A model generated the notes under the pieces. That model was given only the letters and a program-made list of their open reading frames with translations, had not been told where the DNA came from and did not search any database. A program made the position numbers and the translations under genes. This document shows, in pieces, positions 1 through 57,163 of a stretch of DNA of 57,163 nucleotides. The stretch is from Paludibacteraceae bacterium (GTDB taxonomy: Bacteria > Bacteroidota > Bacteroidia > Bacteroidales > Paludibacteraceae), in NCBI GenBank assembly GCA_017630395.1, contig JAGBVI010000013.1:1-57163 (forward strand). The letters are read 5' to 3'. How positions within the stretch are numbered: position 1 is the first letter of the stretch; each line of letters opens with the position of its first letter.

Positions 1-336
1 ACAATTGGAGATGACCAATATGGTACTATGCACAAAGAATACACAGAGAAAACCCATGTTGGTATCAGGGAAATAACTATGCACAGGATGTTCATATTCC
101 CAAAAATATTTTTTATCTTGAGACTTAGCCCAACTATCAAAACGTATACGAACATCCTCTGAAGATGTAAAGCCTTGCTTTTCTAACATCTTTCTAACCC
201 ATCTACATCTATCATACAAAAAAGCATACTGATACTTAATCGGAGAGGTAATTATATCTCCTACTGCATTATATAAAATATGCAATTCCCATAACATTAA
301 GGCACAATAGTACGTAATAATATTTTCCTTTTTCAT
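1..336 (-). CDS. Membrane immunity-like protein, 3' end cut by window edge
   Basis: This reading frame starts at the ATG at 336-334 and stays open for 112 codons to the left edge, so its C-terminus lies outside the window. It begins MKKENIITYYCALML and later reads MGFLCVFFVHSTILVISNC. This is clearly paralogous to the complete 185-residue protein at 1855-2412 (MKKDNFLTYY; MYFLCVFFIHSTILVISNC). Bases 1-30 are identical to 2104-2133. An N-terminal hydrophobic stretch and the FLCVFF segment look membrane-embedded. It lies 5 bases downstream of the orphan toxin tip at 342-818 in the same direction. By position and paralogy I infer it is the cognate immunity protein of that tip. The immunity role is inference; the open frame and the paralogy are directly visible. 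Confidence 0.8.
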   Translation of the reverse strand, partial: MKKENIITYYCALMLWELHILYNAVGDIITSPIKYQYAFLYDRCRWVRKMLEKQGFTSSEDVRIRFDSWAKSQDKKYFWEYEHPVHSYFPDTNMGFLCVFFVHSTILVISNC

Positions 337-341
337 AATTT

Positions 342-818
342 TCAAGGTATTAAATCATATCCATTTTCAAAAAGCCATTCACCTCCAAGTCCACCGGCTA
401 CTCCGCCTACAAATCCACCTACTATCGTTCCCCATGGAGGACAAATAGGAGTACAAAATCCTGCACAATATTTTGCACCCAATGTTGCTCCTGCCCAACT
501 GCCAACTGACTTAACTGCAGCACGTTGGGTGTTTTCGCCTATTTGGTTTCCATCTTCAACAAATCCTATTCCAATATTAGTTGCAGAAGAAACAATTGTT
601 CCAGCAACACCTACATTCTTAGCCACGCTACCCAGATGTTTCAACTGATACGTTTTTACATACTGATTGCCATAAAATCCATTACCTTTGTATCTCTCTT
701 GGGGTTTGTAATAGTTAAAAGAACGTGATTTACTCGTCAGTCCCACAGAGCCACCTTGGTCTATCATAGGATTGGCTGTTCCTCCAATACCATTGGTGGT
801 GTTTCCTAAAATAATCAT
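342..818 (-). CDS. Orphan Rhs toxin tip with glycine-zipper C-terminus
   Basis: A 158-residue protein without a signal peptide. The N-terminal half (GNTTNGIGGTANPMIDQGG) is polar and resembles the linker region behind Rhs cores. The C-terminal half is a glycine-rich hydrophobic segment, VGSWAGATLGA then GTIVGGFVGGVAGGLGG, ending WLFENGYDLIP. The C-terminal half is a close paralog of the 89-residue protein at 2417-2686, and the two share an 81-bp direct repeat at DNA level. Glycine-zipper helices are known in membrane-inserting peptides and in Rhs tips of this phylum. With no export signal and a position behind a full-length Rhs gene, I interpret it as a displaced, silent tip cassette paired with the membrane protein at 1-336. 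A short standalone protein with its own function cannot be excluded. Confidence 0.75.
   Translation of the reverse strand: MIILGNTTNGIGGTANPMIDQGGSVGLTSKSRSFNYYKPQERYKGNGFYGNQYVKTYQLKHLGSVAKNVGVAGTIVSSATNIGIGFVEDGNQIGENTQRAAVKSVGSWAGATLGAKYCAGFCTPICPPWGTIVGGFVGGVAGGLGGEWLFENGYDLIP
475..555. repeat. 81-bp direct repeat, copy 1 (glycine-zipper tips)
   Basis: This segment matches 2550-2630 at 79 of 81 positions in the same orientation and encodes the shared start of the glycine-zipper region (GNQIGENTQRAAVKSVG) in the two orphan tips. Recombination between the copies would delete or exchange the intervening tip/immunity pairs. Confidence 0.9.
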
Positions 819-852
819 CTAACAAGACTTATAAAGTGTGAAATTTACTAAA

Positions 853-1269
853 TCAAACGCCCCAACTGTCTCGGAAAAGGTCGAAAATGACAAGTGGAAA
901 AAACATTCCTATAGCTATAAAAAGCATAAAATAAAAAACTTTCCACTTTGGATAATTTTTATACAACTCCATATATTTTAAGTATTTCTTCTTGTAAAGA
1001 AATAGAAAATAATAAAATATGGCAGGAGGGACTGCATGCAAAAAAACATACAACAAACCAACTAATCTACCTTCCGGAGAAAAATAAGCTCCGCAAAAAA
1101 AAGGAATAATTAACATGTTATTAATAACAAAGAAAACCATACCTGTAGGAAATGAAAATGCACAAAACCAAACCAATAAAACATAATTTTCTTTGATAAA
1201 TGAATCTCCGTTTACGCTACTATTATAAAAACAGAGTCCTCCTATTTTTTTAAGATAATCTATACACAT
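853..1269 (-). CDS. Small membrane protein, probable immunity to the tip at 1281-1841
   Basis: A 138-residue protein I do not recognise by family. It has three to four hydrophobic stretches (about residues 29-50, 52-64, 68-92 and 110-131) with basic connecting loops (KKKYLKYMELYKNYPKWK), so it is very likely an integral inner-membrane protein. It starts 11 bases after the stop of the orphan tip at 1281-1841 and is followed by another tip at 342-818, giving the alternating tip/immunity layout of Rhs arrays. The immunity function is inferred from position. A membrane location fits protection against a membrane-inserting toxin, as with immunity proteins of pore-forming colicins. Confidence 0.75.
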   Translation of the reverse strand: MCIDYLKKIGGLCFYNSSVNGDSFIKENYVLLVWFCAFSFPTGMVFFVINNMLIIPFFCGAYFSPEGRLVGLLYVFLHAVPPAIFYYFLFLYKKKYLKYMELYKNYPKWKVFYFMLFIAIGMFFPLVIFDLFRDSWGV

Positions 1270-1280
1270 ATTGCTAATCT

Positions 1281-1841
1281 TTAGTATTCATCACTCAAAT
1301 CATAAATCATTGTCCCTACTCCATAGACAGCAGTAACACCCAAAATTGACCATCCAACAGGATTTGAAATTAAACCAGCAGTCATACCAATAGTAGTAAA
1401 TAATGAGGTACTCCCTACTACAAAATCAATAGAACCCCTAATTTTACTTCCTTCTTTCCAATTATCTACTCCACTTTTGATAGTCAATCCAGAAGATATA
1501 ACTGATACTCCAGTACCTGTCACTCCAAACGCTCTACCTGCTTTCCCTAACCCATCAGTGATTTTTGAACCTGTTCCACACTCTATCAATGCATTCATAC
1601 CTGTTCCCACTGCATCAAATGAGGTAACGGTTGCGGATGTAGCTGCTAAAAAATTTTCTGTTTTAGAAGTAGTTACTGATGATATTTCATTTATCATCGC
1701 ATTGGTTGATGCCACTGCATTCTTTGCCGAAGCTACTGCATTTTGCGTGTTCTGTGAAATCGCCGCATAAACATTGTTGACTACAGACGGGTTGTAGCTT
1801 GATGTACAAGAAAAACGAATGTATTTATTACTGGAAACCAT
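1281..1841 (-). CDS. Orphan Rhs toxin tip carrying the in-frame junction of the main Rhs protein
   Basis: A 186-residue protein with no signal peptide. After a short unrelated start (MVSSNKYIRFSCTS) it reads YNPSVVNNVYAAISQNTQNA and on through KNAVAS, which is exactly the stretch that precedes the variable tip of the 1950-residue Rhs protein. The sequence then diverges into a Gly/Ser/Thr-rich domain with a long hydrophobic hairpin (SLFTTIGMTAGLISNPVGWS, then ILGVTAVYGVGTMIYDL). The hairpin resembles membrane-inserting toxin segments by composition only. The DNA of the shared part matches 3604-3694 at 89 of 91 positions and in the same frame. I read it as a displaced C-terminal tip that can be recombined onto the Rhs protein. 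Its partner is the membrane protein at 853-1269. Confidence 0.85.
   Translation of the reverse strand: MVSSNKYIRFSCTSSYNPSVVNNVYAAISQNTQNAVASAKNAVASTNAMINEISSVTTSKTENFLAATSATVTSFDAVGTGMNALIECGTGSKITDGLGKAGRAFGVTGTGVSVISSGLTIKSGVDNWKEGSKIRGSIDFVVGSTSLFTTIGMTAGLISNPVGWSILGVTAVYGVGTMIYDLSDEY
1707..1797. repeat. 91-bp direct repeat, copy 1 (Rhs tip junction)
   Basis: Matches 3604-3694 at 89 of 91 positions in the same orientation and the same reading frame. It encodes the YNPSVVNNVYAAIS...KNAVAS junction in the orphan tip. Confidence 0.95.
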
Positions 1842-1854
1842 TCTGTTATCTTTA

Positions 1855-2412
1855 TCAACTTAAAAACAACCACATTGTTAGTACTTGATACCCACATATT
1901 GCCACTATCAAACCAAATGCCAGCCACTGCATTCTCCTTCGTTTAGGTTGCTTCCATTTATCGAATTGCTTGAAAAGTTTTTTTGCTTTATCCTTACGAG
2001 ATATGAAATAGTATTCAAAAACTAAAGCCACTGCAAATATTGCTAACAACCCATAAATTCCATAAGTTGGCCCAAAAAATTTAGGGGGATTAACTCCAAA
2101 TATACAATTGGAGATGACCAATATGGTACTATGTATAAAGAATACGCAAAGAAAATACATGTTGCTATCGCAAAAATAGTCTTTATACGGATCCATGCTA
2201 TCAACATAGTCTCCATACCTATTCATAATATCTTCAGAAGAGGTAAAACCTAACTTTTCAAAATGCTTCTTTACATAATCACTTTTTTTATACAAAAATA
2301 CACTAAAACAAAGCATAGGATATCCTATGATATTACGAGAACATTTATACCAAATATTCATCGTCCACAACATCAATGCACTATAATAAGTTAAAAAATT
2401 ATCCTTTTTCAT
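1855..2412 (-). CDS. Membrane protein, probable immunity to the glycine-zipper tip at 2417-2686
   Basis: A 185-residue protein with probable membrane segments at about residues 10-38, 85-105, 117-137 and 162-183. A basic stretch (KDKAKKLFKQFDKWKQPKRR) precedes the last segment, which fits an inner-membrane topology. It is the complete paralog of the protein cut off at 1-336. It lies 4 bases downstream of the tip at 2417-2686, just as the partial paralog lies 5 bases downstream of the related tip at 342-818. Tip and membrane protein have therefore been duplicated as a unit, which is the best evidence in this window that they are a cognate toxin/immunity pair. I know no family name for it. Confidence 0.8.
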   Translation of the reverse strand: MKKDNFLTYYSALMLWTMNIWYKCSRNIIGYPMLCFSVFLYKKSDYVKKHFEKLGFTSSEDIMNRYGDYVDSMDPYKDYFCDSNMYFLCVFFIHSTILVISNCIFGVNPPKFFGPTYGIYGLLAIFAVALVFEYYFISRKDKAKKLFKQFDKWKQPKRRRMQWLAFGLIVAICGYQVLTMWLFLS

Positions 2413-2416
2413 AATG

Positions 2417-2686
2417 TTAAGGTTTTAAGTTATACATATTTTCAAAGAGATATTCGCCCCCTATACCTCCGGCAACTCCACCTACAAATCCTCCTACAAT
2501 TGTGCAAACAGGAGGAAAACAGAAAGAACCTATATACGCGCCACCTTGAGCACCCAATGTTGCTCCTGCCCAACTGCCAACAGACTTAACTGCAGCTCGT
2601 TGGGTGTTTTCGCCTATTTGGTTTCCATCTGTAAGAAAATAGTTATTCACGCCAATTCTTTCCCTATATAGACTAATAATAATCAT
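2417..2686 (-). CDS. Short orphan Rhs tip (glycine zipper), probably truncated
   Basis: An 89-residue protein. From residue 20 on (DGNQIGENTQRAAVKSVG, then SWAGATLGA) it matches the C-terminal half of the 158-residue tip at 342-818 and ends in the same glycine-zipper type (CTIVGGFVGGVAGGIGGEYL). The N-terminal 19 residues are unrelated to that paralog, so the linker half is missing. This suggests a cassette trimmed by recombination whose remaining start codon (2686-2684) is fortuitous. It sits 8 bases after the 149-residue protein at 2695-3144 and 4 bases before its own probable immunity gene. It may be a remnant kept because its immunity gene is still useful. Confidence 0.65.
   Translation of the reverse strand: MIIISLYRERIGVNNYFLTDGNQIGENTQRAAVKSVGSWAGATLGAQGGAYIGSFCFPPVCTIVGGFVGGVAGGIGGEYLFENMYNLKP
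2550..2630. repeat. 81-bp direct repeat, copy 2 (glycine-zipper tips)
   Basis: Second copy of the repeat at 475-555, with 79 of 81 positions identical, in the same orientation and reading frame. The homology ends sharply at 2630, which corresponds to the truncated N-terminus of the 89-residue tip. Confidence 0.9.
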
Positions 2687-2694
2687 ACAAGAAA

Positions 2695-3144
2695 CTATTT
2701 ACAAAGTGTTTTTAAATCTGACATTATTATAGTTGTTAGTATATAATTTGTAAAATTAAACAGACAACAACCATAAACAATCAAAAATACTCCGATGAGA
2801 ACAAAAACAAATTCACCCAAAAATAATACAAATAACACAAATATCGTGATAAAAAAATACCAGAATAGACTAAATATTTTACAAGAAGTAGAAGTTTGAA
2901 ATGTAATAATTAATTCCTGACTATTTTCAGTTGGTATCACAAAACTCAATGTTGGTTCTTGATGGAAATTTAATAGTGTTACTCTTCTTAATCTTAATAT
3001 ATTTCCCACCTTTGTTACATTATATTTCGTCTTATTAATAGTATATATTCCATCTCTTTCAAAATTTAGAAACTTGCTACCATCAACAAATATCACACGC
3101 TTCCATTTGAAAGGGAAAAGTATGCCTTTGATTTGATTTATCAT
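2695..3144 (-). CDS. Probable immunity protein to the current Rhs tip
   Basis: A 149-residue protein starting 21 bases after the stop of the full-length Rhs gene, the standard place for the immunity gene of the active tip. The first 85 residues are polar and beta-strand-like (RDGIYTINKTKYNVTKVGN), reminiscent of a small cytosolic barrel or PH-like fold. Residues about 88-135 contain two closely spaced hydrophobic segments (SLFWYFFITIFVLFVLFLG, then FVFVLIGVFLIVYGC), so it is membrane-anchored. It is not related to the other two immunity types in the array, as expected when each protects against a different tip. Function is inferred from position only; I do not recognise the family. Confidence 0.7.
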   Translation of the reverse strand: MINQIKGILFPFKWKRVIFVDGSKFLNFERDGIYTINKTKYNVTKVGNILRLRRVTLLNFHQEPTLSFVIPTENSQELIITFQTSTSCKIFSLFWYFFITIFVLFVLFLGEFVFVLIGVFLIVYGCCLFNFTNYILTTIIMSDLKTLCK

Positions 3145-3165
3145 GATTATAAATTATTATATGAA

Positions 3166-6100
3166 TCAAGGAATTATTCTTGTATTTGTATTACTAAATG
3201 ATACTCCGAAAGGCAGTCCTTTAGAATAACCTATATTAAAACTTGACCACGTTTTGTCTTGAGAAAAAGAATATCCAAAGTCTAATGGACCAACTCCTAT
3301 GGACCACCCATTCCCTTCACCACCATAAGATTCAGCTGTCATCTGTTGTTCGCCCCAATAATTTGAGATTTTCAACCCACCTCCGCCCGATAAATCAAAC
3401 CCTGTTCCAAAACTTGCTGAAGCAGCAACAAATCCTCCATACTGTTTCATGTGTCCCAATTCCGCAGAAAAAGTAACACCTACTCCCAAATAAGCAGAAC
3501 CCGAAAAATAAATAGAATAAGCATCAGAACGGAACAAAAACGAACCAACAGAATACCCTATTCTATCTACACAATCGTCTGCATAAGATAAAGCATTTTG
3601 TACTGATGCCACTGCATTTTTTGCCGAAGCTACTGCATTTTGCGTGTTCTGTGAAATCGCTGCATAAACATTGTTGACTACAGACGGGTTGTAGGAATAA
3701 TCTGCAGGCTCGTAGGAGGATGTATAGCCATAGGCGGTGGAACTTGCAGCCCCGGCTGCGGCACTCTGCGCAGATGCTACAGTCGTCTGAATGGAGATTG
3801 CCACACTCTCCAACATTTGCTGTATTCCTAAATAAATATTTGCCATCATCTCTGCATAATCAAACATCAAACCCAAGTAATAGTTACTAAACTCGCCACT
3901 CGGATCTGTTCGCCAAACCGGATTCTGCATACAATAGGCAAAACGGTTGTGTGAAAGCCAACTACCCGGACTCTGCACATAGGGATCCGGAGAGAGAAAC
4001 TGATTGGTGCGCGCATTGTACATCCTGCCACCCATATCTATCAAGCCCAACTCCGGCAAATGCTCGTGCATACAATACCCACGACTGAAACGCCCTGCAA
4101 CATCCATTGTCACATTCGTTGTCCAATTGCTCGCATTGCGCCTCATACCCCATGGCTTGTAAGAAAATTTCTCTATTTTATTGGTGGCTACATCCATAAC
4201 GGCCGTTAAACTATTCTGGCGGTCTGTAACAGCAGCAAAAAGGGTATCCTTTCCGGCTGTTCGCACATAAATCGCCGCCAATCCATTTCCCCCACAAAGG
4301 TAATGGATTTCGCGAGATTTTCCATCTTTGGAGAGTTCTTTTTCGTAATCACCCAAATAATATTTGGTTCGTTGTAAAGTCCCCGACTTGTATAAACGAG
4401 ACCTATAACGACGTCGGTCCGGCTTATAATCAATGGAGTAAGTCAGATTACCTTGTTTTATTTGCGTAGCCATCCGATAAGAGTCGAACGAAACTGTTTG
4501 AGCATTAGAGACAGAAGAAGAAGAGTATCCAACAGAAGAAACTTGGTGAGGCGGCATCCCATTGGCACCATATCCAATAGTATTCCAATAACCATCCCAC
4601 GTTTTAGTCATATTCCCTTTTGCATCATACCGATGAGTACCCGACAATGATGACGAGCCTTTGGCTGCAGTAACCGTTGCCAAACGATTGGAAGAATCGT
4701 ATGTATAAGACTCGGTATTCCCACTTATAGCATCAGCCTTCTTAACTAATCCCAAAGTTGTATAAGAATAACTTAAATCCTTCAATTTAGAACTACCCTT
4801 ATAGGCTTTTTCAGAAGTCAATCTGCTCTTGCTGTCATACACATACGTTTGAATAACATCGCCTGCCAAGGTCTCCTCCACCACTCTACCTTGACTATCC
4901 AATTTATTAGGTTTCCAAATTGTTTTACCCGCACAAGAGACAGAGGTGAGATGTCCGAAATTGTTGTAAGTATTATTCACAACTACCCCCGAAGGATAAG
5001 TAGTAGTGGAAACATCACCATAATTATTGGCGTAAGCAAATTTTGTTGCAAAAGAGACACCATCCATCAACTCGTTTTTCAAGGTAACTCGATTAAATGC
5101 ATCATAAGTATAAGCACAAGAATAGTTACCTCTGCACTCTTTTGTCAATTGTCCGCTTTCATTATAGGTAAAAGTTGTTTTATCAGTCCCGTCACTCTGT
5201 TCATACAATCTACCCTTTGAATCATACAGATAGTAAATTTCAGAACCATTCTCGGTTGTTGTTAATACCTTTCTTCCGTACGCATCATATTCCACCGAAA
5301 CTATACCTACATCAGGGTCATTGATAGAGGTTCTATTCCCTGCAATATCGTAAGAAAACGTAGTAGTATGACTTCCGGAAGAAGAGAGCGCAGAAGATGA
5401 AGACGGCAAACCGTTCGGAGCGTACGTAAAAGTAACCATTTGTCCATTTTCGGTTCGTTCTATCAACTGTCCGGCAGAATTGCATTTTTCCACAACTGTC
5501 CCCAAAGGCGATGTGATGGTTCTTTTTAATTTGTCATAAGAATATTTTGTTACACCGGAAGGCGCACTAACTTGTATCAGGCGACCAAATTTATCGTAAG
5601 AGTATTGAGTAGAAGGATTTCCACTCGGAGTGCTACCTGTATTTCTCACATACTCATATTCAAGCCTGCCCGCATAATCATAACTATAAAATAAAATTCG
5701 CTCTTTTCCATCCAAATCATATTGTTTTTCTCTCATAACCCTTCCGGAAGCATCATACATAACTTCGCTATCCGAGCTGCCTGTCAAAGTTTTTGAAATA
5801 ATATAATGAGAAGGACGAATATGCGAAAAGTAAGAAGAGGCAACAGTCTCTGTTCTACCATCCGAAAAAGTTTTTTTCAAACAATTGTTAAAGCCATCAT
5901 ATAAAGAATAATTGGTAGTAAAAGAAAGAGTTCCCATTGTTTCCACCATTTTTGTTGGTCGTCCTAATGCCTCATTATGGGTATAGGAGACAACAGAACC
6001 ATCCTCTTGAGCAACAGAAGATAAGAAGCGACCGGAAGCAGTATAAGAATAAGATTTAATCCTACTTTCACACCCTTGCGCAGAAACTTTTTCTTTCAAC

Positions 6101-9018
6101 AAATTACCATTAACGCCATAAGTAAATTCCCTTGTAATAGCTTTATCCGTCCCTTTTAACTCAATAATTTTAGAGGGTGAATATTGCGCATTATATACAA
6201 ACTGAGAAGATGCAGTAACGCTCCCGGAACTGTTTTTCTTTGTTACATTTTTAAACAAAGGCAAAAACATATTATATTCACCGCCTGAGGTTACGCCGGG
6301 GTAGGATGTGGTTACTATCACACCACTGCCATAATTTTTTGTTTCATTAAGCGGATAACCCAAATGATAATTAGAGTAACTTGACGTATGAGAGACCCCA
6401 TTCAAAGCATCATTCTCTACTTTTTTAGTCAATGCTAAATGAAAAGCCTTGCCACTATTTTCATCAGTAATAATTTTAGAATACGTATAATCAGTAGAAG
6501 CATAAATTTCTGAGCCTGCATATTTTGATTCTTTTTTCGGAAACAAAACAGCCGGAGAAGAACTAAGTTCAAACTCCGTTATCTCTGACGTTTCGCTCAC
6601 CTCATCCTCCACCATCACCTTCTTAAACCCAAGAAAACCTTTCCCGGTAACATTTGCAATAGCATCTTCGTACGTATAGGTTTTGATAGAATTTTCAAAA
6701 AAAGCATTCTCTCCATAATCTGTCACAGTTCTCACCACCTTTAAAGGTGTATTTAGGTGCATTAAATTCAGACCATTAGAAAGAGTTGTGTTCTTCGAGC
6801 ATATTTCCTTATCGGTCAACAACCCATAAGAAATAGAAATATCCTTCATCGGAGACAAAATTTTATTAATCAAACCATCTTCATTAGAGAAATTGGCCGT
6901 CGTTCGGTAAATACGAGCACTATTAATCTGACTACTTATCAATGAAGCACCAACAGAAAAAACCTCCGAACGACCAGTTCCATAGAGATCTCCAACAATA
7001 ATTTTATCTCTGCTCAGGGTTCGATAGGCGGCATAGTTAGAAAAAGAAAGAGAAAAGGCGGAACCACTATATTGGTACCAATAAACATTTTTACCCCCAT
7101 CTCTCACTACCACCAATTCCGATTTCCCATCTCCGTTCACATCTGCAGAAAAAGCAAAAGTATTGGACGAGAAAGTTGCGATTTGAGAAACCCCTATCGG
7201 TTCAAATATACAATTACTTCGTCCTAAATAGAGCGTATTAGAAGTGCTTGTAGCCTTAAAAAAGTCTCCAATTCCATCACCATTGAAATCACCAAATTCA
7301 AAAGCAAGATCTTCACTTTGATTAAATTTCATTCCATTTTTAAAATCAGAACTACCATTAGAAAAATTGCACGTTGCGTAACCGGTAGTTTGACCTTTGT
7401 TTTTTAACGTAAAATAACCTTTATCAGAAACTGCAACAATATCTTGAAGTCCATCACCATTCATATCAAAAATAGCTATACGCTGAATTGTCCCCTCTGC
7501 CGGAAATAAAACAGTAGATTTTACAGGATTCATTCCTGAAAAATTAGAAGAACTACCTCCATATATAATATGGGCTCGATGACGCCCTCTACATAAATTT
7601 CGTTCAATTATCACAATATCAGCATAACCATCCATATTAAAATCCGCACACGAATAAAGAGGTATATCATCATGCTCAGTTGACAATGTTATTGCATAAT
7701 AATCAGTAATATTTTTTAAATTGATAAATTTTAAAATCGTTTTATTTTCAAGACAAGGCAAAATTATATCCTGATTAACTCTATTGGTAAAATAACAAGA
7801 CAGAGTACCGGAATACGAACTGTATTTTGCCTCCGAATTTAACGTTGAAGATTTTTCATAACTAAAACCGCTTAAATCAGAAGATGTTCCGGCATTATTT
7901 TTAAAATACTGAAAATACAACCCGACTTTACCACTATTAACAACACAACTATTTGTTAATAAATCAGACTTTCCATCATTATTGTAATCGCCTATAAACC
8001 ATTGCTTCCCGTAATAGGAAACATCAGAAGATTGCGATGCATATTGGGAGAAATAACTATCATGAAAAGAGTTTTCTGTTAAAGAAAAAGCATTCTTATT
8101 CCATGAAAAAATCAAATCGTCTAAATAATCGCCATTGTTTCCATACTTTTTTACGCGTTCAAGATATTTCCTACCCTGAAAATCATCAGAATAAGATAGC
8201 AAATATTTAGAATTAAGAGTTGAGTTGGCGTATGTCCGAACTTCACTAAGTAACTTGTGAATTGATTTTGTATAACCGCCCAATGCATATTGAAAAGGAT
8301 ATGTAAGAGACGATCCATAGAAAAATTCTACTTTACAAGTATGAGGCTTGTTCTCTTTTAAGTTCCCTCCATAAGAAATAGAACTCAACAAAACCGTTGA
8401 TATATTGTATCCACTACTTGTAACACTATAATTATAGGAAATATAGTTCCCATACAAATCTTCTTCTTGCGTAACATGCCAGCCAAAGTTTCCTTCATAA
8501 TAAGACGCACCTTCTTTTAATTGCTTATACGTTTTTTTTCGTCCATTAGTTGTATAAACCTCAAAATAGAAGTTTCCATTTTTACCAAGTCTGACAATTC
8601 TGTCATAATTATCATTTTCCGTCCTAAATTCAACCACGTCTTCATCAATCTCTTCATAAAAAATAAGACGTTGCCCATCCAAAGATAGATAATCTGCATT
8701 ATTATCATTGTTAACCGGTAAAACCATATTGTCATAATAAGGTCTTGCTCCCTCTTTTGCAATTTCAGACGCTCCGACAATATTCCACCCGTATCCTGCA
8801 TCTCCTATACCACTTTGACTATTATAATTCAAAAAAACTTTAGGAGACATACCATTGACACCTTGGGGTAATTCAATTGGAATCGAGTAAATTGCACCTC
8901 CGCTTGGTGATACACTAAACATTCCACCATAATCACCTACAACTAAATTAGCAGCAGATAAAGAAAAAATAAAAGAAAACCCACTTAAAATCAATAATAA
9001 TAGTTTTGTTCGTTTCAT
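3166..9018 (-). CDS. Secreted SpvB/FG-GAP/YD-repeat Rhs protein with variable C-terminal tip
   Basis: A 1950-residue polymorphic toxin. A Sec signal peptide (to about residue 23) is followed by an SpvB-type N-terminal domain (GGAIYSIPIELPQGVNGMSP). Five FG-GAP/VCBS-like calcium loops follow (DYNNDGKSD about 344, DFNMDGYAD about 460, DMNGDGLQD about 520, DFNGDGIGD about 577, DVNGDGKSE about 630). Next come a TcdB-like middle region near 700-730 and many YD repeats from roughly 900 to 1600. The Rhs core ends with DPSGEF at about residue 1709. A linker with the 91-bp junction repeat (residues about 1775-1805) leads to a Gly/Ser/aromatic-rich tip of about 145 residues. By family knowledge the YD shell encloses the tip and delivers it to a competitor. 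No T9SS sorting tail is visible at the C-terminus. The tip activity is not recognised. The gene follows 9027-9836 by 8 bases and heads the immunity/orphan array. Confidence 0.95.
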   Translation of the reverse strand: MKRTKLLLLILSGFSFIFSLSAANLVVGDYGGMFSVSPSGGAIYSIPIELPQGVNGMSPKVFLNYNSQSGIGDAGYGWNIVGASEIAKEGARPYYDNMVLPVNNDNNADYLSLDGQRLIFYEEIDEDVVEFRTENDNYDRIVRLGKNGNFYFEVYTTNGRKKTYKQLKEGASYYEGNFGWHVTQEEDLYGNYISYNYSVTSSGYNISTVLLSSISYGGNLKENKPHTCKVEFFYGSSLTYPFQYALGGYTKSIHKLLSEVRTYANSTLNSKYLLSYSDDFQGRKYLERVKKYGNNGDYLDDLIFSWNKNAFSLTENSFHDSYFSQYASQSSDVSYYGKQWFIGDYNNDGKSDLLTNSCVVNSGKVGLYFQYFKNNAGTSSDLSGFSYEKSSTLNSEAKYSSYSGTLSCYFTNRVNQDIILPCLENKTILKFINLKNITDYYAITLSTEHDDIPLYSCADFNMDGYADIVIIERNLCRGRHRAHIIYGGSSSNFSGMNPVKSTVLFPAEGTIQRIAIFDMNGDGLQDIVAVSDKGYFTLKNKGQTTGYATCNFSNGSSDFKNGMKFNQSEDLAFEFGDFNGDGIGDFFKATSTSNTLYLGRSNCIFEPIGVSQIATFSSNTFAFSADVNGDGKSELVVVRDGGKNVYWYQYSGSAFSLSFSNYAAYRTLSRDKIIVGDLYGTGRSEVFSVGASLISSQINSARIYRTTANFSNEDGLINKILSPMKDISISYGLLTDKEICSKNTTLSNGLNLMHLNTPLKVVRTVTDYGENAFFENSIKTYTYEDAIANVTGKGFLGFKKVMVEDEVSETSEITEFELSSSPAVLFPKKESKYAGSEIYASTDYTYSKIITDENSGKAFHLALTKKVENDALNGVSHTSSYSNYHLGYPLNETKNYGSGVIVTTSYPGVTSGGEYNMFLPLFKNVTKKNSSGSVTASSQFVYNAQYSPSKIIELKGTDKAITREFTYGVNGNLLKEKVSAQGCESRIKSYSYTASGRFLSSVAQEDGSVVSYTHNEALGRPTKMVETMGTLSFTTNYSLYDGFNNCLKKTFSDGRTETVASSYFSHIRPSHYIISKTLTGSSDSEVMYDASGRVMREKQYDLDGKERILFYSYDYAGRLEYEYVRNTGSTPSGNPSTQYSYDKFGRLIQVSAPSGVTKYSYDKLKRTITSPLGTVVEKCNSAGQLIERTENGQMVTFTYAPNGLPSSSSALSSSGSHTTTFSYDIAGNRTSINDPDVGIVSVEYDAYGRKVLTTTENGSEIYYLYDSKGRLYEQSDGTDKTTFTYNESGQLTKECRGNYSCAYTYDAFNRVTLKNELMDGVSFATKFAYANNYGDVSTTTYPSGVVVNNTYNNFGHLTSVSCAGKTIWKPNKLDSQGRVVEETLAGDVIQTYVYDSKSRLTSEKAYKGSSKLKDLSYSYTTLGLVKKADAISGNTESYTYDSSNRLATVTAAKGSSSLSGTHRYDAKGNMTKTWDGYWNTIGYGANGMPPHQVSSVGYSSSSVSNAQTVSFDSYRMATQIKQGNLTYSIDYKPDRRRYRSRLYKSGTLQRTKYYLGDYEKELSKDGKSREIHYLCGGNGLAAIYVRTAGKDTLFAAVTDRQNSLTAVMDVATNKIEKFSYKPWGMRRNASNWTTNVTMDVAGRFSRGYCMHEHLPELGLIDMGGRMYNARTNQFLSPDPYVQSPGSWLSHNRFAYCMQNPVWRTDPSGEFSNYYLGLMFDYAEMMANIYLGIQQMLESVAISIQTTVASAQSAAAGAASSTAYGYTSSYEPADYSYNPSVVNNVYAAISQNTQNAVASAKNAVASVQNALSYADDCVDRIGYSVGSFLFRSDAYSIYFSGSAYLGVGVTFSAELGHMKQYGGFVAASASFGTGFDLSGGGGLKISNYWGEQQMTAESYGGEGNGWSIGVGPLDFGYSFSQDKTWSSFNIGYSKGLPFGVSFSNTNTRIIP
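3604..3694. repeat. 91-bp direct repeat, copy 2 (Rhs tip junction)
   Basis: Lies inside the Rhs gene between the conserved core and the variable tip and matches 1707-1797 at 89 of 91 positions. It is the natural crossover point for tip replacement. Confidence 0.95.
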
Positions 9019-9026
9019 TTTGTATT

Positions 9027-9836
9027 TTAGTATTTTTCAATTTTAATTGCACCTCCATTATTTATCACTAGCAAATAGACACCTTTTTCAAAAGTTGACA
9101 TATCTATTTGTGAATAACCATTATTAAGAAATCCTTTTTTCAAGATTTTACCATGTAAACTACTTAATTCGAATGAAAAATTCTCTCCATTCCCTTTTAT
9201 AAAAAGTATATTTGCAACCGGATTAGGATATACAAAAAAGTTTTCATGCAAACATTGAAAGTCAATCCCCTCGCAAGAATTAATCTCTTTATTTATTTGT
9301 CGAGAAGGACAAATAACTTTTAATTCTCTACTCTGACTATCCATAATGTAACTCAAAGCTGTTCTATCTTGCTCTTCTAAATTTTCAATCGTCCATGGTG
9401 TCAAACCTCTCTTATTGAACAATGATAATTTGGGTTCAATTCTACCATTAAATAAAACTACCGTGTCCCTTTGTAATGAAAGTCCGTTATTAAAATGATC
9501 TCGCCTATTAATCATCACATAATCAATTATTTTACCATCTTCATCAATCAATTGCAACGAATCACCACTCAAAAATCCAAACGGAAGTTCTTCAACCCAA
9601 ACTGATTCTTCTCGAATTGTATCTACACTCAAAGATTTTTCATTTAAACCACATCTAAGCGTCCATTTACCGATATTAAATGAATCTGAAAATGAATTAT
9701 AAAACTCCACATATGGAATGCCCAAGACATTTACTTCAGTTATATACACAACTGCATTTGCATGATATGCAAATAAAAAATAAACAAAAAGAAAAGTCAA
9801 ACCTCTTTTAACCCTTTCTACCAATTTTGTCTTCAT
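9027..9836 (-). CDS. T9SS-exported lamin-tail-like protein, first gene of the Rhs operon
   Basis: A 269-residue protein with a signal peptide (hydrophobic core FLFVYFLFAYHANA) and an N-terminal part that looks like a lamin-tail domain (VYITEVNVLGIPYVEFYNS followed by IGKWTLRCG). From about residue 199 it has a type A T9SS sorting domain (FFVYPNPVANILFI... ending GVYLLVINNGGAIKIEKY). It should be exported through the outer membrane by T9SS and anchored or released. It precedes the Rhs gene by 8 bases and is evidently co-transcribed. I infer it assists surface display or delivery of the Rhs protein, which itself has a Sec signal but no T9SS tail. The family assignments are good; the partnership is inference. 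Confidence 0.85.
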   Translation of the reverse strand: MKTKLVERVKRGLTFLFVYFLFAYHANAVVYITEVNVLGIPYVEFYNSFSDSFNIGKWTLRCGLNEKSLSVDTIREESVWVEELPFGFLSGDSLQLIDEDGKIIDYVMINRRDHFNNGLSLQRDTVVLFNGRIEPKLSLFNKRGLTPWTIENLEEQDRTALSYIMDSQSRELKVICPSRQINKEINSCEGIDFQCLHENFFVYPNPVANILFIKGNGENFSFELSSLHGKILKKGFLNNGYSQIDMSTFEKGVYLLVINNGGAIKIEKY

Positions 9837-10279
9837 AATAAGTTTAAATTACTCCAAAAATTTTAGTATAAAAAAATTTTTCCACTACGTAGCTTTAGCT
9901 ACTAATGGGGTGTTTAAGCGAATGAGTTTTTTTTGTGATAGCAAAAAAAAACTCATGTCTTTACAAAGATATGAGCGATTTTTTCAATTACTTCATCTAT
10001 TTAATTAATTATCAATATTATGCAAACAAAATTAATTTTAAGAAGCTTTTTAAAAATTTTATTGAAAATTTATATATGTAAATTTAAATCATAACTTTCG
10101 GCATCTTAGTGATAGTTTTTAGTTTATTTTTATTCGTCATTTTTAATATTTCTCCGATAGATTAATTTTGAAAATTCAGAAAAATACAAATTTCTCTTCT
10201 CGTAAAGTAGAGTTCTTTAAACATTTTATTTAAATTCGCACTTATTAGTTGACCCTTTACCAAAAAATAATTAGTACTC
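9837..10279. other. 443-bp divergent intergenic region with structured Rhs-operon leader
   Basis: This AT-rich region separates the minus-strand Rhs operon (start 9836) from the plus-strand GH53 gene (start 10280). It contains the attenuator-like structure at 9922-9975, a small palindrome at 9889-9902 (gtagctttagctac) and TAnnTTTG-type minus-strand boxes at 9971-9964 and 10034-10027. Neither box has a convincing -33 element at the usual distance. I see no gene in it; a 28-codon frame starting at 9922 has no support. Confidence 0.6.
9922..9975 (-). promoter_or_regulatory. Attenuator-like competing hairpins in the Rhs operon leader
   Basis: Read on the minus strand, 9975-9952 forms an 11-bp stem with one A/C mismatch (CTCATATCTTT / AAAGACATGAG) followed directly by nine T, the form of an intrinsic terminator. 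The 3' arm of that stem and its T tract (9956-9943) can instead pair with 9935-9922 (CAAAAAAAACTCAT), giving a mutually exclusive hairpin of about 14 bp. No gene ends upstream on this strand, so a terminator here would act on the leader of the downstream operon (first ATG at 9836). The structure is directly visible; its regulatory role is inference. Confidence 0.5.
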
Positions 10280-12244
10280 ATGGTGAAAAATTATCAAATT
10301 CCTTCGTTATTGAGCAGAGTGATGATATTACTCTTTCTATTCTCAGCCACTTCTGTAAAAGCTCAAAACATAGCAGTAATCTACGATAATTTCGACAATT
10401 TATCCTGTTGGGAAATAGAGGGTGAAAATGGATCTATTGTTGATGGACGTTGCTATATTCCTGCGGGAAGCGAGTCAAAATTATTCCAACATGTTCAAGT
10501 TCAAGAAGGCTATTATATGCTTACGGCAAAGGTATCAATCCCCAACTGCTATGGGAAATGTTATCTCTACGCAAAAGGGGAAGGATACTCTATGGTTTCA
10601 ACCGAAATTCCAAAAACAAAAGATTCTCACAATTCATTAACTGTATATGTCAGAGGAATTCAAACCAATAACGGAGAGATTGAAATCGGTGTTTATAATG
10701 AGGGGAAACATGACCTATACATAGATGATGTCACATTAACCCAAACCGATGGTCCATACATATTTCTCCAAGGAGGAGATATAACCGAACTAAACTATGT
10801 TATCAATGCAGGTGGAAATTACTATAATTCTGATGGATCTCTCCTCTACTCTAACGATGCATCCAACATCGAAAAAGCTCAATCTGTTATCAATTTCTTA
10901 GCAGAAAAAGGAATGAATTTTGTTCGAATTAGAAATTCAAATTCACCCGGAAGAATGCACCCGGACAAAAGCAATAGTTACTATCTCCCGGACGGATTTC
11001 AAGACTCCAAAGACTGCCTAAAACTTGCAATTATGGCACACAATGCAAAAATGAAGATACAATACACTTTTAACTATTCAGACTACTGGTCTAACGGAGA
11101 GAGACAAGACATCCCTGCAGATTGGATGGATTCTATAAAAGGGATACATGACAACCAAAAAATTGTAGAAAAATTAGCTGATTGTATTTATAATTATACA
11201 TTAGGTGTGATGAAAGAATTGGCAACAAATCAAATCTACCCCGAATATGTATCTTTGGGAAATGAGACAAATGGAGGTTTCTTATTCCCATACGGCTACT
11301 CCTACGATGTCACATGGGACAACACAGACATGCCAAGAGGTACTCAAAATTGGAATGCGATAGCCTCATTCATCAATGCCGGCTACAAGGCTGTCAAAGA
11401 GGTCTCCCCCCATAGTAAAATTGTAATTCATTTGGCAGATAACACAAATGATTTTATCAAATACAACTCGAATGTAAACTCATACACCTATTCATGGTAT
11501 TTTGACAATCTATTAAAACACAATGCAAAATTTGATGTTATCGGTGCCTCCTACTATCCTGCTTGGAGCGAAGCTACTGTAGGCAACCTTGTAGAATATT
11601 GCAAAAACATCTCTCATCGTTACGAAAAAGAGATCTTGATAATGGAGTCTGGATACAATTTTCACCCTACTCGTAAAGATGGTTGGGAGGGGCAATTGAC
11701 TGAAAATGCTGCTGAATACAAAGATTTTTATGATTTTTCGCCCGAAGGTCAAAAAAGCTTTGTTGCCGAATTATTGAACGCATTAAAAAGTATTGGAGCG
11801 ACATCTAAATATGAGTGTGTCGGTTCACTCTACTGGGATCCGGTAATGATACATGTTGAAGATGAAAATGGAAATAATAAAACCGGATGGGCTCACAAAA
11901 CTTCAACCAATCAACCAGATGTTAATGTAGTGGAAAATACAACTTTATTCGACTTTGATGGAGTTGCACTACCTGTATGGGAGGTGTATGAAGGAAATAA
12001 ATACCCCAATATTGAAACAGAGAATCTTACAATCCAGATTTGCCATCCCTCTGATAAATCGTATCGCCTCTACTCATATTTTAATCGACTAACAATTAAA
12101 AGTTTGCAAGAAAACAATTTTACAATTATCAATAATTTAGGACAGCAAATCTGTAAGTTTACACTAAAAGAAAATGAATCAAGAGAAATTCAACTTTCAT
12201 CTGGCATATATTATATCAACAACACAAAAGTTTTGATAAAATAA
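10280..12244 (+). CDS. GH53 endo-beta-1,4-galactanase, secreted
   Basis: A 654-residue protein that should hydrolyse beta-1,4-galactan side chains of pectin outside the cell. A signal peptide (to about residue 28) is followed by a beta-sandwich carbohydrate-binding-like domain (residues about 30-155) with the closing LYIDDVTLTQ typical of such modules. The GH53 (beta/alpha)8 barrel (about 160-560) begins GGDITELNYV. The acid/base is Glu329 in SLGNETNGG and the nucleophile is Glu456 in ILIMESGYNF. The last 70 residues (FTIINNLGQQICKFTL... GIYYINNTKVLIK) resemble a T9SS sorting tail. It is a lone gene whose end faces katA across 11 bases. Family assignment is firm; the CBM class (possibly CBM61, often found with GH53) is a guess. 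Confidence 0.93.
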   Translation: MVKNYQIPSLLSRVMILLFLFSATSVKAQNIAVIYDNFDNLSCWEIEGENGSIVDGRCYIPAGSESKLFQHVQVQEGYYMLTAKVSIPNCYGKCYLYAKGEGYSMVSTEIPKTKDSHNSLTVYVRGIQTNNGEIEIGVYNEGKHDLYIDDVTLTQTDGPYIFLQGGDITELNYVINAGGNYYNSDGSLLYSNDASNIEKAQSVINFLAEKGMNFVRIRNSNSPGRMHPDKSNSYYLPDGFQDSKDCLKLAIMAHNAKMKIQYTFNYSDYWSNGERQDIPADWMDSIKGIHDNQKIVEKLADCIYNYTLGVMKELATNQIYPEYVSLGNETNGGFLFPYGYSYDVTWDNTDMPRGTQNWNAIASFINAGYKAVKEVSPHSKIVIHLADNTNDFIKYNSNVNSYTYSWYFDNLLKHNAKFDVIGASYYPAWSEATVGNLVEYCKNISHRYEKEILIMESGYNFHPTRKDGWEGQLTENAAEYKDFYDFSPEGQKSFVAELLNALKSIGATSKYECVGSLYWDPVMIHVEDENGNNKTGWAHKTSTNQPDVNVVENTTLFDFDGVALPVWEVYEGNKYPNIETENLTIQICHPSDKSYRLYSYFNRLTIKSLQENNFTIINNLGQQICKFTLKENESREIQLSSGIYYINNTKVLIK

Positions 12245-12255
12245 ACATAGTCAAG

Positions 12256-13719
12256 TTACACATTTCCCATAATTTCGCTTATAGGGATATTTAATGCTTT
12301 TGCAACTCCTTTTCCATAATCTGGATCTGCTTTGTAACAATTTATTATATGTCTTACTTTTATAAATTGCTCTGCATCTCCCATGGCTCGTGCAGTATTT
12401 TCAAACAAAAGCTGTTTCTCCTCAATAGGCATCAAACGAAATAAATTTCCCGGTTGAGTATAATAATCCTCATCATACTCCCTTTCGTTATAATTGTAGG
12501 CTTCTCCTCGTAATTTTAATGGTGGCTCCTTCTTCTCGGGAGAATCTGCCCACTCTCCATAGCTATTGGGCTCATAACCTTTAGTGGCACCATAATTCCC
12601 ATCCACTCGCATTGCTCCATCTCTATGATAGGAATGGAAAGGACATCGTGGCTTATTTACCGGTATTTGTTCCACATTAACGCCTAAACGATAGCGTTGT
12701 GCATCTCCATACGAAAACAATCTGCCTTGCAACATCTTATCCGGCGAAAATCCTATTCCATCAATGACATTCATCGGATTAAATGCTGATTGCTCTACCT
12801 CCGCAAAATAATTTTCAGGATTTCTGTTTAATTCTAAAATTCCTACATCATGTAAAGGGAAATCTCCATGTGGCCAAACCTTCGTCAAATCGAACGGATT
12901 AATTGGATAAGTCTCTGCTTGCTCCTCTGTCATTAGTTGTACTTGAAATAACCATCGTGGATAATCGCCCTTTTCTATGCTGTCAAATAGATCTCTCTGA
13001 TGAGACTCTCTATCTTTAGCTATTATGGCTTCTGCTTCTTGGTCTGTCAAACATTTTATTCCTTGCAAAGTCCTAAGGTGAAACTTCACCCAGGTTCTCT
13101 TATTTTCTTCATTAATGAAACTATATGTGTGACTTCCAAAGCCATGCATGTGCCTGTATGAGTAAGGAATTCCTCTATTGCTCATCGTAATGGTTACTTG
13201 ATGTAGTGCTTCAGGAAGTAATGTCCAAAAATCCCAATTATTATTGGCACTTCGCATATTGGTTTTTGGATCTCTTTTGATTGCATGGTTTAAATCTGGA
13301 AATTTTAATGGATCTCTTAAAAAAAATACGGGTGTATTATTCCCAACTAAATCCCAATTCCCTGTCTCTGTGTAAAATTTTATTGCAAATCCTCGGATAT
13401 CTCTCTCTGCATCTGCGGCTCCTCTCTCCCCCGCTACCGTAGAAAATCGAACAAAACAATCGGTTTTCTTTCCTACTTCACTAAAGATACTCGCTCTTGT
13501 GTATTGGGTGATATCATGCGTAACGGTAAATGTTCCATAAGCTCCGGAACCTTTCGCATGCATTCTTCGCTCTGGAATCACCTCTCTATCAAAATGGCCT
13601 AATTTTTCTAAAAACCACGGATCTTGCAATAATACCGGACCTCTTTGACCTGCGGTTTGAATATTCTGGTTGTCTGCAATAAGACGACCATTGGCAGAAG
13701 TTAATTTTTTGTCTTTCAT
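12256..13719 (-). CDS. katA: Monofunctional haem catalase
   Basis: A 487-residue clade-3 small-subunit catalase that disproportionates hydrogen peroxide in the cytoplasm. The distal histidine is His54 ([14 protein letters not shown]) and the distal Asn is in [12 protein letters not shown]. The proximal haem ligand is Tyr337 in [14 protein letters not shown]. Length is full for the family and no signal peptide is present. It is probably monocistronic: a strong terminator (13802-13847) separates it from the lipoprotein gene upstream, and the GH53 gene ends convergently 11 bases away. I could not identify a clear promoter or peroxide-regulator site. Confidence 0.97.
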
Positions 13720-13801
13720 TGAAATTTTAATTTTATGATAATTTATATGAATCTCCCTATATAAAAGTTACCATATAACAAAAATTTCTTCTGTATAGTT
13801 C

Positions 13802-13847
13802 AAAAAAAATTGTGGTAAGTAACTATATAGCTACTTACCACAAAAAA
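13802..13847 (-). terminator. Intrinsic terminator after the 13912-14532 lipoprotein gene
   Basis: A 12-bp perfect stem (ttgtggtaagta at 13810-13821 with tacttaccacaa at 13832-13843) is flanked by A and T runs on both sides. On the minus strand it is followed by eight T. It ends the lipoprotein transcript upstream of katA. Confidence 0.85.
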
Positions 13848-13911
13848 ACTTTAAAAAACAGTCTAACCCCTTTACAAACTAACCTAATTGTTAGTCATAT
13901 ACTGACATTAT

Positions 13912-14532
13912 TTACTTTAATTTTATAGTTGATACTATATCCTGACACTTAGGATAGCTATCATCAAATTTTTCATCAGATGTAATAATTGTTACACCAT
14001 AAGTTCTTGAATTATGGTAGAACAATATAACCTCTTCGTATCCATCTCCTACATTTATCCCTCTATCAGCCACAAATTTAACTCCGGAATACTCTCCTAT
14101 CGTTGTATCTGAAACAGCTGAAACTTCATTATAATATGCTTCTAACATCTGATCATATACGTACATTTTGTACTCACTTGCAAAATTATCAAACTCAGAT
14201 GGATCAATTTTTTTATGAAATCGCATAAAATACATTCCCGTTGGATACAGAGGAGCATCATCCTTCATAATAGTATCTGAATAGAGCCCTGTGTAAATGG
14301 CACTATATTGATAATTTTTATAAAAATCTGATTTGGGTAATGTATCTAAATAGGAATTAGACCACTCTCCTTTAGGGAACACGGCTGTAATTCCATATCT
14401 ATCATCTAACAACACATGGTTCTCATCAATAATGTCTTGAGGCTCTCCTTCTAGTGTTCCTTCTTCATCCTTACATGAATAATGGAAGAATATTGGAAGA
14501 AGCAATAACAAAAGTTTTAAATTTGATTTCAT
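13912..14532 (-). CDS. Lipoprotein of unknown function
   Basis: A 206-residue protein with a lipoprotein signal (LLLLLPIFFHYSC, Cys about residue 20) followed by an acidic linker (KDEEGTLEGEPQDIIDE) typical of surface-exposed Bacteroidota lipoproteins. The mature part starts DDRYGITAVFPKGEWSNSY and ends with a pattern of short strands (YGVTIITSDEKFDDSYPKC). It resembles small PsbP-like or DUF1795-like folds in organisation, but I cannot assign a family. It stands alone between the tRNA genes and katA. Confidence 0.85.
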   Translation of the reverse strand: MKSNLKLLLLLLPIFFHYSCKDEEGTLEGEPQDIIDENHVLLDDRYGITAVFPKGEWSNSYLDTLPKSDFYKNYQYSAIYTGLYSDTIMKDDAPLYPTGMYFMRFHKKIDPSEFDNFASEYKMYVYDQMLEAYYNEVSAVSDTTIGEYSGVKFVADRGINVGDGYEEVILFYHNSRTYGVTIITSDEKFDDSYPKCQDIVSTIKLK

Positions 14533-14547
14533 AACTTACATGTTTTG

Positions 14548-14631
14548 TGCCCAAGATGAGACTCGAACTCACACGCCGAAACCGGCACTACCCCCTCAAA
14601 GTAGCGTGTCTACCAATTCCACCACCTGGGC
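14548..14631 (-). tRNA. tRNA-Leu (GAG)
   Basis: An 84-nt gene. The acceptor stem GCCCAGG pairs with CTTGGGC with discriminator A. The anticodon stem-loop is CTACT TTGAGGG GGTAG, giving anticodon GAG. A long variable arm and the T-arm GTTCGAGTC are present, as expected for a class II tRNA. CCA is not encoded. Confidence 0.95.
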
Positions 14632-14635
14632 AAAA

Positions 14636-14666
14636 AAGGATTGACTTAATAGTTAAGTCAATCCTT
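14636..14666 (-). terminator. Perfect hairpin terminator between tRNA-Gly and tRNA-Leu
   Basis: A 14-bp perfect stem (aaggattgacttaa / ttaagtcaatcctt) with a 3-nt loop. On the minus strand it is followed by six T that abut the first base of tRNA-Leu. It would end the tRNA-Gly transcript, or act as a processing signal if both tRNAs share a transcript. Confidence 0.7.
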
Positions 14667-14680
14667 CCTATTTGACATTG

Positions 14681-14753
14681 AGCGAAAAACGGGGCTCGAA
14701 CCCGCGACCCCAACCTTGGCAAGGTTGTGCTCTACCAACTGAGCTATTTTCGC
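14681..14753 (-). tRNA. tRNA-Gly (GCC)
   Basis: A 73-nt gene. The acceptor GCGAAAA pairs with TTTTCGC with discriminator T. The D-arm is AGCTCAGTTGGTAGAGC, the anticodon arm is AACCTTGCCAAGGTT (anticodon GCC), and the T-arm is GCGGGTTCGAGCCCCG. CCA is not encoded. Confidence 0.96.
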
Positions 14754-14768
14754 ATTTTTACTATTTCT

Positions 14769-14841
14769 TCCTTGCCAAGGTTGGATTTTAGCGTCTATCC
14801 CTTGGGGCAAGGTTGTGCTCTAACAACTGAGCTATTTTCGC
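14769..14841 (-). pseudogene. Broken tRNA-Gly copy
   Basis: The 5' half of tRNA-Gly is repeated here almost exactly (GCGAAAATAGCTCAGTTG, one change in the D-loop, then AGAGCACAACCTTGCC). The anticodon arm then breaks (CCTTGCCCCAAGG). There is no T-arm and no 3' strand to pair with the acceptor. A short inverted copy of the anticodon-arm sequence (cttgccaaggttgg) lies at its far end, 14771-14784. It should not make a functional tRNA. Confidence 0.8.
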
Positions 14842-15809
14842 ATTATTTCTTTTTTCCTTTAACAGTAACGCCTTACTATTTCTGAAATGCTGTGCAAAAG
14901 TAATAGTAAATTTTCTTTTTTGCAAAATATTTCGGAAGATATTTATATTTTTTTTTTACAATTTCATCATAAATATTTTTAATACACAGAGTATTAATAT
15001 ATTATAAAAAAACTCCACCAGAAAACCCAACTATGCAAATATAGTTTAGTGTGTATTCGGCTTCCTTTTTCATCAATTATTTAGGGTAATATGGTCTTAA
15101 CCTCAAATTTTATTGACTATTGAGCAATAAAACAGAACATTATTCTTAATTACAAACTCAGTATTTATATCTTTACTACTATTTTATACATCTTCTTCGG
15201 TATTAAATTCGGATATAAGTGGATCTCTGACCGTAATTATATCTACTACAACTACTGAAACCAACCAACTTAAAGATGTTTCGATATTTAGAAGTTGTTT
15301 AAATTTTATTTCGAGCATATTTGAGAGAGATTTTTAAGATTATTTTTATTATTTTTTTTGCAATTAATAGTGGACTATTATCAAAAAAGAATAATAAAAA
15401 TAGCTTAAAAAGAATCTCAAAGATGCCGAAAATAAGAGAGTGAAACTCTAAGTATTTTTTTTTCAATAAAATTTAAACAGCTTCTTATATTCCATTCTCC
15501 ATTCACTAACCACAAAACTTCACTATAAAATCGGGATATAACAACAGTTCTCCACCTCCCAATGTCATACATCCTCCCGTAGAAAGAAAGAGAGTCTGTC
15601 AACAGAGACCCATTGATACAGTTGCTCCGGAGAAACCTCTTTCACAACCTTTTTATTTTCCAAGAATGTGAATTTAAACAATATTTACATTTCAACGGAT
15701 TGGCACAAAAGGAAAATAAAGTTGTAACACCGACTCCATCTGAACCTATTCTAAGTCGTTCTCATTATAGTAGGAGCCATTTTCATATTTTCTATTTGCA
15801 TTAAATTTA
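14842..15809. other. 970-bp AT-rich region with no supported gene
   Basis: Between the tRNA-Gly copy and the 151-residue protein I find no convincing gene. The only frames over 60 codons (15417-15602 minus and 15613-15804 plus) lack family features and plausible composition. The region holds the palindromic element at 15289-15487 and otherwise unremarkable AT-rich sequence. Confidence 0.6.
15289..15487. repeat. 199-bp imperfect palindrome, MITE-like or structured RNA
   Basis: Outer arms tagaagttgtttaaatttta (from 15289) and its near-complement ending at 15487 pair at about 20 of 22 positions. Nested inner arms (15311-15358 with 15384-15436) pair over almost 40 bases with few mismatches. The centre is a small hairpin aatag/ctatt (15366-15379). 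The right arm has about 28 extra bases between inner and outer pairing. No transposase gene is visible. It could be a miniature transposon remnant or a long structured transcript. Confidence 0.6.
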
Positions 15810-16265
15810 TTAATCTCTACCCTCAATCCTATCATTCTCAACACAACCTTGCGTCTCTGGAAATTTTGACAAAATATTTTTTCGCAACTGCCTGATTTTA
15901 TCCCAAATAACAGATTTACTTGTCTCGTTTCCAATCGGATTAGAGTCCTCTTCATTGCCTCCATTATACTCGACTTCACCCATTAAAACCACTTGCTCTT
16001 CAACATTCATGTCATTATTATTTATTGACGAAGAATCACGAATAAATTCCTCCTCAAAAATTGGTAAAAAAAGTGAGTTATCGAGCAACCCTCTTTTTGT
16101 CAATTCTTCCGCTAAATATTTAACCTCTTGTACGCATTTAGGACAGGTTCCTTTACACTCTCCTTTGAAAGAACACTCATCAGAAGTATAGGAAATATCA
16201 TAACGCAAAGCTATCTCCTTACGTATATTTTTAAGCAACTCACATTTTTTCTTTCCTACACTCAT
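15810..16265 (-). CDS. Small four-cysteine-motif protein of unknown function
   Basis: A 151-residue soluble protein. Residues about 8-55 are a basic helix followed by the compact cysteine motif DECSFKGECKGTCPKC and a helix (VQEVKYLAEELTKRG). The four cysteines could bind zinc or an iron-sulphur cluster. I recall this N-terminal module from many uncharacterised Bacteroidales proteins, some fused to TonB-like regions, but no function is known to me. The remainder is acidic and low in complexity (NEEDSNPIGNETSK), ending with another helix. It is divergent from the FKBP gene (16344) across 78 bases, so the two may share a regulatory region. Confidence 0.75.
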   Translation of the reverse strand: MSVGKKKCELLKNIRKEIALRYDISYTSDECSFKGECKGTCPKCVQEVKYLAEELTKRGLLDNSLFLPIFEEEFIRDSSSINNNDMNVEEQVVLMGEVEYNGGNEEDSNPIGNETSKSVIWDKIRQLRKNILSKFPETQGCVENDRIEGRD

Positions 16266-16318
16266 AATAATTAACTAATGTATTACTGATAGTAAAACAA
16301 AGGTATAAAAATTTTAAA

Positions 16319-16326
16319 TATCTTTG
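16319..16326 (+). promoter_or_regulatory. Candidate -7 box for the FKBP gene
   Basis: TATCTTTG matches the Bacteroidota TAnnTTTG -7 element and lies 17 bases before the FKBP start codon at 16344. No clear -33 TTTG is visible. Confidence 0.45.
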
Positions 16327-16343
16327 CAAACAAATTGATATAT

Positions 16344-16742
16344 ATGGCAAAACAAGATTACATACAAGCAAATAGAGATTGGCTCACAGAGAAATCGCGA
16401 GAGAGTGGAGTTAAAGAAATTGCAAAAGGAATTTTCTATAAAGTTATCAAAAAAGGAAAAAATGATGGTCGTCATCCTAATTTAAGCAGTGTTGTTACCG
16501 TTCACTATACCGGTTGGACAATCAATGGCAAAAAGTTTGATTCTTCAAGAGGAGGCGTTGCTCCGGCTTTTAGACTACGAGGATTGATTGAGGGTTGGAC
16601 AATTGCTCTGCAACAAATGTGTATTGGAGACAAATGGGAACTATACATACCTGCTGAAAGAGGTTATGGCAGATTCTCTCAACCCGGAATTCCGGGAGGC
16701 TCAACACTTATCTTTGAAGTTGAATTACTTGCTTTTGTTTAA
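16344..16742 (+). CDS. FKBP-type peptidyl-prolyl cis-trans isomerase
   Basis: A cytoplasmic prolyl isomerase of 132 residues from the ATG at 16344. The frame extends upstream to a TTG at 16335, but the ATG (MAKQDYIQANRDW) is preferred because it leaves room for the promoter and gives a normal start. The FKBP fold runs from about residue 28 (GIFYKVIKKG) through VVTVHYTGWTINGKKFDSS, VAPAFRLRGLIEGWTIALQQ and PAERGYG to GSTLIFEVELLAFV. There is no signal peptide or lipobox, unlike many Bacteroidota FKBPs. It ends convergently with nspC. Confidence 0.93.
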   Translation: MAKQDYIQANRDWLTEKSRESGVKEIAKGIFYKVIKKGKNDGRHPNLSSVVTVHYTGWTINGKKFDSSRGGVAPAFRLRGLIEGWTIALQQMCIGDKWELYIPAERGYGRFSQPGIPGGSTLIFEVELLAFV

Positions 16743-16859
16743 GGTTGTTGGTCACAATACTCGCACTGTTCTCACCTTTACACAGTAATTTCTTCAAAAA
16801 AAAAATCAAAAAATCATCAATATGATTTGATAAAAGCCACCTAATTTTCAATACTAAAA

Positions 16860-16904
16860 GGTTGTAATTTAGCACATTTCAAAGAAATCACCCAAATTAC
16901 AACC
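16860..16904 (-). terminator. Terminator after nspC
   Basis: A perfect 11-bp stem (ggttgtaattt / aaattacaacc) with a 23-nt loop, 28 bases beyond the nspC stop. It is followed by TTTT on the minus strand. Confidence 0.6.
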
Positions 16905-16931
16905 CAACATTTTTATGAATGAAAGGCAATT

Positions 16932-18068
16932 TTATGCCATTCTATCACGATAATCTTCGTAACCAAATTTACGCAACAATTTCATCTCATTATTTTGTGT
17001 CCACAAAACCAATGATGGATGAGAAACACCATTGAACATGGTTGTTTTAACTGTAGTATAATGAATCATATCGTTGAATATGATTTTGTCTCCTACTTGC
17101 AAGGGTTTATCAAAGGTCCAATCGCCATAAAAATCCCCGGACAAACAACTATTGCCACCCATACGATATGAATATTTACCATTTTCTACAGCTCCAATAA
17201 TATCAGGTTTGTATGGCATTTCAAGACAATCCGGCATGTGACATGCAAAAGAGACATTCAAAACTGCTGTTCTAATCCCTTTATTTTCAACAATATCCAC
17301 TACAGTAGAGACCAACTCTCCTGTCCGCCATGCGAAAGCACTACCCGGCTCCATTATAACTTCCAACCAAGGATAACGCGATTTAAATTGCTTCAGTAAA
17401 GAAATTAGATGTTCAACATCATAATCCGCTCTCGTCATCAAATGTCCTCCTCCAAAATTAATCCACTTAATTTGAGAAAAATATTTAGCAAAACGCTCCT
17501 CAACCTTGACTAATGTACGCTCTAAATCGAACGAAGTTGATTCACACAATGTATGAAAATGCAATCCTTCAATCCCCTCCGGCAACTTATCTCCTAATAA
17601 CTCTGCAACCACTCCCAAACGAGAGCCGGGTGCGCAAGGATTATACAAATCAGTTTCTACATCAGAGAACTCAGGATTAATTCTAAGTCCGCACGAAATT
17701 TTTCGTTCTGCAAACCTTTTAACTTGAGGATAAAATCGTTCGAACTGAGACAAAGAATTAAAGGTTATATGGCTACTACACTTGATAATTTCCGGGAATT
17801 CCTCCTCTGAATAGGCTGGAGAATAAGTATGAGCAAGATTCCCAAACTCCTCCACAGCCAACCTTGCTTCTGAATAAGAACTTGCCGTTGAAAATGGAAT
17901 GTACTCTCGAATAATCGGAAATACTTTCCACAAGGCAAAAGCTTTAAATGCCAAGATAATCTCTACACCGGCACTATCTTTTACCCTTTTTATCAACTCT
18001 AAATTATTTCTTAATCGTGCTTCATCTATTACGTAAGATGGAGATGGAATTTTTGAATAATCAATCAT
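16932..18068 (-). CDS. nspC: Carboxynorspermidine decarboxylase
   Basis: A 378-residue PLP enzyme of the alanine-racemase fold that decarboxylates carboxynorspermidine or carboxyspermidine in the polyamine pathway. The PLP lysine lies in ILAFKAFALWKVF. The glycine loop is INFGGGHLMTRADYD, the phosphate/catalytic segment EPGSAFAW, and the C-terminal active-site part PDCLEMPYKP with GGNSCLSGDFYGDW. Length and motifs are typical. The carboxynorspermidine dehydrogenase partner is not adjacent here. It is transcribed divergently from pcrA. Confidence 0.94.
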   Translation of the reverse strand: MIDYSKIPSPSYVIDEARLRNNLELIKRVKDSAGVEIILAFKAFALWKVFPIIREYIPFSTASSYSEARLAVEEFGNLAHTYSPAYSEEEFPEIIKCSSHITFNSLSQFERFYPQVKRFAERKISCGLRINPEFSDVETDLYNPCAPGSRLGVVAELLGDKLPEGIEGLHFHTLCESTSFDLERTLVKVEERFAKYFSQIKWINFGGGHLMTRADYDVEHLISLLKQFKSRYPWLEVIMEPGSAFAWRTGELVSTVVDIVENKGIRTAVLNVSFACHMPDCLEMPYKPDIIGAVENGKYSYRMGGNSCLSGDFYGDWTFDKPLQVGDKIIFNDMIHYTTVKTTMFNGVSHPSLVLWTQNNEMKLLRKFGYEDYRDRMA

Positions 18069-18149
18069 TATATTCTAATTTCAAAAATTAATATTGCGGC
18101 ACAAAAATAAAGATTATTTTACATCTTCACAAGAAGAAATAAATATCAC

Positions 18150-18180
18150 TTGACACACCTTTAAATTTAAACTATCTTTG
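18150..18180 (+). promoter_or_regulatory. Promoter candidate of pcrA
   Basis: TTG at 18150-18152 and TATCTTTG at 18173-18180, 20 bases apart, match the Bacteroidota -33/-7 arrangement. They lie 42 bases before the pcrA start. Confidence 0.65.
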
Positions 18181-18221
18181 TAAGGTCACTTTATTTCAGA
18201 AATATCAGATATACAAAATAG

Positions 18222-20579
18222 ATGGAAAGTATTTTAAGTCAACTCAATGAATCTCAAAAAGAAGCAGTTAAATACAACGATGGTCCCTCTTTGGTTGTAG
18301 CCGGAGCCGGTTCTGGGAAAACACGAGTCTTAACTTATAAGATTGCAGCTTTATTAAAATTGGGATATGAACCATTCAATATTTTAGCTTTAACATTCAC
18401 CAACAAAGCGGCTCGAGAGATGAGAGACAGGATAGCGAAAATAGTTGGAGAGAAAACCGCATCCTATCTTTGGATGGGAACTTTCCACTCTATTTTTGCA
18501 AAAATTCTTAGACGGGAATGCCAATACATAGAATTCAACAAAGATTTCACTATATACGATACCAATGACTCAAAGAATCTAATCAAAACCATCATTAAGG
18601 AGATGGACTTAGACGATAAAGTATATCTTCCCAAAAAGGTTTGTTCCAGAATTTCTGCACTCAAAAACAATCTTATTACACCATCTATGCATGTAAAAAA
18701 CAGAGAGGAGTTGGATTACGATAATTATTTAAGGATACCGAGACTAAAAGAGATTTATAGTACTTATATGCGCAGATGCAAAGTGGCAAATGCAATGGAT
18801 TTTGATGACTTATTGTTATATACTAACATTTTGTTTCGTGACAACGAAGATGTTTTAAAGAGATATCAAGAACTTTTTAAATTTATATTAGTTGATGAGT
18901 ATCAAGATACAAACTTTTCTCAACACCTTATTATAAAGAAATTAGCTGAAGCACATCAACACATCAGTGTGGTGGGTGATGATGCACAAAGTATCTATTC
19001 ATTCCGGGGGGCAAATATCGAGAACATCTTACAATTTCAAAAGAACTACCCTACTGCCAAAATTTTCAAATTGGAACAAAACTATCGCTCTACACCCAAT
19101 ATTGTCAATGTAGCTAATAGTTTAATTGAAAAAAACAGAGGGCAAATAAAAAAGAATGTCTATTCGAAAAATGATGAGGGCTCAAAGGTTAAAGTTTTAA
19201 GTTCTTATTCCGATAGAGATGAAAGTGAAATGGTGGGTAACATCGTCCAAGCCATGTCCAAAAAATTTGAGTACAAAGACTTTGCCATTCTTTATCGTAC
19301 AAATGCTCAATCACGCCTGTTTGAAGAGGCTTTTCGTTCTCGAGCTATTCCCTACCAAATCAAAGGTGGTCACTCCTTTTATCAACGCAAAGAAATCAAA
19401 GACGTCTTGAACTATTTTCGCCTGATTATCAACATGAATGATGAAGAGGCTCTTAAACGTGCTTTTAAATTCCCAAGTAAAGGAATTGGAGACACCACAA
19501 TTCAAAAAATTGCAGATTGTGCTAACATACAAGGGGTTTCCTATTGGACAATTATTAGCGACCCATTACAATACAATTTAGGCATCAATGCCGGTATAAG
19601 TACAAAATTAGCAAACTTTAGGTCTCTAATAGAGAATCTTTCTCAAAAGGTAGAAACGTGTGATGCTTATGAAATGGCACAACTAGTTCTAAGTGACTGT
19701 AATATCTTGAGCGAATTGAGAAAGGATATGTCTCCGGAGGGTATTAGTAGATTAGAGAATGTTGATGAACTATTAAATGGAATTAATGAATTTTGCGAAC
19801 AACGAAGAGAACAAGATGGAACAGAGATAAGTACCATTTCAGAATTTCTCCAAGTAGTATCATTAGCAACTGATCAAGACGAGGAAAATGGAGATGATAA
19901 CAACAAGGTAACACTAATGACGGTTCATGCCTCAAAAGGTCTTGAATTTAAAAATGTAATTGTGGTTGGTCTAGAAGAAGAGTTATTCCCATCTGATATG
20001 AACATGCAATCACAAAATAACCTAGAAGAGGAACGAAGACTTTTTTATGTTGCCATTACACGAGCAGAGTGCAATTGTATTATCACTTACGCAAAATCCA
20101 GATTTAGAAACGGGAACACAACTTATACTATTCCAAGTCGATTCTTAAAGGATATTGATGCTTCTTTGTTAGATTTACCGAGTGAACTTCAACTATCAAT
20201 AACAAACACTCAACCCAAGGAAAATCTTTCTTTTCAGGTATCAACAGGTACATTGGGGAATGGCAACTACGCAAGCAAATGGAGTGACAAAACAATTTCG
20301 ACATCCGATGCTAATCACTACTCTCAATCCAACAATTATTCACCTTCTCGACGTCTAAAGCGAATAGAAAATGTTGCACCAATTAATAAAGAAGTGTCAA
20401 ATACAGCTACCACTTCAACTTATCATGTTGGAATGACAGTAATTCATAGTAAATTTGGGCAAGGAATTATAAAAAATATTGAAGGAAGCGGAGCGGGAGA
20501 AAAACTTATTATAGATTTTGAGAACATCGGAGAAAAGAAAATTTTATCTTTGTATGCAAGATTAAATTTAATTCAATAA
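18222..20579 (+). CDS. pcrA: UvrD/PcrA-type ATP-dependent DNA helicase
   Basis: A 785-residue superfamily 1A 3'-5' helicase for nucleotide excision repair and removal of recombination or replication obstacles. Motif Ia/Walker A is AGAGSGKT (27-34). Also visible are LTFTNKAAREM, the Walker B region VDEYQDTNF, GDDAQSIYSFRGA, EQNYRST, VTLMTVHASKGLEF and FYVAITRAE. The C-terminal tail (VGMTVIHSKFGQGII) is the tudor-like RNA-polymerase-contact domain of PcrA. It is followed after 3 bases by the DivIC-like gene. Confidence 0.96.
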   Translation: MESILSQLNESQKEAVKYNDGPSLVVAGAGSGKTRVLTYKIAALLKLGYEPFNILALTFTNKAAREMRDRIAKIVGEKTASYLWMGTFHSIFAKILRRECQYIEFNKDFTIYDTNDSKNLIKTIIKEMDLDDKVYLPKKVCSRISALKNNLITPSMHVKNREELDYDNYLRIPRLKEIYSTYMRRCKVANAMDFDDLLLYTNILFRDNEDVLKRYQELFKFILVDEYQDTNFSQHLIIKKLAEAHQHISVVGDDAQSIYSFRGANIENILQFQKNYPTAKIFKLEQNYRSTPNIVNVANSLIEKNRGQIKKNVYSKNDEGSKVKVLSSYSDRDESEMVGNIVQAMSKKFEYKDFAILYRTNAQSRLFEEAFRSRAIPYQIKGGHSFYQRKEIKDVLNYFRLIINMNDEEALKRAFKFPSKGIGDTTIQKIADCANIQGVSYWTIISDPLQYNLGINAGISTKLANFRSLIENLSQKVETCDAYEMAQLVLSDCNILSELRKDMSPEGISRLENVDELLNGINEFCEQRREQDGTEISTISEFLQVVSLATDQDEENGDDNNKVTLMTVHASKGLEFKNVIVVGLEEELFPSDMNMQSQNNLEEERRLFYVAITRAECNCIITYAKSRFRNGNTTYTIPSRFLKDIDASLLDLPSELQLSITNTQPKENLSFQVSTGTLGNGNYASKWSDKTISTSDANHYSQSNNYSPSRRLKRIENVAPINKEVSNTATTSTYHVGMTVIHSKFGQGIIKNIEGSGAGEKLIIDFENIGEKKILSLYARLNLIQ

Positions 20580-20582
20580 ACG

Positions 20583-20891
20583 ATGAATATGGACAATAAG
20601 ATAATTAATTTCCTCAAAAAATATGTACTTAATAAGTATGTAATACTTATCATATTTGGAGCATTATGGTTGCTATTTTTTGATTCTTATTCAATGATGG
20701 ACAGATTAGAATACGGACAGAAATGTATTCATTTAAAGGAAGAAATAAAATATTATAAAAATGAAATCAAGCAAAGCCAACGCAAAATGAATGAATTGGA
20801 AAGCAACAAAGATGGATTGGAACGCTTTGCAAGAGAACAATACCTAATGAAAAAAGAGGAAGAAGATATTTTTATTTTTGAGGAGAAATGA
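20583..20891 (+). CDS. DivIC/FtsB-family septum formation protein
   Basis: A 102-residue bitopic membrane protein with one membrane segment (about residues 18-33, YVILIIFGALWLLFF). A periplasmic coiled coil follows (LKEEIKYYKNEIKQSQRKMN), then the conserved GLERFAREQYLMKKEEEDIF motif of the DivIC/FtsB family. By family it joins the divisome complex with FtsL and FtsQ. It starts 3 bases after pcrA and is surely co-transcribed. An alternative start at the second ATG (20589) would remove two residues. Confidence 0.92.
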   Translation: MNMDNKIINFLKKYVLNKYVILIIFGALWLLFFDSYSMMDRLEYGQKCIHLKEEIKYYKNEIKQSQRKMNELESNKDGLERFAREQYLMKKEEEDIFIFEEK

Positions 20892-20961
20892 CAAAATTTC
20901 ACTCATAATCAGATAAAATATTTAAGAAGGGGGCAACCTTCATTTCATAGAGTAGATTAAC

Positions 20962-21570
20962 CTAATGACATAAAGAAATTCCCTCTTTAGCAGAAGCACT
21001 TTGAGGTTGTATTAAGAGAGCCTGATTAAAAAGGAGTTTAGCCTTATCGTAGCGCTTCAGAAAATAAGAATTCCAGGCTGATAAAATAACAATATCATAA
21101 TCAAAAGGATACATTTGTTCCACTCGATCAAAATAGGGTTCTGCTTTACTATATTCGCCTACGTTGTAAAACATCAATCCCCTATAGTAATTAGCCTTGG
21201 AATTTTGAGGATCTAACTTAAGTATCGCATCATATTGTGATGCCACATTTTTCCACATTTTCAGCTTTGCTGCTGGAAGAATATAACCAAATCTAGCCTC
21301 AATTGCAGTTGGTCTTAATTGTATCGCTTTTGTATAATAGACAACTGATTCTTTGTAATTAGCATTTAAATAAAACAACCATCCAATCCTCAAATTAACA
21401 GCGTAACTATTAACTTTCAATTGTTTAAGGGTTGAAACAGCTGCAAGATATTGTTTATCCGCCTCCAATTCATAACTTTTTGAGAATGCAGCAACATTAT
21501 TTTGAGCGAAAGAAATAGTCATAAATAGCATCGCAATTAGCGTAAAAAGAGTTTTTTTTAGTACTTCCAT
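20962..21570 (-). CDS. Periplasmic TPR protein, last gene of the six-gene operon
   Basis: A 202-residue protein with a signal peptide (LFTLIAMLFMTISFAQ, cleavage about residue 22) followed by five to six tetratricopeptide units (for example YKESVVYYTKAIQLRPTAIE, YDAILKLDPQNSKANYYRG and YSKAEPYFDRVEQMYPFDYD). It probably acts as a periplasmic scaffold. Its start lies 13 bases inside the end of the preceding beta-barrel gene, so the two are translationally coupled and are likely physical partners. It resembles the TPR part of YaiO-like proteins, with the barrel on a separate chain. No enzymatic motif is visible. Confidence 0.88.
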   Translation of the reverse strand: MEVLKKTLFTLIAMLFMTISFAQNNVAAFSKSYELEADKQYLAAVSTLKQLKVNSYAVNLRIGWLFYLNANYKESVVYYTKAIQLRPTAIEARFGYILPAAKLKMWKNVASQYDAILKLDPQNSKANYYRGLMFYNVGEYSKAEPYFDRVEQMYPFDYDIVILSAWNSYFLKRYDKAKLLFNQALLIQPQSASAKEGISLCH

Positions 21571-22922
21571 AATAATCCAACTGTTAGAGAATGTCCTATT
21601 GTTTTATTTTGTAACACTATCCAATTATAATTTTGCAAACTATAATAATCCTTTTTCATTGAAAATAAACGATATGACAAATTAATCGAAAAGTTATCTT
21701 TTATTGGTAATATATTCAACCATGATACCCTAAACTTCGGATCACATCCAAACAAATATATTGAATGAGTATCAACCTCATTGTAATAACGCATATTACC
21801 ATGTAAATATGATAGTTCCATCCACCAGACAGGCAGAACTTTATAACCAATAAGAGCCTCTGCCAAAGGATTGTGACTTGCCGTTTCTGCTTGTAACTGA
21901 ACGTTTCTCCAAAGATAATAAAATTTAAGTTTAAAATATAAATTTAAATTTCCTAATGGATAATAGATCCCATTTACTCCAAATTGGAAACTATTTCCGT
22001 CTGCATAGTTCAAATAAGAGAATTCTCCATCTACTTGAAATTGTAAAAAACTATAAGAAACAGAACTTCCTATCAAAAAATCATAAGAAGACTCTTCGCT
22101 TATAGAGACTTTAAAATCCTCCTGAAAATTACTATCTTCCTGGAAATCAGGAGGAATTTCCCAAAAATGCTCATTCTTTTCACCCCATGGACGTTCCCAA
22201 TACGGACTTTCCCCTCGCTCCCTATATCGGTCATGATCATGATATTCCGGATGATATCGATTATAAACAATCTCTCCTCCTTCTACTCCCTGATAATTTT
22301 CATACATAAAATGACCATAAAGAGAAAAAGATAATGCACGATTTTTCCAAAACGAAAGAGACGGAGAATAGCAAAAGAGTTTGTATCTCTCACTATAAGT
22401 TTCAACACTACCGGAAGAAGTACGTAACTCAATATCTCCACTTTGAAAATTAGCAATCAATTTATGATTTATGAGCCATCTATTTTTAAGGTTTTGAGAT
22501 AAACTCACATTAATATTCACCCCTTTTTCATTTAAATTTCTGCTATTCCAATTATAGAAATCGTCATCCTTATTCCTAATATAACCAACTTCATAACAGG
22601 AAGAAAAAATCGGTTTAGGGGATTGAATAAAAAATTGCTCCTTAGATGATTGCGCTAATTCAGAATACAATGAATTTTTCTCAAAACATCGATTCATATA
22701 TTTATATGAAAAATAGAGGTATGAATTTAAGATTGAATCACCTTGAAAATAGTGATGAGCTTGTTCTAAGTATTTGATTGCTTTTAAATAATTAGCTTGT
22801 TCGAACCACGAAATTCCAATACGGCTATTTTCGCAGAACGAAAGAGAATCGATATTCAGTGCATTCGAATGAACGAAATGACTAAATACGAAAACGGCAA
22901 TTATAAGCAAACGTTTTATCAT
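21558..22922 (-). CDS. Outer-membrane beta-barrel protein with N-terminal TPR
   Basis: A 454-residue protein with a signal peptide (LLIIAVFVFSHFVHSNA) and a TPR-like helical part at residues about 30-80 (ISWFEQANYLKAIKYLEQAH). From about residue 105 there are alternating strands rich in aromatic residues and ending in KY, as expected of an outer-membrane barrel (SLSFWKNRALSFSLYGHFMY, LNLYFKLKFYYLWRNVQ, IGHSLTVGLLWKY). An acidic and aromatic insertion (HPEYHDHDRYRERGES) looks like an extracellular loop. It may be a YaiO-type barrel. It overlaps the M23-fusion gene by 4 bases and the TPR gene by 13, so it belongs to the same coupled operon. It could be the outer-membrane exit or a surface-modification partner. 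Confidence 0.82.
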   Translation of the reverse strand: MIKRLLIIAVFVFSHFVHSNALNIDSLSFCENSRIGISWFEQANYLKAIKYLEQAHHYFQGDSILNSYLYFSYKYMNRCFEKNSLYSELAQSSKEQFFIQSPKPIFSSCYEVGYIRNKDDDFYNWNSRNLNEKGVNINVSLSQNLKNRWLINHKLIANFQSGDIELRTSSGSVETYSERYKLFCYSPSLSFWKNRALSFSLYGHFMYENYQGVEGGEIVYNRYHPEYHDHDRYRERGESPYWERPWGEKNEHFWEIPPDFQEDSNFQEDFKVSISEESSYDFLIGSSVSYSFLQFQVDGEFSYLNYADGNSFQFGVNGIYYPLGNLNLYFKLKFYYLWRNVQLQAETASHNPLAEALIGYKVLPVWWMELSYLHGNMRYYNEVDTHSIYLFGCDPKFRVSWLNILPIKDNFSINLSYRLFSMKKDYYSLQNYNWIVLQNKTIGHSLTVGLLWKY

Positions 22923-25075
22923 AAATTAATTTTAATGGACCACTCTTCTCCACTCTCTTTAATATTCAATCTAATATTATTGGTTGTTGTCCAAATAGTT
23001 TCAAAATTGAGTTGCTCTACTAATCTACCAAAAATCTCTTTTTGAAAAGAAGAATAAAAAACCAAATTTTCTGAATGCAAATGCATATCCGGCAATACAG
23101 CATGGAATTTAAATCTAATAAAAGTAACAAAAGGAGCTAAAATATCTTGCAACCATTTTAAGCAACCCATATTGCAATTAATTGCCGGGAATTGCTCTTT
23201 CACAATCCAATTTTGCCCTGATGATTTAAGGACTCTGAAGTTAGATAAGTAAAAATAGTATAAAGCACACTTCTTGTTGCCAACAAATCGTTGAAAATAA
23301 AAGCTTTTACTATCATTGACGAACCAAGCTTTAGCTCCATTATCCGATTGAAGGAAATATCCTCCTAAATAAGAATGAACACTCCATGATTCCAGTCCAA
23401 ATAGAGTTGAATTTACATCTATTTTATTCCCTTCACAGAAGAGATAATTACCTACTTTAAAATTATTTACAGACAGATTAGTTACAACCTCGTCTAATTT
23501 AGGCACACCAGAAGCAACCCATTCAAAATTATTTGTTACAGATAAATAGTAAGTGAAAGGACAATTTTGAGTAGGAGCACCTACGTAGGGCAATTCTTGA
23601 AACTGAAAATGCAAATGAGGGTAAGGAGAATAACCGGAATTTCCGCAAAGTGCCAATTCTTGTCCAAGAGAAATAATATCACCCGGAGCACATTTGATGG
23701 AATCGATTTTCAGATGAGCTAAGAGAGAAAAACAACCCTCAAAATGTTTTAAAACAATATAATTTCCCCAATTATTTTTCCTGTTAACCTGTCCTACTAA
23801 ATTATCTTCTATACCATCGCAAACAGAAATTACAATAGCAGCAGCCGGAGCCAAAACCGGTTTATCATAACAATAATAATCCTCAACCCTCTCCCCGTTT
23901 CCTTTAAATTGCTTATTATCCACTTCTACCACAAAATCCCAAGCATACTTCCATTCATCTTTATGCGTATATTCACCATCGTAACCTTGCTTAACAGTCC
24001 ATTCGCCTAAAAAAGGAAGAGAAAAAGGGAAATAAGAGAGATACTTAAATCGCTTATTATTGACATTATCATAGTAAAAATTTTCCTCCGGAGTATTTTC
24101 TATAATAAAGGGGAAACGGAGAGAATTACTATTTTCTCGTAACTGCAACACATATAGATATAAAATACTTACCAAACAAAAAGAGAAAGAAAACGATGGT
24201 AAGAAAAGATAAGACAAAAATCTCGTAGAAGAGAAAGCTACAATGAACAATGTTGGTAATAATAAAAAAAGTCCCAAGATAGAAGAAAATGAAGGAACAA
24301 TATAACAACCCCCGACAGCAATTGCAGTGAATATAAAATTAAATCCAAAAAACAGAAAAGGGATGTGAAATAATTCAGCTCCTAAAAAATTGTAACAAAA
24401 ATAGCCAGAGAGAAAAAATCCCAAAGCATAACAAAAAGAGAGACGGGAGACACAAAAGAGAGCAATTGAAATTAAAAGACCGGTCAACCTATCTGATTGA
24501 AAAAATAGCACACCAATACTTTTAAGAAAAAGGTCAAAATAAATTGGCATTTCAACATCATTCAACTTCTCTATTAAAGTATAGATAGAAAATTCACCAA
24601 TAGCAAGATATTGAGGAGAAGTAAACAATAAAACATCAGTGCTAACCCCTGCATCCAATTGTTGTGACAACAAAAGAACAATCCACAGACAAGCTAAAAA
24701 TGGGAATGCTAAAAATGGAAGATTATATTTCTTAAAAAATCCCTCCATCACAACAGTAAGCATCAACACCAATAACGATAAGGCAAAAATCAGAACTACC
24801 AATGTCTCACTATAAGGATAAATAGCACCTAAAGCAAGACCTATCATAATTGCATTAAAACCATATAATCCGGAACGAACCTTTTCCCTATTAAGCGATA
24901 ACGACAGAGATATAGCATTCACCAACATACAACAAAATAATCCGCAAACACCTTGTAACGGATAAAGCATTGTGATACAACACAAAACACAACCGAACCA
25001 TTTGTTTTGCGTAAAAAAAATGGATGAATAACTAAATAACAGACTATCAAAAAATAACCTTATTTCACTCTTCAT
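22919..25075 (-). CDS. Urea-transporter-like membrane domain fused to an M23 peptidase-like domain
   Basis: A 718-residue protein. Residues 1 to about 320 are very hydrophobic with about ten membrane segments and look like the urea transporter family (SGLYGFNAIMIGLALGAIYP; a second half with FFLSGYFCYNFLGAELFHIP). After a short linker an extracytoplasmic domain (about 350-510) has LytM/M23 features: AWDFVVEVD (Asp380), LVGQVNRKNNWGNYIVLKHF, SLLAHLKIDSI and the HxH motif PHLHFQF (His487/His489). At the usual first zinc-ligand position (HxxxD) there is Lys376, and the nearest His is 371, so activity is uncertain. About 200 further residues follow with no recognised domain. The gene overlaps both neighbours (4 and 11 bases). 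The substrate of the channel domain need not be urea. Confidence 0.88.
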   Translation of the reverse strand: MKSEIRLFFDSLLFSYSSIFFTQNKWFGCVLCCITMLYPLQGVCGLFCCMLVNAISLSLSLNREKVRSGLYGFNAIMIGLALGAIYPYSETLVVLIFALSLLVLMLTVVMEGFFKKYNLPFLAFPFLACLWIVLLLSQQLDAGVSTDVLLFTSPQYLAIGEFSIYTLIEKLNDVEMPIYFDLFLKSIGVLFFQSDRLTGLLISIALFCVSRLSFCYALGFFLSGYFCYNFLGAELFHIPFLFFGFNFIFTAIAVGGCYIVPSFSSILGLFLLLPTLFIVAFSSTRFLSYLFLPSFSFSFCLVSILYLYVLQLRENSNSLRFPFIIENTPEENFYYDNVNNKRFKYLSYFPFSLPFLGEWTVKQGYDGEYTHKDEWKYAWDFVVEVDNKQFKGNGERVEDYYCYDKPVLAPAAAIVISVCDGIEDNLVGQVNRKNNWGNYIVLKHFEGCFSLLAHLKIDSIKCAPGDIISLGQELALCGNSGYSPYPHLHFQFQELPYVGAPTQNCPFTYYLSVTNNFEWVASGVPKLDEVVTNLSVNNFKVGNYLFCEGNKIDVNSTLFGLESWSVHSYLGGYFLQSDNGAKAWFVNDSKSFYFQRFVGNKKCALYYFYLSNFRVLKSSGQNWIVKEQFPAINCNMGCLKWLQDILAPFVTFIRFKFHAVLPDMHLHSENLVFYSSFQKEIFGRLVEQLNFETIWTTTNNIRLNIKESGEEWSIKINL

Positions 25076-26405
25076 AATGCTCTTTACATGTTACATATTC
25101 GAAGTCATCAGCACCTCGAATAATTTTTGCATGACTATTTTTATCTAACAACACAACAGCAGGTCTATATGAGATAAATTGCATAGATTGCGTAACATTA
25201 TATGCCCCGACATTGTGAACGACCAAAACATCCCCTTTATTCAACAACGGTAATGCGACTCGCTCTCTTAGCACATCAACATTCATACAAAGAGGACCGT
25301 ACAAAGTGCTATCTTCCCAATGAGACGAGCGAAACTCAGTGGCAGAAATTTTATGGTTGTACCAGAAAGAGGTAAATAATATATTCACACCGGCATCAAC
25401 AATAGTATTTAATCTCCCATCAGGATTTCTTTTATTTGCAACAACAGATGTAAGTAAAAAACCGGCATCATCAATTAAAGCTCGTCCTGTTTCCAATAAT
25501 AACAAAGGTGTAAACTTGGCAACATAACTATTCTCTTTCAATTCATCCGTTATCACCCTTGCATAATCACTGATAGAAGGGGAACAATCCTCACCGCTTA
25601 AGTAAGAACCTTTGAGCGTATTCTTTGACGCAAATCCTCCACCTAAATCCAAGTAGGCAATCGAGTGATGCAATTCATTATATATCTTTTCAGCTAATGC
25701 TGCCATTTTTTTTGCTTGAACTTTATAGGCATTTAAAGATAAAATAAAAGTTCCAATATGACAATGTAATCCTTTTAAATTCAATTTTTTTTCTTGAATG
25801 ATTTTAGTAACCATTCTCCAAGCCTCACCATTTTCCAAATTAAAGCCAAAACGACTCCAAGCAGGAGAGATTCCGGCATCTAAATTTACTCTAATAGCAA
25901 CATTTACAATTTTGTTGCATCTCTCAGATAAATGAGAGAGCAATATCAATTCTTGCAAATTATCAATATGAATAAGCGACTCATTATCAATTGCTAACAA
26001 TAAATCTTCTTCACTTTTATTAGGGCCATTAAAAATGATATTTGTTCCACGTACTCCATTTTGGAGAGCCTTTTTATACTCAAATCCGGAAACCACTTCA
26101 GCCCAAGCGCCCTCTTCATGAAAAATTTTACATATTGCATTCAAGTAGTTGGTTTTATAGGACCATGCAAAACAAACATTAGGATACCGATTTAGGAAAT
26201 TGCTTTGGGCTTCTTTAAAATTGTTTCTTAGCGTAGATTCCGAAAACAAGAAAAGAGGAGAACCAAATTTCTTCAACAAAGAAGAAGGTGTATGTCCATC
26301 TATCTCAGCAACAAGAGGTAGCGAAACATTATTGCCTGATTTCCCGGGCATAGTTGCAACTATTGGTTTAATCAACGGCCTTTCATATACTTTTTTCTTC
26401 TTCAT
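25065..26405 (-). CDS. PLP-dependent decarboxylase, DapDC/ODC fold type III
   Basis: A 446-residue enzyme of the alanine-racemase-fold decarboxylases (diaminopimelate, ornithine or arginine type). The PLP lysine is in CFAWSYKTNYL. Also visible are HCHIGTFILSLNAY, the glycine loop YLDLGGGFASKNT, LLLETGRALIDDAG, GPLCMNVDVL (the usual Cys and Asp of the active site of the partner subunit) and VGAYNVTQSM near the end. The sequence is not close enough to LysA for me to call it lysine biosynthesis, and there is no lys or dap gene nearby. Its neighbours are an ATP-grasp ligase and a PqqD-like protein upstream (4-base overlap) and the urea-transporter/M23 fusion downstream (11-base overlap). I infer it makes or trims an amino-acid-derived building block for that system. 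Confidence 0.88.
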   Translation of the reverse strand: MKKKKVYERPLIKPIVATMPGKSGNNVSLPLVAEIDGHTPSSLLKKFGSPLFLFSESTLRNNFKEAQSNFLNRYPNVCFAWSYKTNYLNAICKIFHEEGAWAEVVSGFEYKKALQNGVRGTNIIFNGPNKSEEDLLLAIDNESLIHIDNLQELILLSHLSERCNKIVNVAIRVNLDAGISPAWSRFGFNLENGEAWRMVTKIIQEKKLNLKGLHCHIGTFILSLNAYKVQAKKMAALAEKIYNELHHSIAYLDLGGGFASKNTLKGSYLSGEDCSPSISDYARVITDELKENSYVAKFTPLLLLETGRALIDDAGFLLTSVVANKRNPDGRLNTIVDAGVNILFTSFWYNHKISATEFRSSHWEDSTLYGPLCMNVDVLRERVALPLLNKGDVLVVHNVGAYNVTQSMQFISYRPAVVLLDKNSHAKIIRGADDFEYVTCKEHYEE

Positions 26406-27439
26406 AATTCAGCTTTTGATGAAAATTTACCAAACTCAGAAAAGTCTACAATCAAATCCCAAGAACAACGAACAAACATTTTCCCCACTTCGTATTCCAA
26501 ATTTGCACTAATCTTCTCCTTTTTAATCAATTTAACAATAAGTTCCGGAATGTTTTGTCCGGATGCAGTAGCCAAATAGACCCAAGCCGGAATCCTTGGA
26601 TTTACTTCAATCAAATAAAATTTTCCTTCATCACTACGAATCCATTCCAATTCAAATGGACCTTTCCATGAGGTTTTTTGAACAAAAGTACGAGTTAAAT
26701 CTAACAAATTTTCATCATTGATTGTAACTCCAGCCCAAGCTTTACCTTTATCTGTGATATATTGTTTTCGCATGGCAACATAAGAGAGTAATCTCCCCTC
26801 GCCATCAGACAATCCAATAACATTAAACTCAGCTCCGGAAACAAAACGTTGAACAATAATCGGCACCCCCCATCGACAAGAAATATCATTGAACGCAGAA
26901 AAAAGTTGCTCCTGATTTCTTGTGATGACAGCTTCGTAGAATTGCCCCTTCACAACAAGAGGAAATTCCCAATCTAAATTCATTAAGTCATTATATGAAA
27001 AACAATTTCGACTATCCGGAATATCAATTCCTGTTAGAGATGACAATTTTGGCAAATTACATTTCTGCCTTAATTCAAACTGCTCTAAAGAAGGAAGATA
27101 GGTTCCAATATTCAACAATCCAAGTCGAGATTGCAATAAAATAAAAGAATTTAATTCTGCATCTAAATTAGGAATTATCACATCTATATTCTCTTTTTGT
27201 TGAATATAAGCAAGACGCGAAAAAAGGAGTTCTGATCCTTCCGTTGGATTGGGCAATTGATAGGCAACATCTATTAAATCTCGCATATAGTTTCCGGGTT
27301 CCAACGATCCATAGCTAAGACCCACTATTCTGCAATCTTGGTATTCGGATTGACGTAAACTACGAGCAACAGAAATACCGGCACTTGGATTATCTGTTGC
27401 GTTCATTCCACTAATGGCTATCGTTAACCTCTTCATCAA
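26402..27439 (-). CDS. ATP-grasp ligase of the PqqD/decarboxylase operon
   Basis: A 345-residue ATP-grasp enzyme of the CarB-like group. It has an N-terminal nucleotide-binding-like domain (LTIAISGMNATDNPSAGIS). The ATP-grasp core has the phosphate loop lysine at FPLVVKGQFYEA, the adenine-side segment VPIIVQRFVSGAEFNVIG, and the metal ligands Glu and Asn in FELEWIRSDEGKFYLIEVNP. Such enzymes join a carboxylate to an amine through an acyl-phosphate. It overlaps the PqqD-like gene by 4 bases upstream and the decarboxylase by 4 bases downstream, so the three are made together. The substrate is unknown. No graspetide-like precursor gene is visible. Confidence 0.9.
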   Translation of the reverse strand: MMKRLTIAISGMNATDNPSAGISVARSLRQSEYQDCRIVGLSYGSLEPGNYMRDLIDVAYQLPNPTEGSELLFSRLAYIQQKENIDVIIPNLDAELNSFILLQSRLGLLNIGTYLPSLEQFELRQKCNLPKLSSLTGIDIPDSRNCFSYNDLMNLDWEFPLVVKGQFYEAVITRNQEQLFSAFNDISCRWGVPIIVQRFVSGAEFNVIGLSDGEGRLLSYVAMRKQYITDKGKAWAGVTINDENLLDLTRTFVQKTSWKGPFELEWIRSDEGKFYLIEVNPRIPAWVYLATASGQNIPELIVKLIKKEKISANLEYEVGKMFVRCSWDLIVDFSEFGKFSSKAEL

Positions 27440-27702
27440 TCTTCAACCAATCTATATCTTACACAAAGAGCAATAAAATCTTCTAAATCAGTATCTAACA
27501 CTACTTCTGAAACATCATATTGCTCTAAAATTTTTTGTTTAATTATATCCATAGTATCCCCGGACTTTATCCAAGACAGAATCGTTTGTCCTAATGAATT
27601 CAGAGTATAACACTCTCCACTTTTAGGACAAAAAACAAAACCATCTTGTTCTAAATTTATAGTTTTATCTACCTTCATTTGCAAAAAATCATTGAACAAC
27701 AT
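27436..27702 (-). CDS. PqqD-like small carrier/recognition protein
   Basis: An 88-residue protein with the PqqD-family pattern: a short N-terminal strand region (FVFCPKSGECYTLNSLGQTI) and then a winged-helix part (LSWIKSGDTMDIIKQKILEQ, then DLEDFIALCVRYRLVED). PqqD-type domains normally bind the leader of a ribosomal peptide and present it to a modifying enzyme. Here no radical SAM gene is visible and the next gene is an ATP-grasp ligase (4-base overlap). The C-terminus VED is acidic and exposed, so a role as an amino-group carrier similar in idea to LysW is possible but speculative. It is the first gene of the operon. Confidence 0.85.
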   Translation of the reverse strand: MLFNDFLQMKVDKTINLEQDGFVFCPKSGECYTLNSLGQTILSWIKSGDTMDIIKQKILEQYDVSEVVLDTDLEDFIALCVRYRLVED

Positions 27703-27739
27703 TCACTCTCATAGGTACTGAAGTTGCTATTATTAATTA

Positions 27740-27747
27740 CAAAAGTA
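27740..27747 (-). promoter_or_regulatory. Candidate -7 box of the PqqD/ATP-grasp operon
   Basis: On the minus strand TACTTTTG matches TAnnTTTG, 37 bases before the ATG of the PqqD-like gene. The -33 element is not clear. Confidence 0.4.
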
Positions 27748-27873
27748 ATAAAAAAGAGAAAACATTTGAGTATATTTCAACAAACACAACAAACATTACA
27801 ACGAAAATAGATTATAAGTAAGCATACTCCAAAAAAAAGTATCAACATACTCACATCTCTAATAGTTATTGAA

Positions 27874-28353
27874 TCAAATCAACTTCCATCTAATTCTCAA
27901 AACACCATCAGAATAACTATGGGTAAGGAGTTTAAATATCCCAATCTCCATGGTATGTTCCACATGTGTACCAATACACAAACATTGGTCATAATCCCCA
28001 ATACTTACCACTCTTAATGTATCGGAAGTACCCTTTGGAAGACGATTTATATCAAAACGCTCTTTTGCCTCTTCTTCTGGAATATAAGTAATGATGATGG
28101 GTAAATCCAGTGAAATAATACGATTCACCTCCGATTCAAGTCGTTGTAAATCCTCTAAAGAGAGTTCTTTATCCATTTTAAAATCCAATTTACTCTTTTT
28201 CTTTTCGATATGAGCAGAAATGGCACGACCACAATCGAACAAACGAACCATAGTTTGATTAATAATATGCTCACAAGTATGAGATGGAGCTATAGAAAAA
28301 TCTTGAAATTTAGCTTTACCTGCTTCGACTTCGTTCCTTAGATTATCTTCCAT
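27874..28353 (-). CDS. AlaX-like tRNA-editing protein
   Basis: A 159-residue stand-alone homolog of the second additional domain (SAD) of alanyl/threonyl-tRNA synthetases, which hydrolyses mischarged tRNA (for example Ser-tRNA-Ala). The zinc motif His25-x3-His29 is in SHTCEHIINQ. The second pair is in QCLCIGTHVEHTMEIG, equivalent to CGGTHV of AlaRS. It is shorter than full AlaX proteins because it lacks the N-terminal glycine-rich barrel part. It is a separate gene upstream of the PqqD operon, with a 171-base gap. The full alaS lies at 37179-39797. Confidence 0.88.
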   Translation of the reverse strand: MEDNLRNEVEAGKAKFQDFSIAPSHTCEHIINQTMVRLFDCGRAISAHIEKKKSKLDFKMDKELSLEDLQRLESEVNRIISLDLPIIITYIPEEEAKERFDINRLPKGTSDTLRVVSIGDYDQCLCIGTHVEHTMEIGIFKLLTHSYSDGVLRIRWKLI

Positions 28354-28419
28354 GATAGATTAATTTTTTATTTATAGGCAACTTCTATAAATTAAGATTT
28401 TAAATTTTCGGATATTAAT

Positions 28420-28480
28420 TCAGTTTCGGATGCTTTTGAATTTATCTTACATATCTTATTTATAGAACTTATCCAAAATC
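28420..28480. repeat. Dispersed intergenic repeat, copy A
   Basis: The stretch with agtttcggatgcttttgaat followed by tttatagaac is closely matched at 42178-42245 and, in reverse complement and more loosely, at 37075-37135 and 47397-47462. It lies in the 252-bp gap between the AlaX-like gene and the small membrane protein. Confidence 0.45.
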
Positions 28481-28605
28481 AATTTAAGTCACTATTTTGA
28501 ATTTTAAAGCAATAATTATAAAAATCATTCTACCTAATATAAAACTTAGCTTTAACAAGATAACAAAACAATGAACTAACTAAATTAAAATTTGTTTTTA
28601 TTTGT

Positions 28606-28872
28606 ATGAAAATTTTAATAAAAAATATTTTAATTCACATATTGTGTATATCTATTGGTTTTATACTATTTGTCTTAATGATGAATTACCTCTCAAAACC
28701 AAGCAATTTCCCTTTACATTTTAGTCCGTCCGAAGCTTTTGATGCCTACTATTTCTCCTTTGTCTATAGTTTAGGAACAATAGGATTCATCATTGGAACA
28801 ATAATCTTACTAACCGCTCTATTTATCATCTTTCTATTCTCAAATTGGATTAGTACTCGATTAAATAAATAG
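28606..28872 (+). CDS. Small two-helix membrane protein
   Basis: An 88-residue protein with two membrane segments (IHILCISIGFILFVLMM and about 19 residues from GTIGFIIGTIILLTALFIIF) and a short polar loop (SKPSNFPLHFSPSEAFDAYY). I do not recognise the family. It ends 12 bases inside the convergent MBL gene. Composition and start context (taaaatttgtttttatttgt before ATG) are compatible with a real gene, but support is moderate. Confidence 0.55.
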   Translation: MKILIKNILIHILCISIGFILFVLMMNYLSKPSNFPLHFSPSEAFDAYYFSFVYSLGTIGFIIGTIILLTALFIIFLFSNWISTRLNK

Positions 28873-29610
28873 TTCCAAACCATCAAAAGCAAGTTGTACA
28901 TTGTTTGGGAGTTGTTCATTCACTTTCTGATGCAAACCAATTTCATGGCTCACATGTGTCAAAAAGGCTTGTTGGGGATTAATTTCATTCACCAATTCCA
29001 AAGCCTCTTCTACTGTAGCATGCGAAAAATGATCTTTATAACGAAGTGCATTGACAACAAGAGTTTTCACCCCTTTCAATTTTACTTTTTCTTCTCTATT
29101 AATTGTTTTAAAATCAGTTATATAAGCAAAATCACCAACTCTATAACAATGAATGGGCAATTTATAATGCAAAACTTCAATGGGAATAAACTCTGTACCA
29201 AAAATAGTAAATGGCTCATTGGTCAATTCATGCAAAACAAACTGTGGGATACCATGATAATTGTTATTAAAACAATAAGAAAAAACTCTGTATATAGCGT
29301 CACAAGTATTTTTATCTGCGTATATATCAACCTTACCAAATACCCGTAAATCATCCAAACCCATCATGTGATCAACATGTTCATGCGTAAGCAAAACCGC
29401 ATCAACTTTTTTTATCCCGCTCTGTAAAGCCTGTTGTCTAAAATCCGGACCACAATCGATTAAGATATTTTTTCCATCAAACTCCAATAAAACAGAAGAA
29501 CGTAATCGTTTGTCTTTCGAGTCTATCGATTGACAAACCTCGCACCCACAACCAATATAAGGAACACCTGAGGAGGTACCTGTACCTAAAAAAGTAATCT
29601 TCATACCCAT
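28861..29610 (-). CDS. MBL-fold metallo-hydrolase, PhnP-like
   Basis: A 249-residue metallo-beta-lactamase-fold hydrolase. The N-terminal signature is ITFLGTGTSSGVPYIGC followed by a Cys pair (GCGCEVC). The metal motif is LLTHEHVDHMMGLDDLR, with further ligands at YITDFKTI and FLTHVSHEIG. It resembles PhnP-like cyclic phosphodiesterases, but without a phosphonate cluster the substrate is open. The third codon is also Met and may be the true start. It begins 1 base after the rsmF stop and is evidently co-transcribed. Confidence 0.93.
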   Translation of the reverse strand: MGMKITFLGTGTSSGVPYIGCGCEVCQSIDSKDKRLRSSVLLEFDGKNILIDCGPDFRQQALQSGIKKVDAVLLTHEHVDHMMGLDDLRVFGKVDIYADKNTCDAIYRVFSYCFNNNYHGIPQFVLHELTNEPFTIFGTEFIPIEVLHYKLPIHCYRVGDFAYITDFKTINREEKVKLKGVKTLVVNALRYKDHFSHATVEEALELVNEINPQQAFLTHVSHEIGLHQKVNEQLPNNVQLAFDGLELFI

Positions 29611-29611
29611 A

Positions 29612-30976
29612 TCATTTAATCAATTGCGAATATTCATTATAATCTGCTTCCATTCTTATTCTCCACTCTTGTGGATAGAGATTATTGCATCTGTTTCCCA
29701 CGTTTTTTACCCAACCTAATGGAATACCATTATACAAAAGTAAGAGAACACCCTTAGGAGCATCATTAAAAAACAAATTTTCTCTACGTAAGAAAGTTAT
29801 CGCCTCTTGCCAAGTTAACTCAATACAAGAAAAATTATCCCTATTTAATTCCCAAGAAAAAGCCAATGCCGCATCAGGAACAAAATCTTTCCCTTTAGAA
29901 CTACCCAATGGAATACCAGCATACAAAGTACGCAATTTTTCGGACAAGAAAGATACTTTGTCAAACATCTCTTTATGAATTGCATAATAAGAACTACCAT
30001 ATTGCACAAATTCCACAGAAGATGTAACAAGATTAGATAGAGTTTTTATACTATTCTTATCTATAGTCAATTTATTTTTTACCTTTTTAAAATTACATCT
30101 CACACTATCGGATGTTACCTTTCTTAAAACAGCTAAGAAGAAGCCTTCACCTTTTGTTTTATGAGGATAGAAGTGATAACCATAATCAGATTCAGTAATA
30201 CCCCACTCCTCTTTATGAGGTACAGAAAGAATATCTGCCCCCAACTCATCCACAATCCACTTTACGTTCTTCTCGTCCTCTTCTTCGTTGTAAGTACAAG
30301 TACTATAAACAAGTATCCCCCCCTCTTTCAGAGCAGGAAAAATATCTTTTAGAATCTGTTGTTGACGCTCGGCACAAAAATGTACATTATCTACAGACCA
30401 TTCTTTAATCGCCACATCATCTTTTCTAAACATACCTTCACCAGAACAAGGGGCATCAACAATAATCATATCAAAAAAGGAAGAAAATCTACCCAATTCA
30501 CTAGGAGAATTACTAGTTACCATAACATTGGGAGCCCCCCATTTTTGCATATTTTCAGCAAGAATATTAACCCGAGATTTTGTTATTTCGTTAGAAACCA
30601 ACCACCCGTTTCCATTCATCAGAGAAGCCAAATGAGTAGATTTTCCACCTGGTGCGGCGCATAAATCCAATACCCAAGGAGAATCACTATCAACAAATTG
30701 AGAATAGATATGCCCCAAAAACATTGAGGATGCTTCTTGAACATAATAAGCACCGGCATGAAAAAGTGGGTCCATCGTAAATTTAGGGCGAAAAGGTAAA
30801 TAATATGCTTCCGATTTAGCCCAAGGAACAAGAGGAAACTCCCCTTTAAAATTTGATTTCCTACTATTCAAACGAATACTCACTTGAGGTTCAGTTTCCA
30901 AAGAATTTCGAAATGCCTCATACTCATCGAGCAAGATATGTTGCATTTGGACTTCAAAATCAACGTGAAGTTCCAT
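29612..30976 (-). CDS. rsmF: rRNA (cytosine-C5) methyltransferase, RsmF-like
   Basis: A 454-residue NOL1/NOP2/Sun-family enzyme that methylates cytosine C5 in 16S rRNA with S-adenosylmethionine. SAM-binding motif I is LDLCAAPGGKSTHLASLM. The catalytic motifs are IIVDAPCSGEGMFRKD and LVYSTCTYNEEEDE with its nucleophilic Cys. The C-terminal 160 residues are the RsmF-specific accessory domain (PKGVLLLLYNGIPLGWVKN). It lies downstream of the gpmI terminator and heads the pair with the MBL gene. Confidence 0.93.
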   Translation of the reverse strand: MELHVDFEVQMQHILLDEYEAFRNSLETEPQVSIRLNSRKSNFKGEFPLVPWAKSEAYYLPFRPKFTMDPLFHAGAYYVQEASSMFLGHIYSQFVDSDSPWVLDLCAAPGGKSTHLASLMNGNGWLVSNEITKSRVNILAENMQKWGAPNVMVTSNSPSELGRFSSFFDMIIVDAPCSGEGMFRKDDVAIKEWSVDNVHFCAERQQQILKDIFPALKEGGILVYSTCTYNEEEDEKNVKWIVDELGADILSVPHKEEWGITESDYGYHFYPHKTKGEGFFLAVLRKVTSDSVRCNFKKVKNKLTIDKNSIKTLSNLVTSSVEFVQYGSSYYAIHKEMFDKVSFLSEKLRTLYAGIPLGSSKGKDFVPDAALAFSWELNRDNFSCIELTWQEAITFLRRENLFFNDAPKGVLLLLYNGIPLGWVKNVGNRCNNLYPQEWRIRMEADYNEYSQLIK

Positions 30977-31073
30977 ATCTTTTATATTAATGAATGCTCT
31001 AAATTATGTGATTAAAAACACAATAACCAATTTTCAAAATAAATAGAGAGACTCTCTACCTATAAAAACATAA

Positions 31074-31128
31074 AAAGTGTGTTATCATGAATAGAAGCAG
31101 TATGCGAATAAACATTATAACACACTTT
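31074..31128 (-). terminator. Terminator of the ftsE-metF-gpmI unit
   Basis: A 12-bp perfect stem (aaagtgtgttat / ataacacacttt) with a 31-nt loop, 28 bases beyond the gpmI stop. On the minus strand it is followed by the T-rich TTATGTTTTTATAGG. Confidence 0.75.
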
Positions 31129-31156
31129 AAACAGAGTCTTTTCTATATAGAAAAAA

Positions 31157-32686
31157 CTATAATGAAATTAAGTTCTTTCCTGTCATTTCAGCAGGTTGTT
31201 CAATACCTAATAAAGCACAAATGGAAGGGGCCACATCCGCCAAGATTCCAGACTCAACTTTTGCATTTTTGTCATTACTGATATAAACAAAAGGAACAGG
31301 ATTCAATGAGTGAGCAGTATTAGGAGTTCCATCTGAATTCACAGCATTATCTGCGTTACCATGGTCAGCAATAATAATAACATCGTAATCATTTTTCTTA
31401 GCAGATTCAACAACTTTTTCTACACACGAATCAATTGTCACAACAGCCTTTTCTATAGCTTCATATACACCGGTATGACCAACCATGTCGCCATTTGCAA
31501 AATTAAGAGCAATAAATTCATACTCTTTTTTATTCAATTCAGCCACCAAAGCATCTGCCACCTCAGGAGCACTCATTTCCGGTTTAAGATCATAGGTTGC
31601 CACTTTAGGCGAAGGAATCAAAATACGATCTTCCTTATCAAACTCCTGCTCTCTACCACCAGAGAAGAAGAAAGTAACATGAGCAAATTTTTCAGTTTCA
31701 GCAATACGCAATTGTTTTTTTCCTGCCTTAGAAACAACCTCACCCAAAGTATTTGCAACGTTTTCCTTATTAAACAAAATGTAAACACCTTTGAAAGAAG
31801 AATCATAAGGAGTCATGCAGAAATATTGAAGGTTTGGAATTGTTTTCATTCCTTGAGCTTCCATATCCTCTTGAGTTAAAACAATTGTCAACTCTTTAGC
31901 ACGGTCATTTCTGTAGTTGAAAAAGATTACCACATCACCTTCACCAATGGTAGCCAAAGGTTTTCCATCAGAATCCACATGAACAATAGGTTTAACGAAC
32001 TCATCTGTAACACCTTCTGCATAAGACTCTTCCATAGCCTTAACCATATCAGTAGAAGCTTTACCAACACCATTTACCAACAAGTCATAGGCCTCTTTTA
32101 CGCGTTCCCAACGTTTATCCCTATCCATGGCATAAAAACGCCCAATGATAGAAGCGATTTTACCTGTATTAGCAGCCAATTGTTTTTCCAATGCCTCTAT
32201 GAAACCTTTACCGCTCTTAGGGTCTGTATCACGACCATCCATAAAGCAATGAACATAGGTATCATCTAAACCATACTCTTTAGAAATCTCAATTAATTTA
32301 AACAAATGGTCCAATGAAGAGTGTACCCCACCATCAGATACTAATCCCATAAAGTGGATTTTTTTATTATTCTCTTTGGCATAACCAAAAGCACGTTTAA
32401 TTTCGGCATTCTCCAAGATTGTATTTTCACGACAAGCGATATTGATTTTTACCAAGTCTTGGTAAACAACACGTCCTGCACCAATATTCAAGTGTCCAAC
32501 TTCTGAGTTACCCATTTGACCATCAGGCAATCCAACAAATTCACCGGACGCTTGCAATTGAGAATAAGGATAATCTTTCAAAAGAGAGTCCCAATAAGGA
32601 GTAGGAGTAACAGAAATAACGTCAGATTTAGACTTATTTCCAAATCCCCATCCATCCAAAATCATTAATAAAACTTTTCTGTTCAT
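31157..32686 (-). CDS. gpmI: 2,3-bisphosphoglycerate-independent phosphoglycerate mutase
   Basis: A 509-residue glycolytic enzyme interconverting 3- and 2-phosphoglycerate in the cytoplasm. The N-terminal metal site is [11 protein letters not shown] and the phospho-serine motif is [15 protein letters not shown]. The inserted phosphotransferase domain holds [14 protein letters not shown] and [13 protein letters not shown]. The C-terminal metal ligands are in [15 protein letters not shown] and [10 protein letters not shown]. Length is exactly that of the family. It is the last gene of the ftsE-metF-DUF4834-gpmI run (18-base gap to DUF4834). Confidence 0.97.
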
Positions 32687-32704
32687 ATATCAAACTTTTA
32701 AAAT

Positions 32705-32980
32705 TTATTTCACTTCTTCATAATCAACACTTTCTGCCGATTCTTTAAAAATTTTCATCCGTTTTTCACCCTCTTCACTTCTAACCAAATCATCATCATC
32801 ATACTCTTTTTTTGAAGTATGGCTATAAGAATCTCCACGATGAGATTTTCTATTATCTGTAGATTTGGAAGAATTAGAGCGGAATAGATTTATAATACCA
32901 CTCAACAAGTTACTCACAAAAGAAAAAGCGATAACAACAATTAAAATTAGTATAATAAAAAATATTCCAAAAATCGACAT
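32705..32980 (-). CDS. DUF4834-family membrane protein
   Basis: A 91-residue protein with an N-terminal membrane segment (IFFIILILIVVIAFSFVSNL) and a short linker. A charged cytoplasmic tail ends ESAESVDYEEVK, the pattern of the Bacteroidota DUF4834 family. Function is unknown. It is packed between metF and gpmI with gaps of 17 and 18 bases. Confidence 0.88.
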   Translation of the reverse strand: MSIFGIFFIILILIVVIAFSFVSNLLSGIINLFRSNSSKSTDNRKSHRGDSYSHTSKKEYDDDDLVRSEEGEKRMKIFKESAESVDYEEVK

Positions 32981-32997
32981 AGTATAACATTTAATAA

Positions 32998-33954
32998 TTA
33001 ATACACTCTTTTTGCGACCTCACAAACGCTTTTTGCGCCATTAATAGAATAGAAATGGATACTTGGAACACCCTTAGACATCAGGTCAGCAGCTTGTTGC
33101 GAACACCATTCAACCCCAACGATTCTAGCCTCTTCATCTGTCTTACATTTTCTCAATTCAAGAGCCAATGCTTCGGGAATATCCAAATGAAACGTTTTAG
33201 GGATTACAGTCAATTGCTTCATAGAAACAATTGGTTTCAATCCTGGTATGATTGGGACTGAAATACCGGCTTCTCGACAACGTTTTACAAAATCAAAATA
33301 CTTTTCATTATCAAAAAACATTTGAGTAACAACATAATCAGCACCCACATCAATCTTTCTTTTTAACCAATAAATATCAGAATCCAAATTTGGGGCTTCT
33401 TCATGTTTTTCAGGATACCCTGCCACTCCGTAAGAAAATTTATTAATCTTCTCTTGACGTTGTTTTGTTCCATCTACAAAGTATCCCTCATTAAAACGAT
33501 TAATCTGGTGTTGAAGTTCAATCGCATGAGAATAGCCATCTGCAGAAGGGACAAAAGAAGAATCATGTTTCGCTTTATCGCCTCGCAATAACAATAAATC
33601 ATGAATTCCCAAAAAATCTAAATCAATCAAAACATACTCCGTCTCTTCACGAGAAAATCCGCTACACAAAATATGAGGGACAACATCAATACCATATTTA
33701 TTCTTGATAGCAGCTGCAATTGCCACTGTACCAGGGCGTTGACGTTCAACAACACACTGAAACAAGCCATTCTCTTGCGTTTTGTAAGAAATCTGACTTC
33801 TATGAGTTGTAATATTAATATATTGAGGGTCAAACTCTCTTAACAAGTCAATCGTAGAATAAACAGACTCTATTCCATTTCCCTTTAATGGAGGTAAAAT
33901 TTCAAACGAAAAGGCTGTTTTTTTTCTATTTAAAATTAAATCCTTTACACTCAT
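32998..33954 (-). CDS. metF: 5,10-methylenetetrahydrofolate reductase
   Basis: A 318-residue FAD-dependent TIM-barrel enzyme that reduces methylene-THF to methyl-THF for methionine synthesis. Visible are the start KTAFSFEILPPLKGNG with the catalytic Glu, YINITTHRS, LLLRGDKAK, YPEKHEEAP, VVTQMFFDNEKYFDFV and PIIPGLKPI. The start codon overlaps the ftsE stop by 4 bases. Confidence 0.96.
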   Translation of the reverse strand: MSVKDLILNRKKTAFSFEILPPLKGNGIESVYSTIDLLREFDPQYINITTHRSQISYKTQENGLFQCVVERQRPGTVAIAAAIKNKYGIDVVPHILCSGFSREETEYVLIDLDFLGIHDLLLLRGDKAKHDSSFVPSADGYSHAIELQHQINRFNEGYFVDGTKQRQEKINKFSYGVAGYPEKHEEAPNLDSDIYWLKRKIDVGADYVVTQMFFDNEKYFDFVKRCREAGISVPIIPGLKPIVSMKQLTVIPKTFHLDIPEALALELRKCKTDEEARIVGVEWCSQQAADLMSKGVPSIHFYSINGAKSVCEVAKRVY

Positions 33955-34622
33955 ATATTTTCCACTAATTTACCATTTTCACAGGTAATAATTCTACCTT
34001 TTATATTTTCGGTCCACTTTAAATTATGAGTTGTCATAATTACTGCTGTACCTTCAGAAGCAATTTTTGTAAATAGATCCATCAACTCCTCTCCCGTTTG
34101 TGGATCTAAATTTCCGGTTGGTTCATCTGCCAACAAAATCTTAGGACGATTTAATAAAGCCCTTGCAATTACAATACGTTGTTGCTCTCCTCCAGACAAT
34201 TCATGCGGCATTCTATAGCCCTTATTAGACATACCAACATAACGAAGAACCTCTTCTATTCTCTTTTTAATCTCTTCATTAGTTCTTTTCCCGGTAGCTT
34301 TTAAAACAAACTCTAAATTAGATTCAACATCTCTATCCATCAACAATTGAAAATCTTGAAACACAACACCCAAACATCTTCTTAGATAGGGAATTTGTCT
34401 CTTTTTAATAGTTGTCAAATCAAAATCCAATACTTTTGCATATCCCTCCTCTATTGGAGCCTCACAATACAAAGACTTCAGAAATGTACTTTTACCACTT
34501 CCTACACGTCCCAAAAGGAAAACAAAATCCTTCTCCTCAACAGAGATATTGACATTCCGTAGTATCGTCTGTTCTTGACGAGTAATTCTTACGTCTTTGT
34601 ATTCAATTAATGCCATCTGCAA
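33951..34622 (-). CDS. ftsE: Cell-division ABC ATPase FtsE
   Basis: A 223-residue ABC ATPase that with FtsX controls peptidoglycan hydrolases at the septum. Walker A is GRVGSGKST (38-46). The Q-loop is VVFQDFQLL, the signature LSGGEQQRI, Walker B ILLADEPTG and the switch region MTTHN. ftsX is not adjacent. The third codon is also Met and may be the true start. It overlaps metF by 4 bases. Confidence 0.92.
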   Translation of the reverse strand: MQMALIEYKDVRITRQEQTILRNVNISVEEKDFVFLLGRVGSGKSTFLKSLYCEAPIEEGYAKVLDFDLTTIKKRQIPYLRRCLGVVFQDFQLLMDRDVESNLEFVLKATGKRTNEEIKKRIEEVLRYVGMSNKGYRMPHELSGGEQQRIVIARALLNRPKILLADEPTGNLDPQTGEELMDLFTKIASEGTAVIMTTHNLKWTENIKGRIITCENGKLVENI

Positions 34623-34791
34623 ATATAAATTTAATATTCTATAGAATCGTCTATTTCTTAACGTTCTTTAGAGTTTATTTAGAAGCTATAATTAAAGGTA
34701 ATTTCCATAAAAATAAGTTTATCATCAACAATAAACATAAAGAATCATCTCTACCTTAAATTCAAGAAAATTACAAAACAAAATTGAAAAA

Positions 34792-35103
34792 TCACTTATT
34801 CTCTTCGCCCCAACAAGTATCTGTACCGGTATGACATACAGGTCCTACAGGATTAACTTTAATGAGCAATGTGTCGTGATCACAATCTTCTAAAACAGAA
34901 ACCACATGAAGAAAATTCCCACTTGTTTCCCCTTTGGTCCATAAACGTTGTTTGGTGCGACTAAAAAAAGTTACTTTTTTAGTTTCCAACGTCTTCTCCA
35001 ACGCCTCTTCGTTCATAAATCCAAGCATTAAAACAACTCTAGTTTTGTCATCTTGAATTATTGCCGGAACAAGTCCATCCATCTTTTTAAAATCCAAATT
35101 CAT
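34792..35103 (-). CDS. hisI: Phosphoribosyl-AMP cyclohydrolase, without the HisE domain
   Basis: A 103-residue enzyme of histidine synthesis. The conserved segments are [38 protein letters not shown] and the zinc/magnesium site [20 protein letters not shown] followed by DTCWGEENK. In most Bacteroidales I know, this domain is followed by HisE (phosphoribosyl-ATP pyrophosphatase) in one about 200-residue HisIE protein. Here the frame stops at CWGEENK, and the next 169 bases hold no HisE remnant that I can see. It lies 35 bases after hisA. Confidence 0.93.
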
Positions 35104-35138
35104 ACCTTCAATATTTTATAGTGCGAATTTACAAAAAG

Positions 35139-35861
35139 TTATGATAAAAAGGAACTTAATTCATTTAATTTAATTTTCCCTTCATAAATTGCCTTTCCGG
35201 TGATTACCGCTGGTACATTAGCTTCTTGCAATTGTTCTATATCATTCATAGAACTAACTCCACCACTTGCAATTAAATATAAATCAGGAAATTCTTGCAA
35301 AATTTCTTTATAAAGATCTATAGATGGACCTGCTAACATTCCATCTTTACTTATATCTGTACAAATAATCTTATTAATTCCCTCTTCTTTATATTTTTCA
35401 ACAAAGGGCAAAAGATCTATATTAGTTGTTTCCAACCAACCGCTAACAGCAATTTTCTTGTCTTTAACATCTGCACCTAAAATAATTCTTTCAGAACCAA
35501 ATTTTTCAATCCAAGATAGGAATGTTTCTCGATCTTTCACAGCAACACTACCGCCTGTAACCATCATGGCACCGCACTCAAATGCGATGCGTAGATCATC
35601 ATCACTTTTTAATCCTCCTCCAAAATCAATCGTCAATGTGGTATTAGTAGCAATACGTTCCAAAACCTTATAATTAACTATATGTTTAGCCTTTGCGCCA
35701 TCTAAATCCACTAAATGCAGACGTTTGATACCTACAGACTCAAACATTTTTGCAACTTCCAATGGATTTTCATTATAGACCTTTTTTTGGTCATAATCAC
35801 CCTGTGAAAGACGAACACATTTTCCGTCTATAATATCTATTGCAGGAATTATTTCTATCAT
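35139..35861 (-). CDS. hisA: ProFAR isomerase of histidine synthesis
   Basis: A 240-residue TIM-barrel isomerase converting ProFAR to PRFAR. Motifs are [19 protein letters not shown] with the catalytic Asp, [34 protein letters not shown] with the second catalytic Asp, and IASGGVSS. Its ATG overlaps the stop of the MauE-like gene by one base (TAATG). hisH and hisF, usually flanking hisA in this phylum, are absent here. Confidence 0.96.
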
Positions 35862-36778
35862 TATTTATTATTTAAAAAATTTATCAGTAAACCTTCATTA
35901 AAAGTTGTATTATTCATTTTCCCTACAACCTCACCATTTTTCAACAACAACAATAAGGGCATTTTCCCTTTGGATATATCCAATAAAGTTATAGGATTAA
36001 TTAATTGATATGGCAATGGAGTCACCTCATTTTCTTTAAAAAATTTAGCAACTCCTTCGTCTGTTCCCCAAATGTACAAATGAATATTCTCTGTCGGATA
36101 GGGATATTTTTTCAAAATAATATCCAATCTCTTTGCAGCTAATTTGCAATACTTACATTTGGTACTAAGAAAAAACACCAAATCTTCTCCATCTGATAAA
36201 CCTCCATACAATGAATCTTGCTCCAAGAACTGAACAAACTTATCTGAATCCAATGGAGTCTCTTTATATAGTCCCCAAGGATAAGGGGGACGAATGGCAA
36301 AGGATACTATCAAAGCTGCAATTGAAATTAAAATTGGAAGTTTGTTTTTGAATGGAAAATTGAAGTTCCTACTTTTTAATGCAAAAAAATAAAGAACTAT
36401 TAGTACAATATTTTTAACTAATGATTCTAAAGGGGAAAACTCAAAAGCATCTCCAAAACAATGACAATTTCCATCTATTCCGGCTATGATAAGGTAGATA
36501 AGAAACAAAGAGAATCCACCCAACAATCCTCCACAAAAGAGGTCAATCCACCTATTGCGAAGCGTAAAGAGAAAAATTCCTCCGACAAAGTATTCAGCCA
36601 ATATAACCAAACGAGCTAAATAGGTTGACACTCCAAAATTGAACCACTCATAACCAAAAATGTAAAGTTCGAATGCATCGATAGAAATCAATTTTAAAGT
36701 AGCTGATACTATAAAAATAATACCCAATAAAATCCGACATCCCAAACACACCCAATCTTTACAACTCAATTTTTCCAT
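35861..36778 (-). CDS. MauE/DoxX-type membrane protein with thioredoxin-like domain
   Basis: A 305-residue protein with four to five membrane helices in residues 10-160 (MauE/DoxX type, with the Cys pair [17 protein letters not shown]). After another membrane anchor a periplasmic thioredoxin-like domain (about 185-300) carries the redox motif [12 protein letters not shown]. The layout fits disulfide or electron exchange across the inner membrane. It is followed by hisA with a one-base overlap and preceded by a small lipoprotein (11-base gap). The link to histidine synthesis is probably only positional. Confidence 0.87.
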
Positions 36779-36789
36779 CTATACACCGA

Positions 36790-36978
36790 TTATTCACAAA
36801 AAATAAATTCTCCTTGAGTTTGATTCTCATTCAATTCAGCACAATTACCTTCATAGTCACGATGAATAATCTCTTGTCGAACTCCATCCTTTTCTATGAT
36901 ACATTTGCAATCGTTAATATCAGAGCAAGATGCAAGGAGAGACAATAACAATAAAAGAACTAAACATTTTCGAATCAT
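36790..36978 (-). CDS. Small lipoprotein
   Basis: A 62-residue lipoprotein if started at the ATG at 36978 (MIRKCLVLLLLLSLLASCSD). An upstream in-frame ATG at 37026 would bury the signal peptide and is less likely. After the lipobox LLASC come DINDCKCIIEKDGV and a short tail with Cys residues (GNCAELN; FIFCE). Its position 11 bases before the thiol-redox MauE gene suggests disulfide chemistry on it, which is inference. No family is recognised. Confidence 0.75.
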   Translation of the reverse strand: MIRKCLVLLLLLSLLASCSDINDCKCIIEKDGVRQEIIHRDYEGNCAELNENQTQGEFIFCE

Positions 36979-37074
36979 ACTATTTCTTAAATCATAGAAA
37001 GAAGTGTCACAATACGCCAGCAGCATTCTGACACTCTTTCTAAATTAATATTCCAACTATATTAGAAGCCAATT

Positions 37075-37135
37075 CTATGATTTACCCGAAATAGATTCAA
37101 AAATTTACCCGAAATAAATTTATAGAATCCAGCTC
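37075..37135. repeat. Dispersed intergenic repeat, copy D
   Basis: Contains ttacccgaaatagattcaaa and then aatttatagaatcc. It aligns with 47397-47462 and, as reverse complement, with 28420-28480. It also contains a short internal duplication of tttacccgaaata. Confidence 0.4.
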
Positions 37136-37178
37136 CATAAAATAACTTCAATAATATATGATTACATCATTAAAAATT

Positions 37179-39797
37179 TTAAGCGAACAAAGCCATTAAT
37201 TTATCCATGGCACTATTCAAACCATCCAACTTCTTACCTCCGGCCTGAGCGAAGAAAGGTTGTCCACCACCTCCACCTTGAATTTCTTTAGCAGCGTCAC
37301 GGACGATTTGAGTTGCATTCATACCCCTCTCAACCAACTCATCAGACAACAAAACTGTCAAAGATGGCTTTCTATCTTGCGAGTATGTTGCTCCCAATAC
37401 AGCCAATGGTTCAGAAGAGACGTTTTTAATTTGGAAAGCAACAGACTTAACCATATCTGCGGAAAATTCACCTTTGATCACCACCAACTTAACGCCATTA
37501 ACAACATTTGCCTGAGCAAGCAAATGATCTCTCATGCTCAAAATTTTCTCTTGATAGTAAGATTCAACCTGTTTCTTCAAATCAGCATTCTCCTCAATCG
37601 TCTTTTTCACAGAAACTAACAAGTTAGGAGTGTTATTGAAGAAGTTTTTCATATCTCTCAACAAATCTTCCTTTGCATACAAAAGTTCTTCAGCCTGAGC
37701 AGCAGAAACAGCTTCGATACGACGAATACCCGCAGCAACAGAAGATTCTGAGATAATTCTTATAGTACCAATTTCACCTGTAGCTTGTACATGCGTACCT
37801 CCACAAAGTTCCATAGAAGGACCATATTGGATAACACGCACCGTGTCACCATATTTTTCACCAAAAAGAGCCATAGCTCCCATAGTACGAGCCTGTTCAA
37901 TAGGAATATCACGATACTCCGTTAAAGGAATATTTTGACGAACCATTGAGTTAGCTAAACGCTCAACCTGACGTAATTCTTCATCAGTTACTTTTTGGAA
38001 GTGAGAGAAATCGAAACGCAAAACAGAAGAAGAGACCATAGACCCCTTTTGTTCTACATGAGTTCCCAACACAGAACGTAAAGCATAATCCAAGATATGA
38101 GTAGCAGTATGGTTACATGCCGTTTGCTGTCTCTTGTCCTTATCCACTACAGCATAAAAAATAGAAGAAACATCTTGCGGCATCGACTTCAATATATGAA
38201 TACTCAAATTATTCTCCTTTTTTGTATCAATAATTTCATATCTCGCACCATTTGATTCGATGTAGCCAGAATCCCCCATTTGACCACCCATTTCTGCATA
38301 GAAAGGAGATTTATCAAAGACCACTTGATACAACTCTTGATTCTTTTGCTTAACCTTTCTATAACGTAAAATTTCCACATCAGATTCAAGCAAATCATAC
38401 CCAACAAATTGAGGTTCACCCTCTTTAACCACAACCCAATCACCTGTTTCAACAGCAGCAGCATTACGAGCTCTCTCTTTTTGCGCAGTCATTGCCGTAT
38501 CAAATTCGGCCAAGTTAAGCGTCAAATTATTTTCACGCAAAATCAACTCGGTCAAATCCAATGGGAACCCAAAAGTATCATAAAGAGTAAATCCATCATT
38601 TCCTGAAATTTCACTTTTGCCTGCAGCCTTTGTATCCGCCATAATTTTATCCAACAAACGAATACCAGTTTCCAAAGTTCTCAAGAAAGACTCTTCCTCC
38701 TCTTTAATAACCTTCTCCACCAAAGATTGCTGAGCAGATAATTCAGGATAAGCATCTCCCATCGTATCTATCAATGCGGGAATCAACTTATACATAAATG
38801 CACCCTTTTGGTTAAGGAAAGTATATCCATAACGAACGGCACGACGAAGAATGCGACGAATAACATAACCCGCCTTAGCATTAGAAGGCAATTGTCCATC
38901 TGTAATTGAAAACGCAATCGTTCTTATATGGTCTGCTATTACACGCATAGCGACATCCATCTCATCAGAATCGCCATAGGAGCACCCACAAATACGACCA
39001 ATCTCTTTTATAATTGGTTGAAAAACATCAGTATCGTAGTTTGATTTTTTGCCTTGAATTGCCATACAGAGACGTTCAAATCCCATACCTGTATCAACAT
39101 GTTTTGCCGGCAAAGCCTCCAAAGAACCATCAGCTTTTCGATTAAACTGCATAAACACATTATTCCAAATTTCGATTACTTGCGGATGATCTTTATTCAC
39201 CAACTCGATACCGGGAACTTTAGCTCTCTCATCATCTTCACGCAAGTCGATATGAATTTCGGAACAAGGTCCACACGGACCTGTATCGCCCATTTCCCAA
39301 AAATTATCCTTTTTGCTACCATTGATAATTCGTTCTTTAGGTAAGAACTTAGCCCAATAGGCAGCAGCTTCATCATCTCGAGCCAATCCATCCTCTTCAC
39401 TACCCTCAAAAACAGTAGCATAAAGACGATCCGGATCAATTTTCAAAACATCCACCAAATACTCCCAAGCCCAAGAAATAGCCTCTTCCTTAAAATAATC
39501 CCCAAAAGACCAATTTCCAAGCATTTCAAACATGGTGTGATGGTAAGTATCCAACCCAACCTCTTCCAAATCATTATGCTTACCACTAACTCTCAAGCAC
39601 TTTTGAGAATCGGCGACACGCGGATATTTACGAGGTGTATTACCAAGGAAGATATCCTTAAACTGATTCATACCCGCATTTGTAAACATGAGGGTCGGGT
39701 CATTCTTTACAACCATTGGAGCGGAAGGAACTATCACATGCCCCTTCGACGCAAAAAAATCGGTAAACGATTTTCTAATTTCTTTTGCTGTTAACAT
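37179..39797 (-). CDS. alaS: Alanyl-tRNA synthetase
   Basis: An 872-residue class II synthetase that charges tRNA-Ala. The aminoacylation domain (1 to about 450) has [32 protein letters not shown] and [12 protein letters not shown]. The editing domain (about 560-700) has the zinc motifs [12 protein letters not shown] and [15 protein letters not shown]. The C-Ala domain ends with [17 protein letters not shown]. Full length. It is divergent from the M23 gene at 39910. Confidence 0.98.
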
Positions 39798-39819
39798 TTT
39801 TTCTTAATTGTTCTTCGCG

Positions 39820-39827
39820 CAAAAATA
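39820..39827 (-). promoter_or_regulatory. Candidate -7 box of alaS
   Basis: On the minus strand TATTTTTG matches TAnnTTTG, 22 bases before the alaS ATG. Confidence 0.45.
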
Positions 39828-39859
39828 ATATTTTATTAGCAGTTTTCCATAAAAAAAAC

Positions 39860-39867
39860 TATCTTTG
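39860..39867 (+). promoter_or_regulatory. Candidate -7 box of the M23 gene
   Basis: TATCTTTG matches the TAnnTTTG element, 42 bases before the start at 39910, divergent to the alaS box. Confidence 0.5.
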
Positions 39868-39909
39868 TGAAGTTTTTTCGTAATTATCTTTATTTCAGAC
39901 CAGGTATTT

Positions 39910-40869
39910 ATGTCAAAAGCAAAATTTCAATTTAACCCCAAAACACTATCTTTCGAAAGGATAGATAACACAATAAGGCATAAACTTAGCAACTTTATGT
40001 CTCACATTTTCAGTGGCTTATTTATAGGTATAGTCTTTTTTGCCATTTTCTTTTTATTTTTACGTTCAAAGTTAGAAAGTAAAAATAATCAATTAGAAAC
40101 ACAATATCGAATTTTAAACTCTCAATTAGAGGAAGTTCAAGAGGTATTAACTGACATTCAGTTGAGAGATGATCAAATGTATAGAGTAATTCTTCAAGCT
40201 GAACCCATCGATAGTAAAATCAGACGTGGCAACTATCAATCCGGAAATTATATTGATTTGCAGGAACAAACCAATATGGAAATTGCAGTCAACACTACAA
40301 AGAAGATTGATGAAATAAAGAGGCAGCTCTATATTCAGTCTATTTCTTTCGACGAAGTTGTGAATATGATAAAAAACAAAGAAGAAATGTTGCAGTGTAT
40401 CCCTGCGATTCAACCAGTTATGAATAAAGACCTGAGGAGAATGGCTTCCGGTTATGGTATGCGAATCGATCCTATATATAAAACACCCAAATTTCACGCT
40501 GGAATGGATTTTTCAGGTGATACCGGAACAGAAATTTTTGCAACCGGAGATGGTGTTGTGGAATTTCAAGGATGGCAACAAGGATATGGTAACACTGTTA
40601 TTCTAAACCATGGATATGGATACAAGACATTGTATGCCCACCTTAATGGATTTGTAAGCAAACAACGTGTAGGAAAAAAAGTTAAAAGAGGTGATGTTAT
40701 AGCCTATATGGGGAATACCGGAAAATCAACCGGTCCTCACCTACATTATGAAGTGCATTATCGAGGGAAAGTGACAGATCCACGAAACCACTACTACATG
40801 GATTTATCACCGGAACAATATGACGAAATGATTCAAATAACCTCAAATAGCGGTCAAGTTTTTGATTAA
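39910..40869 (+). CDS. Membrane-anchored M23 peptidase with coiled coil
   Basis: A 319-residue protein with one membrane segment (about residues 34-53, LFIGIVFFAIFFLFL) and a periplasmic coiled coil (LESKNNQLETQYRILNSQLE). The M23/LytM domain starts at about 170 with the complete zinc site: FHAGMDFSG (His and Asp), LYAHLNGF and PHLHYEVHYRG. The intact site argues for peptidoglycan endopeptidase activity in cell-wall remodelling. It is a lone gene, divergent from alaS. Confidence 0.93.
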   Translation: MSKAKFQFNPKTLSFERIDNTIRHKLSNFMSHIFSGLFIGIVFFAIFFLFLRSKLESKNNQLETQYRILNSQLEEVQEVLTDIQLRDDQMYRVILQAEPIDSKIRRGNYQSGNYIDLQEQTNMEIAVNTTKKIDEIKRQLYIQSISFDEVVNMIKNKEEMLQCIPAIQPVMNKDLRRMASGYGMRIDPIYKTPKFHAGMDFSGDTGTEIFATGDGVVEFQGWQQGYGNTVILNHGYGYKTLYAHLNGFVSKQRVGKKVKRGDVIAYMGNTGKSTGPHLHYEVHYRGKVTDPRNHYYMDLSPEQYDEMIQITSNSGQVFD

Positions 40870-41146
40870 AACACGTTCCTAAAAATAGTGCAATTTGAAG
40901 GTTTATATATCATTCCCTATAAAATAGAGTCTATAGAATCGATTTAAATTTATGAACATCAATTGATGACAGAAAATAAAGTTTAAACCTTAGAGAGGCT
41001 ATTTTAGTGCTATACTTACTACCCTTTATTTTATTGTTTGATATTGATTAAAATCCTATAATTAGCAACTTAAGTAAACGTCAGAGACAAACAAAAAATA
41101 AGTAGAATATATATCAAACAAAATATAAATTGGCAACAAAAGATTC

Positions 41147-41518
41147 ATGTCAAAGAAAATATATTATACAACAAGTGAAGTATCTAAAATTTTGGAAATA
41201 GAGGCATCCACGATTCGATTTTGGGAGAAAGAATTTCCACAAATTTCCCCAAAACGAAGCGAAGGAAATCATAGACTATATACCCAAAATGAAATAGAAC
41301 AAATAAAAGTGATAAAATATTTGTTACATGAACAAAAAATGAAAATTGAAGGCGCAAAGATACTTTTTGAAAAGAACTATGATGAAATAAGGAAAAGACA
41401 AATAATTACCAATAAATTAAGGAAAGTAAAAAAAGAAATATCCGAATTAAGGAAAACATTTAAAGAAAATGTACAAATAATTACAATGTCAGAAGAACAA
41501 ACAGAGGCAATAGAATGA
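41147..41518 (+). CDS. MerR-family transcriptional regulator
   Basis: A 123-residue protein. The N-terminal winged helix reads YYTTSEVSKILEIEASTIRF, WEKEFPQISPKRS and GNHRLYTQNEIEQI, followed by LLHEQKMKIEGAKILFEKN and a coiled-coil tail. There is no extra effector domain, as in the common short MerR of this phylum. It overlaps the following membrane gene by 4 bases. Its target is unknown. Confidence 0.92.
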   Translation: MSKKIYYTTSEVSKILEIEASTIRFWEKEFPQISPKRSEGNHRLYTQNEIEQIKVIKYLLHEQKMKIEGAKILFEKNYDEIRKRQIITNKLRKVKKEISELRKTFKENVQIITMSEEQTEAIE

Positions 41519-42138
41519 TTTCATTTACAGATATACTAGAATACATAGGAACATTTGCGTTTGCAATAAGTGGGATTCGAATGGCAGCCAATAAACAATT
41601 TGATTTATTCGGAGCCTACATTGTAGGATTGGTTACAGCAATTGGAGGAGGAACAATCAGAGACCTTTGTTTAGGTATTACCCCATTTTGGATGTTAAAT
41701 GCCAGCTATTTAATTTGGTCCGGTATAGCACTCCTGTTTGTTATTTTCTTTAGAGCACACCTATTCCGATTCAACAACACTTTTTTCATATTCGATACAA
41801 TCGGATTGGCATTGTTCACAGTAGTTGGAATAGAAAAAACATTATCAATGGGATTTGACAATTGGGTTGCAATAATGATGGGAATGATTACCGGAGCTGC
41901 AGGAGGTGTAATTAGGGATATATTTATTAATCAGATACCGCTAATTTTTAGGAAAGACATCTATGCTATCGCTTGTATTATAGGAGGTATAGTCTATTTC
42001 ACATGTTCTCACTTTGGAATAGGAAATGAATTGGCGCAAATTACCTGCGCAGTAAGTGTGGCAATGACACGTATCATAGCCATAAAATTTGGAATTGCAC
42101 TTCCTAAAATCAAACCGGAAGAAAATCAAGACAAATAG
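41515..42138 (+). CDS. TRIC/UPF0126-family membrane protein
   Basis: A 207-residue protein with seven predicted membrane helices and the internal duplication typical of the family: AIGGGTIRDLCLGI in the first half and GAAGGVIRDIFINQIP in the second. Bacterial TRIC channels conduct monovalent cations, but bacterial UPF0126 members are largely uncharacterised. It is coupled to the MerR gene by a 4-base overlap. Confidence 0.92.
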   Translation: MISFTDILEYIGTFAFAISGIRMAANKQFDLFGAYIVGLVTAIGGGTIRDLCLGITPFWMLNASYLIWSGIALLFVIFFRAHLFRFNNTFFIFDTIGLALFTVVGIEKTLSMGFDNWVAIMMGMITGAAGGVIRDIFINQIPLIFRKDIYAIACIIGGIVYFTCSHFGIGNELAQITCAVSVAMTRIIAIKFGIALPKIKPEENQDK

Positions 42139-42629
42139 AAAAATATCAAGGAATATTAATTTTATCATAATCAGTTTCTATTTTCGGCACCAAATAAGTT
42201 TCGGATGATTTTGAATTTGTTTCACTGAACTTAGTTATATTCTTTCTGTTACAACACCCGCATTGTTCCAATCACTTGCGTGTTTCTGTTCTCGCCATGG
42301 CAAAGCAGAAACAAGTTTCACTTTGCTCATTTAGCTAAACGGAAAGGTTCATGAATATAATCAACCTAAGCAAAATGTTCTTAAAAATTATCTCGACCTG
42401 ATTTATAGAACCTGTTAAAAATCAAAATTTGCTAGGAAAAACTATTTCCAATAGATCAATTTCCATGGATATTTTGGCGAAATATTAGTCAACCAAACTC
42501 TAATTATAATCTAATATTCAGCAAATTAAGAAATTCACATAAAAAAATTGCGAATTTGTTGATAGCAATATGATTAATATACAAAAACTTTACTTATCTT
42601 TACAACGTTTAACAAAAAAAGGATCAACA
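42139..42629. other. 491-bp intergenic region with repeat and a less AT-rich island
   Basis: Contains dispersed repeat copy B (42178-42245) and a less AT-rich stretch (about 42250-42350) with a hairpin tgtttctg / cagaaaca around gccatggc. A tttatagaacc motif lies near 42400. I see no intact gene; the island could be a gene remnant. Confidence 0.5.
42178..42245. repeat. Dispersed intergenic repeat, copy B
   Basis: Contains agtttcggatgattttgaat, one base different from copy A at 28437. The similarity to copy A extends over roughly 60 bases. Confidence 0.45.
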
Positions 42630-43685
42630 ATGAAAAAAACGTTTACACTGACAATTTTATTGACAATGTTAGCGAGTGTATCATTCGCTCAATGTCGTTT
42701 GACATACGATGCAAACGGATTGAGACCTGGTGATTATCGCAACATGAAGAAGATAGAGTATGTTTCACAAAGTGAAGCAGGTGGAAACTTAGTGTGGGAT
42801 TTCTCTAAGTCCAAAGTCTTAAATGATATGTATATCAACCAAGAAAGTGATTTAACCAATAGTTCCGTAGAAGGTTACCGTTTAAGTTGCGACGAAGGAG
42901 GACAAAAAAATACACTATTTGAAATCACACCTTCTGAAAAAAGATATTTTGGATTGAAGTCAAAAAATACAACAATCAAGTTCGAAGAGCCAATTGTTGA
43001 TTTGTTCTTCCCGATGTCTTACGGAGATTCTAAGTTAGGAGCAATGGTTGGAACTTATGAGACAGCTAATATCACAAGTTACATAGATGGAACTTACTCT
43101 ACTAAGGCAGATGCTTATGGAACCTTGATATTGCCTAATGGCAATGTTTACTACAACACAATGCGTGTAAAAGTTGAGAAAAACTATGTGCAAGAGTTCA
43201 ATAATACAAAATACACAATTCACACAGTTCGTTATCAATATTTTACAGATGGAGCAAGATACCCTGTAATTATTGCTGTAGAAAGTGAAGTTACTTCAGA
43301 TTGCAATTGCAAATGCGGAAATAGTACATCTAAAGAGATGTTTATGGAAATTCCTGCTGTTTATGGAAACGATGCCATTAAGAACGTAACGGTAAGAGGT
43401 TCTAAAGAGAGCAATGACAATGCAGATTTCAACTATTTAGTTACACCAAATCCATTCACAGAGTATATTAACGTAGCATTAACCATTGAAAAAGATGCAG
43501 AAATCTCAATTGACATCTTAGATATGAATGGTAAAGTTATAAGAAAATTAATGTCTGAAAACATTTCTGCAGGACAACAAACTTATAACTTTAATGTATC
43601 TTCTTTAACTCCTGGAAAATATGCTTTACGTATTGTTGTTGATGGAAAAAGTTATACAAACAAATTGTTGAAAGCTGAAAGATAA
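42630..43685 (+). CDS. T9SS-exported protein of unknown function
   Basis: A 351-residue protein from the ATG at 42630 (MKKTFTLTILLTMLASVSFA signal peptide). A longer frame from 42570 would bury the signal and is rejected. The mature protein starts QCRLTYDANGLRPGDYRNMK and has a central beta-rich region with a Cys cluster (SDCNCKCGNS). The last 80 residues are a type A T9SS sorting domain (YLVTPNPFTEYINVALTI; DILDMNGKVIRKL; ALRIVVDGKSYTNKLLK). It should be exported to the surface or medium. It is followed by a strong terminator. Confidence 0.9.
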   Translation: MKKTFTLTILLTMLASVSFAQCRLTYDANGLRPGDYRNMKKIEYVSQSEAGGNLVWDFSKSKVLNDMYINQESDLTNSSVEGYRLSCDEGGQKNTLFEITPSEKRYFGLKSKNTTIKFEEPIVDLFFPMSYGDSKLGAMVGTYETANITSYIDGTYSTKADAYGTLILPNGNVYYNTMRVKVEKNYVQEFNNTKYTIHTVRYQYFTDGARYPVIIAVESEVTSDCNCKCGNSTSKEMFMEIPAVYGNDAIKNVTVRGSKESNDNADFNYLVTPNPFTEYINVALTIEKDAEISIDILDMNGKVIRKLMSENISAGQQTYNFNVSSLTPGKYALRIVVDGKSYTNKLLKAER

Positions 43686-43715
43686 GACAATCTAATACTC
43701 ATTAAATACACAAAG

Positions 43716-43749
43716 GGGCGTTAATTAAAAAATTAACGCTCTTTTTTTT
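43716..43749 (+). terminator. Terminator after the T9SS cargo gene
   Basis: Stem gcgttaatt / aattaacgc (extendable by two wobble or GC pairs) with an AAAA loop and a run of eight T, 31 bases after the stop at 43685. Confidence 0.92.
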
Positions 43750-43832
43750 ACATTGCAATATCAAAGATCTATTTTTTCATCAAACCAAAAATCTACAAAA
43801 TTGTTATAAAGATGTAAAAAATAGAGACAATC

Positions 43833-44726
43833 ATGGAACTTGTAGGAATAAGTAGAAGCAAACAATTTTCACCTAACCAAACAGGAAATGACACACAAAT
43901 TTTTCATCTAACAATAGAAAAATTAATTGCAAAAGGATGTAAAATTAGAGAGTATTCAGAAGATGAGTTTATAACTAAAGAATTGCCCTATCAATACTAT
44001 TTTGGAATGTATAGGGACAAACGCAGTGTGGCAAAAATGAAAATATTAGAACAAAAAGGATGCTTTAGTATCAACACTGCACGGGGCATAGAGAGTTGCT
44101 ACCGAAATAATATGACACAAACATTAATTAAGCATAAAATCCCCTACCCTAAAAGTAAAATTGTATCAATCAACCAGGATGTAACAAAAGCAATAGATGA
44201 ACTTGGAGGAGAAAATGTTTGGATTAAAAGAGGTGATTTCCATGCTGAGCAAGAAGAAGATGTGTCCTTCTGTAAAAATTCAAAAGAATGGAATACACTG
44301 CTCCGAAAATTCTCTCGTAGGAATATACAGAGTGTAACTATATCAGAACATATCGAAGGTGATTTAGTAAAATTTTATGGAGTTATGGGAACCAATTTTT
44401 TTTATTGGTTCTATCCCATCGATATGAACTATACAAAATTCAATCAAGAAATAATTAATGGTAAAACTCACCACTATCCATTTACCGAAAAAAAATTTCA
44501 ATCTATCTGTCAAAAGGCAGCGTTCTCATTGGGCATTCAAATCTATGGAGGAGATGCCATTATCTCATCAACCGGAGCGATACACTTGATAGATTTGAAT
44601 GATTGGCCGAGTTTTGCTCCATGTCGAGAAAAAGCATCAGAAGCAATAGCAGAATGTATCTATAGAAATTTCAAAACACTTAGTTATTATGGACAAAACA
44701 AATTATGCATCAACGCTGAAATCTGA
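43833..44726 (+). CDS. ATP-grasp enzyme, first gene of the lipid locus
   Basis: A 297-residue RimK-like ATP-grasp protein. Visible are the central-domain segment TQTLIKHKIPYPKSKIVS, the ATP lysine in ENVWIKRGDFHAEQ, ISEHIEGDLVKFYGVMG and the metal-binding end IYGGDAIISSTGAIHLIDLN followed by DWPSFAPCREKASEAIA. The last 38 bases overlap the CDP-alcohol phosphatidyltransferase gene in another frame, so the two are tightly coupled. By family it forms an amide or ester with ATP. Its lipid-related substrate is unknown, and modification of the lipid head group by an amino acid is one possibility. Confidence 0.85.
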   Translation: MELVGISRSKQFSPNQTGNDTQIFHLTIEKLIAKGCKIREYSEDEFITKELPYQYYFGMYRDKRSVAKMKILEQKGCFSINTARGIESCYRNNMTQTLIKHKIPYPKSKIVSINQDVTKAIDELGGENVWIKRGDFHAEQEEDVSFCKNSKEWNTLLRKFSRRNIQSVTISEHIEGDLVKFYGVMGTNFFYWFYPIDMNYTKFNQEIINGKTHHYPFTEKKFQSICQKAAFSLGIQIYGGDAIISSTGAIHLIDLNDWPSFAPCREKASEAIAECIYRNFKTLSYYGQNKLCINAEI

Positions 44727-45594
44727 AGATACAGAAGAGTGGTTTGATCTTCAATTTACTCGTCCCATAGGCTATTATTTAGCCTATGCCTACCAACGAA
44801 TAAAAGTGTCACCCAATGGAGTAACTCTTATTAGCATTATATTGGGGATAGGCGCAGGGATTTGCTTCTACTCTTCACAGTTAGAGATCAATTTCATCGG
44901 AATGGCATTACTGATATTAGCCAATCTACATGATAGTGCAGATGGACAATTAGCAAGGCTAACAGGAAAAAGCACTCGAATAGGAAGAATATTAGATGGT
45001 ATTGCAGGAGATTTATGGTTTATCACAATTTATATCTCACTATGTTTACGACTATCTCCGATGGACCCTACTATTTGGTTCATAGCCATCATTGCAGGTA
45101 TTTCACACGTGATTCAAGCAGCTATGGCAGACTACCATAGAAACATTCACCTGCTATTTGTATATGGAAGAAATAGAAGTGAAATAGAGAGCAGTGATGA
45201 TATCGAAAGAAAAATAAAAGAATTATCATTCAGCCAAGCACCGCTTTCAATTGTTGCCCTATATATTTATAAAAATTATACAAAACTGCAGGAATTCTTT
45301 TCTCCGCAGCTGCAGAAGTTACTAAAGCAGATAAAATTAGAATATGGAGAAACGATACCCCAACAGCTATCTACACTTTTCCGCATAAAAAACAGACATC
45401 TGATGAAATATACCAATATACTAACATTTAATACCCGAATGATTATACTATTCATCACCCTTCTAATAGAACAACCGAAGCTATACTTTTACTGCGAGAT
45501 AACAATATTCAACCTGCTACTATTATACATGATATACAAACAAGAACAGATAAGTAAGTTCTTTTACAAAAGAGTAACCTACAATGCACAATAA
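44689..45594 (+). CDS. CDP-alcohol phosphatidyltransferase family enzyme
   Basis: A 301-residue integral membrane enzyme. The full catalytic motif is present: DSADGQLARLTGKSTRIGRI then LDGIAGD, matching D-x2-DG-x2-AR-x8-G-x3-D-x3-D. Hydrophobic segments surround it, and a longer charged loop (IERKIKELSFSQ) precedes the last helices. Such enzymes transfer a phospho-alcohol from CDP-diacylglycerol or a related donor. With the inositol-phosphate synthase and serine palmitoyltransferase in the same locus, inositol phosphate is the likely acceptor, giving phosphatidylinositol phosphate or an inositol phosphosphingolipid. It overlaps the ATP-grasp gene by 38 bases and the flippase-like gene by 11. 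Confidence 0.92.
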   Translation: MDKTNYASTLKSEDTEEWFDLQFTRPIGYYLAYAYQRIKVSPNGVTLISIILGIGAGICFYSSQLEINFIGMALLILANLHDSADGQLARLTGKSTRIGRILDGIAGDLWFITIYISLCLRLSPMDPTIWFIAIIAGISHVIQAAMADYHRNIHLLFVYGRNRSEIESSDDIERKIKELSFSQAPLSIVALYIYKNYTKLQEFFSPQLQKLLKQIKLEYGETIPQQLSTLFRIKNRHLMKYTNILTFNTRMIILFITLLIEQPKLYFYCEITIFNLLLLYMIYKQEQISKFFYKRVTYNAQ

Positions 45595-46564
45595 ATCAAA
45601 AATACAAAACCTATTTATGCTCATTGGGGCTATTGCATTTGTATTAATGATATACAAAATAGGAATCAGAACAATAACAGATAATCTACTAAAGATTGAA
45701 TGGTGGATAATACCAATTCTTGCCTTATGGGTGTTAGTCTATCTTCTTAACACACTATCAGGACTAATGATTATCAATAACTTAGAAAATTTAAGACATA
45801 TAGGATTTTTTCAACTATACAAAATCACTCTATCTACATTTGCTATTAACACAGCTACCCCCATGGGATTGATAGGAGGAGAGCCATACAAGATTATAGA
45901 ATTAAGTCCCTATTTAGGTAGCAACAAAGCCACCTCATCGGTGATACTATTTTCCGCCATGCACTTTTTGGCTCACTTTATATTTTGGATGCTTTCCATT
46001 ACACTAACATTGGTGATTATCCCATTAGATTTAACATGGAAGATAGCCTTATCTACATCATTCATTATCTGTTTACTACTATTCAATCTAACCCTAAAGG
46101 GATGCAATAAAGGGATAATAAATAGTGTTTTCAAGTGTGTAAAACGTCTACCTCCATTAGAACATATAGTAACAAAATTTATTGAAAAGAACAAAAATAA
46201 CATTCAAATCATTGACAGCCAGATAAAGGGACTACAAAACAACAATCCCACCATATTTTATGCCACATTGATAATAGAGCTAGCAGCAAGGATTATAAGT
46301 TGCGCAGAACTCTACTTTTTATTTATTGCTTATCAAACACCAATTAAGTTTATAGATTGTATTCTGATAATGGCTTTTACATCTCTATTGGCAAATATTT
46401 TATTTTTTATGCCTTTACAAATTGGCACACGAGAGGCTGGGTTTATACTAAGCATGAAACTCCTTGGCCTATCCCCTACCTTAGCCATTACCATTAGCAT
46501 AGTGACACGAATAAGAGAACTATTTTGGATGATTATAGGAATAATTCTGATAAAAATAAAATAA
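45584..46564 (+). CDS. LPG-synthase-TM/UPF0104-type flippase-like membrane protein
   Basis: A 326-residue protein with about eight membrane segments and the conserved patterns of the family (NTATPMGLIGGEPYKIIEL, then FMPLQIGTREAGFILSMKLL). Members are related to the membrane part of lysyl-phosphatidylglycerol synthase and are often described as lipid flippases. In this locus it could move the newly made lipid across the inner membrane. It overlaps the preceding gene by 11 bases and is followed after 6 bases by the HAD gene. Confidence 0.88.
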   Translation: MHNKSKIQNLFMLIGAIAFVLMIYKIGIRTITDNLLKIEWWIIPILALWVLVYLLNTLSGLMIINNLENLRHIGFFQLYKITLSTFAINTATPMGLIGGEPYKIIELSPYLGSNKATSSVILFSAMHFLAHFIFWMLSITLTLVIIPLDLTWKIALSTSFIICLLLFNLTLKGCNKGIINSVFKCVKRLPPLEHIVTKFIEKNKNNIQIIDSQIKGLQNNNPTIFYATLIIELAARIISCAELYFLFIAYQTPIKFIDCILIMAFTSLLANILFFMPLQIGTREAGFILSMKLLGLSPTLAITISIVTRIRELFWMIIGIILIKIK

Positions 46565-46570
46565 ATAAAA

Positions 46571-47257
46571 ATGATAAAAGGAATAATCTTTGATTTTGGT
46601 GGAACAATTGACACCAATGGCATTCATTGGGAAAAACTATTATTTAGCTTCTACAAAAAAGCAGGAGTAGAAATCAGCAACAATGAATTTCATTCCGTAT
46701 ATGTACAAGTAGAAAAAATGTTAGGAAACACTTCTATTATCCACTCGACAGATACTCTAAGTACAACATTACGAAAAAAAGTGGAGTTAGAACTACTACT
46801 GATATACTCATTATCGATAAAAAACGACAATAAGTCCATAAGAGAAGAATTAATAAATAAGATTGTCCACCCGGTACTATCTTTCGTAAAAAAGAATATT
46901 GAAAATAATATCCCTATATTAAATCAGCTAAAGCAAACCTATCAATTAGCAATGGTAACAAATTACTATGGGAATGTAGAGACGGTTTTAAAAGAATTAA
47001 ATCTAATTGAACAATTTTCGGTAATAATAGAATCTCAAAAGAGAGGTGTCAGAAAACCCAATCCTGAAATATTTCAAATTGCGCTCGAGGAAATGTCTCT
47101 TCCCTCTGAGGAAGTATTGGTTGTGGGAGATTCCTACAAAAATGACATATTACCGGCACAATTTTGTGGATGTAAAACCTTATGGATAAATCCGGAAAAG
47201 AAAAAAAATAATGAAATAATAAATAGAATTAAGGAAGTACCCGACTTGATAATCTAA
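46571..47257 (+). CDS. HAD-superfamily hydrolase
   Basis: A 228-residue HAD-IA protein. Motif I is IIFDFGGTIDTNG, motif II LAMVTNYYG, motif III RGVRKPNPEIF and motif IV VVGDSYKNDILPA. Motif I is DxGxT, so the second Asp that acts as acid/base in most HAD phosphatases is Gly here. It is the last of four coupled genes beginning at 43833. A role in removing the phosphate from a phosphatidylinositol-phosphate-like intermediate is possible, but the changed motif makes this uncertain. Confidence 0.9.
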   Translation: MIKGIIFDFGGTIDTNGIHWEKLLFSFYKKAGVEISNNEFHSVYVQVEKMLGNTSIIHSTDTLSTTLRKKVELELLLIYSLSIKNDNKSIREELINKIVHPVLSFVKKNIENNIPILNQLKQTYQLAMVTNYYGNVETVLKELNLIEQFSVIIESQKRGVRKPNPEIFQIALEEMSLPSEEVLVVGDSYKNDILPAQFCGCKTLWINPEKKKNNEIINRIKEVPDLII

Positions 47258-47396
47258 AATTATAAAATCTACTCAAAACAACATTTCTAGAGTATCAGAA
47301 TAAAGGTCAGTTCTCTGAATTCACCATATAATAAGGAAAGTATAAAACGTAGGATAAATATTTCTATAAATTTTGAGCACACTCTCTACAATCGGC

Positions 47397-47462
47397 AATC
47401 GCGCTGCTATCTACCGAAAATAAATTCAAAAATACAGCAAAACGAATTTACAGAACCCACGT
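47397..47462. repeat. Dispersed intergenic repeat, copy C
   Basis: Contains ctaccgaaaataaattcaaa and then gaatttacagaaccc in the 290-bp gap before the GH5 gene. It aligns with 37075-37135. Confidence 0.4.
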
Positions 47463-47547
47463 AAAATATAAAGACAACTATTATAAAATTCAAAAAAAAA
47501 TTAGTTTCTTTGTTAAGAAAATTATTAACTAAGAAATTATACAAATT

Positions 47548-48711
47548 ATGAAATGTTTCCGTAATCTATTAATGCAAGTTGCAATTGTTGCTTTATGTTT
47601 ATCTTCATGTGGTGACAAAGCATCAACACAAGTTGGGAAAGAGTCTCAAAACGAGTGCAACAAGAGTGAATGTCCAAAATTTAATGCAACTGTTAACTTT
47701 GGAACCGGAGTAAACGTTAGCCATTGGCTATCACAATCCTCCTCAAGAGGCGAAGAGAGAGCTAATCAAATTTCAAAAAGGGATTTCGATTCTATTGCAG
47801 CCATGGGATTTGACCATGTACGAATTCCTGTTGATGAAGAGCATATTTTTGATGAACAAGGGAATCGTCTCGAAGATGGATTTCAACTATTGCATAAAGC
47901 TATTAATTGGGCATTAGAAAACAATTTAAAAGTATTGGTTGATTTGCATGTGATTCGTTCACATCATTTTAACAATGAAAATTCAACACCTAATACCCTA
48001 TTTACAGATCCTCAATCACAAGATAAATTTATTCAGTTGTGGCTAGATATTCAAAAAGAATTAAAAGCTTATCCGAAAGATAAGGTTGCTTACGAAATCA
48101 TGAATGAACCTGTTGCACCAAGTTGCAATGCATGGAATGAACTCATTGACAGATATATCAAAACAATTCGTGAAACAGAACCAGATAGAACATTAGTAAT
48201 TGGTTCCAATATGTGGCAGGTTGTTCAAACGTTCGACTCTTTGGTGGTACCATCAGACGATAAAAATTTAATTTTAAGTTTTCATAGTTATGACCCGTTA
48301 TTAGTTACGCATCATCAAGCTCCATGGACAGGATATGCTTACTACAAAGGAAAAGTAAATTACCCTGGTTTAATTATTGAAGACACAGCATTTTACAAAG
48401 AATTAGATGAAGATCAATTGGCTGCAATGCGAGGTCTAAATAAAGAATGGAACAAAGAAGTAATTGAACAAAACTTAATGAAAGCTATCAACGTTGCAGA
48501 CTCTTTAGGCTTACAACTCTATTGTGGAGAATTTGGAGCATATCCATACTATGTTGATAAAGAGGTTCGTTTAAAATGGTATGATGATATTACAAGCATT
48601 TTCAGAACTCATAAAATTGGTAACGCACATTGGTGTTACAAAGGCGACTTCCCTATTGTTAATGAAGATGGATCTGCTAATGAACTTCCTGCAATTTTAA
48701 CAAAAAAATAA
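47548..48711 (+). CDS. GH5 glycoside hydrolase lipoprotein
   Basis: A 387-residue cellulase-family (GH5) enzyme attached to a lipid through the lipobox ALCLSSCGD. After a Cys-containing linker comes the barrel: GTGVNVSHWLSQ, FDHVRIPVDEEHIF, LKVLVDLHVIRSHHF, the acid/base Glu in YEIMNEPVAP, SFHSYDPLL, and the nucleophile Glu in LYCGEFGAYPYY, then NAHWCYKGDFP. It should cleave beta-1,4-glucan-like or beta-mannan substrates at the cell surface. It lies inside the lipid locus but has its own intergenic regions (290 and 151 bases), so its link to the lipid genes is only positional. Confidence 0.92.
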   Translation: MKCFRNLLMQVAIVALCLSSCGDKASTQVGKESQNECNKSECPKFNATVNFGTGVNVSHWLSQSSSRGEERANQISKRDFDSIAAMGFDHVRIPVDEEHIFDEQGNRLEDGFQLLHKAINWALENNLKVLVDLHVIRSHHFNNENSTPNTLFTDPQSQDKFIQLWLDIQKELKAYPKDKVAYEIMNEPVAPSCNAWNELIDRYIKTIRETEPDRTLVIGSNMWQVVQTFDSLVVPSDDKNLILSFHSYDPLLVTHHQAPWTGYAYYKGKVNYPGLIIEDTAFYKELDEDQLAAMRGLNKEWNKEVIEQNLMKAINVADSLGLQLYCGEFGAYPYYVDKEVRLKWYDDITSIFRTHKIGNAHWCYKGDFPIVNEDGSANELPAILTKK

Positions 48712-48744
48712 ATTTTCAAAAATCTACTTATAACCCAATAAGAC

Positions 48745-48806
48745 AAAGGTGAAAAATTAAGGTAATTTCTATTCATGTTTAATTATCCTCTTAATTTTTC
48801 ACCTTT
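48745..48806 (+). terminator. Long hairpin after the GH5 gene
   Basis: A 17-bp perfect stem (aaaggtgaaaaattaag / cttaatttttcaccttt) with further inner pairing (ggtaatt / aattatcc), 33 bases beyond the GH5 stop. It is followed by A residues rather than T, so it may protect the 3' end rather than terminate. Confidence 0.55.
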
Positions 48807-48862
48807 AAAAAAAATAGTATTTATCAAACTCCTGTTAAAGAAATTTTTCAAAGAAAATCCGA

Positions 48863-50140
48863 ATGAAAAGAGTTTATTTAAAAACAATATTATGCATTAG
48901 TATTTTGTTTTCATTAATTTCTTGTATCAAGAAAGATTCTAACCTACCTCCTTATAAACCAGAGAATTGCGAACCTATTATTAATTCCGAAGAAAGTAGT
49001 GTTAGTTACGCAACTATTGTCGCAGTTGGAGATATTATGGTTCATCGATGGCAAATGCAGAGAGCCTTAAATATCAAAGACTCTACGTACGATTTTTCAC
49101 ACTCATTCAAATATGTCAAATCCATTCTTGAAGATGCCGATTTTGCCGTCGGAAATTTGGAGACAACCTTTGCCGGAAAAAATCATGGAAGAAACAATGA
49201 CATATATGGTTATAGCTGCTTTCCCTATTTCAATGCACCCGAAGCAATGGCAGACGAACTTAAAAATGCCGGTTTTGATCTATTTTCTACCGCCAATAAC
49301 CATTCATTAGACTCCAAGCTTTCGGGGTTATATACTACTTTAGATATATTAGACTCTGTTGGTTTGTATCATGTTGGGACCTATAGAAACAAAGAAGAGA
49401 GCGATTCATTATCTATCATTTCTATTAATGACATAAAAGTGGGATTTATAGGTTGTACCCAAAGTCTAAATGGGAATAGACTAAAAAAATCAGATAATTT
49501 TTCAGTAGATGAATTTGTAAAACAAGATTCAGCAAAAATAGCAATATTGTGTGAGAAAATAAGGAAAATGAAAAGAAAAAAAGCTGACGTAGTCATTGCA
49601 ATTGTCCATTTTGGGTCTGAGTATCAACTTACACCCAATCGAAGACAAAAGCAGATAGCAAAAGCATTTGCAGAAGCAGGGGCAGATGTAATTCTTGGTA
49701 GTCACCCACACATATTACAAAACATAGAGAAATACACAATCTACAAAGAGGGGAAAGAGAAGAATGTTATAGTTGCTTATTCACTAGGAAATTTTATATC
49801 CAGTCAGATTCAACGAGATAGTTTGCTAAAAGACATAGGAGCAATACTAAAATTCAGATTAAAAAAGAGTCAAAAAGGGATTTCAATCGACCAATTATCT
49901 GTGCTGCCCACCTATACCTATTGGACCAGACAAGAAATAGGAGTTGTACCTCTTATCAAAGCCTATCACAACCGGAAGATATATCCATTTCTTACACAAA
50001 GAGGAGTTCTAAACATCAAAAATTCAAAACAACAAACAATAGAAATTTTAACTACATCAATTGAGGAGAAATACGAAATAGACACCATTAGCGGATTCTT
50101 AAATTTTGAATTAGAACACCCCATACATTTGACTCCATAA
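48863..50140 (+). CDS. CapA-family metallophosphatase-like lipoprotein
   Basis: A 425-residue protein with a lipoprotein signal (CISILFSLISC). The PGA_cap/CapA domain has metal-site motifs VAVGDIMVHRWQMQ, DFAVGNLETTFAG, LFSTANNHSLD, AIVHFGSEYQ and ILGSHPHILQN. CapA of poly-gamma-glutamate systems is the namesake, but no capB or capC is nearby, and many Bacteroidota CapA proteins are of unknown function. It lies between GH5 and the inositol-phosphate synthase on the same strand with 151- and 163-base gaps. Confidence 0.92.
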   Translation: MKRVYLKTILCISILFSLISCIKKDSNLPPYKPENCEPIINSEESSVSYATIVAVGDIMVHRWQMQRALNIKDSTYDFSHSFKYVKSILEDADFAVGNLETTFAGKNHGRNNDIYGYSCFPYFNAPEAMADELKNAGFDLFSTANNHSLDSKLSGLYTTLDILDSVGLYHVGTYRNKEESDSLSIISINDIKVGFIGCTQSLNGNRLKKSDNFSVDEFVKQDSAKIAILCEKIRKMKRKKADVVIAIVHFGSEYQLTPNRRQKQIAKAFAEAGADVILGSHPHILQNIEKYTIYKEGKEKNVIVAYSLGNFISSQIQRDSLLKDIGAILKFRLKKSQKGISIDQLSVLPTYTYWTRQEIGVVPLIKAYHNRKIYPFLTQRGVLNIKNSKQQTIEILTTSIEEKYEIDTISGFLNFELEHPIHLTP

Positions 50141-50303
50141 TTTGTCAATTATTAAGACAAGAAACTCACCTTTCAGAAATAATTCAATAGAAAGAAGGAA
50201 GAATATCAAATTAAAATTTCGTGCAAAAAATACGTTAAAATTTCAATAAAATTAAACTAAACCCATTTCCGATTGTTCGATTAACAACAAAACATTCTAA
50301 ATA

Positions 50304-51668
50304 ATGGGAAATAAAAACATTCAATCCGCTGACGGCAAATTAGGAGTATTAGTCGTTGGTATGTGTGGTGCCGTTTCAACAACATTTATAGCCGGCACAC
50401 TATCTGTAAGAAAAAAATATTCTGAACCAATTGGCTCTTTAACACAATTAGGAACCATACGATTAGGGAAAAGAAATGAAAACAGATTTCCAAAGATTAA
50501 AGATGTAATACCATTAACCTCCTTAGAGGATATAGAATTTGGAGGTTGGGACATTCGAAATGAAAATCTGCATGAATCTTGCAAGATTGCTCAGGTTTTA
50601 AACGAAAAAGACATAGACCCTATACGCAAAGAATTAGAGCAACTACGTCCTATGCGAGGAGTATTCAACCAGGAATATGTAAAACGATTGGAAGGAGAAT
50701 TTGTAAAAGAAGGTAAAAATCATTGGGAGAAGATGAATGAAGTAAGACATGACATTCAAGCCTTCATGAAAGCCAAAAATTGTCAACGAGCAGTAGTTGT
50801 ATGGGCGGGAAGTACAGAAAGCTATTTAACACTCCATGACATTCATAAAGATTTGAATACATTTGAAAAAGCGATGCAAGAGAATCATAAAGCAATAGCC
50901 CCAAGTATGGTATATGCCTACGCAGCCTTATCGTTAGGAATTCCCTATATCAATGGAGCACCCAATTTAACGACAGACATACCGGCATTGCAAGAATTGG
51001 CCAAAATCAATAAAGCACCTATCATGGGAAAAGATTTCAAAACAGGTCAAACCATGATGAAAACAGTATTAGCACCAATGTTCAAAACACGAGTATTAGG
51101 ACTAAGCGGATGGTTTTCGACCAATATATTAGGGAATAGAGATGGCGAAGTGTTAGACGACCCAGGCTCATTCAAAACCAAAGAAGAGAGCAAACTATCA
51201 GTAATTGACTCAATCTTACAACCACAACTATATCCCGAACTCTATTCCAACATCTACCATAAAGTAAGAATTAACTACTACCCACCAAGAAAAGACAACA
51301 AAGAAGGATGGGATAACATTGACCTATTTGGATGGATGAACTACCCAATGCAAATAAAAGTTGACTTTTTATGTCGCGATTCAATTCTTGCTGCCCCCTT
51401 GGTGTTAGATTTAGTGCTGTTCGCTGATTTTGCCAAACGTTGTGGCATGTACGGGATTCAAGGATGGTTATCCTTCTACTTCAAAAGTCCAATGCACAAA
51501 AAAGATGAAGTGCCTGAACACGATTTGTTCATTCAAAACACCAAATTAAAAAACACATTGCGCAAAATCATCCACGAAGAGACATTGGACTACTTAGAAG
51601 ATGAGACTCCAATAGAAGCATACGAATATATCAATGATTCTATGCAAGAGGTTAATACAACCATGTAG
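50304..51668 (+). CDS. ino1: Inositol-3-phosphate synthase
   Basis: A 454-residue NAD-dependent enzyme that makes 1D-myo-inositol 3-phosphate from glucose 6-phosphate. The Rossmann start is LGVLVVGMCGAVSTTFIAG. Further conserved parts are VVWAGSTESY, YINGAPNLTTDIPALQ, PIMGKDFKTGQTMMK, LGLSGWFSTNILGNRDG and CRDSILAAPLVLDLV. It resembles the synthase of the inositol-lipid locus of Bacteroides thetaiotaomicron. It supplies the head group for the CDP-alcohol phosphatidyltransferase encoded 5 kb upstream and stands directly before the serine palmitoyltransferase gene. Confidence 0.94.
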   Translation: MGNKNIQSADGKLGVLVVGMCGAVSTTFIAGTLSVRKKYSEPIGSLTQLGTIRLGKRNENRFPKIKDVIPLTSLEDIEFGGWDIRNENLHESCKIAQVLNEKDIDPIRKELEQLRPMRGVFNQEYVKRLEGEFVKEGKNHWEKMNEVRHDIQAFMKAKNCQRAVVVWAGSTESYLTLHDIHKDLNTFEKAMQENHKAIAPSMVYAYAALSLGIPYINGAPNLTTDIPALQELAKINKAPIMGKDFKTGQTMMKTVLAPMFKTRVLGLSGWFSTNILGNRDGEVLDDPGSFKTKEESKLSVIDSILQPQLYPELYSNIYHKVRINYYPPRKDNKEGWDNIDLFGWMNYPMQIKVDFLCRDSILAAPLVLDLVLFADFAKRCGMYGIQGWLSFYFKSPMHKKDEVPEHDLFIQNTKLKNTLRKIIHEETLDYLEDETPIEAYEYINDSMQEVNTTM

Positions 51669-51694
51669 AATTAACAAATAAAACATTGATTTCT

Positions 51695-51754
51695 AAGGTG
51701 TAAAAAAGAGTAGCATTATCCTCAAAAAAGATAATGTTACACTTTATACACCTT
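51695..51754 (+). promoter_or_regulatory. Conserved-looking hairpin between ino1 and the palmitoyltransferase gene
   Basis: Outer arms aaggtgta / tacacctt pair perfectly. Inner arms gtagcattatc / gataatgttac pair with one GU, around a 9-nt loop. No T tract follows, so it is not a typical intrinsic terminator. It ends 21 bases before the next ATG and may control processing or translation. Confidence 0.5.
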
Positions 51755-51774
51755 CCACTACAAAGAATAAAATA

Positions 51775-52962
51775 ATGAACTTACTTCAAGAAAAATTGTC
51801 ACAATACCAAGAGCCCCAAAAGATAAAAGCCAAAGGAGTATATCCCTACTTCAGAGTAATTGAGAGCGAACAAGATACAGAAGTAGTTATAAATGGGAGA
51901 AAAGTATTAATGTTTGGCTCCAATAGTTATTTAGGATTAACCAACCATCACAAGATAAAAGAAGCAGCCATAGCAGCAATGAAAAAGTATGGCTCAGGAT
52001 GTGCAGGTTCAAGATTTTTAAATGGGACATTAGATATCCATATTGAATTAGAGAAGAAGTTGGCGGAATTTGTAGGGAAAGAAGACGCATTGGTATATTC
52101 AGCCGGATTTAATGTAAATATGGGAGTTGTATCATTAGTGACCAACAGAGACGATTACTTGATATTAGACGAACTTGACCACGCTTCTATAATGGTGGGC
52201 AAACAACTCTCATTTTCAAAAGTTATGAAGTATAAGCATAACGACATGAGTGCATTAGAGAAGCGACTTCAACAATGCGAACCCAATAAAGTGAAACTAA
52301 TTGTTGTAGATGGAGTATTCAGTATGGAAGGGGATGTGGCAAATCTGCCTAAAATAGTTGAATTATGCAAAAAGTATAATGCCAGTGTATATGTAGATGA
52401 AGCACATAGTTTAGGTGTATTTGGGAGAGGCGGAAGAGGAATTTGTGATCATTACGGATTGACAGATGACGTTGATATCATCATGGGGACATTCAGTAAA
52501 TCTTTAGCATCAATAGGAGGATTTGTGGCTGCAGACAAAAATATTATCAATTATCTACGTCATAATTCACGTCCCTACATATTCAGTGCAAGCATTACCC
52601 CAGCAGCAACAGCCTCTGCTTTAGCCGCATTAGAAATCATGCAACAAGAGCCTGAACGTATTGAGCATCTATGGGAAGTAACACGATTTGCTTTAAAAGG
52701 GTTTCGTGAATTAGGTTTTGAAATAGGTAAAACAGAAACCCCCATCATACCTCTTTTTATTAGAGACAATGAAAAGACCTTTATTTTCACCAAAATACTA
52801 TTTGAAGAGGGTATTTTTGTCAATCCAGTAGTTAGTCCGGCAGTTCCTTCAAATGATACATTAGTTCGATTTTCATTAATGGCTACACATACCCTATGCC
52901 AAGTGGAATATGCCTTAGAAACAATCGGACGAGTAGGAAAACAATTAGGAATCATCCATTAA
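51775..52962 (+). CDS. spt: Serine palmitoyltransferase (alpha-oxoamine synthase family)
   Basis: A 395-residue PLP enzyme joining serine and a long-chain acyl-CoA or acyl-ACP to 3-ketosphinganine, the first step of sphingolipid synthesis. Motifs are FGSNSYLGLTNH, YGSGCAGSRFLNGTLDIHIE, LDELDHASI, VYVDEAHSLGVFG and the PLP lysine in GTFSKSLASIGGF. It is soluble, 395 residues, as in other Bacteroidota. A close relative, 2-amino-3-ketobutyrate CoA ligase, is less likely given the neighbouring lipid genes. With ino1 it points to inositol sphingolipids. Confidence 0.9.
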   Translation: MNLLQEKLSQYQEPQKIKAKGVYPYFRVIESEQDTEVVINGRKVLMFGSNSYLGLTNHHKIKEAAIAAMKKYGSGCAGSRFLNGTLDIHIELEKKLAEFVGKEDALVYSAGFNVNMGVVSLVTNRDDYLILDELDHASIMVGKQLSFSKVMKYKHNDMSALEKRLQQCEPNKVKLIVVDGVFSMEGDVANLPKIVELCKKYNASVYVDEAHSLGVFGRGGRGICDHYGLTDDVDIIMGTFSKSLASIGGFVAADKNIINYLRHNSRPYIFSASITPAATASALAALEIMQQEPERIEHLWEVTRFALKGFRELGFEIGKTETPIIPLFIRDNEKTFIFTKILFEEGIFVNPVVSPAVPSNDTLVRFSLMATHTLCQVEYALETIGRVGKQLGIIH

Positions 52963-52986
52963 AATAATGACCTACATAAATATCAT

Positions 52987-53514
52987 TTATTCCAAGCAAA
53001 AAGGATAAATAATACAATCAATAAAATAATCTAACTCTTTTTGATTTTTAATCGTAGTAACCTTATGACAATACCTCTTTAATACATCCTCATAACGTTG
53101 TTGCAGAATCTCTTTACGACCATCAAATAAGACCCTTTTAATAAATTCAAAGTCCAACTTCTCATTACATCCTTTTGCCATATCAGGACGAGAAGTACCT
53201 TTGAATTTAAAGTACCGTTTAATAACTCTCCATAATGAATTTAAAGGTGAAAAATGAAGCATTATTATATGGTCTGCTTGCTCCATACGCTCCCAATACA
53301 TAAGTTTACCATAATTACCATCAATAACCCAAGAAGAGTTTTGATTCAAAAAATTTCTTACAATTTCAAGCTTTTTTGACAACTCTCTACTCTGCCACCC
53401 AGGTAAAAATTCAACAGTATCAAGATGCAAAACAGGAATGTCATAAAGTTCAGAAATCAACCTTGCCAAAGTAGATTTTCCTGAACCACTATAACCAATA
53501 ATAGCAATTTTCAT
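52987..53514 (-). CDS. P-loop kinase-like protein (topology-modulation family)
   Basis: A 175-residue adenylate-kinase-like NTPase. Walker A is IGYSGSGKSTLARLI, followed by LHLDTVEFLPGWQSR, SWVIDGNYGKLMYWERM and IIMLHFSPLNSLWRVIKRYF. It belongs to the family annotated as DNA topology modulation protein FlaR. The substrate is unknown. It converges on the palmitoyltransferase gene across 24 bases. Confidence 0.88.
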   Translation of the reverse strand: MKIAIIGYSGSGKSTLARLISELYDIPVLHLDTVEFLPGWQSRELSKKLEIVRNFLNQNSSWVIDGNYGKLMYWERMEQADHIIMLHFSPLNSLWRVIKRYFKFKGTSRPDMAKGCNEKLDFEFIKRVLFDGRKEILQQRYEDVLKRYCHKVTTIKNQKELDYFIDCIIYPFCLE

Positions 53515-53543
53515 ACCCTAAGCATCAATTATTACTATAAAAA

Positions 53544-53579
53544 AGAGGACGTAAAAAAACACATAGATTTACGTCCTCT
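53544..53579 (-). terminator. Terminator of the GH74 gene
   Basis: A perfect 12-bp stem (agaggacgtaaa / tttacgtcctct) with a 12-nt loop, 20 bases beyond the GH74 stop. It is followed by TTTTTTATAG on the minus strand. Confidence 0.92.
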
Positions 53580-53599
53580 CCATTCACCTATAAAATTAA

Positions 53600-56539
53600 T
53601 TATTTTTTCAGCAATTTAAATGTCTCTCCATTAATTGACAAAATGAAGATACCACTATTCCAGTCCTCTCCAATAGAAGTATTACCATCAGAAACACCCT
53701 GTTCAATACAATTTCCAAGAAGATCCGTAACAACATACCTACCAGGAATAAGAATATTGAAAGAAGATTCAGAGAATGAAGGCGACACAACAATCAGATC
53801 ATCCACACTCAAACTATTTTTAATATCCACCGTTGGATTGCAATCTGTATCATCAACAAAACATTTCCATTGAGTAGAAGTAGCGTTTTCAGCCAATTCA
53901 CCATAAACAATACCCAAGCCAACAGTACTCATATAAAATCTACCATAAACATTCCAATCACCCACAATAAATGCACCATTACCAGGTCCACCAAACTGAT
54001 TTTGGTCGTTATTGATACGTTTCCAATTTTCCCCCATATCTTCAGAGCAATAAATACCCATAGCATTACCATTAGCTTTACCCCAAATATAGATATTGTA
54101 GCTATTGTCTGTAATACCTTTACCGACACCAACTGCAGAACAAGAGGTAACCTTATTGATAGATGAGAAAGTGGCACCAAAATCAGTTGAAACTTTCAAA
54201 CCAGAGACACCACAAGGAAGATAAATAAGACCCTCATGACCAGCAACAACTGTAACACGAGTTTTTTCTCCATTTTCCATAGATTTAGATTGGAAAGAAG
54301 CCCCATAATCAGAACTTACATAAAAGACGTTTTTACCCACCGCATAAACATACGCATCATTCACTGGATCCACATTAATTCCGGCAGCCGCAGAAGTACC
54401 GGATATCAAGGACCACGAAGCACCATTGTTATCAGAGTAATAAATACCACTTTTATGAGGTTCCGGAATTACGAAGAAACGAAGAGTACCATCTTTTTTA
54501 GTAATTGCACACTTACCTTCGATAGAAGGCATAGAAGAACCATTATACTGATTAACAGCAAGATGAGCAGTATTTTGCATTTTTTTCCATCCATCATGAC
54601 CATCTGTTGTATAATAGAAACCTTCATTTGCCACTCGCATCATAACATTAGGATCTTTGCTATAATAATTTATACCACCGGAAGTACCCGGAGCAGGGTC
54701 GTGAATAGGAGCAAATTCATGAATATCCTTATGAATGAACCCTGTGTAATCTCCAATAACGGAGAGAGGATCCCCATCAGGAACACTCACCATATCCAAA
54801 GCGACAGTCTCTTCTAAACCATTCACGTCAAAATAAAATGTAGGAGAAGCTTCGCACCAAATATTATTAGAAGTAAAAATACCATTACCCGAAGCAAATG
54901 AAACTTTGTTATCATCATTAGGATCGAAACAGACAGAGCCACACCAGTGAATAGCATATCCTGGGATCCAAGTTACGCCATTATTAGTGATTACCATATC
55001 ATTTTGCAAACTTCTCCAAGTTTTACCCCCATCAATAGAAGTATAAATGATATCACCATTTGCAGACATACCATTATCCCACTTTTGTGGAATCCATGTG
55101 TTATTAGTTGAAGCCACCAATTTATCAGGGTCTTTAGGAGAGACAGCCACATCACCAATTGCTTTATTATCCGGAGAGATGTCTGTAGCAACCTTAGTTG
55201 TTGGATTATATCTATAAACACCTCCATTAGAACCATTTACACAAAGGTTCGAATAAGCAATTAATAAATCTCCATTTCCATCAAATTTCATACGAAGAGG
55301 AATCATAGAAGTAGGGAGTCCGGCAACCTCCGACCAAGAACTACCTCCATCTTCAGACAGATAGACATTGGTAGCCCCCGTACGAGAAACACCAACAAAA
55401 ATACGTCCGGTTGCACCATTTGCCATTTTTGAATTTTTATCAAAAACAATAGAGGTTATACCATTCTCATCAGGAGTTGTAGAATAAGAAGAAGAGCCCC
55501 AAGAAGGCCATTTAATAGATTTTGTATAAACAGTCGGGAAAGAAGACAATGCGCTCCATGTTTTTCCCCCATCAGTACTTTTAATAATAGGATTATTCAC
55601 ACGACCACCACACAAAATAATGTTGCCATCATTAGGATCGACAGCCAAACGTTCCCCACAATTTCTACCCTGACCATTACCATGCACATAAATCAAAGAA
55701 GAAACATCAGAAACAGAGAAGGTTTCTCCCCCATCTTTAGAACAAAGAACAGCCGTTTTTTGATTACTATAATATTGACAACCACCTAAAAGATAGATAT
55801 TATTCTCATTAGCAGGATCGACAGCCAAAGCTTCGATACTAAGTAATCCTTGGTCTGCTTCTGAAATAAAGTTAGTTAAAGGAGTCCAAGAACAATCCGA
55901 GTTGTTCCATTTATACGCACCCCCAACATCGGTACGAGCAAATTTGGAATTACCAGAGGCAATAATTCCACTGACAAATCCACCTCCACCGATAGCGACA
56001 CGACCATAAGAATAAGGAATCTCCATACCAGTTTCACCTTGTACACCCTCTAAATTATCCAAACAAACCAATTGAACATCATCGATATAAATTGTATTTT
56101 TTGCCCCAGTAAAAATTTGAATACTATTAGAAGATGGCGTTAATTTAGAAAAGTCAAAAGAAACCTTGGTCCACTTATTAGGTTCAAAAACAGAATAACT
56201 CAACTCAAAATTCTCTTCTGTTGCAGGATTATAAGCTTTAGCCTTAACTTCTCCAACACTCTCCATATAAACCATAAATGAAAGACCATAATTTGCATAA
56301 TCGTACGAATCAAATTTAGCAATAGTCCCCCATGTTTCAGAAAAAGAAGCTTTCAAGCAATTTCCAGAACCTCCGGTAGGATCTGGAACTACTTCAGCCG
56401 TTAAATCCCAACCATCGCCCATTTGATTTGTACTTTCAAAATCCGCAATCAGTCGATTCTCTGCACAATCTGCTGCTCTAATAGCAATATGGCATGATAT
56501 AATAAACCCTACCAATAAAAAAATTAATCGTCTTTCCAT
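53600..56539 (-). CDS. GH74 xyloglucanase exported by T9SS
   Basis: A 979-residue protein with a signal peptide (LIFLLVGFIISCHIAIRA) and a carbohydrate-binding-like beta-sandwich (about 25-158, ending TIYIDDVQLVC). A two-domain seven-bladed propeller of the GH74 family follows, with repeated Asp-box-like motifs (SKDGGETFS, STDGGKTWSA, SEDGGSSWSE, SIDGGKTWRS). Catalytic acids are likely Asp204 in KFARTDVGGAYKWN and Asp597 in VIGDYTGFIHKDIHEF. The last 80 residues (VVSPSFSESSFNILIP... GIFILSINGETFKLLKK) form a T9SS sorting tail. It should cut xyloglucan outside the cell. It is a single gene with a strong terminator. Confidence 0.93.
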   Translation of the reverse strand: MERRLIFLLVGFIISCHIAIRAADCAENRLIADFESTNQMGDGWDLTAEVVPDPTGGSGNCLKASFSETWGTIAKFDSYDYANYGLSFMVYMESVGEVKAKAYNPATEENFELSYSVFEPNKWTKVSFDFSKLTPSSNSIQIFTGAKNTIYIDDVQLVCLDNLEGVQGETGMEIPYSYGRVAIGGGGFVSGIIASGNSKFARTDVGGAYKWNNSDCSWTPLTNFISEADQGLLSIEALAVDPANENNIYLLGGCQYYSNQKTAVLCSKDGGETFSVSDVSSLIYVHGNGQGRNCGERLAVDPNDGNIILCGGRVNNPIIKSTDGGKTWSALSSFPTVYTKSIKWPSWGSSSYSTTPDENGITSIVFDKNSKMANGATGRIFVGVSRTGATNVYLSEDGGSSWSEVAGLPTSMIPLRMKFDGNGDLLIAYSNLCVNGSNGGVYRYNPTTKVATDISPDNKAIGDVAVSPKDPDKLVASTNNTWIPQKWDNGMSANGDIIYTSIDGGKTWRSLQNDMVITNNGVTWIPGYAIHWCGSVCFDPNDDNKVSFASGNGIFTSNNIWCEASPTFYFDVNGLEETVALDMVSVPDGDPLSVIGDYTGFIHKDIHEFAPIHDPAPGTSGGINYYSKDPNVMMRVANEGFYYTTDGHDGWKKMQNTAHLAVNQYNGSSMPSIEGKCAITKKDGTLRFFVIPEPHKSGIYYSDNNGASWSLISGTSAAAGINVDPVNDAYVYAVGKNVFYVSSDYGASFQSKSMENGEKTRVTVVAGHEGLIYLPCGVSGLKVSTDFGATFSSINKVTSCSAVGVGKGITDNSYNIYIWGKANGNAMGIYCSEDMGENWKRINNDQNQFGGPGNGAFIVGDWNVYGRFYMSTVGLGIVYGELAENATSTQWKCFVDDTDCNPTVDIKNSLSVDDLIVVSPSFSESSFNILIPGRYVVTDLLGNCIEQGVSDGNTSIGEDWNSGIFILSINGETFKLLKK

Positions 56540-56628
56540 ACATTAAAGTATTTGTAGTTATTTGTATTTAGTTCAAGGCACAAAATTATAAAAAATATGT
56601 TAAGAAAGAAGAATTCTGGAAAGAAAAT

Positions 56629-57163
56629 CTAATGATTTGCAATAAGTTCTGCCGAAATCATTTCTGCTTGCTTAATCACAGTCTCTGTCGCTAATAACTG
56701 CATATCTGGTGGATATCCATATTTTCTTAACAAACGTTTCACCGCTACACGCATCTTGGCACGAACATTCTCTTTTATCTCCCAATCAATGGAAGTGTTA
56801 TTGCGAATTGTTTCTGTCAATACTACTGCCAGCTCACGAAGTTTGTCTTTCCCCATCAGTTCCATTGCACTATTGTTATCTGCAACAGCTGAATAAAAAG
56901 CGAACTCATATTCCGATAATCCAAGATTTTTTGCTGCATCATCTTGTTCGACGATATGTTTACTCAAGCCAATCAACTCATCAATGACCTCAACTGCTGT
57001 AATGACTTTATTATGATACCTAGCTATGGAATTTTCCAACATCTCCATAAGAGTGCGTCCTTGAACAATATTTCTATTCATTCTGACTTTTATCTCGTCA
57101 TTCAAAAGTTTTTTCAGAACTTCTAAAGCAATGTTTTTATGTTCCATATCTTTCAGTTCCATC
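56629..57163 (-). CDS. hsdR: Type I restriction enzyme HsdR, C-terminal part (gene continues past the edge)
   Basis: The last 177 or so residues match the C-terminal domain of type I restriction R subunits (DUF3387 type): LLNDEIKVRMNRNIVQGRTL, ITAVEVIDELIGLSKHI, LGLSEYEFAFYSAVADNN, NTSIDWEIKENVRAKM and VKRLLRKYGYPPDMQL. The in-frame Met near the right edge is almost certainly internal; the helicase and nuclease parts lie outside the window. The stop at 56629 is normal for the family, so the end looks intact. An hsdM/hsdS set would be expected beyond the right edge. Confidence 0.92.
   Translation of the reverse strand, partial: MELKDMEHKNIALEVLKKLLNDEIKVRMNRNIVQGRTLMEMLENSIARYHNKVITAVEVIDELIGLSKHIVEQDDAAKNLGLSEYEFAFYSAVADNNSAMELMGKDKLRELAVVLTETIRNNTSIDWEIKENVRAKMRVAVKRLLRKYGYPPDMQLLATETVIKQAEMISAELIANH

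Follow-up and report, generated by a model that had tools for sequence, protein, structure and literature searches.

The six genes at positions 20962..27702 of the window, the 57,163-nt contig JAGBVI010000013.1 of a Paludibacteraceae bacterium (GCA_017630395.1), form a strongly conserved unit across many Bacteroidota families. All six open reading frames were confirmed on the minus strand, in the order pqqD, ATP-grasp, decarboxylase, UT-M23 fusion, barrel and TPR (Table 1). Our best reading, which we hold tentatively, is that their products make up an envelope-spanning biosynthesis-and-transport system comprising ligation, decarboxylation of a conjugate, hydrolysis at a channel and export of a small product. 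It draws its support from the all-or-none occurrence of the first three genes, the conjugate-type decarboxylase, the placement of the M23 domain by charge and the 14-strand barrel.

In the mechanism we envision, the ATP-grasp enzyme, with PqqD as its docking subunit, would join an amino acid through an amide bond to a partner, which may be a small acid, a peptide or a protein. The PLP enzyme, instead of acting on a free amino acid, would then decarboxylate the amino-acid head of this conjugate. Hydrolysis of the conjugate would fall to the zinc site of UT-M23, placed where the channel opens to the cytoplasm. The UT pore could let a small product without charge through the inner membrane, either in place of urea or in addition to it, and the TPR protein and barrel may carry this product across the outer membrane. 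A full-text search, within the portions of the literature that it exposed, returned no description of the six-gene unit, in line with the sequence-only reading, which had known no named pathway with this combination. So tight a unit in a large phylum implies an unknown metabolite, or an envelope modification, that is widely used in Bacteroidota.

Table 1. Features of the six-gene unit in the window, with coordinates as given by the ORF caller except for the ATP-grasp ligase, which was called at 26402-27439
Feature	Position	Strand	Length and start	Basis
PqqD-like small protein	27436..27702	-	80 aa; probable start 27678	PF05402
ATP-grasp ligase	26402..27436	-	344 aa; likely start ATG 27436	PF15632 + PF02655
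PLP-dependent decarboxylase, alanine-racemase fold	25065..26405	-	446 aa	PF02784 + PF00278
UT-M23 fusion: UT fold 1-341; M23 metallopeptidase ~345-521; C-terminal beta-rich region ~522-718	22919..25075	-	718 aa	PF03253 + PF01551
Outer-membrane beta-barrel with signal-like N-terminus and TPR-like helices	21558..22922	-	454 aa	AlphaFold2 model
TPR protein with signal-like N-terminal segment (by eye)	20962..21570	-	202 aa	TPR families (Pfam)

Conservation and layout of the unit

In the 99 non-redundant loci whose upstream sequence was long enough, the trio of pqqD, ATP-grasp and decarboxylase genes is complete in 93 and wholly absent in six. In five of these six, a full-length ATP-grasp gene lies on a different contig of the draft genome; pqqD adjoins it in all five and the decarboxylase in three, while the remaining two decarboxylases are found on a further contig. 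No ATP-grasp gene was found in the genome of the sixth, a 1.9-Mb MAG. Downstream of UT-M23, the barrel family is present in 98 of 115 loci and the TPR gene in 107, with both kept in 97. A first neighbourhood table had pqqD absent from 14 of 40 loci; nine of these absences were artefacts of greedy ORF picking, recovered by an all-frame profile search, and the gene is truly missing at five (L054, L060, L061, L062 and L067). The neighbourhood is therefore conserved and the genes are not scattered among relatives, which supports the core of the earlier proposal of one functional unit linking cytoplasmic amide chemistry with the envelope.

The same association appears at the level of genomes. In a phylum sample of 395, the ATP-grasp gene is present in 34, all of them within the 35 that have a UT-M23 match (hypergeometric P ~2e-48, uncorrected for kinship); the 35th, G372, matches the M23 part only (aligned residues 344-496). 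Within the window's own order, 126 of 295 genomes have a UT-M23 match, five of these being M23-only. Judging from record titles, carriers of the operon range from ruminant stomachs to sediments; the culturable Plebeiobacterium sediminum is one of them.

The ORF caller gave overlaps of 4, 4, 11, 4 and 13 bases at the five junctions, as the sequence-only reading had listed them. The overlapping arrangement stands, whereas the first value is likelier 1 base than 4, because the TTG called as the ATP-grasp start at 27439 is directly followed by the ATG, giving a TGATG junction. The pqqD start also shifts: a Met occupies the column of window residue 9 in 93 of 111 aligned sequences, which places the start probably 24 bases downstream of the called one. 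The 13-base overlap between the barrel and TPR genes recurs in 83 of 103 loci.

The M23 domain and the outer-membrane proteins

The M23 domain scores 41.4 bits against PF01551 (cut-off 28.7), and none of its five metal-binding and catalytic His/Asp positions varies among 134 sequences, so that it looks like an active peptidase and not the wall-binding domain originally suggested. It shares the M23/LytM fold and all five of these residues with ShyA, LytM and DipM; it differs from them in being attached to a channel and in its predicted cytoplasmic location, as M23 peptidases are usually extracytoplasmic. This prediction rests on charge distribution and on the sides of the UT domain, which we assign by assuming the topology of UT-B. 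With loop limits drawn by hand from the structure model, the short UT loops together carry 5.0 Lys/Arg on the side that is cytoplasmic in UT-B vs 0.6 on the opposite side, and a further 3.1 follow directly after the last UT helix. No evident additional membrane helix lies between the UT and M23 domains. Against this placement, and so against our best reading, the 50-residue T5-T6 loop on the non-cytoplasmic side carries 3.5 Lys/Arg. The soluble part of UT-M23 is also richer in Cys (1.2%) than the barrel and TPR proteins (~0.2%); we dropped this as a sign of a cytoplasmic site, since secreted-looking M23 relatives have one or both of the main Cys positions. The system offers a test of whether M23 peptidases can operate in the cytoplasm.

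The secreted appearance of those relatives likewise counts against the biosynthesis-and-transport reading, and it is the starting point for a doubtful but serious alternative, in which a periplasmic M23 domain cuts peptidoglycan or an envelope peptide to let an amine or amide made in the cytoplasm attach to or cross the wall, and the barrel and TPR proteins organise the complex. Among five stand-alone M23 relatives inspected by eye, three have signal-peptide-like N-termini (two being near-identical kin), one has a lipobox and one has membrane helices; many of the structures matching the M23 domain are peptidoglycan hydrolases, and the operon encodes two further proteins with signal-like N-termini. 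The full alignment of the UT domain with human UT-B, the lack of an evident extra helix before M23 and the charge distribution, which favours a cytoplasmic C-terminus, all speak for the other side of the membrane.

No Pfam or NCBIfam match was obtained for the barrel protein, and its label as a beta-barrel, already given in the sequence-only reading, is supported by an AlphaFold2 model (mean pLDDT 81.3). The model predicts an N-terminal helix, signal-like by eye, followed by TPR-like helices and by 14 strands, an even number, that close a barrel fold. Its best Foldseek matches are FadL, TodX and OmpG (E 5.8e-12 to FadL), themselves 14-strand barrels; identity to these is ~10%, and the N-terminal TPR-like helices set the operon's barrel apart.

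The ligase, the PqqD-like protein and the decarboxylase

Pfam matches bear out the domain labels of the other parts (PqqD, ATP-grasp, decarboxylase, UT, M23 and TPR). The PqqD-like protein scores 34.4 bits against PF05402 (cut-off 23.4), and the ATP-grasp protein exceeds the gathering scores of PF15632 (39.3 vs 29.1) and PF02655 (27.9 vs 23.2), with profile matches to 2pn1 and to carbamoyl phosphate synthetase. Its best plasmid match is from Streptomyces (29%), where none of 21 neighbouring features in an incomplete gene table is annotated as a decarboxylase, PqqD or channel. In amino-group-carrier systems of the LysW/LysX type, an ATP-grasp enzyme loads, a second enzyme modifies and a metallopeptidase releases. 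The six-gene system would follow the same load, modify and release logic; its PqqD, however, belongs to another family and lacks a conserved acidic C-terminal motif. Since the PqqD alignment contains no conserved C-terminal carrier motif, which also weighs against our best reading, the role of carrier once proposed for this protein becomes one possibility among others.

PqqD-type recognition elements and ATP-grasp enzymes are both known components of RiPP pathways, as far as the accessible parts of the sources describe them (PMC8939145, PMC12710340). Could PqqD then hand a ribosomal peptide to the ATP-grasp enzyme and the decarboxylase, with M23 as the leader peptidase? The PqqD fold and the ATP-grasp family in the operon are compatible with this, but we consider it unlikely. 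In 102 regions of ~600 bases upstream of pqqD, 1010 ORFs of 18-90 aa included no convincing conserved candidate for a precursor, which could be distant; the recurring groups were AraC pieces, secretion tails, a tRNA_SAD gene (the window and four close kin) and others in at most four loci. A peptide would also not fit through the UT pore, and the operon has a decarboxylase and a channel in place of a maturase.

The decarboxylase finds its best PDB match in the N-citrylornithine decarboxylase 7kh2 (E=2.2e-63). FslC is its top NCBIfam model and matches 16 of 16 family members, as does lysA. The window protein reaches half of the cut-off of the FslC/FigC model NF041039 (248.3 vs 500 bits) and also falls below that of the lysA diaminopimelate decarboxylase model TIGR01048 (236.7 vs 297.9 bits); that the two scores are nearly equal argues against our best reading. 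Residues K84, G255-257, E305, R308, C373 and Met374 are invariant in 16 of 16 members. According to the accessible part of the FigC study, Met355, after the catalytic Cys354, replaces the Asp that ODC, ADC and DAPDC use for the substrate side-chain amine, and His357 is proposed to contact the citryl part (PMC7857480). The family thus shares with FslC/FigC the alanine-racemase fold and the Cys-Met pair at the active-site cysteine, whereas His357 aligns with Val in the window. This closest likeness to N-citrylornithine decarboxylase suggests that the enzyme acts on a conjugated substrate, and a product derived from an amino acid is plausible.

Because the nearest decarboxylase family belongs to rhizoferrin synthesis, a rhizoferrin-like metallophore or siderophore has to be considered, and an AraC-type regulator whose N-terminal part is HMA-like by eye lies near 26 of 99 loci, a count for the operon vicinity in which linkage and plain abundance are not separable. 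The loss of the citryl-contact His tells against such a product, as does the absence of both an NIS synthetase and a TonB receptor from the six conserved families, where the decarboxylase instead adjoins an ATP-grasp gene; the cysteines of the HMA-like part vary across 13 aligned regulators. We regard this explanation as improbable.

The channel pore and the neighbouring genes

The designation of UT-M23 as a urea channel is upheld for the fold and not for urea. The UT domain scores 145.7 bits against PF03253 (cut-off 25) and its model aligns with human UT-B end to end, while it stays below the TIGR03441 cut-off (87.8 vs 274.6). Unlike UT-B, dvUT and other PF03253 members, it is fused to M23, and its pore is changed. 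Solved urea channels have Q/E at the position aligned with residue 189, where the Gln of human UT and the Glu of dvUT contact urea; UT-M23 has Ala in 108 of 134 sequences and Val in the window, and the pore Thr of urea transporters is mostly Ser. Uptake or release of urea for nitrogen metabolism would fit the fold, and the ureohydrolase family PF00491 occurs in 27 of 34 carriers (a count made in carriers only). Urease, in contrast, is found in one of 34 carriers vs 12 of 395 genomes overall, about the 1.0 expected by chance, and the window's own genome has no match to PF00449 or PF00491 at E 1e-10. Together with the altered pore, this leaves a role in urea metabolism with very little likelihood. 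Dense operons are common, but a chance neighbourhood with no shared function is refuted by the all-or-none trio, the split-contig cases and the genome overlap noted above.

The biosynthesis-and-transport reading faces a difficulty of its own at the pore, as decarboxylation would leave a charged amine, ill-suited to a UT channel. With some doubt, we think it possible that the unit represents an undescribed, phylum-wide biosynthesis and export system, in which a cytoplasmic M23-type zinc hydrolase would release the ATP-grasp/decarboxylase product straight into a UT pore of altered selectivity, with its own exit through the outer membrane; as part of that proposal, and with equal doubt, the UT-M23 fusion may be a new protein architecture. 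Whether UT-fold channels can carry cargo other than urea could likewise be examined with this system.

Genes inserted in the operon (IF-2B family, aminotransferase, PKD, LRR, polysaccharide deacetylase and GNAT) formed no cluster in at least 4 of 40 loci and gave no functional clue. Counted in the same operon vicinity, a secretion-tail protein lies near 26 of 99 loci, 14 of these being low-scoring and possibly the tail alone, and an acyltransferase lies near 8 of 99. Two more neighbour clusters, c9 and c10, also recur.

Gene unit and its spread

ORF calling recovered six open reading frames in the operon (table below), and the overlap that the sequence-only reading had claimed for all five junctions was seen at each of them. 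The ATP-grasp gene more likely starts at ATG 27436, which would create a TGATG junction, and the PqqD start is more likely at 27678, since a Met occupies this column in 93 of 111 aligned sequences. The 13-base barrel/TPR overlap, kept in 83/103 pairs of these genes, points to translational coupling of these two genes.

Features of the window
Feature	Position	Strand	Content	Basis
Operon	27702 down to 20962	-	six ORFs	ORF calling
Gene 1		-	PqqD	Pfam
Gene 2		-	ATP-grasp	Pfam
Gene 3		-	Orn/DAP/Arg-type PLP decarboxylase	Pfam
Gene 4		-	urea transporter (PF03253) fused to Peptidase_M23 (PF01551), UT-M23	Pfam
Gene 5		-	barrel protein	no Pfam match
Gene 6		-	TPR repeats	Pfam
tRNA_SAD-domain gene	27874-28353	-	presumably AlaX-like
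RHS-repeat protein	3166-9018	-	1950 aa; RHS repeats, FG-GAP repeats, SpvB/TcdB-middle-like matches	Pfam
Sorting-tail protein	9027-9836		269 aa; type IX secretion sorting tail
Gene group	43833-47257	+	CDP-alcohol phosphatidyltransferase, LPG-synthase-TM-like protein, HAD hydrolase, 297-aa protein without Pfam match

The conserved neighbourhood that the same reading had proposed searching for was found among 151 fetched loci, reduced to 135 non-redundant ones. Where at least 5.5 kb upstream was available, the trio of pqqD, ATP-grasp and decarboxylase is complete at 93 of 99 loci and missing altogether from the other six; where at least 2.6 kb downstream was available, 107 of 115 loci have the TPR gene, 98 have the barrel gene and 97 have both. 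Correlations of pairwise distance are 0.85-0.87 among ATP-grasp, decarboxylase and UT-M23 over 110 loci; for PqqD they are 0.69 with UT-M23 and 0.66 with ATP-grasp. Linkage too predicts such values.

Five of the six loci lacking the upstream trio (L054, L060, L061, L062, L067) come from draft genomes that all carry a full-length ATP-grasp on a different contig, adjoined by pqqD in 5/5 and by the decarboxylase in 3/5; in the remaining two, the decarboxylase lies on yet another contig. Because the set is kept in these five genomes despite the split operon, they provide strong evidence of a shared function. ATP-grasp was not found in the sixth genome (L154), which at 1.9 Mb may be incomplete; the genome whose locus has a 93% identical UT-M23 measures 4.9 Mb. 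Across 395 genomes of the phylum, UT-M23 occurs in 35 and ATP-grasp in 34, all within those 35; the odd genome (G372) has an M23 match only.

In the window's order, 126/295 genomes have a UT-M23 match, of which five (G022, G082, G173, G186, G257) match best over the M23 part only, and a scan of named genomes yielded at least 504 relatives. The seven closest among the matches listed share 43-48% identity, and six of these are labelled Paludibacteraceae, mostly from ruminant stomachs. UT-M23 gave no match in the three genomes sampled from this family (G041, G151, G245), so the operon is patchy even within it, via loss or transfer. Full-text literature, with subscription papers mostly outside its coverage, yielded no description of the six-gene set or the fusion; an earlier account is possible.

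Predicted chemistry

Among solved structures, 7kh2, an N-citrylornithine decarboxylase, is the best match of the decarboxylase (E 2.2e-63). The FslC and lysA models are each matched by all 16 members of the alignment, and the window protein scores under the cut-off of both. In the FigC paper, Met355, following the catalytic Cys354, stands in for the aspartate that contacts the substrate side-chain amine in ODC, ADC and DAPDC; K63, E287, R290 and a glycine loop are also named, and His357 is proposed to contact the citryl part (PMC7857480). The counterparts K84, E305, R308, G255-257, C373 and M374 are invariant (16/16), the last two resembling Cys354-Met355 of FigC; His357 aligns with Val in the window protein. 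The substrate would thus be a conjugate other than a citryl one.

Identity to the window is 49-55% among 15 relatives for the decarboxylase and 47-53% among 16 for ATP-grasp; the mean identity of ATP-grasp over 110 loci is 58%. As judged by sequence, ATP-grasp is distant from solved enzymes: a single-sequence search against them gave no match, and the best profile match to a solved structure was 2pn1 (E 1.8e-10). PqqD may dock a peptide, dock the ATP-grasp or serve as carrier. The region near pqqD held no convincing precursor gene, and the PqqD alignment no C-terminal motif like that of LysW. We propose that ligation would come first, that the conjugate would then be decarboxylated, and that hydrolysis at the channel and export would follow. 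The data establish the gene unit and the folds, and each chemical or transport step is inferred.

Envelope components

Lys/Arg were counted in 134 UT-M23 sequences, with loop limits placed by hand from the structure model and the cytoplasmic side presumed from UT-B topology. Short loops on that side hold 5.0, with a further 1.3 at the N-terminus and 3.1 directly after the last helix; on the opposite side, short loops hold 0.6 and the single long loop 3.5. From this distribution, the M23 domain is likelier to lie in the cytoplasm than on the other side. Evidence against this comes from N-termini, inspected by eye in five stand-alone M23 proteins: signal-peptide-like in L196, L197 and L198 (L196 and L198 being close kin), a lipobox in L200 and, in L199, membrane helices that could face either way. 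A cytoplasmic M23 remains the likelier placement. L196-L198 and L200, which combine an extra N-terminal region and signal or lipobox with a motif region common to UT-M23, may be kin of the fused domain's donor.

The barrel model combines a helix at its N-terminus with TPR-like helices and 14 strands; by structure it comes closest to FadL, TodX and OmpG, at ~10% identity. Unlike ATP-grasp and the decarboxylase, the barrel protein is poorly conserved in sequence (15-23% identity to the window among 24 relatives).

Flanking genes

A gap of 171 bases separates the tRNA_SAD-domain gene from the pqqD ORF downstream of it, and fragments of such a gene also precede pqqD in four close relatives (L104, L105, L106, L108); it falls outside the wider conserved unit. 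AraC-type regulators, HMA-like by eye in their N-terminal part, occur near the operon in 26/99 loci, mostly directly upstream of pqqD (e.g. L047:12148-12753), and are candidate regulators. Elsewhere in the window, the sorting-tail protein sits beside the RHS-repeat protein, and the closely packed gene group looks like a lipid headgroup cluster.
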